DNA of 64,000 bases. Origin: Ehretia macrophylla (Eukaryota; Streptophyta; Magnoliopsida; Boraginales; Ehretiaceae). Numbering within the stretch: position 1 is the stretch's first letter; each line of letters opens with the position of its first letter. Made by a program: the position numbers and the translations under genes. The stretch is taken from assembly GCA_037974665.1 (NCBI GenBank), contig CM075768.1, positions 4,676,501 through 4,740,500 on the forward strand, read 5' to 3'. The notes beneath the pieces are model-generated. The model was not told the DNA's origin and ran no database searches. It worked only from the letters and a program-made list of their open reading frames with translations. Positions 1 to 64,000 of this stretch are shown here, one piece after another.

Positions 1-447
1 AGATTGCTTGGGCTAAATTTTGCGACAAGACAAGGGTTCATTATTAACAAAGAAAACTATTATGTTATGTCTCGAATTTATTTGCACTTGTTTGGACAAT
101 AAATTTTATAATTAAGGTAGAAGTCTTGGATGGCAAGTCTTGAGAAGTTTCCTAGTCAAGCAAGAACTCTTAGAAACCAAGTCGTCTTGGGGACTAAGTT
201 TTGTAAGCCTATAAATAGAGGTGAAGTTATTTACTGAGAGCATCCCAAAAATTTTGTAAAATGGGAATTTTAGAATTTGAGTGCTTATTCTCCAAACTTT
301 GTACTTCATCTATTAATAAAACTCTCTTCCTTTGCCCGTGTTTTTCCCGTTTTGGATTTTCCACGTAAATCATGGCATTCAGTTTGTGTAATCATTATTT
401 TTATATTGTCTACTTTACTCTTCTTATCTTGCTTGTTCTAATAAACT
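1..447 (+). mobile_element. Copia element A, 5' LTR (left-truncated by window)
   Basis: This is probably the 5' LTR of a Copia element whose gag follows directly. A TATA-like cctataaatagagg lies near 209-222, and aataaa near 315 could serve as a polyadenylation signal. It is followed near 449 by gtatccagagc, a decayed form of the tRNA-iMet primer site tggtatcagagc. The LTR start is outside the window or not recognisable, and the end is approximate. No ORF of interest lies in it. Confidence 0.55.
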
Positions 448-477
448 AGTATCCAGAGCACAAAAATCGATCTCTCA

Positions 478-955
478 ATTATGGCATTAGTAAAGTATGG
501 CATTCCATTGTTGGATCACAGTACCAGTTTTTTTGTTATGGCAAGTTAAGATGCAGGCAATTTTGACCCAAATGGATCTAGAAGAGACTTTGTTGGGAAT
601 TGAGAAGATGCCATCAACATGGGATTAAGCTATAAAGTCAAGTAAGGATCGTAAAGCTCTGTCTCAAATTTATTTGCATTTAACTAATGAAATTTTAAGA
701 GATGCCATAAAAGAAAAAATTGCTTCTAGTTTATGGACGAAATTAGAGACCTTACGTGTATCTAAAAGCTTCACTAACAAACTCCATATGAAGCAACATT
801 TATATTCTCATGTATGGCTAAGGGTACACCTACTCTCATTCATCTGAATGAATTTAAAGGAATTATTTTCGATTTAGAGAATATGGATGTTAAGTATGAT
901 GATGAGGATTTAGCCTTGATATTGTTTTGTTCTTTGCCTCCTTCCTATAAGAACT
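478..955 (+). pseudogene. Copia element A, gag N-terminal part (broken)
   Basis: Translation with frame changes gives a Copia gag of the UBN2/Retrotran_gag_2 type. Readable stretches include QAILTQMDLEETLLGIEKMP, SLWTKLETLRVSKSFTNKLH and LILFCSLPPSYKNL. In-frame stops and frameshifts make it non-functional. The frame stops at PSYKNL, where the large LTR element at 956 is inserted, and resumes at 20256 with LRDTMLYIHDNIMLDKV. This shows that the two parts were once one gene. Confidence 0.8.
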
Positions 956-3230
956 TGTGACGCTCGAGCCTCCAGCATACTTATTTTACTATTACATGTC
1001 TTTTGTGCATTTAAATGTATATTTATTTGCTTTAACTTGGCTACTACTCACAGTGCATTTTTTACTGTCTAATTTGCATGAATTCGTATTTTTTTCTAAG
1101 TTACAGGACTCATAGGAGGAATGAGAAAAATGAGATTTGGTGCATTGCATATTGTGATAGCGCATTTAGAAAATGTTTCTTATATCGTATGAATAGTAAA
1201 ACAATGTTAATGAACTAGCTAGTTAGAATTGAACTTTGGGGCTTTAAATTGAACTAGTCTTGCATCAATAGTATTAAAATTGCCAAACACCCTTAACATA
1301 TAACTTAAAAGACCTCCTTTGCACAACATATCACACCAAACAAATTAGAAAATTCCCTTAAAGTCCCCCAACCCACCCAACGGCATAGAGAGGAGAAAAC
1401 GAGGAGAAATCCTCTTCAAGCTAGTCATTCGGAGCTCAACCAAACAATCCTCAAGGGTTTTCCACCTCTCCCAATCCTTCTACAATCATCCTCTAGCATT
1501 GGTAAGGGAGAAATTGCATTTTATATAAACTTGAATAGTTAGGGTTTATATTGAAATTTTTGATTTGTTGAATATTGAATTATCTATAATTGTTAATGTT
1601 TAAAATGCCTCTTATTATGTTTGTAGAACATATTTATGAGATTGTATAGCTTTGTTGCTGGATAAATTGCTTAATCTTTTACATAAAGTTAGGGTTCTTG
1701 TAATGAAATTGAGGATTTTGTGAAATCTTGCACCCTAGCTTGATTGATTGCTAATTATGCTTGATTTAGGAGTAAATGAACCTAGATTATAGCTTTGAAT
1801 GGGTTAGAATTGCTTGAATTGTAAGATCATTTAGTTAAAGTCAGATTAATAGGTACTATTCACTTAGGACCAATGAAACGTGACCCGATACTAGTTTTGA
1901 CAATTGATATGGACCCTAGGGATGCTAAAACGATTGTACGATAAAAATTATTAAAATTTGAGATAGTTGAAAATTAATGTCTTAATTGCGTCTAAAATAG
2001 AAATCAATTAAAATAAGGTACCGGGGTGAGGTTTAGCGTGCTAATGGGTCTTAAATAAGTAGGATAGAGCTTAACGTACTTTTATGGCACTTAAATGATG
2101 CACGGGTAGAATACTTGTAGTTCAAACGCACTAAGGGGCAATCGCGGCTTTTGGGTTAAATGTGGTTTAAATTATAGTATTGTGATTCTAAAGGGTGCCA
2201 TAAAATATAATTAGATGTGTTAAATGGTTTGTTTGTGGAACTAGAATATTGTGTTTCAAATATATGGCAAATTGTCATAATAGACAAAGGGGAAAAGTGA
2301 TTAAGTGAACTTGAATGTTGAAATAGCTTACAGTTCTACTTATCATGATATTTTAATGATTATAGAGTTTTTTGTATATTGGTGATTGTCTTATAATTGG
2401 TTAGTGAAGTGTTTAAAGGCACTTGGGTAGTATATGTATCTTGATTATATTATTTATATTGTTTGTTAATTGTATTGTTTGTATGATGTCAAGATTATGA
2501 CTCGTATACTAGACTACTTGAATGATTTCTTGGATTGTATGTTAAAATTAAAGTATATGAATGTGATGTTTTACTACGGATGGAATTCTAGTAAATGTTG
2601 CATGTTAATTTAGTAAACTATAAAGTTAGCTAACCTAGTCAGATGATTAATGATTGTTGTAGTTAAAGAGTAATCGAAGTAATGTTTGACCTTATGTTCA
2701 AGGTAATTGAGAATGATGTGAAGCCAAATCTTGCATCCTGAAGCTTGGTAGAGGTGAATGAGTCTTCATCCTTATGTGCATAATAGTTTATTTTCTTGTT
2801 CATAGATTATGTGATTTATTATAATTGTTAAAGTAATGTGTGCTTATTGATTATATATTATGTGTGAGGGCACCTACTTTGTTGTTCCTCGATTATGTGA
2901 TTATTAGATTATCTTATTTGTTATCATCTTGAGTGCATTGCATTGTGGTTGTGCAACCATTTGGGCATGGTAGTGTCAGGAAAGCCGGATGACATCGGGC
3001 TTGCCGGTATACTTTAGCTACCATGGTTGCCCAATCCTTCTCTCGCTTGGGATGCCGCCCAGGGAGAGTTGGGTCGTAGGATTTTGGAGTATATCCGGAG
3101 TATACCCAACTTGGAGTTATAAGGGGTATGCCGGCTTATAGTTATCGGTATATTATTCTTCTAGATTTTTAGTTGTGGCTCGTGGTTCGTGGTACGAATT
3201 CAAGGTTTACTGGTATTCCTTAGTGTGTAA
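956..3230 (+). mobile_element. 5' LTR of the large element, first part
   Basis: It begins TGTGACGCTCGAGCC and aligns along its length with the 3' LTR that starts at 17115. I count roughly ten mismatches in the first 120 bases, so the pair is not young. Homology stops abruptly after gtgtgtaa at 3230, where plastid sequence begins. The matching 3' LTR continues ctcttgcttaggtcc, a short stretch missing here, so about 16-18 bases of LTR were lost when the plastid DNA inserted. Confidence 0.9.
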
Positions 3231-3548
3231 ATATGGCTGTGATCTGTCATTACGTGCGACTATCTCCACTATAGAAAGAAAAAGAAAGAAAAATAAAATC
3301 TGCTAGTAAATACTATAAAAAAAATAGGCTTTCTACTTATGCATCGTCTAAAACAACGATTTTTATCAACTGTAGCAAAGAAAGAAACTTCATAAAAGTG
3401 CCAAAGTCACTGAATGGGTAAGTCGCCAATCCTTGGACTATGTAATGTACTTTATCTGCTAGGTTATGGGCGGGCATTTTACCAAAGGTTTCTAATCTAC
3501 CCTTGTGTGATTCCTATTGAAGCATATACTCGGGGGGTGGGTGCAGGG

Positions 3549-3688
3549 CGGACCGGTGGAGTATTCACAGGGGGTACTGCAGAACATGTGCGATCCCCTT
3601 CTAATGGAAAAATCAAATTTAATGAGGATTTGGTTCATCCGACACGTACACATCATAGACATCCCGCTTTTCTATGTTCTATAGACTC
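3549..3688 (+). pseudogene. rpoC2: rpoC2 fragment (plastid RNA polymerase beta'' subunit), forward piece
   Basis: The translation contains [20 protein letters not shown] followed by [20 protein letters not shown], a conserved stretch of plastid RpoC2. It ends near SID at 3685, where the next piece of the same gene continues in reverse orientation. It is a short internal fragment with no start or stop of its own and belongs to the NUPT. Confidence 0.88.
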
Positions 3689-3861
3689 CAGTGGATTTCG
3701 TCGTCTGAGTCAGAATAAATATGTTTTCGAACCTTCTCTTTAAAATTCAAAGTGGATGTTCCCGCGCGAATCTCGGCAATCACTTGTTCGGATTCTACAT
3801 ATTGATCATTTTGAACTAAAAGAAAACTTTTGGGTGGAATATTCACATTATGTATAATATC
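3689..3861 (-). pseudogene. rpoC2: rpoC2 fragment, inverted piece
   Basis: Read on the minus strand it gives [20 protein letters not shown] and then [20 protein letters not shown], ending IHWSL. In intact RpoC2 this follows a few residues after the forward piece at 3549-3688. The two pieces are therefore neighbouring segments of one gene with the second inverted. A longer open frame over this stretch also runs into rps18 antisense sequence and has no meaning beyond the fragment. Confidence 0.88.
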
Positions 3862-4057
3862 TTCATTTATTAATGAACAGGGAAAAATACTATCTAGACG
3901 AGTAAATAGATTGACCTTGAAACAACAACGATTAATTACTATTGCTATAAAACAAGCCTGTATTTTATCTTTGTTACCTTTTCTCAATAATGAGAAACAA
4001 TTTGAAAGAACCGAGTCGGCCGCTAGAACTACAGGTCTTAGAACCAGCAATAACTAG
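3862..4057 (+). pseudogene. rps18: rps18 3' part (plastid ribosomal protein S18)
   Basis: The frame reads [20 protein letters not shown], then [20 protein letters not shown], and ends at a stop at 4055-4057. It is the C-terminal part of plastid S18. The N-terminus is missing because the sequence is joined to the inverted rpoC2 piece. It begins the collinear plastid block rps18-rpl20-rps12-clpP-psbB. Confidence 0.88.
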
Positions 4058-4298
4058 CCTTACTCTTTATTCACTTGAATCATAATTCCAATCCAAACTC
4101 AAGGGCGGATTGGTGTTTTTTTGTTTGAAAAATCCGAGAATCTAGATTTGATTATCGTGTCGTAAGAAAAAAAACAAATCGGAAAAGAAGAAAACTTTTT
4201 TTTATTGAACGTGTTTATTCATTTTGAATATTTTAGCATATTTTCTCATAGTAATTTCTATTCTAGCCTCCCGGAGTTAATTCTCCGGGGAACTCTGT

Positions 4299-4672
4299 TT
4301 AAATTATTCTGGTGGATTCTTTCCAATCTACTTCTTTTATGATCTCGTTGGAAATCATATAAAGACAATTCCTATTGGATATAGCTATTTGTGCAAGTAT
4401 TTTACGATTAAGAAGCAGCTGTTTCTTGTACAGATCGTGTATTAATCTACTATAACTATAGGATACTCCCATTTCGCGAATTACTATGTTTATTTGAGTG
4501 ATCCATAATCGACGAAAATTTCTCTTTTGCCTATCCCTATCCCGATGAGCCGAAACCAAAGCTCTTATTTTCTGTTGAGTAATAGTTCGAGTAAGTCTTG
4601 AATGAGCCCCTCGAAAGCTTGATGCAAATAAACGAATTTTTGTTCTACGTATCCCCGTTTAATTCTGGTCAT
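4299..4672 (-). pseudogene. rpl20: rpl20 (plastid ribosomal protein L20), frameshifted
   Basis: The minus strand starts MTRIKRGY at 4672. A small deletion then removes the basic stretch that normally follows and shifts the frame. The remainder reads correctly in another frame ([17 protein letters not shown]) and then as [20 protein letters not shown] through to [15 protein letters not shown], with the stop at 4299-4301. Orientation opposite to rps18 is the normal plastid arrangement. Non-functional. Confidence 0.9.
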
Positions 4673-5431
4673 TGAATAAATGAAACTTTGACGAATAACT
4701 AATTGATTTCCTCTCTTTCAATTATTATTTTCCCCTTTCCTAGTTGATTAATAACAAAACAGATTTTTCCAATGTATAAAATAAAAATTCCAATGGCTTT
4801 GGCTACTATAACCTTCCCAACCACGATTTTTTTTAGGTATTTCACTATTGAATAAGAAATTGTCTTCTGCTAGGTGTCAAAAATATAGTAAATAAAAAAA
4901 AATAGAAATGGATAAAGAAATAGTGGGTTCCATCGTTTCTATGGTTACTTCTTAAACGGTGAGGTCTTTTCTATACACCGGAGCCTTTACTTATTTAATC
5001 AATGTTATTGGTAACTTGTATAGTTTACACTCTTTGGCTCTACCCATGAATTATCCAGTAATAGGTCTTTCACAATGAGATCTACTTATACAGTAACGGT
5101 ATTTAATTATGAAAGTTAGCTGGGTAGCTGACCCTCTTAGTCCGTTCTTGCCAGAGTGGGGGTCTAATCTTTATGTTTTTTAAATAAGATTTCCTTCGCT
5201 TAATGGATAACCATTTGCTACCAATGGAGAATTGCCTCTCATCTTAAATAGAGGTGATTGTATTTGCACCAATGGAAACCATAAATTTCATACACAATGA
5301 AGAGATATGATAGATTTTCTTATTTTTAAATAGTGAATGAAGTTCCTTCTTCAATTCTATCCTATTCACCGGTACTAATCATTGATACTGGAAAAGTCAT
5401 TTTCTTGCTTTTGTGCCAGCTCATGATCTAA

Positions 5432-5556
5432 ACAAGTCGCACATACACCCTAGTACATGTTCCTCGGTGTTGAGGGCATCCCCGAAGAGCGGTGGATTTC
5501 ATGACATTTCTCATTGGCTGTCTTATATTTCTAATAAGTTGTTTAATAGTTGGCAT
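5432..5556 (-). pseudogene. rps12: rps12 first exon (trans-spliced plastid S12), decayed
   Basis: The minus strand from ATG at 5556 reads [20 protein letters not shown], then [20 protein letters not shown] and LV. This is the separate 5' exon of the trans-spliced rps12 gene. Several substitutions are C-to-T or G-to-A changes relative to the usual protein. It sits between rpl20 and clpP as in the plastome. Confidence 0.88.
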
Positions 5557-5702
5557 CTTGAATTGTATACATAATGAATGGGCTGGTTTAGATTAATCCT
5601 AACCGGATGATTTGATTATGAATTACTTCCATTTAATAGAAATTAAATTCGGAGATAAAATCTCAAATCATGGATTTGCGCGAAATCTATGTTATGTTAT
5701 TT

Positions 5703-7686
5703 TCATTCAACCGCTACAAGATCAACAATTCCATAAGCTTGGGCTTCTGTTGTTGACATAAAAACATCTCTTTCCATATCTTCGGATACAACCCATAATG
5801 GTTTGCCTGTTCTTTGTACATAAACCCTTGTGAGGGTTTCACGCAGTTTCAGCAGTTCTTCCACTTCCAGGATAAATTCTCCCGTTTGTGCCTCATAAAA
5901 AGAACTAGCAGGTTGATGGATCATTACCCTGATGATCATAATAAAAAATTCCTCTATCTTCCATGATGAAGCGAAGAGAAAAGAAAGATAAAAATAATAA
6001 GAAAAAAAGATAGAATTGAACAACCGTACGGGCATCATTTGTGCATTGCATACGGCTCTACAATAAAATTGACCTTTACCCTCCATTGAAGAAAAATAGA
6101 ATATATCAAACCCAGAAGATAGGTAAATGATCAAAATGCCACCCTTCCTTTCGGAGGAATTAAAAAATACTATGATGGCTCCGTTGTTGTATATATTTAT
6201 TTTTTTGTCTATGATTCAGCAATCCCAAAGTTTCTTTTTGATTCGATCAAAATCTAGTTTTTTTTTTTTTGCACTCTTTCATAACATAAATCTTGTTAAG
6301 AGCCACCCGATGTGAAAACAAAAAAGTTTGTGATGCTGAACTGGACTCCCGATAGATAAGAGAAAATCGGAAATACCTTTATCTCATACTACTCTCTCGA
6401 TACATAATCTAATGTTTTGGAAAAACAATTCAAAAAAATTTCTCATATCGAATTCGAAGTACCATGCTATTATTACTTAATATTCATATGGCGAAGGCAT
6501 AGTCTTCTTTTTTCTCTCAAATAAAAACCTCATGGGCGCCAAGCGTGAGGGAATGCTATATGTTTGGTAATGTCTCCTCCGACCAGGATAAAATATCCCA
6601 TTGAAGCGGCTAATCCCATGCATATTGTATGGACATCTAGTTGCACAAATTGCATAGTATTATAAATAGCTATTCCATGTATTACCTATCCCCCGGGAGA
6701 GTTTATAAACAAATATAGATCCTTGGTATCATCCTCAATACTAAGATATACCATAAGACCAATAAGTTGATTCGAGATCTCGCTATCAACCTCTTGACCA
6801 AAAAAAAGTAATCTTTCTCGATAAAGTTGGTTGATTAGGGTAAAATTGTATCCCTTAGGAACCGTACATGCATCTTTTGATGCATACGGTTCAAAAAAAT
6901 TGCGAAAAAAAAAAAAAAGAATCTATGTATAGATTCCAGTCCTCTTTCTTTTTTATAGCAGGATTTTTCTGACTTCTAACGAAAGGGCTTTTTCTTCTAT
7001 TTTTCAGTTTTGACTCATTTCTCTTATAATAGAAAAAAGTCACTAAACCTCTCGAATTAACTTCCCATTGATGTATTCTTTCATCGAGATTCAATGCAAA
7101 TCACGATGGTATTTTTTTGTTCCTGAATGGGTCTCTTTCATCTTTTTAGGTTTATGCTCTACTCCGGGTAAAGATCCGCCCGATTTTGATTTGCACATAT
7201 AGGACAAATGTTCTTTTACCATTTCTTTTTGTTATTACTTTCTTTTTTTTTTTCAATTCCAATTTATTTCATACCTTCCACCAAGTATTTATTAACAGTT
7301 TGAGATCACCTCGCTTAGAAAATAGGATCTCTTTAGAAAACAAATAAGAAATAGGAATAGTAGATATATTACCAATTGGGTTTTTTTATAAACGGAGCCT
7401 GGATACTTCATTTTTTAGTCCAACTAAGCCAACAATAAATTAGTCTAATTGATAATAGTATAGTAATAGAATCCCCCAAAAATGGATCTAATTACACTTC
7501 GCGCTCCAACGTTTTGACGATTCAATTAATCTTTCTTGGGCGAACCAGAGGATATCTCGATCGGGGGAGAGAACGGGGAAATCCCATATGACCCAATATA
7601 TCTGACAAGTCGCACTATACGTCAACCCAAGATGCATCTTCCTCTCCAGGACTCCGGAAATGTACTTTTAGAACACCAATAGGCAT
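5703..7686 (-). pseudogene. clpP: clpP (plastid ClpP1 protease subunit), three exons, broken
   Basis: All three exons and both introns are present on the minus strand. Exon 1 (about 7686-7619) starts MPIGVLKVHFRSPGEEDASW. Exon 2 (about 6835-6535) contains [20 protein letters not shown] and NSPGG followed by a stop where Trp is usual. It ends in FPHA. Exon 3 (about 5930-5703) runs [19 protein letters not shown] to GIVDLVAVE and the stop. Ser and His catalytic regions are recognisable (CMGLAASMG and MIHQPASS). The in-frame stop shows it is dead. Confidence 0.92.
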
Positions 7687-8135
7687 TAAATGAAAGAAAA
7701 AGGACTAAGTACTATATTTCACTTTGATGTGGAAACGTAAAAATATGGTTTTATTGTCTTTATAATATTTTCTTTTATTGTATTTATTTTATCCATAGAT
7801 TAGAAAAATTCATAAAGAAAGACAGACTGAATAAAGTCAAATTATTGCGAATACGGTCTTCTAATGATGAATAAGTATGGACACATTTGCTCATAGAAAA
7901 TGGTATCAACCCCCCCCCCCATTGCGTATTGGTACTTATCGAGTATAGAACAAATCTGCTTCTCTTTGTTCCTACGAACAGAATTGTTCCATTATTACCA
8001 ACATAATAAAACAAATATTAATCGTTGTTCTGAAATAATCCACTGAACAGTGGAGGTTTATAGGATAATCATAGTATATTCCAATGTAATAAAGTTACGT
8101 AGTGTCTATTTATTTTTGAGAAAGGGGTATTTTCT
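7687..8135. other. clpP-psbB plastid spacer
   Basis: This is the spacer between clpP and psbB in normal plastid order. It includes a run of ten C at 7911-7920. An open frame of 76 codons on the minus strand has no resemblance to a plastid gene that I recognise. Plastid promoter elements are probably present but inert in the nucleus. Confidence 0.7.
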
Positions 8136-9662
<1,527 letters not shown>

Positions 9663-10004
9663 TAATTAGGAAAACAAAATTTTGAGATTCAAATCCAAGA
9701 ATCGTTCATGAATTCGCAATCAGCAATCAGTAGTTAATGGTTCCAATTTGTCATAAATTTTGACTTTTCCGACGGAAAATCCACATTTTCTTTTTCATTC
9801 AATAGAAAAGTGAGAGAGTTTTTAGCATTGTGGATTTAGTTTGAGATACTATACAATAAATAGAAGGGATGGATCAAATCAAATAACAAGGGGGAATGAT
9901 TTCTTTTAGGAAAAGGGTTAAATAAAATAGGACTCAAGATGCAAGTACAATAAAAAAAGCGGTTCAGTAATCCAGGAATATTTTCATCTATTTTGTATCA
10001 TTTT
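9663..10004. other. Plastid-derived spacer downstream of psbB
   Basis: AT-rich sequence follows the psbB stop. I could not find psbT, psbN or psbH, which normally come next. The next identifiable item is trnC-GCA, which in most plastomes lies far away beside rpoB. A junction between distant plastid segments must therefore lie in this stretch. Confidence 0.6.
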
Positions 10005-10075
10005 GGAGGCATGGCCAAGTGGTAAGGCGGGGGACTGCAAATCCTTTTTCCTCAGTTCAAATCCGGGTGTCGCCT
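10005..10075 (+). tRNA. trnC-GCA: trnC-GCA, plastid-derived, mutated
   Basis: A 71-base tRNA-Cys sequence can be folded: acceptor GGAGGCA with TGTCGCC, anticodon loop ACTGCAAAT with anticodon GCA, T-loop GGTTCAAATCC-like (here AGTTCAAATCC). Position 3 of the acceptor stem appears changed (A where C is usual), giving a mismatch. Being inside a NUPT it is probably not expressed as a functional tRNA. Confidence 0.85.
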
Positions 10076-10655
10076 GATCAACAAAAGACTCGAAATATCT
10101 TCTTATGTTCTGTTGATATAACTCGCCGAATTATTCCCCAGCAGAAGCAGAGGAAAGGACTGTTCATACTTGTTTACTTCTCAGCATCTGGTCTGGGTGG
10201 GGGTTTTCTAAAAAAATATAAATCCTTGCATCTAGGATTCAAAGAAATATTATATATAGTAATAGTAGAGGGGCTATCAAGACTTTGGGATTCCCTTCTA
10301 CTACTAAAGTCGTGTCTAATGACTGGATCTTGAACTAGATTGGAGAGCCTGATAGGAAAACGAATTCAATTAATCGTTGTAGTTGTAGAAGGGGGTGGAA
10401 GATACTTTATATACGACGAACTTGCATTGTTCAAACAACTATTCAAAGTTCCTAGAGCTCCTTGTAAGGCTTGTTGAAAAACCCATTGTCGTACTTGATT
10501 AATCGCCCTTTACTGTTGAATTGAGATGGGACGATTCTTTGAATCAAAGAATGATCAATAATATCAAGGTATATTGTCTCCTACTTAGACTGATAAATCC
10601 AAGAAAAATTATTATATCCTCGATTCAACGGAGAGAAATAAGTTTGGATATAATG
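10076..10655. other. Plastid-like stretch, not assigned
   Basis: This stretch lies between trnC and trnI-CAU and looks plastid-like in composition. It has an open frame of 104 codons at 10019-10333 that begins inside trnC and resembles no protein I know. I could not place the sequence in a known plastid gene or spacer by eye. Confidence 0.45.
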
Positions 10656-10718
10656 CTGATTGAACCTACGAATTCGCCAATTATAAGTTGGGCGCTTTAA
10701 CCATTCAACCATGGATGC
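10656..10718 (-). tRNA. trnI-CAU: trnI-CAU, plastid-derived, 3'-damaged, anticodon changed
   Basis: On the minus strand from 10718 the sequence begins GCATCCATGGTTGAATGG, as in plastid trnI-CAU. The anticodon loop reads CTTATAA where CTCATAA is expected, so CAT has become TAT. The 3' end after the T-loop is altered and the acceptor is incomplete. It lies just upstream of the ycf2 start, as in the plastid inverted repeat. Pseudo-tRNA. Confidence 0.82.
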
Positions 10719-10806
10719 TTAGCGAGGATCCTCGTACACGGTGCATAACCAAATTCCAATTGAAATGAAATATTTAGGATAAATCAATGCAATTTAGGAG
10801 GAATCA

Positions 10807-11000
10807 ATGAAAGGACATCAATTCAAATCTTGGATTTTTGAATTGAGTACACCTTACACCACGATTTTGAATCAAAAGAGAGATCTCAAGAAATGGCAGA
10901 TATATTCACTCTATCAATAACCGAGCTGGATCTGGTGTATCATAAGGGATTTGGCTTTTCTATTGATTCCTACAGATTGGATCAAAAACAATTCTTGAAT
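10807..11000 (+). pseudogene. ycf2: ycf2 N-terminal pieces, internally deleted
   Basis: ATG at 10807 gives [13 protein letters not shown], the ycf2 N-terminus. The sequence then jumps, in a shifted frame, to YTLHHDFES and [20 protein letters not shown], which lie hundreds of residues further on in intact Ycf2. A large internal deletion is therefore present. The piece ends at DQKQFLN near 11000, where a third part of ycf2 follows in reverse. Confidence 0.88.
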
Positions 11001-11667
11001 TATGAATGTCAACTAAGTATCGTAAGTAAATTACTCCCGGTTGTTCAATCATTTGATAACCAGAGTCATTCTTTGATAAATGATCACTATAAGTCAGACT
11101 CAATAGAATTTGATCAATCCTTTTTTCTATCGTTAAGGTGGAGAACTGAACCAAGAATTCTCTTTCTTCATCATCAATTGAATCACTGTTCGCGACCCAG
11201 GATTCTATTTTATCATCAATCCAATCCCCGTTCACGTTTTTTCTTTTTCTTACCAATGAATAGATCTCTTTACTTATATGACTTAGATGTCTCGTATTTC
11301 TTGAAAAAGTGATTCGATTAATGGGATTTGGTATGAGATCGATGAGATTGATATTCAAATATTTCTTCTTAGAACGTATTAATTTGACCCCATAAGCGGG
11401 ACCAAGCATGTTGCCGCCAGAAGCAGAATCCCGTATTTATTCTAGAGAATATCCTAATTGTTCCAGACCAACTAGAAAGAGATTCTTTAACCAGAAAGAA
11501 TTCGGTTCAGATGTAGGATACCTATCCAGAAGTTTTCACAACTCAATCATAGATGATGGAATCATCAAAGATTTGACCTTTTCGAACTCTATCTGTAACT
11601 CACTAGAGGCCCGGGAAACAAAAAGAAGATGTGTACGAACGAGATATCCAGCAACAAGAAGACATCT
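11001..11667 (-). pseudogene. ycf2: ycf2 internal piece, inverted
   Basis: The minus strand reads [10 protein letters not shown] near the right end, then [60 protein letters not shown] and [18 protein letters not shown]. This is the region before the ATPase-like part of Ycf2. It abuts the forward ycf2 piece at about 11000 and the retrotransposon LTR at 11667/11668. The join near 11000 shows a few shared bases. Confidence 0.9.
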
Positions 11668-12574
11668 AGTCCTTGGGGAATTACCTTATATCTTTTTTAT
11701 ATGTACATCTCGCTTGGTCCCTAAGTCCTTGGAAAGTTATATGTGATTGTTACCTTTTTTGTATTCTTTACTATGTTAAGTAGCTTGTATAATTGTATTG
11801 TGTGTTATATTGTTATCATTTCTTTTAGATTGCTTATTATAATTGTTTTACGGTGGTTGACTATTGTATTACACGATACTATTTTTCCAAACTCCCCGAT
11901 TAAAAGCTCTCTCCCTCACTGGGCATACGTGTTTGTATGCTCACTCCTTCTTTCTAACTATTTCAGGTTCGCTGCCTTTGGAGCCTAAGGAAAATAAAGC
12001 TCGAGAGTCTCTTTGAGTAGATGTCCTAGCCTTACTTGATCATTTTATGTAAGTTTGTGATAATTATGTTCTTTTGAGGCCTGCGTGCCTTGTATATATT
12101 TGTTGTTGTAAGAATGTAACAAGTAAAAGTTAACCTAGTATTTCGACATGTAATAACTTAAGGAATTACTTTATTGTCTAATTTGCTTGCATGCTTGTGT
12201 GAATTGAGATGGAAAATGATTGAAAGATTTAACCTTTGGGTAGATTAAGTAGAGAATATTAGAGTAGTATGATAACCAAACTCATGACTTAGGAATTCTA
12301 TGACTATCTGTATACTTGTTGTAATCTTTTATTGAGGTCCAAGGCTCGGATGGCCTTGAGAAGTTGTTGCATTTGATCATAAAGGAGGATAGAACTGTTA
12401 AGGAGAGTGGTTATGGGGTTGTGGTAAAATATTATGTGATCAGGTAAATTGATAGTCCTATAAACAGGGAAAGCTCCATCCGTTTTTCCTAAATTCTGTG
12501 CCTGGGTTTGGATTTGGGTTGAGATTAGTTTGATTAATAGAGGTTCCAGTTCTATGAGGAATCGGGGCGTTACA
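11668..12574 (+). mobile_element. 5' LTR of the large element, second part
   Basis: Homology with the 3' LTR resumes at agtccttgggg (11668) and runs to GGGGCGTTACA at 12574. It contains the CTAAGTCCTTGGAAAGTTAT and GGGCATACGTGTTTGTATGC regions also seen at 19390 and 19605. Together with 956-3230 it restores an LTR of about 3.1 kb. Confidence 0.9.
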
Positions 12575-12576
12575 GT

Positions 12577-12588
12577 TGGTATCAGAGC
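12577..12588 (+). other. Primer-binding site (tRNA-iMet type)
   Basis: TGGTATCAGAGC begins two bases after the LTR end. It is a perfect complement to the 3' end of plant initiator tRNA-Met, the usual minus-strand primer of many plant LTR elements. Confidence 0.92.
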
Positions 12589-13535
12589 TTAGATGCTCTC
12601 AGCCGGGACAAGGTCCTCGGTCTGTCGGGTAGAAAACCTCAGGTGCATGCATGTGAAGTACGTTTTGAGTAGGTGTGTACTGGCATGTGAGACTTGGGTG
12701 TCATGAATGAAAATGTGCCTCTGTGAGATTTGCTTATGTAAAATATGAAGAATATGTAGATGTGCAAATATTTGACTATGTGTACTTGTGTGGTTTTGAT
12801 TGGAGTTATGTACCCTATGTGTCCTAACTGTGCAACATGTAAAAGTTGTGTGGTAAGTGTATTCATGTGGTTAATCGTGCATCTAAGTGATTACTTGTGT
12901 GCTTACTATCTTGAATATATGTGATAATGTGCATTAAGTGTTTATTTTATGTTTAATCTATCGCATACATGCATTATCCCTTGAATTGGTAAGTAACTCT
13001 TTCCTCCCTTAAAGAGGAAGTGGTTGATCGGTCAACTATCGGTGTTCAGAAGATGATATTTCTTATGTGGTAATCAATGGTTGGTTCTAATGCATGGTGG
13101 TTGGACTTCTTATTCAGCAATTATGTTAGAGTTCAGTCATTGGGATTCTTATTGAGTATTATCTCAGGATTTTTGCATGGCACTTGGGTATTCTTATGAC
13201 ACTTGAATTTGGGGATTCTATTAGACCTCTTAATTGCGAGAATTCTTATTTGGAATCTTGAATGGTCTTTTACTGGAGCCTTTATTTGGCCCTTGCTCTG
13301 GACTTCTTATCGGTATTTCTCGACATCATTTGATGGGAATTCTCATATGGTAGTCGCATTCAGAATTCTAATTGGTATATTCGTAGGAGCCTTTGTTTGG
13401 CTACCTCACTTGGTATTTCATCGGAGGAGTTCACTGGTTTTCTTACTGGACTTCTTAGTGGTAATCTAGTGGGTACTCTTGCTAGTCTTCTTGGATATTC
13501 CACTCCTTGGTTTCAAGTCCGACAGGAGCTGCTAC
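12589..13535 (+). mobile_element. Non-coding interior of the large element, with degenerate repeats
   Basis: The interior has no gag, protease or polymerase motifs. From about 13060 to 13500 it is built of degenerate units around ggacttcttat, ggattcttattgag and gagccttt, which create a spurious 88-codon open frame at 13203-13469. An 88-codon frame of hydrophobic residues here is a by-product of the repeats. The 5' side has TG-rich runs (12640-12960). Confidence 0.7.
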
Positions 13536-16500
13536 TGTAACGCCTCGATCCCTCACGAGATTAGGACTCCTATTTATCACGCTATTCTCAACCCAAATCC
13601 AAACCCTGGGCACGAAATTTAGGGGAAAACGGACGGAGTTTCCCCTATATATAGGACTATCTGGAAACTTACAAACAACAACATACAACCACAAGACCAT
13701 AATCTTCAACCTCAATCCATTTCATCCTTACAAGCATGCAAGTCAACTAGAACAAGGTAAAGATTACAAATTAATAAAACATTACAAGCCATTCATAACT
13801 ATCAATACATTCTAAACTTAACTTTACAATTACAAAACTGAATTCAGTGACAATCCATGTAAGCTAGCATAGTCAACACAAAACTCTCGAGCCTTCTTTT
13901 CTACCTCTGATTGCACTGATATTGAAAGGTGTTAGAAACGAGGGTGAGTATACAACATGTATACTCAGTGAGGGAGGTGATGCAGCATACCGAGTGTGCA
14001 ATGCAGCAACTTAACACAATTAATACAATAAATAAGCAATGAATAACAATTCTAATACCACATTTTAAAAGGATACAATCGACAACCCTTATCACTCCAA
14101 ATCTTCGATCCCCGATCCACGAACCACGATCTCAATCTCGATATGCCGACATCCCTTACACCAATGGGTACTCCGGATGTACCCGATCCTACGACCCAAC
14201 ACCCCCTGGCAATCTCCGGACCAAGCGAGTGAGGGAATAGCAGACGGAGCTAAGGCAACCAACACTGGAAAGCCCGATGCCGCCCAGCAAGGCCATCGCA
14301 TCCGCCGCGACAATGAGGTTGCTTAACCACGATGCAATGCAAGAATGATAACAATGACAATATAATCAAGAAATACATTTAAGGACAAAAAGTAGGTTGT
14401 CATCACACCAAGTTACAATTTAGCAACAATAAGCATATATCAATTACGCAATTATACTAAACAATATACTCTTTTAGCAAGAAAATAACTATAATGCACG
14501 TAAGGATGCAGGTCCCTCACCTTTATCAAGCTTCAAGATGTAAAAATGGCTTAGTTACTCCAACTTTCCTTTAGCTCGAATATGCAAATCCCTAGTATAT
14601 TCATTTAAGTATAACACTTTAGAAATTGATTATATTAACTCCACATTAGCACGTAATCCCAAATAACCACATATTATTTATGTATGTCATATTGCCACAT
14701 AGCCTAAGTAATCAAATGAATAACTCTAAAACATTTCTTTAATCTTACCAAGGACATTAACTATATCAACTTTAACAAGTTAACTTCATAACTAATTCAA
14801 CTTCATTTATATTGCAAAGGAATATCAAACTAAGTATTAAATCAAGACAACTATGCTTAACACTTAAACATAATTCAACTATAACAAAATCTAAGAATCA
14901 TTATCATGTTTATTCACCCAAGTACAACATATATAACTCAATTAAAAATCAAATATAGCAATTAAGTAGTCCAATTAACTAACTAAGTAACAAGTTCAAC
15001 CAATTCATTAAAATTCTAACAAAACTCTTTTCCAATTGCTTACGAATTAGGTTCTAAACTTCACGTACGATATGAAACTTCAAATCTAACTTTACTAATC
15101 AATTATTGTCACCTTATGACCCACGTAAATGCCAAGAAATCCCATTTTTAAGCATGTTAACTCAAAAACTTCGAAAAGCCTCTTAGGTGATTTGAACTAT
15201 ACCTACTTAATCCGATTAGCAATTAAACGTCATAATTACATTTTAGAGGCTTCCTAACACATCTAAGACTAATTTCATAATCAAACAAGTCGAATTAAAA
15301 CCTTTGTTCCAAAGTCCCCTAATGACACCTTTAATCAATGCCAAAAATGCATTAGAGATATTATCTAACATATATAACACCATTCAAGGCATTCAAACCC
15401 ATCCGGACAACAAATATACGCATAACCCTTTTTTGTGTGCAATTCAATTAATCAAGTTCTAACCAATTTAAACACTAATCTAGGTTTAATGTCACCTATA
15501 GCACCGTTAGATAACATAAAATCAAGCTTCAGTCACACTACCTCAAAACACAAAACAAGTCAAGTTAGAGCTCTATGAAAGCATGCATTTTTCTAAATCT
15601 TCTAACAGAACCCTAACTTTATCAAATTATTTACCTATTCTATTCATCTCCAAATTCTCTTATGTTTTATGTATAAACGTAGCTCTTCGAGTGTAGATAA
15701 CTTTAGAACCAAACGGAACTCAATTCCAATCTAAATTCCACAAGTTATGACATTTTTCGTACAACTGCACGAAGTGCCCCCTGCACCAGCGATTTTCAAA
15801 CACATTTCTGAAATGCTTAAATCGGAGGGTCAAAACGTTAGAATTAGGTTTAGCTCTAGAAATCAACATTTGTTTAGAACTTCCTAATATAGCTACTGTG
15901 TAAATTTTGTTAATTTTAGAGTACGTTTTCTATGTCAAAAATGGTTCCCAACGTGATGGACAATAAGTTGCCCAGATTACTACCTTTGCACTAATGTTCA
16001 ATTAGTTTAACCTCTTGCTCAATCCACTAGCTTAGCATGTTACTAACTCCACAACTAACTTAAAGCTTCACCTAGGTACTTCCTCAAACATCTTAAAGGC
16101 ATTTCAAGTTCTCAACACCATTTAATGCAATTAGCTAATCAACCAATAATACATAGGCATACAAGCAAATACATGTCAAAAGTTTACTCTACAAGCTCTC
16201 TAGCTATTATTTCATGTATTAGAAGCAATAAAATGATTAGAAATGCAAAAACTCCAAAATTCGCAGGTTACTATTCACAAGCACTATTCATCTTCTTCCC
16301 CAAGTCTCCAAACTTCATTTTCAACCACAAAATTCTTCAAATAGCTATAAAAGAATTTCGTATGATCATAATAGAGGCCAATTTAAGCATAAATAACCAT
16401 AGATAAGCAAAATATAACAAATCTCAAAATTTAAAGTTTGTAGCTAAACATTTAAATGCACAAATATAGGGGAATCCCTCACCAAATTAGAGATGTAGGA

Positions 16501-17043
16501 GCAAAGGAGAAGCTTTTTGATGGTTTGAAATCCTTTGGAAGAGGTTGGAAGATCAAATTGAGCAAAATTTGCATGAAAAATTAATATTCCCGTATAGGAT
16601 TTTTTTGGCTATTTTGGGCATTTTTGGCTTATTTTTTGAATATTTGTATGCATATATGTTATATGATATATATATGTATGTGTTGTATATTTAGCTTAAG
16701 TCAATTACCATAAAATCTTGGTCAAACTATGCTAAATCTCAATTTAAATACTAACTAGTTTAAAAACAATGTTTACATTACGTAACACTATTCAATGAAA
16801 CACTAATCATTTTTCAAACGCAAGTTCCCGACCTTCAAAATCCAAAATTATAAGTTCCCGATTCCTTTTATAAGTTATACTATCTAGGAAAAATATTAAT
16901 TCGAGCAAATTAGACAGTTGATTTTCTTATGAATAGTAACCACTAATAAAACATATAATCAAGAATAAGAAATGCACATTGAAATGCTCAAAGAGACATG
17001 CAACAGTTACGAATGAACGTGATGAGAAATCTCGGGCGTCACA
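13536..17043 (-). mobile_element. Reverse-oriented solo LTR, 3.5 kb, perfect 5-bp target duplication
   Basis: It starts TGTAACGCCTCGATCCC and ends ATCTCGGGCGTCACA, the reverse complement of the LTR ends of the host element. Internal sequence near 13590-13680 also matches the reversed LTR end (caacccaaatccaaacc). The flanks are GCTAC at 13531-13535 and GCTAC at 17044-17048. There is no interior, so it is a solo LTR left by recombination. It is a related family or subfamily, about 370 bases longer than the host LTR. Open frames in it carry no known domain. Confidence 0.88.
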
Positions 17044-17100
17044 GCTACAGATATTGAGAGTTTCTTTTGAACCTAAGAAATTGCGAGGACACAATTTGTT

Positions 17101-17114
17101 TAAGGGGGAGAGAG
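17101..17114 (+). other. Polypurine tract before the 3' LTR
   Basis: The tract taagggggagagag directly precedes the 3' LTR start TATGATGCCCGAGCC. Its position and base content fit the plus-strand primer of an LTR retrotransposon. Confidence 0.85.
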
Positions 17115-20100
17115 TATGATGCCCGAGCCTCCTGCATACTTATTTTACTATTACATGTCTTTTGGGCATTTAAATGTGCATTTATTTGTTTTAACTTGGC
17201 TACTATTCACAGTGCATTTTTTACTGTCTAATTTGCTCGAATTCGTATTTTTTCTAAGTTACATGACTCATAGGAGGAATGAGAAAAATGAGATTTGGTG
17301 CTTTGCATATTGGGAGAGTGCGTTTAGAAAATGTTTCTTATATTGTATGAATAGTAAAACAATGTTAATGAACTAGCTAGTTAGAATTGAATTTTGGGGA
17401 TTTAAATTGAACTAGTCTTGCATCAATAGTATTAAAATTGCCTAACACCCATATAACTTAAAAGACCTCCTTTGCACAACATATCACACCAAACAAATTA
17501 GAAAAAAGAAGGAGAAATCCTCTTCAAGCTAGCCATTTGGAGCTCAACCAAGTAATCCTCAAGGGTTTTCCACCTCTCCCCTACAATCATCCTCTAGCAT
17601 TGGTGAGGGAGAAATTGCATGTTATATAAGCTTGAATAGTTAGGGTTTATATTGAAATTTTTGATTTGTTGAATATTTAATTATCTATGATTGTTAATGT
17701 TTAAAATGCCTCTTATTATGTTTGTAGAACATATTTATGAGATTGTATATCTTTGTTGCTGGATAGATTGCTTAATCTTTTAAATAAAGTTAGGGTTCTT
17801 ATAATGAAATTGGTGATTTTGTGAAATCTTGCACCCTAGCTTGATTGATTACTAATTATGCTTGATTTAGGAGTAAATGAACCTAGATTATAGCTTTGAA
17901 TGGATTAGAATTGCTTGAATTGTACGATCATTTAGTTAAAGTTACATTAATGGGCACTATTCACTTAGGACCAACGAAACATGACTCGATATTAGTTTTG
18001 ACACTTGATATGGACCCTAGGGATACTAAAACGGTTGTATGATAAAAATTATTGAATTCTGAGATAGTTGAAAATTAATGTCTTAATTGTGTCTAAAATA
18101 GAAATCAATTAAAGTAAGGCACCGGGGTAAGGTTTAGGGTGCTAATGGATCTTAAATAAGTAGGATAGAGCTTAACGTACTTTTATGGCACTTAAATGAT
18201 GCACGGGTAGAGTACTTGTAGTTCAAACGCACTAAGGGACAATCGGGGCTTTTAGGTTAAATGTGGTTTAAATTATAGTATTGTGGTTCTAAAGGGTGTC
18301 ATAAAGTATAATTAGATGTGTTAAATAGTTTGTTTGTGGAACTAAAACATTGTGTTTCGAATATGTGGCAAATTGCCTTAATAGACAAAGGGGAAAAGTG
18401 ATTAAGTGAACTTGAATGTTGAAATAGCTTACAATTCTACTTATCATGATATTTTAATGATTATAGAGTTTTTTGTATGTTGGTGATTGTCTTATAATTG
18501 GTTAGTGAAGTGTCTAAAGGCACTTGGGTAGTATATGTATCTTGATTATATTATTTATATTGTTTGTTAATTGTATTGTTTGTAAGATGTTAAAATTATG
18601 ACTCGTATACTAGACTATTTGAATGATTTCTTGGATTGTATGTTAAAATTAAAGTATATGAATGTGATGTTTTACTACAGATGGAATTCTAGTAAATGTT
18701 GCATGTTAATTTAGTAAACTATAAAGTTAGCTAACCTAGTCAGATGATTAATGATTGTTGTAGTTAAAGAGTAATCGAAGTAATGTTTGACCTTATGTTC
18801 AAGGTAATTGAGAATGATGTGAAGCCAAATCTTGCATCCTGGAGCTTGGTAGATGTGAGAGAGTCTTCATCCTTATGTGCATAATAGTTTATTTTCTTGT
18901 TCATAGATTATGTGATTTAGTATAATTGTTAAAGTAATCTGTGCTTATTGATTATATATTGTGTGTGAGAGCATCCTACTTTGTTGTCCCTTGATTATGT
19001 GATTATTCGATTATCTTATTTGTTATCATCTTGAGTGCATTGCATTGTGGTTGTGCAACCATTTGGGCATGGTAGTGTCTGGGAAGTCAGGAGGCATCGG
19101 GCTTGCCAATATACATCGGCTACCATGGTTGTCCAATCTCTCTCTCACTTAGGATACCGCCCAGGGAGAGTTGGGTCGTAGGATTTTAGGGTACATCCAG
19201 AGTACACCCAACTTGGAGTTATAAAAGGTATGTTAGCTTATCGTTATCAGTGTTATTATTCTTCAGGATTTCTATTTGTGGTTCGTGGTTCGTGGTACGA
19301 GTTCAAGGTTTACTGGTATTCCTTATTGTGTAACTCTTGCTTAGGTCCTAAGTCCTTGGGGAGTTACCTTATATCCTTTTTATATGTACCTCTCGCTTGG
19401 GCCCTAAGTCCTTGGAAAGTTATATGTAATTGTTACCTTTGTTGTGTTCTTTACTATGTTAAGTAGCCTGTATAATTGTATTGTGTGTTATATTGTTATT
19501 GCTTCATTTAGTTGCTTATTATAATTGTTTTACGGTGGTTGACTATTGCATTGCACGAACCTTTTTTTCCTAACTCCCTGATTAAATGCTTCATCCCTCA
19601 CTCGGCATATGTGTTTGTATGCTCATTCCCTCTTTCTAACTATTTCAGGTTTAGTACCTTTGGAGCCTAAGGAAAATAAAGCTCAAGAGTCTCTTTGAGT
19701 AGATATCCTAGCCATACTTGATCATTTTATGTAAATTTGTGATGATTATGTTCTTTTGAGGCCTACGTGCCTTGTATATATTTGTTGTTATAAGAATGTA
19801 ACAAGTAAAGGTTAACCTAGTATTTCAACATGAAATAACTTAAGGGATTACTTTATTGTCTAATTTGCTTGCATGCTTGTGTGAATTGAGATGAAAAATG
19901 ATTGAGGATTTAACCTTTAGGTAGATTAAGTAGAGAGTATTGGAGTGGTATGATAACCAAACTCATGACTTAGGAATTCCATGACTATCTGCATGCTTGT
20001 TGTAATCTTTTGTTGAGGTCCAAGGCTCAGATAGCATTGAGGAGTTATTGCATTTGATGATAAAGAATGATGGAACTGTTAAGGAGAGTGGTTATGGGAT

Positions 20101-20255
20101 TGTGGTAAAATATTATGTGAGCAGGTAAACTGATAGTCCTATAAACAGGGGAAACTCTGTCTGGTTTCCCTAAATTTTGTGCCTGGGTTTGGATTTGGGT
20201 TGAGATTAGTTTGATTAATAGAGGTCCCAGTTTAGTGAGGAATCGGGGCGTTACA
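17115..20255 (+). mobile_element. 3' LTR of the large element, uninterrupted, 3141 bp
   Basis: It starts TATGATGCCCGAGCC (TG changed to TA) and ends GGGGCGTTACA. It is the intact reference for the interrupted 5' LTR. Small open frames at 17116-17376 and 19230-19466 have no recognised domain and are probably chance frames. The body includes ttaggatttt-rich and TG-rich stretches. It is followed by GAACC and the resumed Copia gag. Confidence 0.92.
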
Positions 20256-20833
20256 GAACCTTAGAGATACAATGTTATATATTCATGATAATATCATGTT
20301 AGATAAAGTCTAGGAGGCCTTAAAGTCAATGAATAAAATTGACAAGTAGGTTACTAATGTCTCAAAGAATCATGCAAAGGGTCTGGTTGTTAAAGGAATA
20401 TCAACAAAAAAAAGTCTGGGAAAAATTTATAAAAGTAGATCAAAATCCAAGACTAGGAACATGACCTGTAATTATTGTTTGAAAAAAGGTCACATCAACT
20501 ATTTTAAGTTGCAGAATAAAAATAAAAAAGAAGAAAATAATGACCAAGCAGAGAAAACTGGCCAAGCCAATGTTGTTACCGATACAGATAGTGATGGAGA
20601 TATCTTAATAGTGTCTGATGACTGTTCTAAAACAAAATCTGAATGGGTTCTTGGTACTGCATGTACATTTCTTATGTGTACTAATCAGCACTAGTTCTCA
20701 ACTTATGAAACTACTTCTAAAGGTGTAGTTATTGTTGGTAACAATGCCTCATGCAAAGTTGTTGGTATAGGAACTATGAAAATTCAAATGTATGATGGTG
20801 TAATTAGAACATTAACTGATGTGAGACATGTCA
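20256..20833 (+). pseudogene. Copia element A, gag zinc knuckle and protease (broken)
   Basis: The gag frame resumes with LRDTMLYIHDNIMLDKV. A CCHC knuckle is recognisable in CNYCLKKGHINYFKL (the last Cys of the usual CX2CX4HX4C is changed to Phe-Lys context), at 20464-20510. A degraded protease region follows: SEWVLGTACTFLMCTNQH and later VVGIGTMKIQMYDGVIRTLT. It stops at DVRHV, where element B inserts. Stops and substitutions make it dead. Confidence 0.8.
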
Positions 20834-22701
20834 TGGAATTAGTATGCCCTAAAGACCACTAGCATATGAGATTTCAGTGTTAATGAATACATATTGTAGT
20901 TAACGAATAAATTCATGCATATTCTCTTTGTCTTATTTATGTGTAATTGCTTGTATAAAGGTCATTGATCAATAGTGTATGACTTAGGTGCACGGCGACC
21001 GAGCACAGAAGGTCTAAGTCATAGACACTTAGTTCTAGAATTAGTTCATAACCGATTGATAGATTTGGGCACTTCATCATGGTCTAGGTTATAGTGAGTT
21101 ACTCTCTTGTGAAGGGTAACCTGCCTTGGTCATTGGTATGTTTTCGGACTAACTGCGCTAGTGTATGTGTCACACATTGAACAAACCACTTAGGTATGAT
21201 CTCTCCAAGAGGTACTATCAAAGATAGAGTTCGACATATACTTTATACTACTAAGTGATTAGTACTCTTAATCTTGAGCATATGTGGATTAACTGATGAA
21301 ATTAGATTCATATGTTTTGATGCACTATGGGTGAGACCTCAGTTGTAGATCAATAGCTCTGTGTGTTGGCATATGGTGTGACTAGTTGGAACGTGCGTAT
21401 GCAATATAAAATATATACCGTTGTGTAACAGAATAATCGTTCCCTTGTGATTATCTAGTAGATCATTCGAATCTAAGCTTAGTGGTATACTCAATGAATA
21501 TATCGGATATTTGGCTTAAGGGTCGCTCCCTAGATCAAGTGTTCTGTATCCGGAGGATGGTTACTTAAAGGATTTAGATATCTCAAGGAGAATATGCAAT
21601 CAAGAAAGAGATAGTACATTGAAAGTCTTTCTTGTTTGTGAATCTTACATGGAGGGGTATTTTGGTCATCTACTTAGTAGGTCGAAGACAAAGGTCATAC
21701 TCATTATGAAAAGCTTTTGCAAAATACAATAAACATCTTGGAATGCAGCCATGACTTTTTAGTAGAGGAAGTCAAGGTTGAAAAGCCTAAATGTGCTATG
21801 GGGTTAGCAGGGGCATTTTGATCTTTTTAGTAGCCAAGTTGTTTATGTCTTTTGGTCCCTCTTCTAGCCTATTTCCTTTAAGATGTATGTTGAAGTTTCT
21901 TAGTTACCTATTGTGTATTTAGAGTTGCTAGATTAAGTGTCCAATTGCAACTTAGAATCCTACTTAGGAGATTTTCCTATTTGGATTAGTTGAGCTCAAT
22001 TTGGAAACTAGCAAATAATTAATTTAGCAAAATAATACATGGACTAAGCTAGTTGGACCAAGTCACATGCCTAGCCCACCTAGGCTTGAGGTCCATGAGT
22101 GTATTAGAGATGAGGAAGAGATTAGTAATTGTAGTTGATATACTATTGGGTTTGTTATGTCCATAGGTGCATAGGATTAATTCATGGGTTATGAATCCAA
22201 ATCCTAATTCAACTAGGATCAACTACTAAGGTTATTCCATATTTATAAATAGTCTTCATCACCTCCTCAAGACACACCAATCACACGTGTAGAAGGAAGA
22301 AGATAAACTCTCTTAATCTTTCTCCCTTCTTTACACAAGTAGAACTAGGAATTCACAAGAGGAAGAATCTCACAATTCTTCATCATCTTTGCGAAGGAAT
22401 AAGGTCATATAGGAGAAGATTAAAAGTTCTTCAAGTCTTCTAGGCACATAGATCTTCAATGTACAAGTAGAAGTTCAAGTTTTGTGTTTTTCATTAAGAT
22501 TCTTAAGCTAATAAATCCAGGTAACAAAACTATTAGTTGCTGAATTTTGTTCTCCATAAAATATTTATACACATGTCTTTAAAGTTCTTGCAATAATTCA
22601 ACTTAGAACATGTGGTTTGATCCTAGATTAGCATGCTACTATATTTCCGTTGTGTTTAAATTTTAAAATACCATAGTATATCTAGGTAGCATGCACCTTC
22701 A
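20834..22701 (+). mobile_element. Copia element B, 5' LTR, about 1.87 kb
   Basis: It starts tggaattagtatgccctaaa directly after the interrupted protease of element A and ends gcatgcaccttca. A tRNA-iMet type primer site (tggtatcagaacc) begins at 22703. Long LTRs of this type with TGCCC near the start are typical of Angela/SIRE-group Copia elements; that is from memory. A related LTR in reverse orientation lies at about 30193-31885. Confidence 0.8.
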
Positions 22702-24419
22702 GTGGTATCAGAACCACACCACATTAGTAGAAGATTGTTGCAATCTATGCATGTATAAATTATGAAGCTTAAGAACTTTTGGTGGAAGTTTTTAAGATTT
22801 ATTGTTTGTGGGAATTTTTGTAATATGAAAAATTGTGCATGTTCATGTTAAGAAACAAAGAAAATTCTTGAACAAACAAGTTGTAGCTATAATAGATGTA
22901 AAATTGCATGTTTTTCCATGTTAGATTCAATTTAATTACAGTCTAAATGTGTTAGTTTCGTTTTTATCGCGAAATAACAGGAACATCTTAGATATTTTAG
23001 TTAAGATAAATTGAATTGGGAAAATAGAAGATCTTGTTAGAATAGGAAAACTTAAAACATGTTTACATGTATTGCAAGAAAGGAAACAAAGCAAAAATAT
23101 ATATATAATTTTTTTTTTTTCAATATCACTGCCCCTTCCTAGTGGACGCGTCCCAAGGACACGTGGGGTAGGGAGAGGGTCAATGTGTGGTCAAACGTGA
23201 CCACACAATTGTTTTTTTTTTCTTTTTGCATTATTTGTATTCCTGCATACTGTTAATTAAGATATCAAATTATGTATTTGATTAATTAATTGTTTACATC
23301 TAGTTATTATGGCTAGAATAATTAAATTTATTTATTTAATTATTTATTCCTATGCTTTAACATTTATATTTAATTGTCTTTATTAAATATATAGAATATT
23401 ATGAACACATGGAATTCTACCGCCATTAGGATTTAGAATGACAAATCCTAATAGACTTAGGTTTTGGGTAATTAAGATATTAATCTAAGATAAGTTTAAT
23501 TTATATTAATCTTAGAATTAATTAATTATGAAAATAATTTAAAATTCGTTAAATATATGATTTATCTTCCAGAGCCCAATTCTTAAATTCAATATCTAAG
23601 TAGGCATTACCTATGGTTAGAGACTAATGCCCAGTATAGGTAATATATTTTTTAAAGTATACTTAAAAGGTTTTAAATAAAGGCCTATAATATTCTAGAG
23701 AATAAGGAGCTCAAATCATATTCTAGAAGATATATTATTAGCCTTAGATTATTTAGATAAAACCTGAATTTTAAGTCTTAAGGAAAAATATATAAAAAAA
23801 ACCCCTTTTATTAAATAAATATTCGAGTGGGAAAAGGGAATGGAAAACTCCAAGGCTTTCTAGTTCCAGTTTGTACTAATTAATTAATATTACATTTCCT
23901 TACCATGTGGTATACTCCCTACGGAGCGTAATATTTAATTTAGATATTAGTGTACAAAATAAACGTAAAAAATCATAAGATAAGGTAATTAGTGGGCTTG
24001 GCCATCCTAACGATGGAGTTCTTTACTAAAAATCACTTTATAGAATGTGGACAAAAGGTCACTATCCTACAGGTTAAGTCTAGGACATTCTTGGGAATAT
24101 CAACTAAGGAATGGTAATTCACTCGACTCTAGTAGAAATAGTGTTTTAGCTAAAATAAACCAATTCTAGAGAAGCCAAATCATACAGTGATTGGATTATT
24201 ATTTGGGTAGTGTCTATTCAGATAAAATGGCAATCTAAACGAAGTGAGGGCTTGACTCAATTTTGCTACAATCTCGGCTATCCTAAAGCTAAAGGGTTTG
24301 TGAGTAAATTGAGACACTGTTGCATGTAGTAGTTTAAAGGGTCAACTACTTAAGCAAAAAGATTAATGTGTACATATGTGTTTATTTTTATATTTACATT
24401 ATACATGATACACTTGCAT
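22702..24419 (+). mobile_element. Copia element B, primer site and untranslated leader
   Basis: The stretch after the LTR starts with the primer site at 22703-22714 (TGGTATCAGAAC, one mismatch to the tRNA-iMet consensus) and then has no long frame. It is strongly AT-rich with a short GC-rich spot at 23130-23180 (gacgcgtcccaaggacacg). A long non-coding leader is usual for this type of element. Confidence 0.65.
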
Positions 24420-25011
24420 TACACAGAAATGTCAGAAAATACTATCCCTTGGATCGGACTTTTCTGCAGAAATAAGTTGTATGGTGTCAATTTTAAAGAT
24501 TGGTACAGGACCTTAGATCTATTCTTAAAAGGGAACAATATTAGGTTTGTCCTGACAGAGAATCATCGAGGACTCCTTGAGGATTCCGATAATCATTGAC
24601 ATGAGGTCGAAAGCTAATGGGATCGGGCTAATGATATGGTCATTAAGATAGTCCTAGAAGCCCTATCAGACACTTTACGGTATCAACATGAGAATATAAC
24701 AGTGACGTCGCACTTGCTAACTTCGTTGAAGGTAGTCTGTGATATGATAATAGTTAAGATGGAAGAAGGAACACCCATCAAGAAACATATCCAAGAAGTG
24801 ACGAGCCATCTTTATCTTGCCATTCTCATGGGAGTAAGGATTAGTCCTCAAGAAGAGGTAAATCTAGTCCTGGATACTCTACTAAGAAGTTTCGACCAAA
24901 TCAAGCTCATTCATATAATGGGGCATTTGAAACTGGAACTACGCCAGCTTGTGGCTGTTCTTGAAAACTTGGAGGCACTGATAAACGGAACCATGAGGAT
25001 AAGGACCAGAC
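24420..25011 (+). pseudogene. Copia element B, gag
   Basis: The frame MSENTIPWIGLFCRNKLYGV, then NFKDWYRTLDLFLKGNNIRF, is the N-terminus of a Copia gag. After stops near 24598 it continues as ANDMVIKIVLEALSDTLRYQ and MIIVKMEEGTPIKKHIQEVT, matching the gag of Angela/SIRE-like Copia. It breaks off at RTRLLG where an LTR begins at 25012. No functional capsid protein can be made. Confidence 0.75.
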
Positions 25012-26781
25012 TATTGGGAATATGCCCTGCAAGCCAATCATTCGATAAAGGATGATAGGGATATTTGTGTAATGAAACGATCTTTGTTATAAAGTTTTAA
25101 TCAAATAAAAGTACCATATGGTGTTTACCTTTATCTCTTATACGTTCATATATCGTCTAGCTGTATATTACGTATAACTGATAAGGTCCTTGGATATATC
25201 GGTATAGGGTTGAACCATAAGAGCTTATGGTTGATGAGAATCGACACCTAAGACATACCTAAAGCCTGTCCTAGGCCGTAGGATTCATCAAGACTGGGCA
25301 TTAATGAGTCCAGCGAGACTGACATGTAGTTAGCTCTATCTAGGTTGATCTCATTGACCAAGTGACATGAGATGTCAAGGCTAATACATGGGTATGTAAG
25401 GAGACATGTACATCAGACACAATCCGTAGAGAACACTCAATGGGGGCTTTATCCGCCTAAGTCAATGAGAAGGTTCTCAGGTGATAGTTGTGCAAAGTAA
25501 TCCTTTGACTCGAGGACATCATAGTAGCTTGTAAGCAACTCATTGTTCTTTGGCCCTAGATAAAAGGGAGGAAGATAAAACCTGCTTGAAAAGGGATTCA
25601 GGTATAGTCAAGTACTTGCGAAGCTAGTGAGTGTCGCTGCGAGGATCTACTACTCTGGATGAAAGAGAGAATGCCCTATGTCGTCTCATAGAGATGTTGA
25701 CAGAAATCCATGGCCACGGTGATATGATTGGATCATACAGGAAAAGTCAACAGAACATAGAAGCAAGCTTATCAGGGTTTGACTGACATTGACCATACCC
25801 TAAGGCAAGCTCGGGGCATCTAGTGGAAGGAATGGATTGTACGTTAACTAGTCGCCAAAAGGTTCTTCAATAAGAAAGCTTAGATTAAGCATTCAAGCTA
25901 TCTGGTCGTAGGGAAGTGTTGCTAGACGCCAACCTCGATTAGTAGCAGTTAGAAGGAGTTCTAATGGAGATGGATTAATTGGTATTATCCCAGCTACTAC
26001 CGGCTTAGCACTCGAACCTACAGGATCGCACACAAGCTGAAGGGTTAGAACTATGAGGGATAGAATAGAGAAGTCACGCTAGCACCAGGATCTTCTCGTA
26101 TTTTATCTAGAAGCAATTATATAATGGATTGCATATGGTAAGAATGGGTTTAGGGAAACCATTTGAGTATGCAAGTAAGAGAGAATGTTTGATGGTTAAA
26201 CGTTTGGCTTAGAGTCAAGGGCAATTTGGAAAATTGGCTTTTGTATAAGTTGAATTGATAATTAATTGAATGTCAATTAATTATGGGTTGATGTCTAATT
26301 AACTTATAGTTGATTAGAAAAAGGTTATAAGCTGAATTTAAAGAACCCTATAAGGTCTAGGGTCAAGGTGCAAATATTGAAAACTTATAGCACCTTATAA
26401 ATACAGTTTAAAGTGAAACCCTAGGAGAGAAGATCAGAAAAATTTTCAGCAACCCTCTCTCTCACAAAAACCTAGCCGCCACTCTCTCTCTTTCCTTCAG
26501 AGTTGTGCCATTTCATTGAAGCTCAGGCAAGACCTTGATTCCCCTTATTCTAGCCTCGACGTGGTGTGTGTGAGATCGTAGAGGGCTGCTACGTTGTGGT
26601 CTCCAATCCAAGCAAACAATTCAAAGTCTTCTTCAAGAGGTAATGAATTTTTCAGATTCAACTTTGCTTGGTTTTATCATGTTTTCGGATTTAAATGCAT
26701 ATTTGGATGATTCAATTCTTGGTTCTCTAAGCTTTTATAACTTTATTCTTCATGTTTCCGCTGCGCTATATGTGTTTTACA
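25012..26781 (+). mobile_element. LTR (element C) inserted in element B
   Basis: It starts tattgggaatatgccctgca and ends gctatatgtgttttaca. The start is close to the Copia LTR consensus with TG changed to TA. It interrupts element B between gag and its zinc knuckle. Clear 5-bp target duplications were not found (cagac and tgtta), so a simple solo-LTR history is not proven. A decayed relative of the part 25180-25690 lies at 57460-57945. Confidence 0.6.
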
Positions 26782-27259
26782 TGTTAGAGAACCTTCACAG
26801 ACCTTATAGGAAGCGTAAGGGTTGTAAGCCCAAGGGCAAATGCTCCAAGTGTAAGGCTGGGGACACTGGAGAAAGAATTGTGCACAATACCTTGCTAATG
26901 TCAAGACAGGTACCTGCGCTTTTTTTTTCATTGAAACAGTTTTAGTGGTTGAATCTACAGATTCTTGGATTGTAGATTCTAGAGACACTAATCATATGTG
27001 CAATTCACTGCAGGTGTTTCGGATAATGTGAATGCTTGAGAAAGAAGAATTTGCTCTGAGAGTTGGTGCCAAAGCAAAAGTATAGGCTGCTGTAGTTGGA
27101 GATGTTTATCTTAATTTTAGTACTACTAGGGTATTAGTTTTGAATAATTGTTATTATGCTCCAGATTTTTCAAAGAATTTGATTTTAGTTTTGGAACTTT
27201 TAAATAATAATTATGTTGTTTCTTTCCATTCTAGTGTGAACATCAATAAAGATGGTAGT
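26782..27259 (+). pseudogene. Copia element B, gag zinc knuckle and protease
   Basis: Readable parts are RPYRKRKGCKPKGKCSKCKA with a CX2C start of a zinc knuckle, VVESTDSWIVDSRDTNHMC (protease, with DSR in place of the usual catalytic DSGA), and NNCYYAPDFSKNLILVLELL. It ends NINKDGS at 27259, where a reverse solo LTR begins. Stops occur, for example after QVFRIM. Confidence 0.78.
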
Positions 27260-29814
27260 TGTCACGCCCCAACTCAACCCCACCTACAATCAGTCAGGAC
27301 GCAACAGAATTTTAGCAGTATAACAATAATAACACGGACATCAGGGTTCCTAACCCTTTAGAACATCATACAACCAACTCCACAAATCACCAACCAACTC
27401 CACAACCAGGTTATCAATATACAACGCAACTGAAATAAACTTTAAACATTCTTTCACCATTTCATCCATAAGTTATACGCCTCCGTTCCAACATCATACA
27501 TAGGTTATATCATACATTGCAAAATAAATTATACACCAGTCTAGCAACCTAATCATGTTCAAAAGAAAGACTACTAAACTAGAGTTATATAATTCTTTAT
27601 CTTTAAGTAAGTTATGCAATACATCATACTACAAAAGCTAAGACAACCTCATGGATATGACTCCGGCACATAAGACTCTTCCACATAAGGCATATACTCA
27701 ACTTCTTGAGGAATGTACACAAAGTCTGGCTTAGTAACACCTGAATGCAGATAACGAATTAGAGTAAGCTTATATAAAACAAGCCCAGTGAGGATTCGAA
27801 AGATCTTTTAAAAGTATTTACTATACTCCTTGAAAATCATCCTTTGAGCAGTAAACACATAATAAACATCAATAACAATATAAGCACAACAATAATAATA
27901 ATCAATCAATAAGGATACTCTAATTGGTTTAGCTCCAAACGCCATCACGATCTCAACAATCTTCTTATAACTCCCCATTACTCACGCACCTGAGGTACCT
28001 CAACTAGCCCCTCCCTCCATGGCACCTCCGCCATGCGAGCTGGGGGTAGTCTATGATAGTCATGCCGTTATCAACCCGACAGCCCCAACACTGCCCGAGA
28101 TGTGGCACACACATACCAAGATCATGACAATAATAATAATCATTCATATCACAGGAAGACAACAAAGAAGGTTTCCTATCTCCCGGCTTCGTCAATAATC
28201 AATCAGTTAACATCATTTCAACAACATAACATTAATTAATCAGTTAACAACTCAACAACTAAGTTATATGACAAAGTAGGTCATCCAACTTAACATGCAT
28301 TAAACCACACAACCAAACCCGAGTCTAACCATCAACAACACAAGATTCAATCACTCAAACACCACCCAAACAACTAATGGCATTATTTCAACATTCAAAG
28401 AAATACTACTCAAACTTCTAAACGTCATAACTTATAATCTACTAATCCAATAACATCCAAACCAGTTTCTATCACTCACCCACTCAAGCAACTACATTAG
28501 CCCCGTCGGAAACCAACCACAATCCATCCAAAACAAGCCCAACAACCCTAAAACCTCAATGCACCATGGCTGAAATTTTCGGACTTTCACCAAGAAATCA
28601 CAATCAAAATTTCGGCATTACAACATTACTACCACGTATTTAACAAACTTTTATAATCTAACAGCAATCAATTCCAACAACCACAACTCTACTAAATCAA
28701 CAACAAGCCAATAACTCAATTTTAATACCCGAAAAATAGAAATACATGCTACCATGTTTCAAAACAGCTATAAACTCATATAAATGATCCTTAGCATCTA
28801 CTGAGCAATATTCAAATATCAATTCAACATTTCAACAGCTAAAAATTCAATTATATGAATTGACCTAAAAATAGCATTTTGAGATCTAGAATTTTTCTCT
28901 CACCTTTGATGCAAACTAAGGCTAGAAATAGGTATAATGGATGCCCAACAAGCAAAATCAAGCTTTGAATGAAGTGATTTGGACTTGAATTACAAAATCT
29001 ATGAGAAAATCACTTGAAAACCTTAGAAAAATGCCTTCTCTTTGCTTCCCTTGGCATTTTTGGTTATGTGTATGAGTTTTGAGTGTGTTGTGAGCTATTT
29101 TTATGAGTTATGTTTGTATATACGCTAATATAATGCAAGGTCAAACATTTAAACTTTAGTCAAAGTTGACAACATTTAGTATTTTAGTTGTTTTAGCCTA
29201 TTTTGCTTGCATATAAATATAACCAACATATATATTATATTGAGTAGTATATTTCTAGTTGACAACATATAATATATGCGTACATATATATACAACTAGG
29301 GTATAAAACTCAATTTTGGAAAAGAAGTTGAAAATTCACATTATTTGTTTTGCAAATGTCTTTTGAAGGCACAATTAATCTAAAATCATTTAATACCACA
29401 TATAAATACATTTATATTAATATATACTAGGTCAACGAAAGTTAATGCAAGAATAGAGTTTAGCAGAAATCACTATTTAGCTCAAAATACTACTTTTCAC
29501 CCGAAAAGTCTATTTAAATTTTTATTCCGTTTCAAAATCAATTTTTATCAAACATGGGTCTATTAATAACAAAGGACTAGGTTTTCAAACCCTAAAAATA
29601 CCCGTATCAAAATTTTAGCGGACGTGCGTTCAAAATACAATTCACAAAAACCGACGATAAAATTTCTGATCCCGATTTTGATAAAAATTTCATGAATTCA
29701 CACATAGCATGTAATAGGAATATAAATCATAGAATTAGCACATTCTAACTCATATAACACATAAACAGGTCAAAACATGCAATTCTATGCAAACGTAAAA
29801 TATGGGATTTCACA
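27260..29814 (-). mobile_element. Reverse-oriented solo LTR, 2.56 kb
   Basis: It starts TGTCACGCCCCAACTC and ends GGGATTTCACA. The flanks are GTAGT (27255-27259) and ATAGC (29815-29819), which match at three of five bases with two transitions, fitting an old target duplication. The interrupted Copia frame reads NINKDGS before it and IICSGGLHNN after it, which supports these ends. No interior is present. The GC-rich ends are of the same type as the 3-kb LTRs at 956 and 13536. Confidence 0.78.
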
Positions 29815-30192
29815 ATAGCATAATTTGTTCTGGTGGTCTACATAACAACTTGTTCTATTGATCTCCTAAAACATCTTCAGTGCATAACATAAAGCATAAT
29901 AATAGTTATAAGAGAAACTTTCACCAACCAATGATGCATATATTTGGCACTTACATTTGGGGCATATTAACTGAAACAGGATTCATAGGTTGATTAAGGA
30001 TGGGCATGTGAGCCCATTAGATCTTGATCAATTAACTCTGTGCAAATCATGTCTAAAGGAAAAGATGACCAGAAGGTCATTTTCTTCTAAGGGACATAGA
30101 GCCAAAGAAGTATTAGAATTGTTGCACACTGATGTGTGTGGTCCTATAAGCAAACCGGCTCGTGGAGGTGATAGGCTACGAGTTCTAAAAGA
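29815..30192 (+). pseudogene. Copia element B, GAG-pre-integrase and integrase start
   Basis: The frame reads IICSGGLHNN, then IWHLHLGHIN, NRIHRLIKDGHVSPLDLD and CKSCLKEKMTRRSFSSKGHR, followed by LELLHTDVCGPISKPARGG. This is the zinc-binding HHCC region (H..H, CX2C) and the first catalytic Asp (HTD) of a Copia integrase. It ends soon after ARGG, where another LTR begins. Broken by frame changes. Confidence 0.82.
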
Positions 30193-31885
30193 TGTCTAGA
30201 TCAATTTAGGCTTTAAAATCTTAATTGACCAATCAAACAATGCATCGGAATATATATATATATATATATATAACTCGAAATCAAACCATACAAGTACATA
30301 GTCATAATATCATGCAAATATTAGAACACTAATCAATTAGTAATATATTGTTCTTTTCGTGTTGGCTTAAATACACAACACACAAAAATATATGGACTAT
30401 TTGAAGGCTGGAAAAATGCTGCAAAGATCGAGAGAACTCCGAATTGGAAAAACCAAACGATCTTCTCTCCTATTCCACCTTCCGAGCAATTGAGTGTATT
30501 TTCTGGTGGGAGAAAATGTCTCTATCTATTTTCTATTGATCTAGTTGTGCCCTTATGATGTGTCAAGTGAATTGAATGTTCTTTCTTAGCCAAATCAGGT
30601 TACAGGCGTGTATCTGATGAGATAGAGGAAAGAAAAAGTCCAAGTGCCAATAGAACTCTAATGCCGATTTTTCTAGAATTAATTTAGATAATATTGCATT
30701 ATCTACTATTAATTCAAAATCAAATCCCATATTATATCTTCCTAATCAGCCCTAGATGCCTCACCATGTCTTCCACATGCCTATGCATGCTTGGTACCCG
30801 CCAGAGTGTGCTTGCAAGGCATTCTAAGACAAGACATGTCCTAGAACAAACATTCTTGTCTTAGAATGTTTTCTTGTCCTAGGCAGTTGCTAAATTTGAA
30901 CTATTCACCTATTTCCATAAAAGGTAGAGCCAAAAATAGAAAGTATACTCAATAAAGAAAATGGCTAGAAGAGGGACTGAAAGACATAATTGTTGTGGCT
31001 TCAAAATGACCAAAATATCTTTGCTAGTCACTAGCAATGTTTTGACCATTTTAACCTTAACTCATTCCACTAAAGAGTTAGGGCTGCACTCCATGGCAAT
31101 TAGTAAAATTTTGAAGGAGGTTCCCTGTCCTTAACCTACTAAGAAAAATGACCGAAATGCCCTTCTATGTAGAACTCGCAATCAATACTAGGTCTTATCT
31201 TGTACTATCAACCTTTCTTGATTACCTCTATTTTTTGTGTCTTTAATCCTTTAATAATCGTCATCTAGATATTATTCTGTTGATCCTGGGAACGACCTAC
31301 AAGTTAAATATCTAAATATAGTCCCCGTTGACTATATTACTAAGTACTTAGGTTTAGATGATTAATAGGATGTCACAAAGGGGTTATAACCCACGAATTA
31401 AGATGTCATAGAATGACTTGACAGATATGCATGTGCCAACTAGTCAACTCCATGTATCCAAAACACAAAGATGTTGACCCATATAAGATCTCACCCAAAG
31501 TGAATCAAAACACATGTCCTTGAGTTCATTGGTCATCCGCATATGCTCAAGAACTAGAGTATTGGTCTTTTAGTAGCTTGAGATGTCTCCGATCTCATCC
31601 GAGCGATAGTACTTTTACAGAGATCACATCTACCGTGGTCCAGTTCAATTCACTCTCATGCACTAATGAGAAAAGTCCAGAAAGCCCCTCCAACGACCAA
31701 GGTAGGTCACCCTACCAAATAGGAGACTTTCTCATTATAACTTTTCATAGTGAAGTGCCCAACTTCACTATATTGTTATGAACCTATAGTTTAGATTCAA
31801 GTCTCATGGCATATACCTTCTATGCGGATCACTACGTACCTATACCATTCATTCAAATCAAGAAGCCTTAGCATGCATATATAGA
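30193..31885 (-). mobile_element. Reverse-oriented Copia-type LTR (element E), ends uncertain
   Basis: It begins tgtctagatcaatttagg on the plus strand. Its reverse complement matches parts of the element B LTR: around 30965 the reversed tcagtccctcttctagcc corresponds to ttggtccctcttctagcc near 21858, and around 31690 a reversed gacctaccttggtcgttgg corresponds to the region near 21120. It carries a (TA)n tract at 30250-30272. The right end, where element D pol begins, has no clear LTR terminus, so it may be truncated. Confidence 0.65.
30250..30272. repeat. (TA)n microsatellite
   Basis: An uninterrupted run of about eleven TA units lies near one end of the reverse LTR. It is a likely length polymorphism. 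Confidence 0.9.
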
Positions 31886-34130
31886 TATTTAATGAAATAT
31901 CATTCTGAAGTTTTTTCTTTATTTCAAACATTCTACATTGAAGTTTGTACTCAATTTGGTACTACTATTTATGTTTTACGTAGTGACAATGCTCGTGAAT
32001 ATTTTTCTTCCACTTTTTTCACATTTTTAACCTCGAATGGAATTATTTACCAGTTTTCTTACACTTATACTCAACAAATTTGAGTTGTTGAATGCAAGAA
32101 TCATTATCTTATTGAAACTGCTCAGACACTTCTTCTTCATATGAATGTTCCAATCTAATTTTGGGATGATATTACTCTTACTTCCTATTATCTCATTAGT
32201 ATCAAGCCTTCTTTTGTTCTCGATGATAAAATCCCTTTCTTTGTCCTTTTTCCTCATTAGTCCATTTATTCTTTGTAATCGAAGGTCTTTGGATGTGTTT
32301 GCTTTGTGCATAGTCTTTCTCTTGGATCTCATAAATTGCATCCTCGGTCTATTAAGTGCATTTTTCTTGGGTATGCTCGAAACTAGAAGGGTTATTGATG
32401 CTGCTCTTTAGAGCTAGATAAATCATTTCTCTATGTTGATGTCACTTTCTTTGAGTCTCAACCTTATTATACCCCTCATTCCAATTCCCCTGTTATAGTT
32501 GTTGATGGTTTATCCCTTTCGGCTCTATATTTCAATCCCTCACCAGATCTACCATATCCTATAGACCCTCTACCTCCCTCTCCGGTCCAGTTGTACTACT
32601 AAAAATCTTCTCTATATTTTTGTTTCTAATCATGCTTTATCCCCTTTATTCATGTCCTTTGTTGTTTCCCTTTTGTTTGTCTCTATTCTTAACACTGTTT
32701 TAGAGGCTCTTGGTTATCCTGGATGGCATGCATCCATTGTGGAAGAAATGTCAGCCTTGCGCTCCAATATTACTTAGGAGTTGGCCCTTGGGTAAATTTG
32801 TTGTTGTGTGTCATAGGGTTTACATTATTAAATGTTCTCCTAATAGGCAGATGGATAGATTGAAAGCTCGGTTAGTCACCAAAGGGTACACAAGTTTAAG
32901 GTATGAATTATAATGATACATTTTCTCTTGTTGCTAAGATGTCTTATGTTCTCATCTTTCTAGCCTTAGCGACCATGTTTAATTGGTCCCTTTAGTAGCT
33001 TGATATTAAGAATTCCATTCTGAATGGTGCTCTCGAGAAAGAAGTGTATATGGAACAATCTCAGGGGGAGTCACATAAGGTATGTTGTTTGAAGAAATTG
33101 TTATACGGTTTAAAATAGTCACCTTGAGCTTGGTTTGACTGCTTCAGTGATGATGTGGTTGAATTCAAATTGACACGATGTGGAGTTGACCACTCAGTAT
33201 TTTATCAACACTCATTTTCTGGGAAATGTCTTCTACTGATTGTCTATGTTAATGATGTTATTATAATTAGGGATGACACTGTAGGTATACAGGATTTGAA
33301 AACCTTTTTGCACAAACAATTTTAGACCAAGGATTTAGGAGAGCTGCATTATTTTCTTGGCATTGAAGTTGCACGGTCTGACCAAAGTGTCTTTATCTCT
33401 TAATGCAAGTATGCTCTTGATATGCTAGAGGAGGCTAGAGTGATTGGTTCAAGACCATGTGACTCACTAATAGACCCCAATGTCAAACTTGTACATAATG
33501 AGGGGAAGCTAGTATCCAATCCAAGAAGATATAGAAGATTAGTTAGCAAACTCAATTACCTCACAGTAACTCACCCAAATATTTTCTTTGCTATTATTGT
33601 GGTTAGGCAGTTTCTAAATTCATTACGAGAAAATCACTGGGATGTTATTATTTGTATCCTTTGGTACATTAAGCACGTCCCAAGGAAAAGGGATGTTATA
33701 CAAAAACAGAAGGCAGACAAATATTGTTGGTTATTCTGATATAGATTGGTCAGTTGTGCAGTTGATAGATGATCCACTTCTGGATATTATATTTTCCTTG
33801 GTGGAAATATCATATCATGAAAAAGTAAGAAAGAAATTGTTGTTGCTCGTTTTAGCATAGAGTTTGAATACCTACGTGCCATGGGACTAGCTATGTTTGA
33901 GTTGATATAGGTGAAAAACTTGGTTAAAGAGATTGAGGTAGACTACTCTAAACCCATGGCACTAATCTATGATAACCAAGTGGCAATGCACATTGTATCA
34001 AATCCAGTGTTTCATGAGTGCATCAAACACATTAGAATTGATTGTCATTTCGAAAGAAGTAAAGTGTTAGTTAAAGAAATCGTCAATTCACATGTTAGCT
34101 CAAACGATCAATTGGTTGATCTCTTAATCA
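31886..34130 (+). pseudogene. Copia element D, integrase, reverse transcriptase and RNase H (broken)
   Basis: With frameshifts the order integrase, RT, RNase H can be read. Integrase: MKYHSEVFSLFQTFYIEVC, TIYVLRSDNAREYFSS and LLLHMNVP. RT: LIVYVNDVIII (YVDD changed to YVND), KDLGELHYFLGIEVARSDQS and YRRLVSKLNYLTVTHPNIFF. RNase H: SDIDWS and IYDNQVAMHIVSNPVFHECI, ending HVSSNDQLVDLL. The integrase differs from that expected for element B, so this is a separate element whose 5' part is missing. A LINE interrupts it at 34131. Confidence 0.85.
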
Positions 34131-35668
34131 TTGGACCCATAACTGGCTCACTTTTGCTGGAAGGCTTCAACTCATCAAGTTTGTTCTCAACCACTTACAC
34201 CTCTTTTGGGCTTCGGTTCTCCTTATCCCTAAAAGCATTCTTGTTGAGATTGAGAGAAAATTTGCTGCTTTCCTCTGGAGAAGTACTGGCCCTAAAGTTG
34301 CTTGGAACAAGATCTGCAAGCCTTTCAATGAAAGAGGTCTTGGTCTTAGATCCCTTGAAGAAGTCAATCGTGCTGCTTTTATGATGTTGTTTTGGAGGAT
34401 GTACTCTATGAGAAACACTATCTGGAATCGTTGGGTTTGGAACAATCACATCAAAGACAAATGCATTTGGACTATGAGTATTCCTACTTACACCAGCTGG
34501 ACTTGGAGAAAACTTCTTCAGTTGAGATCAGTTGTCAAAGAGCTTATTTCTCACAAAATTGGTAATGGCAACAACATTTTCTTTTGGCATGATAACTGGT
34601 ATCCCCGTGGAGTCCTCTCCGATTTATTTAGGATTGATGTGTTCTACCCTTCTTGGAATGCAAAAGTTTCAGATGCGATTATCAATAATAATTGGAACTG
34701 GCCTTTTCACCCTCCTGATATTGCTAGTCTTGACCCTTCCACCTATCTTCCCACTACCAGTCCTGATTGTCCTGATACGTTTACTTGGAAGCTTACAATT
34801 GGTAGCTCCTTCTCATTTCGTAAAGCGTGGGACTTTATCAGAGATAGAGGTCCTTCTGTTAATTCGTCTTCCATCACTTGGTTCACTCGCAACATTCCCC
34901 GTCACAGTTTCATTGCTTGGCTTGCTTGCCTGGATCACCTTCCTACTCGCTACCTTCTTCTTTGTTGGGGCACTATCTTCCATGCTCACTGCATTTTCTG
35001 TCATCAAGGCCCAAAAACCCGGGATCACTTATTCTTTGAATGCTGCTTCACAAAAAGAATCTGGAAGGGAGGTTTGCAATTACTTTATATTGATGCTAAA
35101 ATGTATTCCTTTTCTGATATTATAATGCTTCATCAATCTTTTGTAGGTAAAGGAAACATGAATACATGTTCCGGTTGTTCTTCTGTGCTTCTATTTACCA
35201 TATTTGGAGAGAAAGGAACAACAAACTTTTCGAGAATACTGCTGCTACTGAAGAAGAAATATTTTCCAACATTAAAGAAGAAGTACTAACAAAGACAAAA
35301 GTTGGAAGCGGTTTCAGGGACTCATCTTTCAATCGCCACTTCGTGGCGCGTGCTTCATTGGTTATCCTCCTTACATAATCTTTTTCAAGGATTCTTTACG
35401 TTTCTATCTCCTAAGGAAGAAATCATTGCATCTATTGATATGGATTACTTTCCTAAAGTATTGCCTGCGTGCAACTTTGCTTTATTTTTACTTTGTTTTT
35501 CTTTTCATTTCTTTTATTTTATTGTTGCCTGTATGCAATTTGTTGTTTTTATCTTCTATTTCATGTGGTGATTTATTCACGCATGTTTGATTGCCTACGG
35601 ACTTGTATATTCCCTGTAATCTCTTTTTCTCTTTTATAAAATTCATTCTTGCTGACCCAGCAAAAAAA
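34131..35668 (+). mobile_element. 5'-truncated L1-type LINE with poly(A), inserted in element D
   Basis: Only the 3' part of an L1-like ORF2 is present. It reads WNKICKPFNERGLGLRS, then a long frame (34381-35289) with NNIFFWHDNWYPRGVLSDLF and a zf-RVT zinc finger region with CHQGPKTRDHLFFECC. A frameshift follows and YHIWRERNNKLFENT continues it. A/A-rich 3' sequence ends in a poly(A) run at 35661-35672. Immediately after it the Copia frame resumes at CTAAGTCCCTGAGAGG (the TKSLRGPRV-like C-terminus), so this LINE sits inside element D. Confidence 0.85.
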
Positions 35669-35672
35669 AAAA

Positions 35673-35757
35673 ACTAAGTCCCTGAGAGGTCCTCGAGTTA
35701 AATATATATGTAACAAGTTGGGCACATATGGTATATATGCTCCAACTTGAGGGAGAG
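35673..35757 (+). pseudogene. Copia element D, extreme C-terminus and polypurine tract
   Basis: After the LINE poly(A) the sequence reads KSLRGPRVKYICNKLGTYGI and YAPT, which is the usual end of Copia pol. It is followed by the purine tract cttgagggagag ending at 35757, next to the 3' LTR. The match shows continuity with QLVDLL before the LINE. Confidence 0.8.
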
Positions 35758-35943
35758 TGTTGAAATAGTACCTAGGTTATTATTATTAGCTTTTATATGT
35801 GTGTTATCTCTCCCACACTGGAAGAGAGAAATATTTATCTTATGTACTAAGCCCTATATAAAAGGGGGTTATTTCCTTATAATAATAAGATTAAACCATT
35901 CTCTATTAAGTTTAATGCCTCTCTCTTTTCCATTAACATTACA
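35758..35943 (+). mobile_element. Copia element D, short 3' LTR
   Basis: It starts TGTTGAAATAGTACC straight after the purine tract and ends about CATTACA at 35943 (or TAACA at 35938). It contains a TATA-like ctatataaaagggg near 35850. An LTR of about 185 bp suits short-LTR Copia lineages. No 5' LTR of this family is in the window, so target duplications cannot be tested. Confidence 0.7.
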
Positions 35944-36029
35944 AAGTATGTTGGTAATTAAAAAAAAAATTGAGTGAAACGACTTTTATAATTCCACAAA
36001 TTTGTATATATAAAAGAAGTAAACTAAGA

Positions 36030-39000
36030 TTTTTTTTTTTTTTTGGTAACGAGGATTGCATTAATAGAAAATAAGTACATTTATCCAACCCCTTGTGGAT
36101 GGAAGTCTAAGTACAAAAGATTTTGAAGAGGGAGGGGGGAGGGAATATTAACCACCCAATCAACGTTCAAATTACAATTAACAAAGTTTTTTGCTACCCA
36201 GTCTGCGACAGAATTAGCAGTTCTCTTCGAACACTGAAAACTAATGTTAGAGAATTCAGTGGCAAATTTCTTGATATCTTCAACAATAGGTTTGATCTTC
36301 CAATTGATCAGCCCTGATGAAGTAATTGCGTGAGAAACCACAGCAGCATCATTTGAAATGATGATGAAGTCCAAAGCTAAAGTCTTCGCAAAATGACAAG
36401 CATGTCATACCGCAAGAGCTTCAGCCTCCAAAGGCGAAGAACATACCAGATAGAAAGCTCTACCACATACGATGAAACCCAAGTGATTACAGTAGACGAG
36501 GGCAGTAGCAGCTTTGTCAGGAGTGAAAGTTGCATCAACGTTGATTTTGAGATATCCAGGAAAAGGGAGCGTCCAATTATGAAGGTTGTGAGAAGCATTC
36601 ATGTTCGGAGCCTGAGAGAATGAGGGTGAGTTGTGTCTCAATGCGGCAAACTCAGAGAACTGACTATTGGATGCCAAAGTGGTAGAAAGGATAGAAAAAG
36701 TTTGGCCTTCCAGTACAAAAGCATATCTAGCTTTCCAAATGTTCCAACAGTAAAAGGCAATCTTTGATTCAGCCTCACCTTTAGGCTAACCAACAGAGGA
36801 ACAAAGGTTAAAAGTATCAGTCAGCCACACATCCAATCTTGAAATCTATTGAGGATTGATAGCAATCTGGAGAGGTGAGGCACACCAAACTCTTTGAACC
36901 CAAGGGCATAAAAGGAGCAAATGTTCCACAGTTTCAACATGACACTTACAAATTTTGCAAAGCGTATCATTTGCACATTTCTTTTTGAATGTTCCTTCTT
37001 GAGTAGGAAGGCAATTCTTCACTGCTTTCCATAAAAAATTGCGGATCTTTGGAGGGACGTTGATGTTCCAAAGTGTCTTCCAAAAAGATGGCGAGATGTT
37101 GCTTGAGGTACTACCTTTAGAAGACTATGTACCACGGTTATGGAGTTGGATTGACTTTGCAAAGTGATACCCTGACTTGATGTTATAGGAACCATCCAAA
37201 GTATGAGGCCACGCCAAATAATCCGAAGAGAGAATGGATGGTAGAAAAATAGAATTTATTTCCAAAGCCACCTCATCCCCCAGCTGAACAGAAATAACAT
37301 CCATCTTCCAGGTTCTTGAATCTGGGTTAATAAAATCAGCCACCACTCGAAACTCGGCATCTTCGGGCAAATGCAATCTTCTCAAACTAGGGACCCATAA
37401 ATCATCAGAAATGTGAACTAAGTTATCATCCTCAATCATCCAGAATGTTCCTTTTGATCTCTTCCTTGCAATAAACTTTTCCAACTCCAAGAATAGCCTT
37501 TCTTAGTCTTAGCATGCCAAAAATCATTTTTGGGGAAGTAAATCCCTTTGAGGGTTTGATACAGCAGCGAGGACTGATGATGGTGCAGCACCCAAGCTTG
37601 TTTGGCAAAAGTTGCAATGTTAAGGCATTCAAAATCACGAAAACCCAATCCTCCAAATTTTTTCGAGACAATAAGAGTCTCCTAATTAATCCAATGGATG
37701 TCATCTTTGCCATTCTTAGACCACCAGAATTTTGCAATTTGTGAGGCCAAATTCCTGCAAGTAGATTTAGGAAGCATGAAAATAGACATTACGTAAAAAG
37801 GGATAGTTTAGAGGACTGATTTAATCAAGACCTCCTTTCCACTTTCAGAGAGAGATGCATTTTTCCAATTTTCCATTTTTGCATTGATACGATCTTGCAG
37901 CCATCCAAGGGCTTGCACTTTAGAAAGACCCCATTCAATAGGTAGTCCAAGATATTTTCCAAGATTGAGTGATTGTTTCACATTTAAGGAATCAGCAATG
38001 AGATTCCTAACTTCAGCAGGTGTATTTCTGATAAAGAGGACCCCTGATTTGCCACGGTTAATGCGTTGCCCAGAAACGAAGCTATATAAGTACAACACTT
38101 CTTTCACAGCTTCCGTCTCAGGTAGAGAAGCTTCAAACAAGATAAGAGTATCATCAGCAAATAAAAGGTGTGACAAGGAGGGCTCAACCTTAGACAGTTT
38201 GATACCATGGATCAAATTTCTACTTTGGAATGAGCAAAAAATTTTAGAAAATGATTGAGACACAATTGAAAAGAGGAAATGAGAGATGGGGTATCCCTGT
38301 CTAAGCCCTCTAGAATGAGTAAACTTAGGTGATGGGTTGCCATTAATCAAGATTTGGTAAGAAATAGAACGTATGCAACTCATCACCTATCCAATCCAGG
38401 TTGAATGGAATCCCATCTTTTCAAGCACAAGTTCAAGAAAATCCCATTCAACCTTGTCATAAGCTTTTTCAATATCAATTTTCAAGGCAGCCATAAACTT
38501 CTTTGATTTCTTTTTCTTTTTAAACTGATGAGCAATTTCTTGAGCAATAAAAATGTTTTCTTCAATGGCTCTACCAGGCACAAAAGCCATTTGAGTTTGC
38601 TCAATGAGGTCAGGCATAAAATGCTTCAGTCTAAGAACAATAATTTTTGAAAGTATTTTATACAAAAAGTTTGTACAGCTGATAGGTCTAAAATCACCAA
38701 CAAATTGGGGAGCTTTAATCTTAGGGATAAGGGAGATAAAAGTATCATTAATAATACTAATATCGTTACCTCCATTCATAAAGCTATTGATGGCAGAGAA
38801 AATATCCTCCTCCAAGATAGGCCAGAACTTCCTGTAGAAAACTCCTGAAAATCCATCTGGCCCCGAGGCTTTGTTAGTTCCAAGACTCCACACAGCTGCT
38901 TTAAGCTTTTCTTTGGTTAAAGGCCTAATCAATTTCTCATTAGTCACAGACATGACCACAGGATAAACACAATCGAAGATTGAATCCATGCTTCTAGGAC

Positions 39001-39903
39001 CAATCGAGCAAAAGAGCTTCTTAAAATAGCCCAAGATAACATCATTGAAAACAGAATGGTCCTCGGTCCAGTTACCATCGTTGAGCTTAATCCTCAGAAT
39101 TTTGTTTCGAGCTCTTCTTTGGTTGACAGAGGCGTGGAAAAAGAGGGTATTCTTGTCGCCTGAGTCAAGCCATTTGACACGGGCTCTATCCGACTAGTAC
39201 TTTTCTTCAATATTCCAAAGTCTTTCTAATTCAGCAATCATAGCACAGTATTCTTGCTGATTGTACCCGTCAGCATTCTGAGATGAGAACCAGCTTAACT
39301 TCTGTTTAAACTTTTCAATTTTTGCCTTGTTTGGTCTCAAAGAGTTTATGCTCCAACGAACAAGTGTTTTTTCGCATTTTTTCAGATTCTGTCTGACATC
39401 AACTATAGCCATTCTCCGATGAGAGCTATTCCAATTTTGACGAATCACTGGTTCATAGGAGGCGTCATTAGCCCAAGCCGATTCAAAGTAAAATCTCTTG
39501 GATTTCTGTTTTGCAAACAAGTTATCAAGATGAAGAATAATTGGGGCATGATCTGATCCCATAGAAGGGAGAACGGCAACTCAGGCATTAGGAAATCTGG
39601 TCATCCATTTTGTATTTGCCAATGCTCTATCAAGTTTCTGAAAGATAAGCATACCTTCTCTTCTATTGGACCATGTAAAGCTACAACCTTTGCTGGCAAT
39701 AGCCACAAGCCCAGCCTTGTTAATAAACTGGCAGAAATCATAAATATCTTTTTTTGCTTTTGGGATACCGCCACTTTTTTCTTCCTGGCATTTGATAGAA
39801 TTAAAATCACCAATAAAGACATGCTGGAGGTAGGAATGCTTCTGAACTTGGATAATAGACTCCCTGAATTTCCTCATTTCAACCTTAGACGGGTAACACA
39901 TAA
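36030..39903 (-). mobile_element. L1-type LINE, minus strand, 5'-truncated
   Basis: Read on the minus strand it runs endonuclease, RT, zinc finger, RNase H, poly(A). Endonuclease (39901-39194): HVFIGDFNSI, CSFTWSNRREG and MGSDHAPIILHLD; about the first third of the domain is missing. RT (39034-37808): TNKASGPDGFSGVFYRKFWP, ISCTNFLYKILSKIIVLRL, KIDIEKAYDKVEWDFLELVL and LLFADDTLI with the catalytic FADD. A zf-RVT region lies about 37130-36900, and an RNase H-like domain at 36677-36081. The poly(A) is the T run at 36033-36047. Several stops (for example at 38387 and 39581) make it inactive. Confidence 0.93.
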
Positions 39904-40020
39904 AAAGGTACTGTTTAGCTTTTTATTTTGCGCTAAAAACAGTACCTTCAATTATGTGTCATATACAAAATAAAAAGCTTTTAAGATTGTGTATGACACA
40001 TAATTGCAGGTACTGTTTTT
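39904..40020. repeat. Small foldback element with two inverted repeats
   Basis: The first pair is aaggtactgttt (39904-39915) with aaaacagtacctt (39936-39948). The second is aattatgtgtcatatac (39950-39966) with gtatgacacataatt (39991-40005), followed by another caggtactgttttt. The transcript or single strand would form two adjacent hairpins. It lies exactly at the truncated 5' end of the minus-strand LINE. It may be a small MITE; no target duplication was found. Confidence 0.6.
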
Positions 40021-41640
40021 TTTTGGGTCAACTAATTCAAGGTACTAGAGGATGAGGAAAGGCCAAAACCAAGACCAAAGGGAGAGAAAATTGCCCGGAG
40101 GCCAAGATTACACTAGTAGTATCCATTTGTTTAATTACCAATATTTATTTGAGACAAAAAGAAATTGCCTATATTTACTGAATGAAATATTTATTAAATG
40201 AATCGTTGCACTTTGCAACTGGGTCTCACTCACTGGTATCCTCGTTGGACCTCAAAACGGAAACAACATATTGGGTCGTGTGGATCCTAAAGACGAGTAT
40301 AAATAGCATATTTGAACCTCACAAACTCTCCAACTCATTTTCAGCTTTTCACTCGGGGTTTTTTTTTGGAAATCATCATTGAGCTTATGTCAAACCTTCT
40401 GTAGTGTAACTTATCATCGTTACATGTATTGATGGTAATACATGTCACTATCCACAACTCCCTTTAAGAAATGATTGTTTTTTAGAAAATTTATTTACTA
40501 CTTCCTGTGTAGGTCGGCCTAAAGTTGAAAAATTATTAAGCGTATCAAAATCTTTGGCTTGAAAAATCTTAAAGTTGCAAAGCTCATCATCTGTTCCTTT
40601 AGAGTTGCTACATTGTGATATATGGAGTCCTACACCAAGTAGATTCCTGTTCTGACTTTAGTTTTCGCATGAATTTATCCATCCATTATACAATAAAAAA
40701 TGTTGCAATGGATCAACATATTGAACAGAAGAAGGGAAAAACAAAAAATAAAAATAAAAACACAGAGAATTAAAGATAAGAGAAACAGATTAGCAGCAAC
40801 TTGTGAATTTCAAACCCCTCTTGTATAATGCAAGTACACTACAATTTCCATTTATTCATCTGAAAATGAAAAAGAAAAACAAAAACAAAAACAAGCACAA
40901 CATATCTGAATTTGTAGGTGACTAGTCTCCTTCGCAGTCGCTCCATCTCCTGTAATTAAGCCTGCAATTGAGACAGCTATCAGCTTATTGCATTTATACG
41001 TGTTAAAGAGCCAAGAATACCACATTTAATCATGACACCAAAGTTCTCATGTACATGTGAGAGAAGGGTCAAACTTCCATCTGACCGGTCCAACAAATCA
41101 AATTTAATTACTCAACGGTTCAAAACAAATATGTAAGAGCAATCTCGTCAACAAAGTTAACTCTCAAAGACATGCAATAAATAGATTTCAGCAAGGAAAA
41201 TGACATGCTTGTTGCGTAAGATCAGTGTACATATGAGTTTATTTATTTTTCTTATTGTCGTGTGAATGCCCTCATTCATGGGGGAAGCTTTTGAATAACG
41301 ATAAAGCTATCGCCGTGTCACCTTTAGGTCACAGTCTCAAGCTGTAGAAATAGCCTCTTGCAACAATGCAAGACAAGACTGGATATAATAAATCCCAAAG
41401 TAGGTCTGACCTTTTCTTAGATCCCTTACATAGCGGGAGTTTTGTGCACTTGATTAACCTTGTGAGAATGCCTTCATTATACAAGCAACTAGAGTTCCAC
41501 TTTCTTTTCATTGTGTTTTCTTTTCCTTTTCTTGCTCTTCCTATCTTCCGTATCTTTTGATATCTCAATTTGTATAAGTTGACAACAACTCTTTAAGTGA
41601 CTTCTACTAGTACAACAAACATACCGGAAACTAGAAAGAA
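40021..41640. other. Intergenic sequence downstream of the thiolase gene
   Basis: No gene is supported here. A TATA-like gagtataaatagc at about 40296 has no good downstream frame. A-rich stretches lie at 40735-40890. The part just left of 41641 is expected to hold the 3' untranslated region of the thiolase gene on the minus strand. A short minus-strand splice-like stretch at 40925-40975 (caattgcag then a frame ending RRWSDCEGD and stop) is noted but not supported as an exon. Confidence 0.5.
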
Positions 41641-47510
<5,870 letters not shown>

Positions 47511-47664
47511 TATGACAATATCTGTTTCATACAAAACAGGTTAGGACTCTTATTAACAAGGTAGAAATACAACAATAATATTGTGATGATAAATAAAATA
47601 AAATTAAAATTAAAAAAAAAAACAATAGTTAACCACCAACATGTTTCTTGTGAAGTTGTTCATA

Positions 47665-47695
<31 letters not shown>

Positions 47696-48120
47696 GTTAT
47701 TAGCAGATCCATTTCTTTCCTAATATATTACTGACTGACAATTTGTTTATTTGCTCCTCACCAGTCACCTCTCCTCGGTATTAACGAAGCCAAACTAAAT
47801 ATCAACAAAAAAAAAAAAGTAGGAAAAATGAAAACAAAAAAAAAAAGAAAAAGAAAGAGAATTAACGTGATGACCTTTTGTCTGAACCCCCACCCACGTA
47901 TACAAAACTTTGTTAATTTGATACCATAAATTGGAATGATAGATATATAATAAAGGGGTTATGCGCGTAATGAAAGGTGTATGCATAACAATAGTTTTTT
48001 TTGTAAATGAAAGGCGTGAATGTATATATATGTATATATGCAGATGGATACAATAGACTTACATACAGAATTTGGATCTCACTGTACGTGTACTTGTACC
48101 TGTGTGATATGGAAATTGGA
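47511..48120 (-). other. Thiolase 5' leader with a predicted leader intron
   Basis: The exon with the start codon begins at 47521 after an acceptor reading tttcatac-type polypyrimidine on the plus strand (minus GAAACAG/ATATT). A likely donor is at 48062-48056 (minus TCTGTAT/GTAAGTC). That gives a non-coding leader exon of about 60 bases and a leader intron of about 540. The leader exon is predicted from sequence only. Confidence 0.6.
47668..47695. repeat. (TAA)n microsatellite in the thiolase leader intron
   Basis: An uninterrupted taa run of about nine units lies inside the predicted leader intron. It is likely to vary in length between individuals. Confidence 0.9.
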
Positions 48121-48146
48121 TGAATATGAAGAATGAATGAATGATG

Positions 48147-48155
48147 CCTTATATA
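48147..48155 (-). promoter_or_regulatory. TATA box of the thiolase gene
   Basis: On the minus strand TATATAAGG lies about 30 bases before the expected transcript start near 48120. The position fits the leader exon and donor at 48062. It is the best core promoter candidate for the gene. No other TATA of equal quality is close to the start codon. Confidence 0.6.
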
Positions 48156-48205
48156 CAAGAGAGGCAATGGAGGATAGTCTGCTTAAGTAGTGGGCTACTA
48201 TCATA

Positions 48206-48577
48206 GGGTAAATTTCACACTTATTGTTTAAATATTCTTCTAATATAGTATTTAATGTTTTAAAAGATTTATAAAGACCTTTAATACTTACAAAAGTTAT
48301 TTAAATTTAATTAATTTAATTTTTATTATTTTAAAAAAATTTAATTTAATCTCTATTATTTTTTAAAAAGTTTAATTTAATATATACATGTTATCACTAT
48401 TTAGAGATTAAATGAAATTTTATAAAAAATAATAGAAACTAAATTGATTAGTTTTAAATAATAAAAATTATTTTAAATTATTTTATAAATATTAAAAACT
48501 TTTATAAATTTTTTAAAATATTAAAAATCAATTTAAAAAAAATAACAAACAATAAGAACTAAGTGTAAAATTTACCC
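48206..48577. mobile_element. Mutator-like MITE, 372 bp, perfect 10-bp target duplication
   Basis: The ends GGGTAAATTTCACACTTATT and the reverse of AAGTGTAAAATTTACCC are terminal inverted repeats, with a short indel. The flanks are TACTATCATA at 48196-48205 and 48578-48587. A duplication of 9-11 bases with such ends is typical of Mutator-like elements. The interior is very AT-rich with no frame. It sits about 50 bases upstream of the thiolase TATA box. Confidence 0.88.
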
Positions 48578-48587
48578 TACTATCATA

Positions 48588-50485
48588 TATGAAACTATTA
48601 GCTACTTGACTACTGACTAGTGACTACTACAACAATATTAGACTAAACACCGCCTTATTTGACTCACTTACCTACCCAACTCCTTTCATTTAATAATAAA
48701 ACCCCACCCCATTACGTTATTTGCTAATGCAAATCCATCATTCTCATATCGTATAATGTCATAAGAATATTTTTATATTTATTTTATTATAATTATATTA
48801 TTATTGTTGATAAATTTTTATATAAATAAATAGCAGTCAATATATAATATTATAATAATATAAAAAGATGATTAAGTATCGCTAGATGGATAACTCTTCA
48901 TCTAAGATGACTTTAGAAAATGTTTCGTAACTATTTTTTTTATTTGACCTGGCTTTTTTTTTGTTTTTGTTTTTTGAAATGCAATATTGGTTCATTTTTC
49001 GCTCACGTATCACCTTCATCGTTATTTTCTATGTGTTAGGCTTTGGACTATATCCAGCGAGTCATTTGAACAATTACGATGAAAACAACAAGAGGTATTA
49101 TATAGGACCGATCTAATAATATAATTATATATCCAAAGTATTCGTGAAAAATTTTGAACATGACACTTCTGTTTTTTTTTTTTTGGTCGAAAACATGACT
49201 TTGACCTTTAACTAATAGGAAAAAATTTCGTTGGCCTCTAAACTACCAACACTCTTTGCAACTACACGGGCGTCATGATAGAGGTGGAGGTTCCCAAAAC
49301 TAGTAGAAAACTCTTTTTTTTTTTTTTTTGTGTCAAATCTACAAAGGCTGAATTTTTGTATTTTATCATCTGTCAACTTGTTAGATGCGTTTAAGCGTTT
49401 AACAAAATAACATCCGCAAAAACTTGTTATTGTTGAAGGTTCTATATTTGAATTTATATATCTTTCTGTTATAGATATTGTCTCGCTTTTAATTACTAAG
49501 AGCATACATTGTGATATTTTGTTACATCACAAAATTTATAATTTTAATGTGAATTCAATATCATTGTTAAAAAAAAAAAAAAAAACCTGCTCGATTCCAA
49601 AGGTTGATGCCGACCGTTTATTCATGTAATTTTGAAATCTAGATCACAAGATTAGGAATATTTAGATTTAATGAAAGCAATAAATGACAAAGTTAGGAAT
49701 ATTTACCTAATTCCTGCAGCTCCATACAAATATGAAGATTTGTTTACATTCAGGGCAGATCCATATACTCAAATTCGAGATGTCTAATTATGTAATGAGA
49801 GATGTCAGAGTACATTCATATAGTGAAAATGTTTAATATAATGATTTTTTTATAAATATATAAAAATAAAAAAAAAAAATCAAGTTGAGGAGCACACCTC
49901 ATGTGATAATAGATCCGTTATTGTTTACACCTACGGAATGAACCAACCTTAAAAACGGCTAAACATAATACGTGATATTGAAAAAAGACACATGACATTA
50001 TTACATGCAACAATAATATCACGTGATATCACATATAGTGATGCTACTGGTACCACATTATCTACATTATGAAGTATTTTTCCTATGGGATATAGTTTTG
50101 TTTGTTGAACACTAATTTGTGGTAATTTGGTCAGCAAAGACCGCTTAGTAAACATTGGATAAAGAATGCAATGCGCAACCAGACATATGATATCATCACT
50201 TTTAGCTGATTGGAAACATACCCTCTTTTACTCCCTCCTCCCACAATTGTTGACACCATTTGACTTCCTTGACAAATAAGTATTATTTAATTCTAAAATT
50301 TTCAACATTTTAAGGATGTTAATTTTTGTTTAAATATTCTTTGTAGTAGGATTTTCAAATGATAAAGCGCATTGCCCGCTAATAATCAACTTTTAGGTTT
50401 TTAGGTATACTATGATGTTATGCGATTGTTCCAACTATTAGGCTACACCGCCCAGTCGTCTTATTTGACTTTATGCTCATATTAA
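48588..50485. other. AT-rich intergenic sequence
   Basis: No protein domain, RNA gene or clean repeat end was found in this stretch. There are A or T runs at 49170, 49310, 49565 and 49870. Short open frames on both strands lack recognisable similarity. It may hold decayed elements that cannot be identified by eye. Confidence 0.5.
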
Positions 50486-50843
50486 GGCTCCATTTGTTTG
50501 CCGTAAAATATTTTATTGGAAAATATTTTTTGGATTTTACAGTGTTTGGTAACACTGAAAAATTGGTCAACCGTAAAATATTTTCCAGTCAAAAATTGCG
50601 GCTGCTTTTTCTTAATTTTACGGTGTTTGGTAACACCAGAAAATTGGTCAACCGTAAAATATTTTCCGGTCAATAATTGCGGCTAGTACAAAATTATATA
50701 AAATGTTTTCATGTCCTTTGGGATAAGAAAACATTTTACTGAACTTACGGTACACCCAAACACCAGAAAATATTTTTCAGTATTCTATTTTCCAGTAAAA
50801 TATTTTACATCAATAAGTTATTTTACGGCAAACAAACAGAGCC
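50486..50843. mobile_element. hAT-like MITE, about 358 bp, with internal tandem duplication
   Basis: The ends are GGCTCCATTTGTTTGCCGTA and the reverse of TTACGGCAAACAAACAGAGCC, giving inverted repeats of over 20 bases. GGCTC ends and GTTTG near the ends fit non-autonomous hAT elements. An 81-base unit is duplicated at about 50533-50690 (ttacagtgtttggtaacac and ttacggtgtttggtaacac). No clear 8-bp target duplication was found (catattaa and atgtaaaa). The same motif (gtaaaatattttatt) continues just outside to about 50930, so the right end may be rearranged. Confidence 0.75.
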
Positions 50844-51640
50844 ATGTAAAATATTTTATTTTCCAAGAAAACACTTTCCACGGAAAACATTTTAAACAAG
50901 TAAGTTATTTTACGGTTTTCTTGATTTTTTAATATTTGATAAAATAAAAAAATTATTTAATTAAAAAATATTTTTCGGTTAAAAAAAAATATTATGTTAA
51001 AATGAGTGAAAAATCTTCTCATGTTTTGTGGGCGGAGAAAATATTTTTTACTCATTCTACCACAACTTCAACCACCCCGACCCCACCCTACCGCACCCTC
51101 ACCCCCATCCTCACCCCACCGCACCCTCCCCCCCAGAGCTGGCAAAAGGGCCAATCCGGCACGGCCCGATCGAATCGTAGATTAAGAAAAATGAGTCCGG
51201 CTCGACACATATGTTTAGTGGACTAAGCTGGGTTGGACTCAATTCTTGAAATATAAGACCCAATTCGGCCCACAAGCCCGCTACCACGAGTCGCGAGCTG
51301 GACTAAGCCAGCCCATCTTTTATTTTTTAATTTTTTTAGTGTGTTTTGAATTTTAATAGTTAGATTAATAACGAAAAAAGTTTAAGCTTAACCTTTTTTT
51401 TACGAAAAAGTTAATTTAACAATTAACAATACATAAATTGATTGATAATATTAATATAAATGATAAAATACTACTTAACAAACCACAAGTTCACGAGACA
51501 CGGATATGTTACTAATAAACATAAAAAAGAATATTATATAAATGCTTGAAGACACTATAACCTTAAATGCTTAATAAACACGAGGAGGTAACATGTTAAT
51601 AAGTAACTTTTCAAGGACATAGGACCTAAGCGAAAGTTAC
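50844..51640. other. Intergenic, with C-rich and GC-rich patch
   Basis: The part to 50930 repeats the MITE motif. A C-rich stretch lies at 51075-51135. From about 51137 a patch with ggcccgatc, gtccggctc and aattcggcccacaag has a biased codon-free appearance that recalls the subterminal part of certain DNA transposons. I could not define ends. Confidence 0.4.
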
Positions 51641-51654
51641 ACATAAAACAGTAG

Positions 51655-51895
51655 ACAGTACTCATGTAGTCATGGAAACCCATGCCTTACAATTGTAAAC
51701 AGTAAGCAGTACCCGTATAGGGAATAGGTCATGGAAATCCATGTCTTACAATAGTAAATAGTAAACAGTATCCGTATAGGGAATAGGTAATGGGAATCCA
51801 TGCCTTACAACAATAAATAGTAAACAGTACCGGTATAAGGGATAGGTCATGGGAATCCATGCCTTACAACAGTAAACAGTAAATAGTATTAACAC
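51655..51895. repeat. 59-bp tandem repeat, four copies
   Basis: The unit catggaaacccatgccttac plus aattgtaaacagtaagcagt and acccgtatagggaataggt repeats with starts near 51671, 51730, 51789 and 51848. Copies differ by a few substitutions. The fourth copy ends in cagtaaatagtatt. It lies at the left of a region that resembles a reversed long LTR. Confidence 0.85.
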
Positions 51896-53215
51896 TTACC
51901 ATTCAAGTATTGCCTTCCTGAATTAACCTCCTTCCATCTACATTAGTCAGCATATCCAAGATAGAATCCTAAGTCTACAACATATTAACTCAAGCAATGT
52001 ATATTCTTTCAAGACAACAATTTAACATTTATCAACTTAGCACATAGCTCCAACGATCAAGTAATGTATATATTCTTTACTATTTCACATAAGCATATAA
52101 ACAGGCAATAACTAACATTCATAGTAATCATTCTTAACACCTAAACAGTAACAACAATTAGAGATAATAGAACATACTCACATTCCTACTCATATACTAC
52201 ATTTACTGAACAAGTTCAATCTATTAATAACAATCAATTAATTCATCATTCTTAGGCTAGCTTGTAACTTGCAAATAATCAACTAGAGTATCTGACAACG
52301 AGACTACTTCAAAAGCATACTAGACAATTCTTAACCACCAACTAATCACAAATTCACTTCAATCAACACACACACACTCTCACGGCCAACAGACACATAT
52401 ACGACCCTTTTTACACACACAAGTTTACCAAGTTTCGATCATATTTGAGCTAGTTTAACCAATCGTATAACATTTCTAACATCTCTAGGACCTAATTCTA
52501 ACATTAAATCAAACACTTAAGCCAAAATCCATGTTCTTATATGAATAGTACTATTCATTGTCTTCTTCATATGCATCTTTTACAACACCATCTAAACATA
52601 TGCTATAACCTTAAAAGTCTACTCTACTAGACATATGTACACCAAATATAGCAATAATAAGCTTTCTAGCTAGCATTTATACCATAGACAATATTTGACA
52701 TAATCAACATATAATCAAATAATGCAAATTAAATGAAATCTCTCACCAATACAAGGTAGAAGATGTTAGGTATGAGCTAGGGATGGCCTTGATCACCTCT
52801 AAAAAAACATTGCACAATATCTCAAACCCTAAGATGATTTTCCTCCCTTTTTTCTCTCTTGAACCCGACGGCTCCCCTCCTTCTTCTTTTTTTTGGTTCA
52901 ATTTTTGTGTTATTATAGGATGACTTGGTTATAAAATGGGCTCTTGGGCTAGGTTGGCTTGGTTGGACTTCAAATAATATGTAAACTAACTACAACAAGG
53001 CCCAAAACAATGCAAAACTTCAAAAGGTCCAAAAATTCAAACTAGTTTTCACTATTTATACGATACATGAATCATTTTATATCTCTCGTTCTCGATATGC
53101 TATGCACGTAATTTCAATGAACAAATGCTAGTAATATGTCAAGTAACGTGAGAAAAATATAAATCTAGAAAAATAAAATACTTAAAAATTTACTCCGGGC
53201 TCAGAGCTTTATATT
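51896..53215 (-). mobile_element. Possible reverse-oriented long LTR remnant
   Basis: The layout resembles the reverse solo LTRs at 13536 and 27260: an AT-rich body, a ctctcaccaatacaagg-type segment at 52740 followed by a pyrimidine-rich stretch near 52840-52900, and a tccgggctcagagc-like end near 53198. No clean terminus or target duplication was found. The assignment is an inference from layout only. Confidence 0.3.
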
Positions 53216-54255
53216 CAAATATTGGAAATTAGACTACTAATGTAAGAAGAAACATTCAAATACCACAAATAATAAACTAGTATGATATTCATTTTACATA
53301 ATTTAATTAAATATAGGTTGCAAGTTTTCAGAAATAAGAAGAAAAAAAATGTTAACAAGTGAATGCAATTAATTAAAGTGAACATTGAATCATATGTAAA
53401 CACTCAAAATAAACATATAAGCACATGCAAATAAATATATTATCTACATGCTCGGTCCGAGCATCACAATTACTCCAAACATTTTTATCAAAGCATAGTA
53501 AAAGAAAACTTGAATTGCCTTTCCATCTCTTTACAAAACTTTTATCATAACTTCTTGATGGATTGTACTCTTGATCATATTTGACGTCATGAACATATGA
53601 AATGCATGAGATGAACACTTTGAATACTTGAGATGAATACCTTGAAAATACAAAATGTTGAGAATTGTATGATTGTTTGAGCTTACTTGATTTATATGCT
53701 TTTGTTGAATACCAAATGGGAAGAAATAACAATGATATCTAATGTGGGAGAACTAATGATATCAAATGGATAAGATACACAATGATATCATATGCATATT
53801 ATAGTCTATGCTTGAATCATATGCTCTAAGTTAAAATACTTTTTATGATATGCACTTAATATGAGGGAGCTTTGTGTATGGTTATATATTTAAAAATCCC
53901 ACTATAGTGCTATTTTTCAATCTGTTAGTTTAAAAAGGAGTGATGTTGAAAATCCCATTGAAATGCTATTTTGATGAAATTCCATTGTAATGCTATTTCA
54001 TGCAAGATCCCATTGTGATGTTATCTTGACATTCCTATGCTTAATTCATTTTGATGATGCCAAAGGGGGAGAAAATTATAATAGAGAACATATGGGATAC
54101 AATTATGGGGAGAAACTTTGAACATGAGTAAGTTTGATATGCATATAGTAAGGGGGAGCTTTGCTTTGTCTATTTGAAAATCTTACTTATGCCTTAATGT
54201 CAAATCTTACTGTACTTAATTGTATAAGATTTTGTCATCATCAAAAGAAGAAGAT
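53216..54255 (+). mobile_element. SIRE-type Copia, 3' internal end with purine tracts
   Basis: The part from about 53800 to 54255 contains gatgatgccaaagggggag (54050), aagggggagct (54150) and gtcatcatcaaaagaagaag directly before the LTR. This pattern is the usual 3' end of SIRE/Maximus Copia elements. Degenerate units around aatcccattgaaatgctatt recur at 53890-54025. No pol domain is readable; the 53216-53790 part is unassigned. Confidence 0.65.
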
Positions 54256-55736
54256 TGTTAGTCTGAAGGCTTTAATTGTATATTTTGATGATAACTAAAT
54301 CTTGATTATACATTTATCTATTGACTAATCATGCGTTGTATGAGTTCATGATTTATGAGATTAGTCAAAGATTGAAGGATGTTCAAATGATGAGCAAACA
54401 CATGAAGATTGGAGTGAAGATCAAGCTCAAGTGTTGATTAAATCATGAAGATCCTATGAAGAGCTCAACATGATCAATCTTGTTCAAATACTATAGTGGT
54501 GAAGATCTATGAAGCTTCAAAGTATCATCTTTCATGAAAATATCTTAAGTATAAAGATTGACGAGGGAGTCACAAGGAATGAGAAATAGCGTCATAAGGG
54601 GTAGTGGCCGTTTAAATGTCGAATGCCTTTGAGATGCTCGATAAAGCTCAAAATGTCTCTTGAAACTTCTTTTTGAAAAATGCTTTTACATAAGTGAAAG
54701 ATTCTTTGAGAAATTTAAAGATTTTCTAAAAGATCGGCTTTGGGTTAAAATGGCTTGCAAATGAATCTATATTGTTTTTCCTTTGAAAAATGACTCAAGA
54801 CTTGTTTTCCTCTTGTCCTATTGCAAAATGGGCATGTCGGATGAATCAAGTCGGACGAATGACTCGTCTGACTTTACTCAACCGACTTTTCCAGAGAGTG
54901 CAAAGGACAAGTCGGATGAATAGTCGTATTAATAGTCGGATGAATGGACTCAGCCAATGGCTCGTCCGATATTCAAAAATAGAGCCGTTAACTAGTTGAT
55001 CAAGAGAGGCTCTATATATTTCTAAACTCTCCCATTGCACTTTTAACCTCTTCCAACTACAAGCAATTGTTCTAAAGCTTTCATATCATTCAAAACACAT
55101 TGCTTGAACATTTATTGAGCTTTATCTTGCAAATCATTAAGCATTCAAAGAGCTTCATTTGTATTATACAACTCATAAAGGAGTCAAAGTTTTGTATCTT
55201 TCATAGACATACATTCTTGGTTGTATTACTCTCTAGATCTTAGATTGTGAGAATCATAGAAGAGAAGAGAGTGTTGTAAAATCCTTTGTGGATTCAAAGG
55301 AGGAAATGTTGTAGGTTTGAGCTTCACCTACTTGTGAAGAAGCTTGGTTGATCTCTTGTAGGTTCAAGAGATTGTTGTATTTTGCTCTTATGGATTCAAG
55401 AGTGGATTGCTCTTGTGGTTTCAAGAGTGGGATTTTATTGTTGGTTTGTGTTTCACCAACTTGTGAAAAAATACTACTAGTGGAGCTACTGGAAATTCTA
55501 AAGGGATGAAGACCTTAAGTGGTGGATTAGATTAGCGAACCACCCTAAAATCGACAACGTCATTTCTTTCTCTCTTATCTCCTTATCTCTTTATATTTGT
55601 GTATGCATAGTGTTTGTTAAATTTCTTGATAGAATTACCTAGTTACAAACACATTTGAAAAAATAGTATCATTGCCTCCGTATCCTAATTCACACCCCCC
55701 CCCCCCCCACCCCTCTTAGGATATTTTGGGCTAACA
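54256..55736 (+). mobile_element. SIRE-type Copia 3' LTR, about 1.48 kb
   Basis: It starts TGTTAGTCTGAAGG with TTTGATGATAAC soon after and ends GATATTTTGGGCTAACA. A TATA-like ggctctatatatttc lies at 55010. It carries short repeats of gtcggatgaat around 54835-54950 and a run of C at 55694-55709, both familiar from SIRE LTRs. It follows the purine tracts, so it is the 3' LTR of a left-truncated copy. Confidence 0.75.
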
Positions 55737-55960
55737 TGTCACCTTTGGTAATGCAATGAGAACCTTCCTGTTGAGTTCTATCATTTGGATAAAATTTCCT
55801 GAGAGCATTGAGATTGTTGATTATTTTGGCAAATCTTTGGTGCATCTTGTTCAATGTTGCTCTGGGCTTCATACGGAATAATTCATACTCATGGATGTAC
55901 AATCCAATGTTTGTATCCTTCACTTGAGTAGTGTCTTGGTAAGATAACTCAAGGAACAAA
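55737..55960 (-). pseudogene. Copia gag fragment, minus strand
   Basis: The minus strand reads NIGLYIHEYELFRMKPRATL, then NKMHQRFAKIINNLNALRKF and YPNDRTQQEGSHCITKGDM. This is the UBN2-type gag of a SIRE-like Copia element. It is cut at the LTR end (55736/55737). The opposite orientation shows that the LTR inserted into an older element rather than being part of it. Confidence 0.72.
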
Positions 55961-56029
55961 TCTCGTGAGCCGATTCACATCTACTAACTCGACTATACTC
56001 GGTTTCATTTAGAGCACGAAACTAAGTTA

Positions 56030-56220
56030 AAAAATGTAAAAATATTGAGGACTAAATTGAAACCTTTTGTAAACTTTGGGGACTAACCGTATCACTTTTG
56101 AAACGATAAGGATAAATTGAGAAAAAGTGTAAACATTGTGGACCAAGCACATCACTTTTGAAGCAATGGGAATGAAATTGAAAAATAATACAAACATTGA
56201 GGATCATTTGTGAAGCTTTT
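56030..56220. repeat. About 60-bp degenerate tandem repeat, three to four copies
   Basis: Units with gtaaactttggggactaacc, gtaaacattgtggaccaagc and acaaacattgaggatcattt begin near 56069, 56129 and 56190, each joined to atcacttttgaagcaatggg-like sequence. Divergence between copies is high. No coding frame of meaning. Confidence 0.8.
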
Positions 56221-56369
56221 TCATCTTTGATTCTCAAGTCTTGAGACGTACACTATATATATGCTATCGTATTAACATATATTTAGACACTTTAATATAA
56301 ACAAAAATACTCTTTCCATTTCCTTTCATTTATTCAACTATATAATTGAAGATGATATTGACTTTCTTA

Positions 56370-57236
56370 GGGCAAATCTTACAAATAGTCCCTATTGTTT
56401 ATATTTTATCCAAGTTAGTCCTCATTGTTTGTATTTTATCCAAATTAGTCCTCATTATTTTAGGAGTCCTAAATTTGTCCCCAATATTTATAAAAAATCA
56501 TGCAATTAGTCCCTGCTATTAAGTATAGTTAAACTTCAACATAAAATAACATTGTTTGTGTAAAATGACCATATTACCCTTGATTAATAAAATAATTGTA
56601 GTCGCCCACCACTACCATATGCACACACGGCACGAACACACACATACGCACACACACAGAGCACATATACCTATACACCCATGGTGCACACACGACACGA
56701 GCACACACGGCACGAATACACACATACGCACAACACACCCCCATACCCATGACATATACACAAGCATACAACGCGACACACACACACCCCATGACACATA
56801 TACCACGCATAGACACAACGGGATGGTAGATCTTGGTGCCCTCGGGTTAGGGTGGAGTAGGTGGGGTCCAGTGGGTTTGGAGGTAAAAATGCAAATAGGT
56901 ATGATGGGGATAGAGTAAGGGTGACCGCGGGGGGGGAGGGTTGATTTTAGGGGATGGCCTGGTAGGAAGGGGATTGGGAAAAAAATTAAAAGCAAAAAAA
57001 TATATTAGCAAAAAAGGAAAGTTTTTATTTTTGGTAAAATAACCATTTTACCCCTTAATATCTAGTCATGTGAATGGCACATGATTATTTTATGTTAAAT
57101 TTTTACCAAATGTTAATGACATGGACCAATTGCATAATTTTTTGTAAATATTGGGGATGAATTTGAGATTTTTAAAATAATATGGACTAATTTAGGACAA
57201 TATATAAGCAATGGAGGTCATTGATAAGGTTTGCCC
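56370..57236. mobile_element. Mutator-like non-autonomous element, 867 bp, long TIRs, 9-bp target duplication
   Basis: The ends GGGCAAATCTTACAAATAGT and the reverse of TTGATAAGGTTTGCCC pair, and the homology extends roughly 200 bases inward (cataaaataa and ttattttatg, ttaacattt and aaatgttaa). The flanks are ACTTTCTTA at 56361-56369 and 57237-57245. Long TIRs and a 9-base duplication are Mutator features. The centre holds a cacacacgg-rich tract (56625-56815) and a G-rich part (56925-56975). No transposase is encoded. Confidence 0.88.
56625..56815. repeat. Imperfect (CA)n tract inside the Mutator-like element
   Basis: Runs of cacacac with cgg, tac and gac interruptions form a low-complexity tract. 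Open frames of 80-127 codons on both strands come from this tract and have no coding value. Confidence 0.85.
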
Positions 57237-57459
57237 ACTTTCTTATGCCAAAGAAGGTTGGAAGAAAGAAAGCAAAGTTTTATTTCGAAGTTGTGCGCAT
57301 AATGTTTGAGATATAACTGTTAAGTCAATGATTCGATGAAGAATGAGAAGAGATATATTGTAATCAATAACTTTTATATATGTAGTTTTAATGTATTGAA
57401 AATATCATTTATATACACTGTTGTTGTTTTCATAAGGGTTATAAGGAAATGATAAAGTT

Positions 57460-57945
57460 CATGAATATGTTAGAATAGGGTTGAACCATAACAGTTATGG
57501 TAGATAAAAGTTGATACCAGAGATATGTTCTAGGTCATAGGATTTTATCGAGACTAGAAAAATAAATCCTTCAAGACCTATATACATTTAGCTTTATATT
57601 GAAGGAATGATCGATCTCACTAATTAATGGTTAAGACACCTGCACTAATATATAGATGTGTTTGGTAATACGGAGCACGGTTCACATAGAACACTCAATA
57701 ATTGTCTAAGTCAGTGAGTAGTTCTCAGGTGATAATTATGCAAAGTACTCCTTGAAGTTGGGGCACCATAATAGCTTGTAAGCAACTCATTATATTTTGA
57801 TCCTATAAGAAAGTGAGAAAATTAAAACCTGACTTGAATAGGGGTTTAGGTGTACTCTTAACACTTATGAAACTTATTTCAGTACAAAAATACACTAGTT
57901 TGATTGAAAGAGACAATGTCGTATGTTATCTTATAGTAAAAAACG
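57460..57945 (+). mobile_element. Decayed LTR fragment related to the LTR at 25012
   Basis: It shares tagggttgaaccataa, gaacactcaat, gtctaagtca, ttctcaggtgata and gcttgtaagcaactcatt with 25180-25690, in the same order and orientation. The copies differ at many positions and by indels. No ends or coding part are present, so it is an old LTR remnant. Confidence 0.75.
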
Positions 57946-57996
57946 ACAAACATCGGAAACTTGATCGATGCAAAATTGAGCAAAAGGGCGGGCAAT

Positions 57997-58051
57997 AGCC
58001 AAGTCCAAAAAGTTATTGTTCAAAAAAAAAAAAAGCCAAGTCCAAAAAGTT
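57997..58051 (+). repeat. 18-bp direct repeat around a short poly(A)
   Basis: The sequence agccaagtccaaaaagtt occurs at 57997-58014 and 58034-58051, separated by attgttc and a run of A. This is the structure left by target-primed insertion of a nearly fully truncated LINE or SINE. It lies about 200 bases before the PPR start codon. Confidence 0.65.
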
Positions 58052-58247
58052 GATATCGTATTGCAACTTTCAGAGTGGGTGAAACCAGAAATAGCCAAAA
58101 TATAGAGGCAAATTCTGAGTAACACAAAAACGTAGGGTTTAGAGTTCCTTTCTCTCCCCCACGTATCCCTTCTTCTTGTTCCATTTCTCCGACCTCTCGG
58201 TGCATGTTATGTATGTAGCAGTAGCATAATCCATAAAGAGACGGACA

Positions 58248-61175
58248 ATGTGGAGATCCATACACGTAAAAGTCACTACTAAAACAAGACACTATTCCAC
58301 CAATCCACTAAAGCAGAAAAACAACCAAGAATTGGTTCAAGAAATCAGCAACATTCTCCAAAACAAGTATTGGAAAAAGCTCATTGCTTCATCATCATCA
58401 TTATCAGACATACCCAACAAGCTTAACCAAGATGTGATTCGATCTGTTCTTCATCAAAACCTAAAGGACGATCCCAGGAAGCTCGTAAGCTTCTTCCAAT
58501 GGTGTCAACAGAAAATGGGTATTCAACCAAATCTTGATATTCTTGCATTTCTTGCTCTTTCTCTTTGTAATTCTAAGTTTTATGGCCCGGCTTGCAAAAC
58601 CATTGACCGTTTGATCAGCACTGGTGTGTCCCCTTTAGAGTTGTTGAATTCTATTGCTAGTTTTCGTAAAAGTTATGATGGTGTTGTGAAGTTTAATCCC
58701 ATGGTGTTTGGCTTGTTGATTGATAGGTATAGAGAAAAGGGTCACTTGTTTGAAGCTGCTACTTTGTTTTTATGCCATAAAGATTTCAACTTTAGGACTA
58801 GTTTGTTTACTTGTAATGTTTTGTTGAGAGATTTATTGAACGCTAATAAGTTGGGGTTGTTTTGGAAAGTCAGCAGTGAAATGTCTGAGAGTAATTATTA
58901 TAAGTTTGATGAGTTTACCTATTGTAATATGATTAGAGCTCATTGTAAAGCTGGGAATGTTAATGATGCAAAAAAGGTGCTTTCTGAGATGGAATTGAAA
59001 GGAATTCGTCCACGTTTGGTCGCGTATACAGTTGTGATTGGAGGATTGTGTAAAACGGGTTTGTTAGACGAGGCAATCAAGCTGAAGGATACTATGGTTT
59101 TGCATGGAATAAAGCCTGATGTTTATGTTTATGCTGCGCTTATCAGAGGGTTTTGTGCATCAAACAGATTTCGAGAAGTGAGTATGGTGTTAGGTGAGAT
59201 GGAAGATATGAGAATAAAGCCGGATGTAATCACTTGTGAAGCTTTGATTGCTGGTTTAATGAAACAAGGTAATTCAGAAGAGGCTTTTAGGATCAAGGAA
59301 GAGATGGTCACTCACGGTGTTAAGCTGGATTTAACGCTATATCAAACATTTGTTCGCGGGGTTTGTGAGGCTGGTAGGATGGACGAGGCACATAAACTTC
59401 TTGATGAGATGATTAAAACAGGCGTGAAACTAGATTCTACAATTTATACATTTTTGATTAAGGGCCATTCTCGGGAGAAAGAAATGAATAGTGCTTTGGA
59501 ACTTTTTGCAGAGATGAAGAAGAGAAATCTGGAACCAATGGCAAAAACTTATGATGCCATAATTGATGGGCTCTGCCGTTGCGGGGAACTCCAGATGGCC
59601 AGTGCCATTCTTGGAGAAATGATCTCAAAGAATTTGGAACCAGCTGATGTTACCTGGACAACACTTTTAAATGCTTATGCTCGAGTAGGTGGAACTGAGG
59701 GAACAAAGAGGATTTTGGAGGCAATGGAGGAGCATGGAGTCGTGCCCAATGACTTGCATTTTAATGTAATCATCGAGAGCCTTTGTAAAGCTAAGAAGAT
59801 GGAGAAGGCTAGGACTTTCCTGACCGAGATGTTGAGTATGGGCATTAAGCCAGACCAACGTACATATGGGTCTTTTGTCACAGGGTATTGCAAGACTGGA
59901 GAGGTGCAGATTGCAGATAGGCACTTCAAGGAAATGCTAACTCATGGTCTACAGCCGAGCAGTTCAAATTACCAGCTTTTGGTGATGGAGCACTGCAAAA
60001 ATGGCAACACAAATGAGGCTTATGCAGTTTTCAGATGTGTGCTTGAACTAGGGGTTTTACCTGAAGTTCAAACATACCAAATTTTCATCCGTAGTCTCCT
60101 GAGGTATGGAAGAATACAGGAAGCTGCGGGAGTTATTTCAGAACTCTGCGAGAGGGATCTCTTTCTTGATGTTCTCACTTATAGGAATCTCATCTGCGAT
60201 TTATGTAAGCAAGGTGATGTAGAAAAAGCTTTTGAAATTTATGAGGAAATGTCCATTAGAGGTTTCCATCTGAACATAGAAGCTTGCAATGTCTTGATCA
60301 AAGGGCTTTGTGGGGTAGGTAAAACTGAGACAGCTAGAATGTTATTCGATGGAATTCCAGAAAAAGGTTTGGCACCAAATCGTGAGACATATTCAATAAT
60401 TATTAGTGGGCTTTGCAAAGACGCTAATGTTAATGCTGCATTTGGCTTGTTGGATGAAATGCTACGTCAAGGGCGTTATCCAGGTAAGCTGATCTACAAT
60501 ACTCTGTTAGCAGGGTGCTGCAAGAATGGAAATATGGAGAAGGCTGAGCAATTACATCAAGAAATGTTACAGAGGAATTTTGCTTCCACAGACTCTTTTA
60601 ACATGCTGATTGTTGCATATTGCAAGGGCGGAAAGTTGCTTGAAGCAAAACAGCTTTTGAAAGATATGACTAAAGATCAGATAGAGCCTGATTGTCGTAC
60701 ATATAGAACACTTATATACCAGCTCTGCAAAGAGGGAATGATGGTGGAAGCAAAACAGCTTTTCTTGGTGATGCAGGAAAGAAATCTGATGCCTACCTCT
60801 AGAACTTATGGAAATCTTATCCAGGGTTATAGCATGATAGGTGACAGAGCAGAGGTTGTTGCCCTCTTCCATGAGTTGACGGAAAAGGGGATGGAGCCTG
60901 ATGACATTAGCTATGATATAATGCTGGACATATATTGTAAAGAAGGGAACTTGATTGAAGTGTTGAAATTATGTGATGAGATGATAGAGAAGGGTGTGCC
61001 AATAAAGACAACTGTCTTTGATGCTCTGCTTGAAGACCTTTTTAAAAAAGGAGAATATGATGATGCATTACAATTTCTTGGTGAACTGCGAAGAAAAGGG
61101 CTTGTAATCAAAATGGAAGACATGTATCGTCCCTTGCACACAACGGGTGGAGAAGACAAAGATGAGCATGTATGA
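58248..61175 (+). CDS. P-class pentatricopeptide repeat protein, 975 aa, intronless, predicted mitochondrial
   Basis: PPR proteins bind organellar RNA one base per repeat and act in RNA stability, splicing or translation. The frame is open for 975 codons with one exon. The N-terminus MWRSIHVKVTTKTRHYSTNP is basic with Ser/Thr and few acids, typical of a mitochondrial presequence. From about residue 221 to 955 there are 21 consecutive 35-residue repeats (one of 34), with LVAYTVVIGGLCKTGLLDEA as an example; weaker repeats lie between 160 and 220. A C-terminal tail ends GGEDKDEHV, and no DYW, E or SMR domain is present. The length and layout recall Arabidopsis At5g61990, which is from memory. 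The start is the first ATG of the frame. Promoter elements were not identified. Confidence 0.95.
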   Translation: MWRSIHVKVTTKTRHYSTNPLKQKNNQELVQEISNILQNKYWKKLIASSSSLSDIPNKLNQDVIRSVLHQNLKDDPRKLVSFFQWCQQKMGIQPNLDILAFLALSLCNSKFYGPACKTIDRLISTGVSPLELLNSIASFRKSYDGVVKFNPMVFGLLIDRYREKGHLFEAATLFLCHKDFNFRTSLFTCNVLLRDLLNANKLGLFWKVSSEMSESNYYKFDEFTYCNMIRAHCKAGNVNDAKKVLSEMELKGIRPRLVAYTVVIGGLCKTGLLDEAIKLKDTMVLHGIKPDVYVYAALIRGFCASNRFREVSMVLGEMEDMRIKPDVITCEALIAGLMKQGNSEEAFRIKEEMVTHGVKLDLTLYQTFVRGVCEAGRMDEAHKLLDEMIKTGVKLDSTIYTFLIKGHSREKEMNSALELFAEMKKRNLEPMAKTYDAIIDGLCRCGELQMASAILGEMISKNLEPADVTWTTLLNAYARVGGTEGTKRILEAMEEHGVVPNDLHFNVIIESLCKAKKMEKARTFLTEMLSMGIKPDQRTYGSFVTGYCKTGEVQIADRHFKEMLTHGLQPSSSNYQLLVMEHCKNGNTNEAYAVFRCVLELGVLPEVQTYQIFIRSLLRYGRIQEAAGVISELCERDLFLDVLTYRNLICDLCKQGDVEKAFEIYEEMSIRGFHLNIEACNVLIKGLCGVGKTETARMLFDGIPEKGLAPNRETYSIIISGLCKDANVNAAFGLLDEMLRQGRYPGKLIYNTLLAGCCKNGNMEKAEQLHQEMLQRNFASTDSFNMLIVAYCKGGKLLEAKQLLKDMTKDQIEPDCRTYRTLIYQLCKEGMMVEAKQLFLVMQERNLMPTSRTYGNLIQGYSMIGDRAEVVALFHELTEKGMEPDDISYDIMLDIYCKEGNLIEVLKLCDEMIEKGVPIKTTVFDALLEDLFKKGEYDDALQFLGELRRKGLVIKMEDMYRPLHTTGGEDKDEHV

Positions 61176-62191
61176 AGAACAAGGTAAGATTTGGATGGGT
61201 TTGAAAATCGACTAGCTTATGCAACTTAGTTGATGATGAACCAATGAATTCCAAGTAAATTTGATGCATTCTGACCATTATGCAGATCTATTTGAAGCAA
61301 GTTGTCTAAAGTGCTGCTTGTAAGAATTTTCTGTGTGGGGGAACTTGCTTTATGGTCTTCCTCTTGTACAGCCTTACATTTGAGTGATGCACACTTTTGG
61401 CTGAACACGGCATCACCATAACATCTGCCATCTTACCTGAATTCTGGGGGCATGTGTGCAACCCCTGTTGTATGGTTGGCTGGAGCAAGTGGTCACTGGC
61501 TGCATCTCATAGTTGATACTTTTAACGCTTGGGGCCTGCCCGTGTAGATCCAATACGTTGAAGGTAATTAAAGCTAATTTATTTTTTCTCTTTTAATCTC
61601 TTTATGGGGGCATAAAAAAGTTTGTAAAATCCTTATTATTAACTGCATTGGCAATAATTGGTTCTGTGCTGACCTGATCAAAGTCAAGTTTCAGGTCAAC
61701 CCATTGAGCAGATTCAACATGTCGAGAAGAATTTGCTACCTGCTTCATAGGAAATGTTGGTTCCTTCCTGTTACAAGTAGCTGATTCAAGTGTTGGCTGA
61801 AAGCCTAATATATCTTACTTATTAGGGGATGTAAAGTCTTACTTATTTTACATTCTCATATGCCAGTCTCATATGCTAGTCCCTTGCAGTGGTTAAAATA
61901 AAATGTCTCTGAGATATATTTGTATCCATAACTCTGTTCTTCTTGTTAGCATTGACTTGACCATTTACCCATGTGTACGTGGAACTATATACAATTCTTT
62001 AAATATATAGTGTTTGTACAATAATATCAGGTTACAGAGAAACACTATACTTTAGTTTCTACTATTTAATGTAAGGGGGATTGAATATGCAATTCTTTAC
62101 TTAATGGTGTAGTTGCGCTCGTTCATTTGTGCGAGTCCAAGTTTACAACAATGCGATAAATAAAATTTGGATTCAGAGGTTTGTGATGAGT
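61176..62191. other. Spacer between the convergent PPR and ABC1-like genes
   Basis: This stretch should hold both 3' untranslated regions. A gtaaga at 61184 directly after the PPR stop could be a donor of a 3' UTR intron. Potential polyadenylation signals include aaaataaaatg near 61897 for the plus strand. No further frame was found. Confidence 0.5.
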
Positions 62192-64000
62192 CTATATCAT
62201 TTTCTCAAATTTGTCAAGCTTATTCACTCTTTGCATTGACCTGATAAGTAGAATCAGGAAAATACCTGCAGAAAGACATTCATTACATGAGAATTTTTGT
62301 TTTTCTTTTTTAACAGCAAGAATAGAAAAATAGATGTTAGTGAATAGTGAATAACTAGTGAGTGATCATTGAAAGACAGGAAGTAGAGTGAGTGTGTGTG
62401 ACCTGCACCAACAAAGAAGCCATTTGCTATAATCTGAGTGCCTCCTTGGTAGTTGAAGGTGACACCAAGGTTAAGGAGTGTGCCACCTGCTACTGTATAC
62501 ATGGTTGCCATTTGTAGTATTGTCGCTTTCCGAGCTGCTCTTTCCGACTGGTGTGTATGCAGCAGATATACCAATGTTTGTAAAAGCTTTTTGCGACAAT
62601 TATATACATTACATTACATTACGTTTTTAACAGAAAACAAAACTCGATAGGGCGATGGATCACCTCAAGAACGCGAACTCGGAGTTTTAGATCCCCAGCT
62701 TCAAGTTGTTTGATAAACTCTTCGATCCGTTGAATCCTGTAAGGCATGGAAATTGTGTACGTTCTTGCCTGGACAAAGGTTTCGAGGGCATCAACTAAAT
62801 AAGCATCTTATCATGAATACGACGACTTTGAAGAGATAGAAAAAGTTTTAAGGAAACAGTACATCATCAGCTTGTTTCCTTATTTCTTGGACGAGTCGCG
62901 TTCCAGTTGGTTGCTGCTGTCGTATGTCTAGGAGCTCCTGCAAGAGAAGTGAAACCATTTTAGAGGCAAACCTCAGCAAGCAACCAAAAAAAAAAGATAT
63001 ATAGGACCTGTGCATATGGCGCAGCGATTTTAGCAAAGGAAAAATCTGGATCCAATGTGTACCCGATGCCTGAAGATCAAACCAAACTCTGTCAGAACAT
63101 CATTCAAATGCAGGTTGGATTTAGGCGAGAGAGAGAGAGAGAGTACCCTCAAGTGTTGAAAATGCCCTGAGCACAAAGGTAAAAGTTGAAGGAAATCGGA
63201 AGGGCTGATCTGTTGCTATAGCAAATAAATCCTGCAAAACAAGTTTTCCACTACTTTTAACGTTATTGAGAAAATAAAGGTTAAATGATATAAGCAAGTA
63301 AAAAGTAACCTTGTCACTGGAACATGTATATTTATTAAAGAAGAGGTAGAAAATGGTGGGGTTTAGGGAGACTTGGGTGGGAAGCCAGAGAGAGGGATGA
63401 ATTGACATATAAGGTTGCAGACCAAGCTTTTTGACATTTTCATTCGAAGCTGTTATAACACCATGGACCATGCTAAAGGCAATCAAAATTTAGTCGGTGC
63501 TCATACCTCACCAATTGCAGACAGTGTTTGCTGTTGATCAGGTCTTTGATTTAGCAGATTGTCTAAGAAGAACTGCACTGATCTCCTCACCTACAATTGG
63601 AAATAGAATTAGGTAAAAAGTTCTGTTTTGTGTTGCAGGAATTTTGAGATCAATAAAAACAAGGTGTTCTTTTCTCTAAATTTGCAAATCATTCATGTAT
63701 TAAGTATGAAAAGGAAATCTATTATCTATATGAATAAATGAAAGCATGAACTTGAGTTCTGGAAAATACAACCTCTCAAGAATTTTAATTTTTCAAATAC
63801 TTAAAGACTTATTGAAATCTATTCCTTATTAACAAATAGATCATGGAAGTGGTCAAATTTTTGGGCATACCGATGACATGTCTCCTGTAGGCTGAAGTGC
63901 TCCAAGGTCTATGAGACCTTGCATAACCTGCATATTCAACTTCTAAGTTAGCTCATGCAATCTCTTCTTTTTTTGCAAAGTAAGCAAAATTTGTATTTCT
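62192..64000 (-). CDS. ABC1/UbiB-family kinase-like protein, C-terminal part (partial gene)
   Basis: Eight 3' exons are visible, all with GT/AG borders and a consistent frame: 63927-63871, 63590-63507, 63231-63147, 63069-63008, 62937-62863, 62768-62664, 62547-62403 and 62265-62192. They encode VMQGLIDLGALQPTGDMSS, RRSVQFFLDNLLNQRPDQQQ, RAFSTLEGIGYTLDPDFSFA, ELLDIRQQQPTGTRLVQEIR, SMPYRIQRIEEFIKQLEAGD, ESERAARKATILQMATMYTV and finally SMQRVNKLDKFEKMI. This is the C-terminal part of plant ABC1K proteins; I recall the closest as the plastid ABC1K7/ABC1K8 type, with roles in oxidative stress and lipid or prenylquinone balance. The kinase-like core is upstream, beyond 64000. The end has a hydrophobic stretch (FLILLIRS). 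Stop at 62192-62194. Confidence 0.88.

Follow-up and report, generated by a model that had tools for sequence, protein, structure and literature searches.

As seen in Table 1, an LTR retrotransposon-like element (956-20255) lies in plant nuclear DNA within the window, the whole 64,000-nucleotide stretch of Ehretia macrophylla DNA analysed here. An insert spanning roughly 3231-11667, about 8.4 kb in length, interrupts its 5' LTR; it is absent from the 3' LTR and is a rearranged NUPT. One element, an insert in one LTR, a small loss of LTR bases, a mosaic plastid content and a decay biased from G/C to A/T are observed. Very probably, the element came first, end joining then closed a break in its 5' LTR with plastid DNA as filler, and insert and element decayed together.

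Table 1. Features of the element and of its insert, in window coordinates
Feature	Position	Strand	Remarks
Left target-site copy GAACT	951-955		Read directly; right copy GAACC, 20256-20260
5' LTR, portion ahead of the insert	956-3230	+	91.5% to the 3' LTR; begins TGTGACGC
First insert stretch	3231-3547		No RNA family
Plastid rpoC2 piece	3549-3686	+	Residues 339-384 of chain 8w9z_c, E 1.7e-23
Plastid rpoC2 piece	3685-3876	-	Residues 388-451 of chain 8w9z_c, E 6.6e-31
5.8-kb plastid segment	3870-9662	+	Left edge approximate (3854-3882)
psbB	8136-9662	+	Codons 91, 129, 188 and 197 are premature stops
tRNA-Cys(GCA)	10005-10075	+	Presumably of plastid type; flanks 9663-10004 and 10076-10422 without assigned origin
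Plastid atpF piece	10423-10509	-	Residues 135-163 of chain 6fkf_b, E 8.2e-11
Plastid ycf1 (TIC214) piece	10518-10667	+	Residues 1548-1597 of chain 8z9y_A, E 1.8e-13
Plastid-ycf2 5' UTR family match	10644-10718	+	50.9 bits, under the gathering value of 65.7; E 9.3e-9
Plastid ycf2 piece	10848-11003	+	Residues 604-653 of chain 8xku_D, E 5.3e-17; Pfam Ycf2
Plastid ycf2 piece, inverted	10990-11664	-	Two collinear matches to chain 8xku_D
5' LTR, portion beyond the insert	11668-12574	+	91.4% to the 3' LTR; terminates GTTACA
Primer-binding-site-like TTGGTATCAGAGC	12576-12588	+	Read directly; next to the 3' end of the 5' LTR; role presumed
Nested solo LTR, related subfamily, reverse orientation	13536-17043	-	Flanked by GCTAC/GCTAC
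Polypurine-tract-like AAGGGGGAGAGAG	17102-17114	+	Directly ahead of the 3' LTR
3' LTR, uninterrupted	17115-20255	+	Retains 19334-19350, missing from the 5' copy

The host element and its interrupted LTR

The element has paired LTRs with TG..CA ends, apart from one change by which the 3' LTR begins with TA. In self-comparison, 958-3238 matched 17117-19341 (91.5%, 2283 columns, E = 0.0), and 11668-12575 matched 19351-20256 (91.4%, 908 columns, E = 0.0) in collinear order. The element is enclosed by a short target-site duplication in which 4 of 5 bases are identical. This duplication and the collinearity rule out LTRs from two different elements, and bear out the original prediction that both LTRs stem from one insertion. 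The divergence of the LTRs is 7%. The two parts of the interrupted LTR have diverged unequally (134/2219 versus 76/906 sites; Fisher P = 0.02), perhaps through gene conversion, and we list this inequality against the preferred reading.

Local alignments of the LTRs placed the left breakpoint at about 3230, after GTGTAA, and the right breakpoint at 11666-11668. Both portions of the LTR directly adjoin the insert, which the presence of the same LTR on either side locates in the nucleus. Approximately 17 bp of LTR was lost at the site, in agreement with the predicted 16-18 bases. In a search for plastid relatives with which to score the junctions, the insert had no match among plasmids, and none was found in viral contigs with a 20-mer and a 24-mer of the window or in genome contigs with the 24-mer.

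The interior of the element contains a solo LTR with a perfect target duplication (GCTAC at 13531-13535 and 17044-17048), and about 1.0 kb is left when this copy is subtracted. In 8 ORFs in or at the edges of this 1.0 kb, no Pfam match, to a gag-pol domain or otherwise, came up to its cut-off; one match was to gag_pre-integrs (E 0.068; 13.4 bits, below the cut-off of 28.4). The element is an LTR element with no recognised coding domains and does not qualify as an autonomous retrotransposon.

Plastid content of the insert

The insert is a mosaic of at least 8 segments in mixed orientation and not one plastid block. The original prediction of a plastid block present only in the 5' LTR is right in the location and approximate size of the insert, and requires revision in its description as a single block; in addition, about 1.0 kb (3231-3547, 9663-10004 and 10076-10422) gave no match showing plastid origin, which we list against the preferred reading. 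Derivation from plastid genes is seen in matches to rpoC2, S18, L20, S12, ClpP, CP47/PsbB, AtpF, TIC214/Ycf1 and Ycf2, together with plastid RNA families and the tRNA-Cys. The segments are ordered as rpoC2 (+), rpoC2 (-), rps18-rpl20-rps12-clpP-psbB, trnC, atpF (-), ycf1 (+), ycf2 (+) and ycf2 (-). Within the third of these lie the 3' part of rps18 (+), rpl20 (-), rps12 exon 1 (-), clpP with its introns (-) and psbB (+). Placed by the plastome gene order that we assume, the pieces belong to different plastome regions.

Two junctions join parts of the same gene. Residues 339-384 of rpoC2 (+) abut residues 451-388 (-), which are neighbours in the gene and inverted in the insert, and residues 604-653 of ycf2 (+) abut residues 1588-1357 (-), the two ycf2 matches sharing 14 bases at the alignment edge. 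The inverted ycf2 piece comprises 10990-11424 (residues 1435-1588 of 8xku_D, E 4e-74) and 11539-11664 (residues 1357-1398, E 2.2e-15). The best row for the second rpoC2 piece was 8xzv_D (residues 389-451, E 4.4e-31). Family searches of the short pieces gave less: the first rpoC2 piece had no Pfam match and an NCBIfam match under the cut-off, the atpF piece had no NCBIfam match and only Pfam matches under the cut-off, and the ycf1 piece had no Pfam match at E 1. No Pfam family was found at E 1 in the ORFs 3340-3513 (-), 3272-3406 (-) and 3511-3681 (+) at the start of the insert.

The stretches of about 1.0 kb with no plastid match would suit fragments that arrived by way of a mitochondrial genome in which plastid DNA was already shuffled, and plant mitochondria do contain plastid-derived sequence according to excerpts of PMC6852956. 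This route differs from the preferred reading in the source only. It is quite improbable; no mitochondrial gene or RNA family was matched in the ORFs and stretches searched, with libraries that exclude mitochondrial spacers.

Several plastid insertions at one spot, or later rearrangement there, could also have produced the mosaic, an account that overlaps with the preferred reading. NUPTs tend to cluster, as parts of PMC3989485 state, and the inverted neighbouring rpoC2 pieces are what a later inversion would produce. Shuffling of NUPTs after integration is also described in sections of PMC7037861, and we list that description against the preferred reading. However, no LTR copy was found between the plastid pieces in self-comparison, and the same sections regard fragment linkage as occurring before or during insertion. 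Separate insertions or later rearrangements are thus unlikely compared with one event.

Decay and relative age

The psbB copy has its four premature stops with net length unchanged. Compared with chain 7oui_B, which we take to be Arabidopsis, 55 of 508 codons differ. Three of these were dropped, as the residue in the window also occurs in chains 3jcu_B or 5xnl_B (presumably spinach and pea), leaving 52; this check covered codons 1-219, and beyond them plastid variation of the host may inflate the count. Among the 52 changed codons, 34 fit a transition from G/C to A/T, 5 the reverse and 13 neither, which is the C/G-to-T/A-biased decay of NUPTs. For psbB, rpoC2, atpF, ycf1 and ycf2, working plastid genes in the nucleus are rejected, as psbB has four premature stops and the other four are fragments.

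Plant libraries are rich in plastid reads, and assemblers are prone to err in repeats such as LTRs, so a plastid contig or read might have been joined into the LTR artificially. The stops and the 52 changed codons, with their nuclear-type bias, mark the insert instead as old nuclear DNA. The pieces are shuffled in a way that does not fit real plastid DNA, the insert adjoins the LTR directly at either end, and the element still has its target duplication. An assembly artefact is therefore extremely improbable: decay and shuffling rule out a join to genuine plastid DNA; a join to a different nuclear NUPT contig is possible.

The two LTRs provide an expectation for psbB. Rates agree in the CG context (10/62 psbB sites versus 0.157 per LTR copy) and the CHH context (19/337 versus 0.057), whereas in the CHG context psbB is lower (5/97 versus 0.111 per copy), which is against the preferred reading. 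Corrected for CG, CHG and CHH context, psbB decay is 0.85 times the expectation at the age of the element; uncorrected, it is 1.24 times (95% 0.87-1.80). Taken uncorrected, the value would date the insert a little before the element and is listed against the preferred reading; an insert older than the element was rejected when context correction gave 0.85. These ratios indicate that the element and the plastid DNA were inserted close in time, and the dates leave the order unsettled.

Order of events and known systems

An insert confined to one LTR must post-date cDNA synthesis, in which the LTR is replicated. Element first and plastid insert second is the likeliest order. It is not strictly fixed, since capture of plastid DNA by the cDNA would look identical, and the decay ratios separate no dates; the claim that the insert fixes the order of events was too strong. 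In such a capture, plastid fragments would have become part of one LTR while the element was still extrachromosomal cDNA, and integrase would then have inserted the complete molecule. The target duplication encloses the entire unit, insert included, and insert and element cannot be told apart in age, both of which would fit. We know of no precedent for plastid DNA captured in retrotransposon cDNA, and the insert lies 2.3 kb within the LTR, a long way from the termini that integrase uses. Furthermore, the route described in the relevant passages of PMC7037861 is capture at chromosomal breaks. This course of events is very unlikely; it is similarly hard to credit that the cDNA of the element, or its integration step, took up the fragments, so that a mobile element brought shuffled organellar DNA into the chromosome.

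According to the preferred break-repair account, an LTR element with no recognised coding domains would have entered a nuclear chromosome, and soon after a double-strand break would have occurred within its 5' LTR. Repair by end joining would have ligated several shredded plastid fragments as filler, costing the LTR about 17 bp and creating the rearranged NUPT, which is about 8.4 kb long. From then on, the element and its insert would have decayed jointly as silenced nuclear DNA, chiefly from C to T. The account is supported by LTR collinearity across the insert, the target duplication, the primer-binding-site-like and polypurine-tract-like stretches, the mixed orientation of the plastid segments, the G/C-to-A/T bias of the psbB changes, the matching CG and CHH rates of psbB and the LTRs, and the small loss, which is consistent with end joining as originally proposed. 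The break, the end joining, the single event and the attribution of the bias to methylation are what we infer from these features.

Portions of PMC7037861, PMC6215612 and PMC3989485 describe rearranged NUPTs, surroundings rich in TEs and the uptake of filler DNA at breaks, and portions of PMC6376042 the C/G-to-T/A bias of NUPT decay. In PMC3989485, TE enrichment around NUPTs is significant in Arabidopsis and maize and not in rice; the rice result is listed against the preferred reading.

The process is ordinary in plants, and the present copy is an unusually readable record of it. When plastid DNA sits in just one LTR, nature has in effect set up a double-clock experiment, in which the sister LTR supplies the pre-insertion site and the local substitution spectrum, so that NUPT decay can be compared with no outside calibration. 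The 8.4-kb, many-fragment insert appears to have persisted approximately as long as the element.

As a rearranged NUPT, the insert is a further case of a kind already known. It shares plastid pieces from several sources, mixed orientation and C/G-to-T/A-biased decay with the NUPTs treated in parts of PMC7037861, PMC3989485 and PMC6376042; the difference here is a target within one LTR, with a sister LTR showing the empty site and an internal clock. The complex numt/nupt and numin insertions joined by NHEJ (Portugez et al. 2018, PMC6215612), as far as that account is drawn on here, likewise hold several organellar fragments per insert, whereas no mitochondrial fragment was recognised in the present one. 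The papaya amplified NUPT, in the description used from PMC7037861, is also closely tied to an LTR element, but it is multi-copy and near Ty3-gypsy elements, not within one LTR. Finally, the maize chromosome 9L NUMT, from the part of PMC4632043 concerned, likewise has organellar DNA and LTR elements nested together, with target duplications, in the opposite order: elements entered organellar DNA there, and organellar DNA lies within the element here.

The LTR pair and the inserted plastid DNA

As listed in the Table, an LTR retrotransposon-like element carries, in its 5' LTR only, a plastid mosaic of about 8.4 kb (the insert). The two matching LTR parts around it that the original prediction described were recovered by self-comparison of the window, the left part (958-3238) matching 17117-19341 at 91.5% and the right part (11668-12575) matching 19351-20256 at 91.4%. 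In local alignments the left breakpoint falls near 3230 and the right one at 11666-11668, with about 17 bp of the 3' LTR (19334-19350) missing from the 5' LTR. The element is flanked by GAACT and GAACC, and TTGGTATCAGAGC after the 5' LTR and AAGGGGGAGAGAG before the 3' LTR are taken to be PBS-like and PPT-like; with the LTR ends, these features therefore identify both LTRs as one insertion. Additionally, divergence from the 3' LTR is lower in the left part than in the right (134/2219 versus 76/906 sites differ, P = 0.02), perhaps through gene conversion.

The LTRs of a new copy are made alike by reverse transcription; an insert carried by only one of them therefore post-dates cDNA synthesis. 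Break repair after element integration is the simplest account. Capture of the plastid fragments by the element's cDNA is highly improbable.

Inside the element interior, the inverted 3508-bp LTR, matching the host LTR at 67-84% across five BLAST stretches and bordered on either side by GCTAC, is a nested solo LTR of a related subfamily. About 1.0 kb of host interior remains beside it, and of eight ORFs lying within this remainder or at its margins none reached a Pfam cut-off; the element is non-autonomous or eroded. Elsewhere in the window, the long ORF is likely an intact PPR gene, the zf-RVT and reverse-transcriptase matches look like LINE-like remains, and the weak LTR matches perhaps represent an older relative.

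Features of the window and insert (residues as on chains 8w9z_c, 6fkf_b, 8z9y_A, 8xku_D)
Feature	Position	Strand	Details
Element	956-20255
5' LTR	956-12574
3' LTR	17115-20255
Insert	about 3231-11667
rpoC2 piece		+	residues 339-384; structure chain
rpoC2 piece, next		-	residues 451-388; structure chain
S18, L20, S12 exon 1, ClpP	in insert		protein-family searches
PsbB	8136-9662		several searches
AtpF piece		-	residues 135-163; structure chain
TIC214/Ycf1 piece		+	residues 1548-1597; structure chain
Ycf2 piece		+	residues 604-653
Ycf2 pieces, following		-	residues 1588-1435, 1398-1357
Stretches without plastid match	3231-3547, 9663-10004, 10076-10422
ORFs scanned in or across these	3272-3406, 3340-3513, 3511-3681, 9971-10330, 10177-10365, 9839-9997, 9931-10074
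Element interior	12575-17114
Inverted LTR	13536-17043	-	LTR positions 3-614, 1685-2186, 2409-2598, 2976-3141
Copia-type gag, weak	24636-25055	+	E 0.0015, below cut-off
zf-RVT	34381-35289	+
Reverse transcriptase	37808-39034	-	two ORFs, one below cut-off
Weak host-LTR matches	51557-53210	-	nhmmer E 2.1e-7, 4.1e-4
ORF, uninterrupted	58248-61175	+	975 codons, 21 PPR_2 (pentatricopeptide repeat) stretches

Composition of the insert

RNA searches add one clpP intron, the clpP, rps12 and rps18 plastid UTR families and a tRNA-Cys. The rpoC2, ycf1 and atpF identities rest on solved-structure chains: the rpoC2 and ycf1 pieces had no Pfam match, and those of the atpF piece were all below cut-off (best, an unrelated cytokine family, E 0.0024). 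The middle 5.8 kb, rps18 to psbB, follows standard plastome order, and the remainder is shuffled, giving at least 8 segments overall, with trnC counted as its own. Three stretches (about 1.0 kb in total) had no RNA-family match, and seven ORFs scanned there gave only Pfam matches above E 0.01, irrelevant to plastids.

Decay and relative age

psbB keeps 508 codons and its stop with zero net length change, and 55/508 codons differ from chain 7oui_B, 4 being premature stops. Three sites common to chains 3jcu_B or 5xnl_B were dropped (the check covered codons 1-219), leaving 52, of which a G/C-to-A/T transition fits 34, the reverse transition 5 and other changes 13. The LTR pair differs by 153 transitions and 57 transversions over 3125 sites (K2P 0.071). 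With LTR rates split by methylation context, 39.8 G/C-to-A/T changes are expected in psbB at equal age against the 34 seen (ratio 0.85), a comparison in which plastid variation of Ehretia macrophylla inflates the psbB count and, in the opposite direction, scoring every C/T LTR difference as C-to-T inflates the LTR rate. The corrected ratio is 0.90 with the left LTR part alone and 0.76 with the right; without context it is 1.24 (95% 0.87-1.80). Rates agree in CG and CHH contexts, and psbB is lower in CHG (5/97 sites versus 0.111 per LTR copy). By these measures the insert is about as old as the element.

Comparison with known organellar insertions

The insert is real: decayed nuclear DNA of an ordinary kind, whose worth lies in an internal empty site and an internal clock. 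Plastid DNA inside an LTR was not found in open-licence literature, covered mostly at listing level, which is weak evidence of absence. Published work describes rearranged nuclear plastid DNA (NUPTs), the capture of filler where DNA breaks, and NUPTs that lie together with transposable elements (PMC7037861, PMC3989485, PMC6215612), as well as biased NUPT decay (PMC6376042); in rice, the excess of transposable elements around NUPTs lacks significance (PMC3989485). A papaya NUPT differs in being amplified near Ty3-gypsy elements (PMC7037861), and a maize NUMT shows nesting opposite to that of the element here (PMC4632043).
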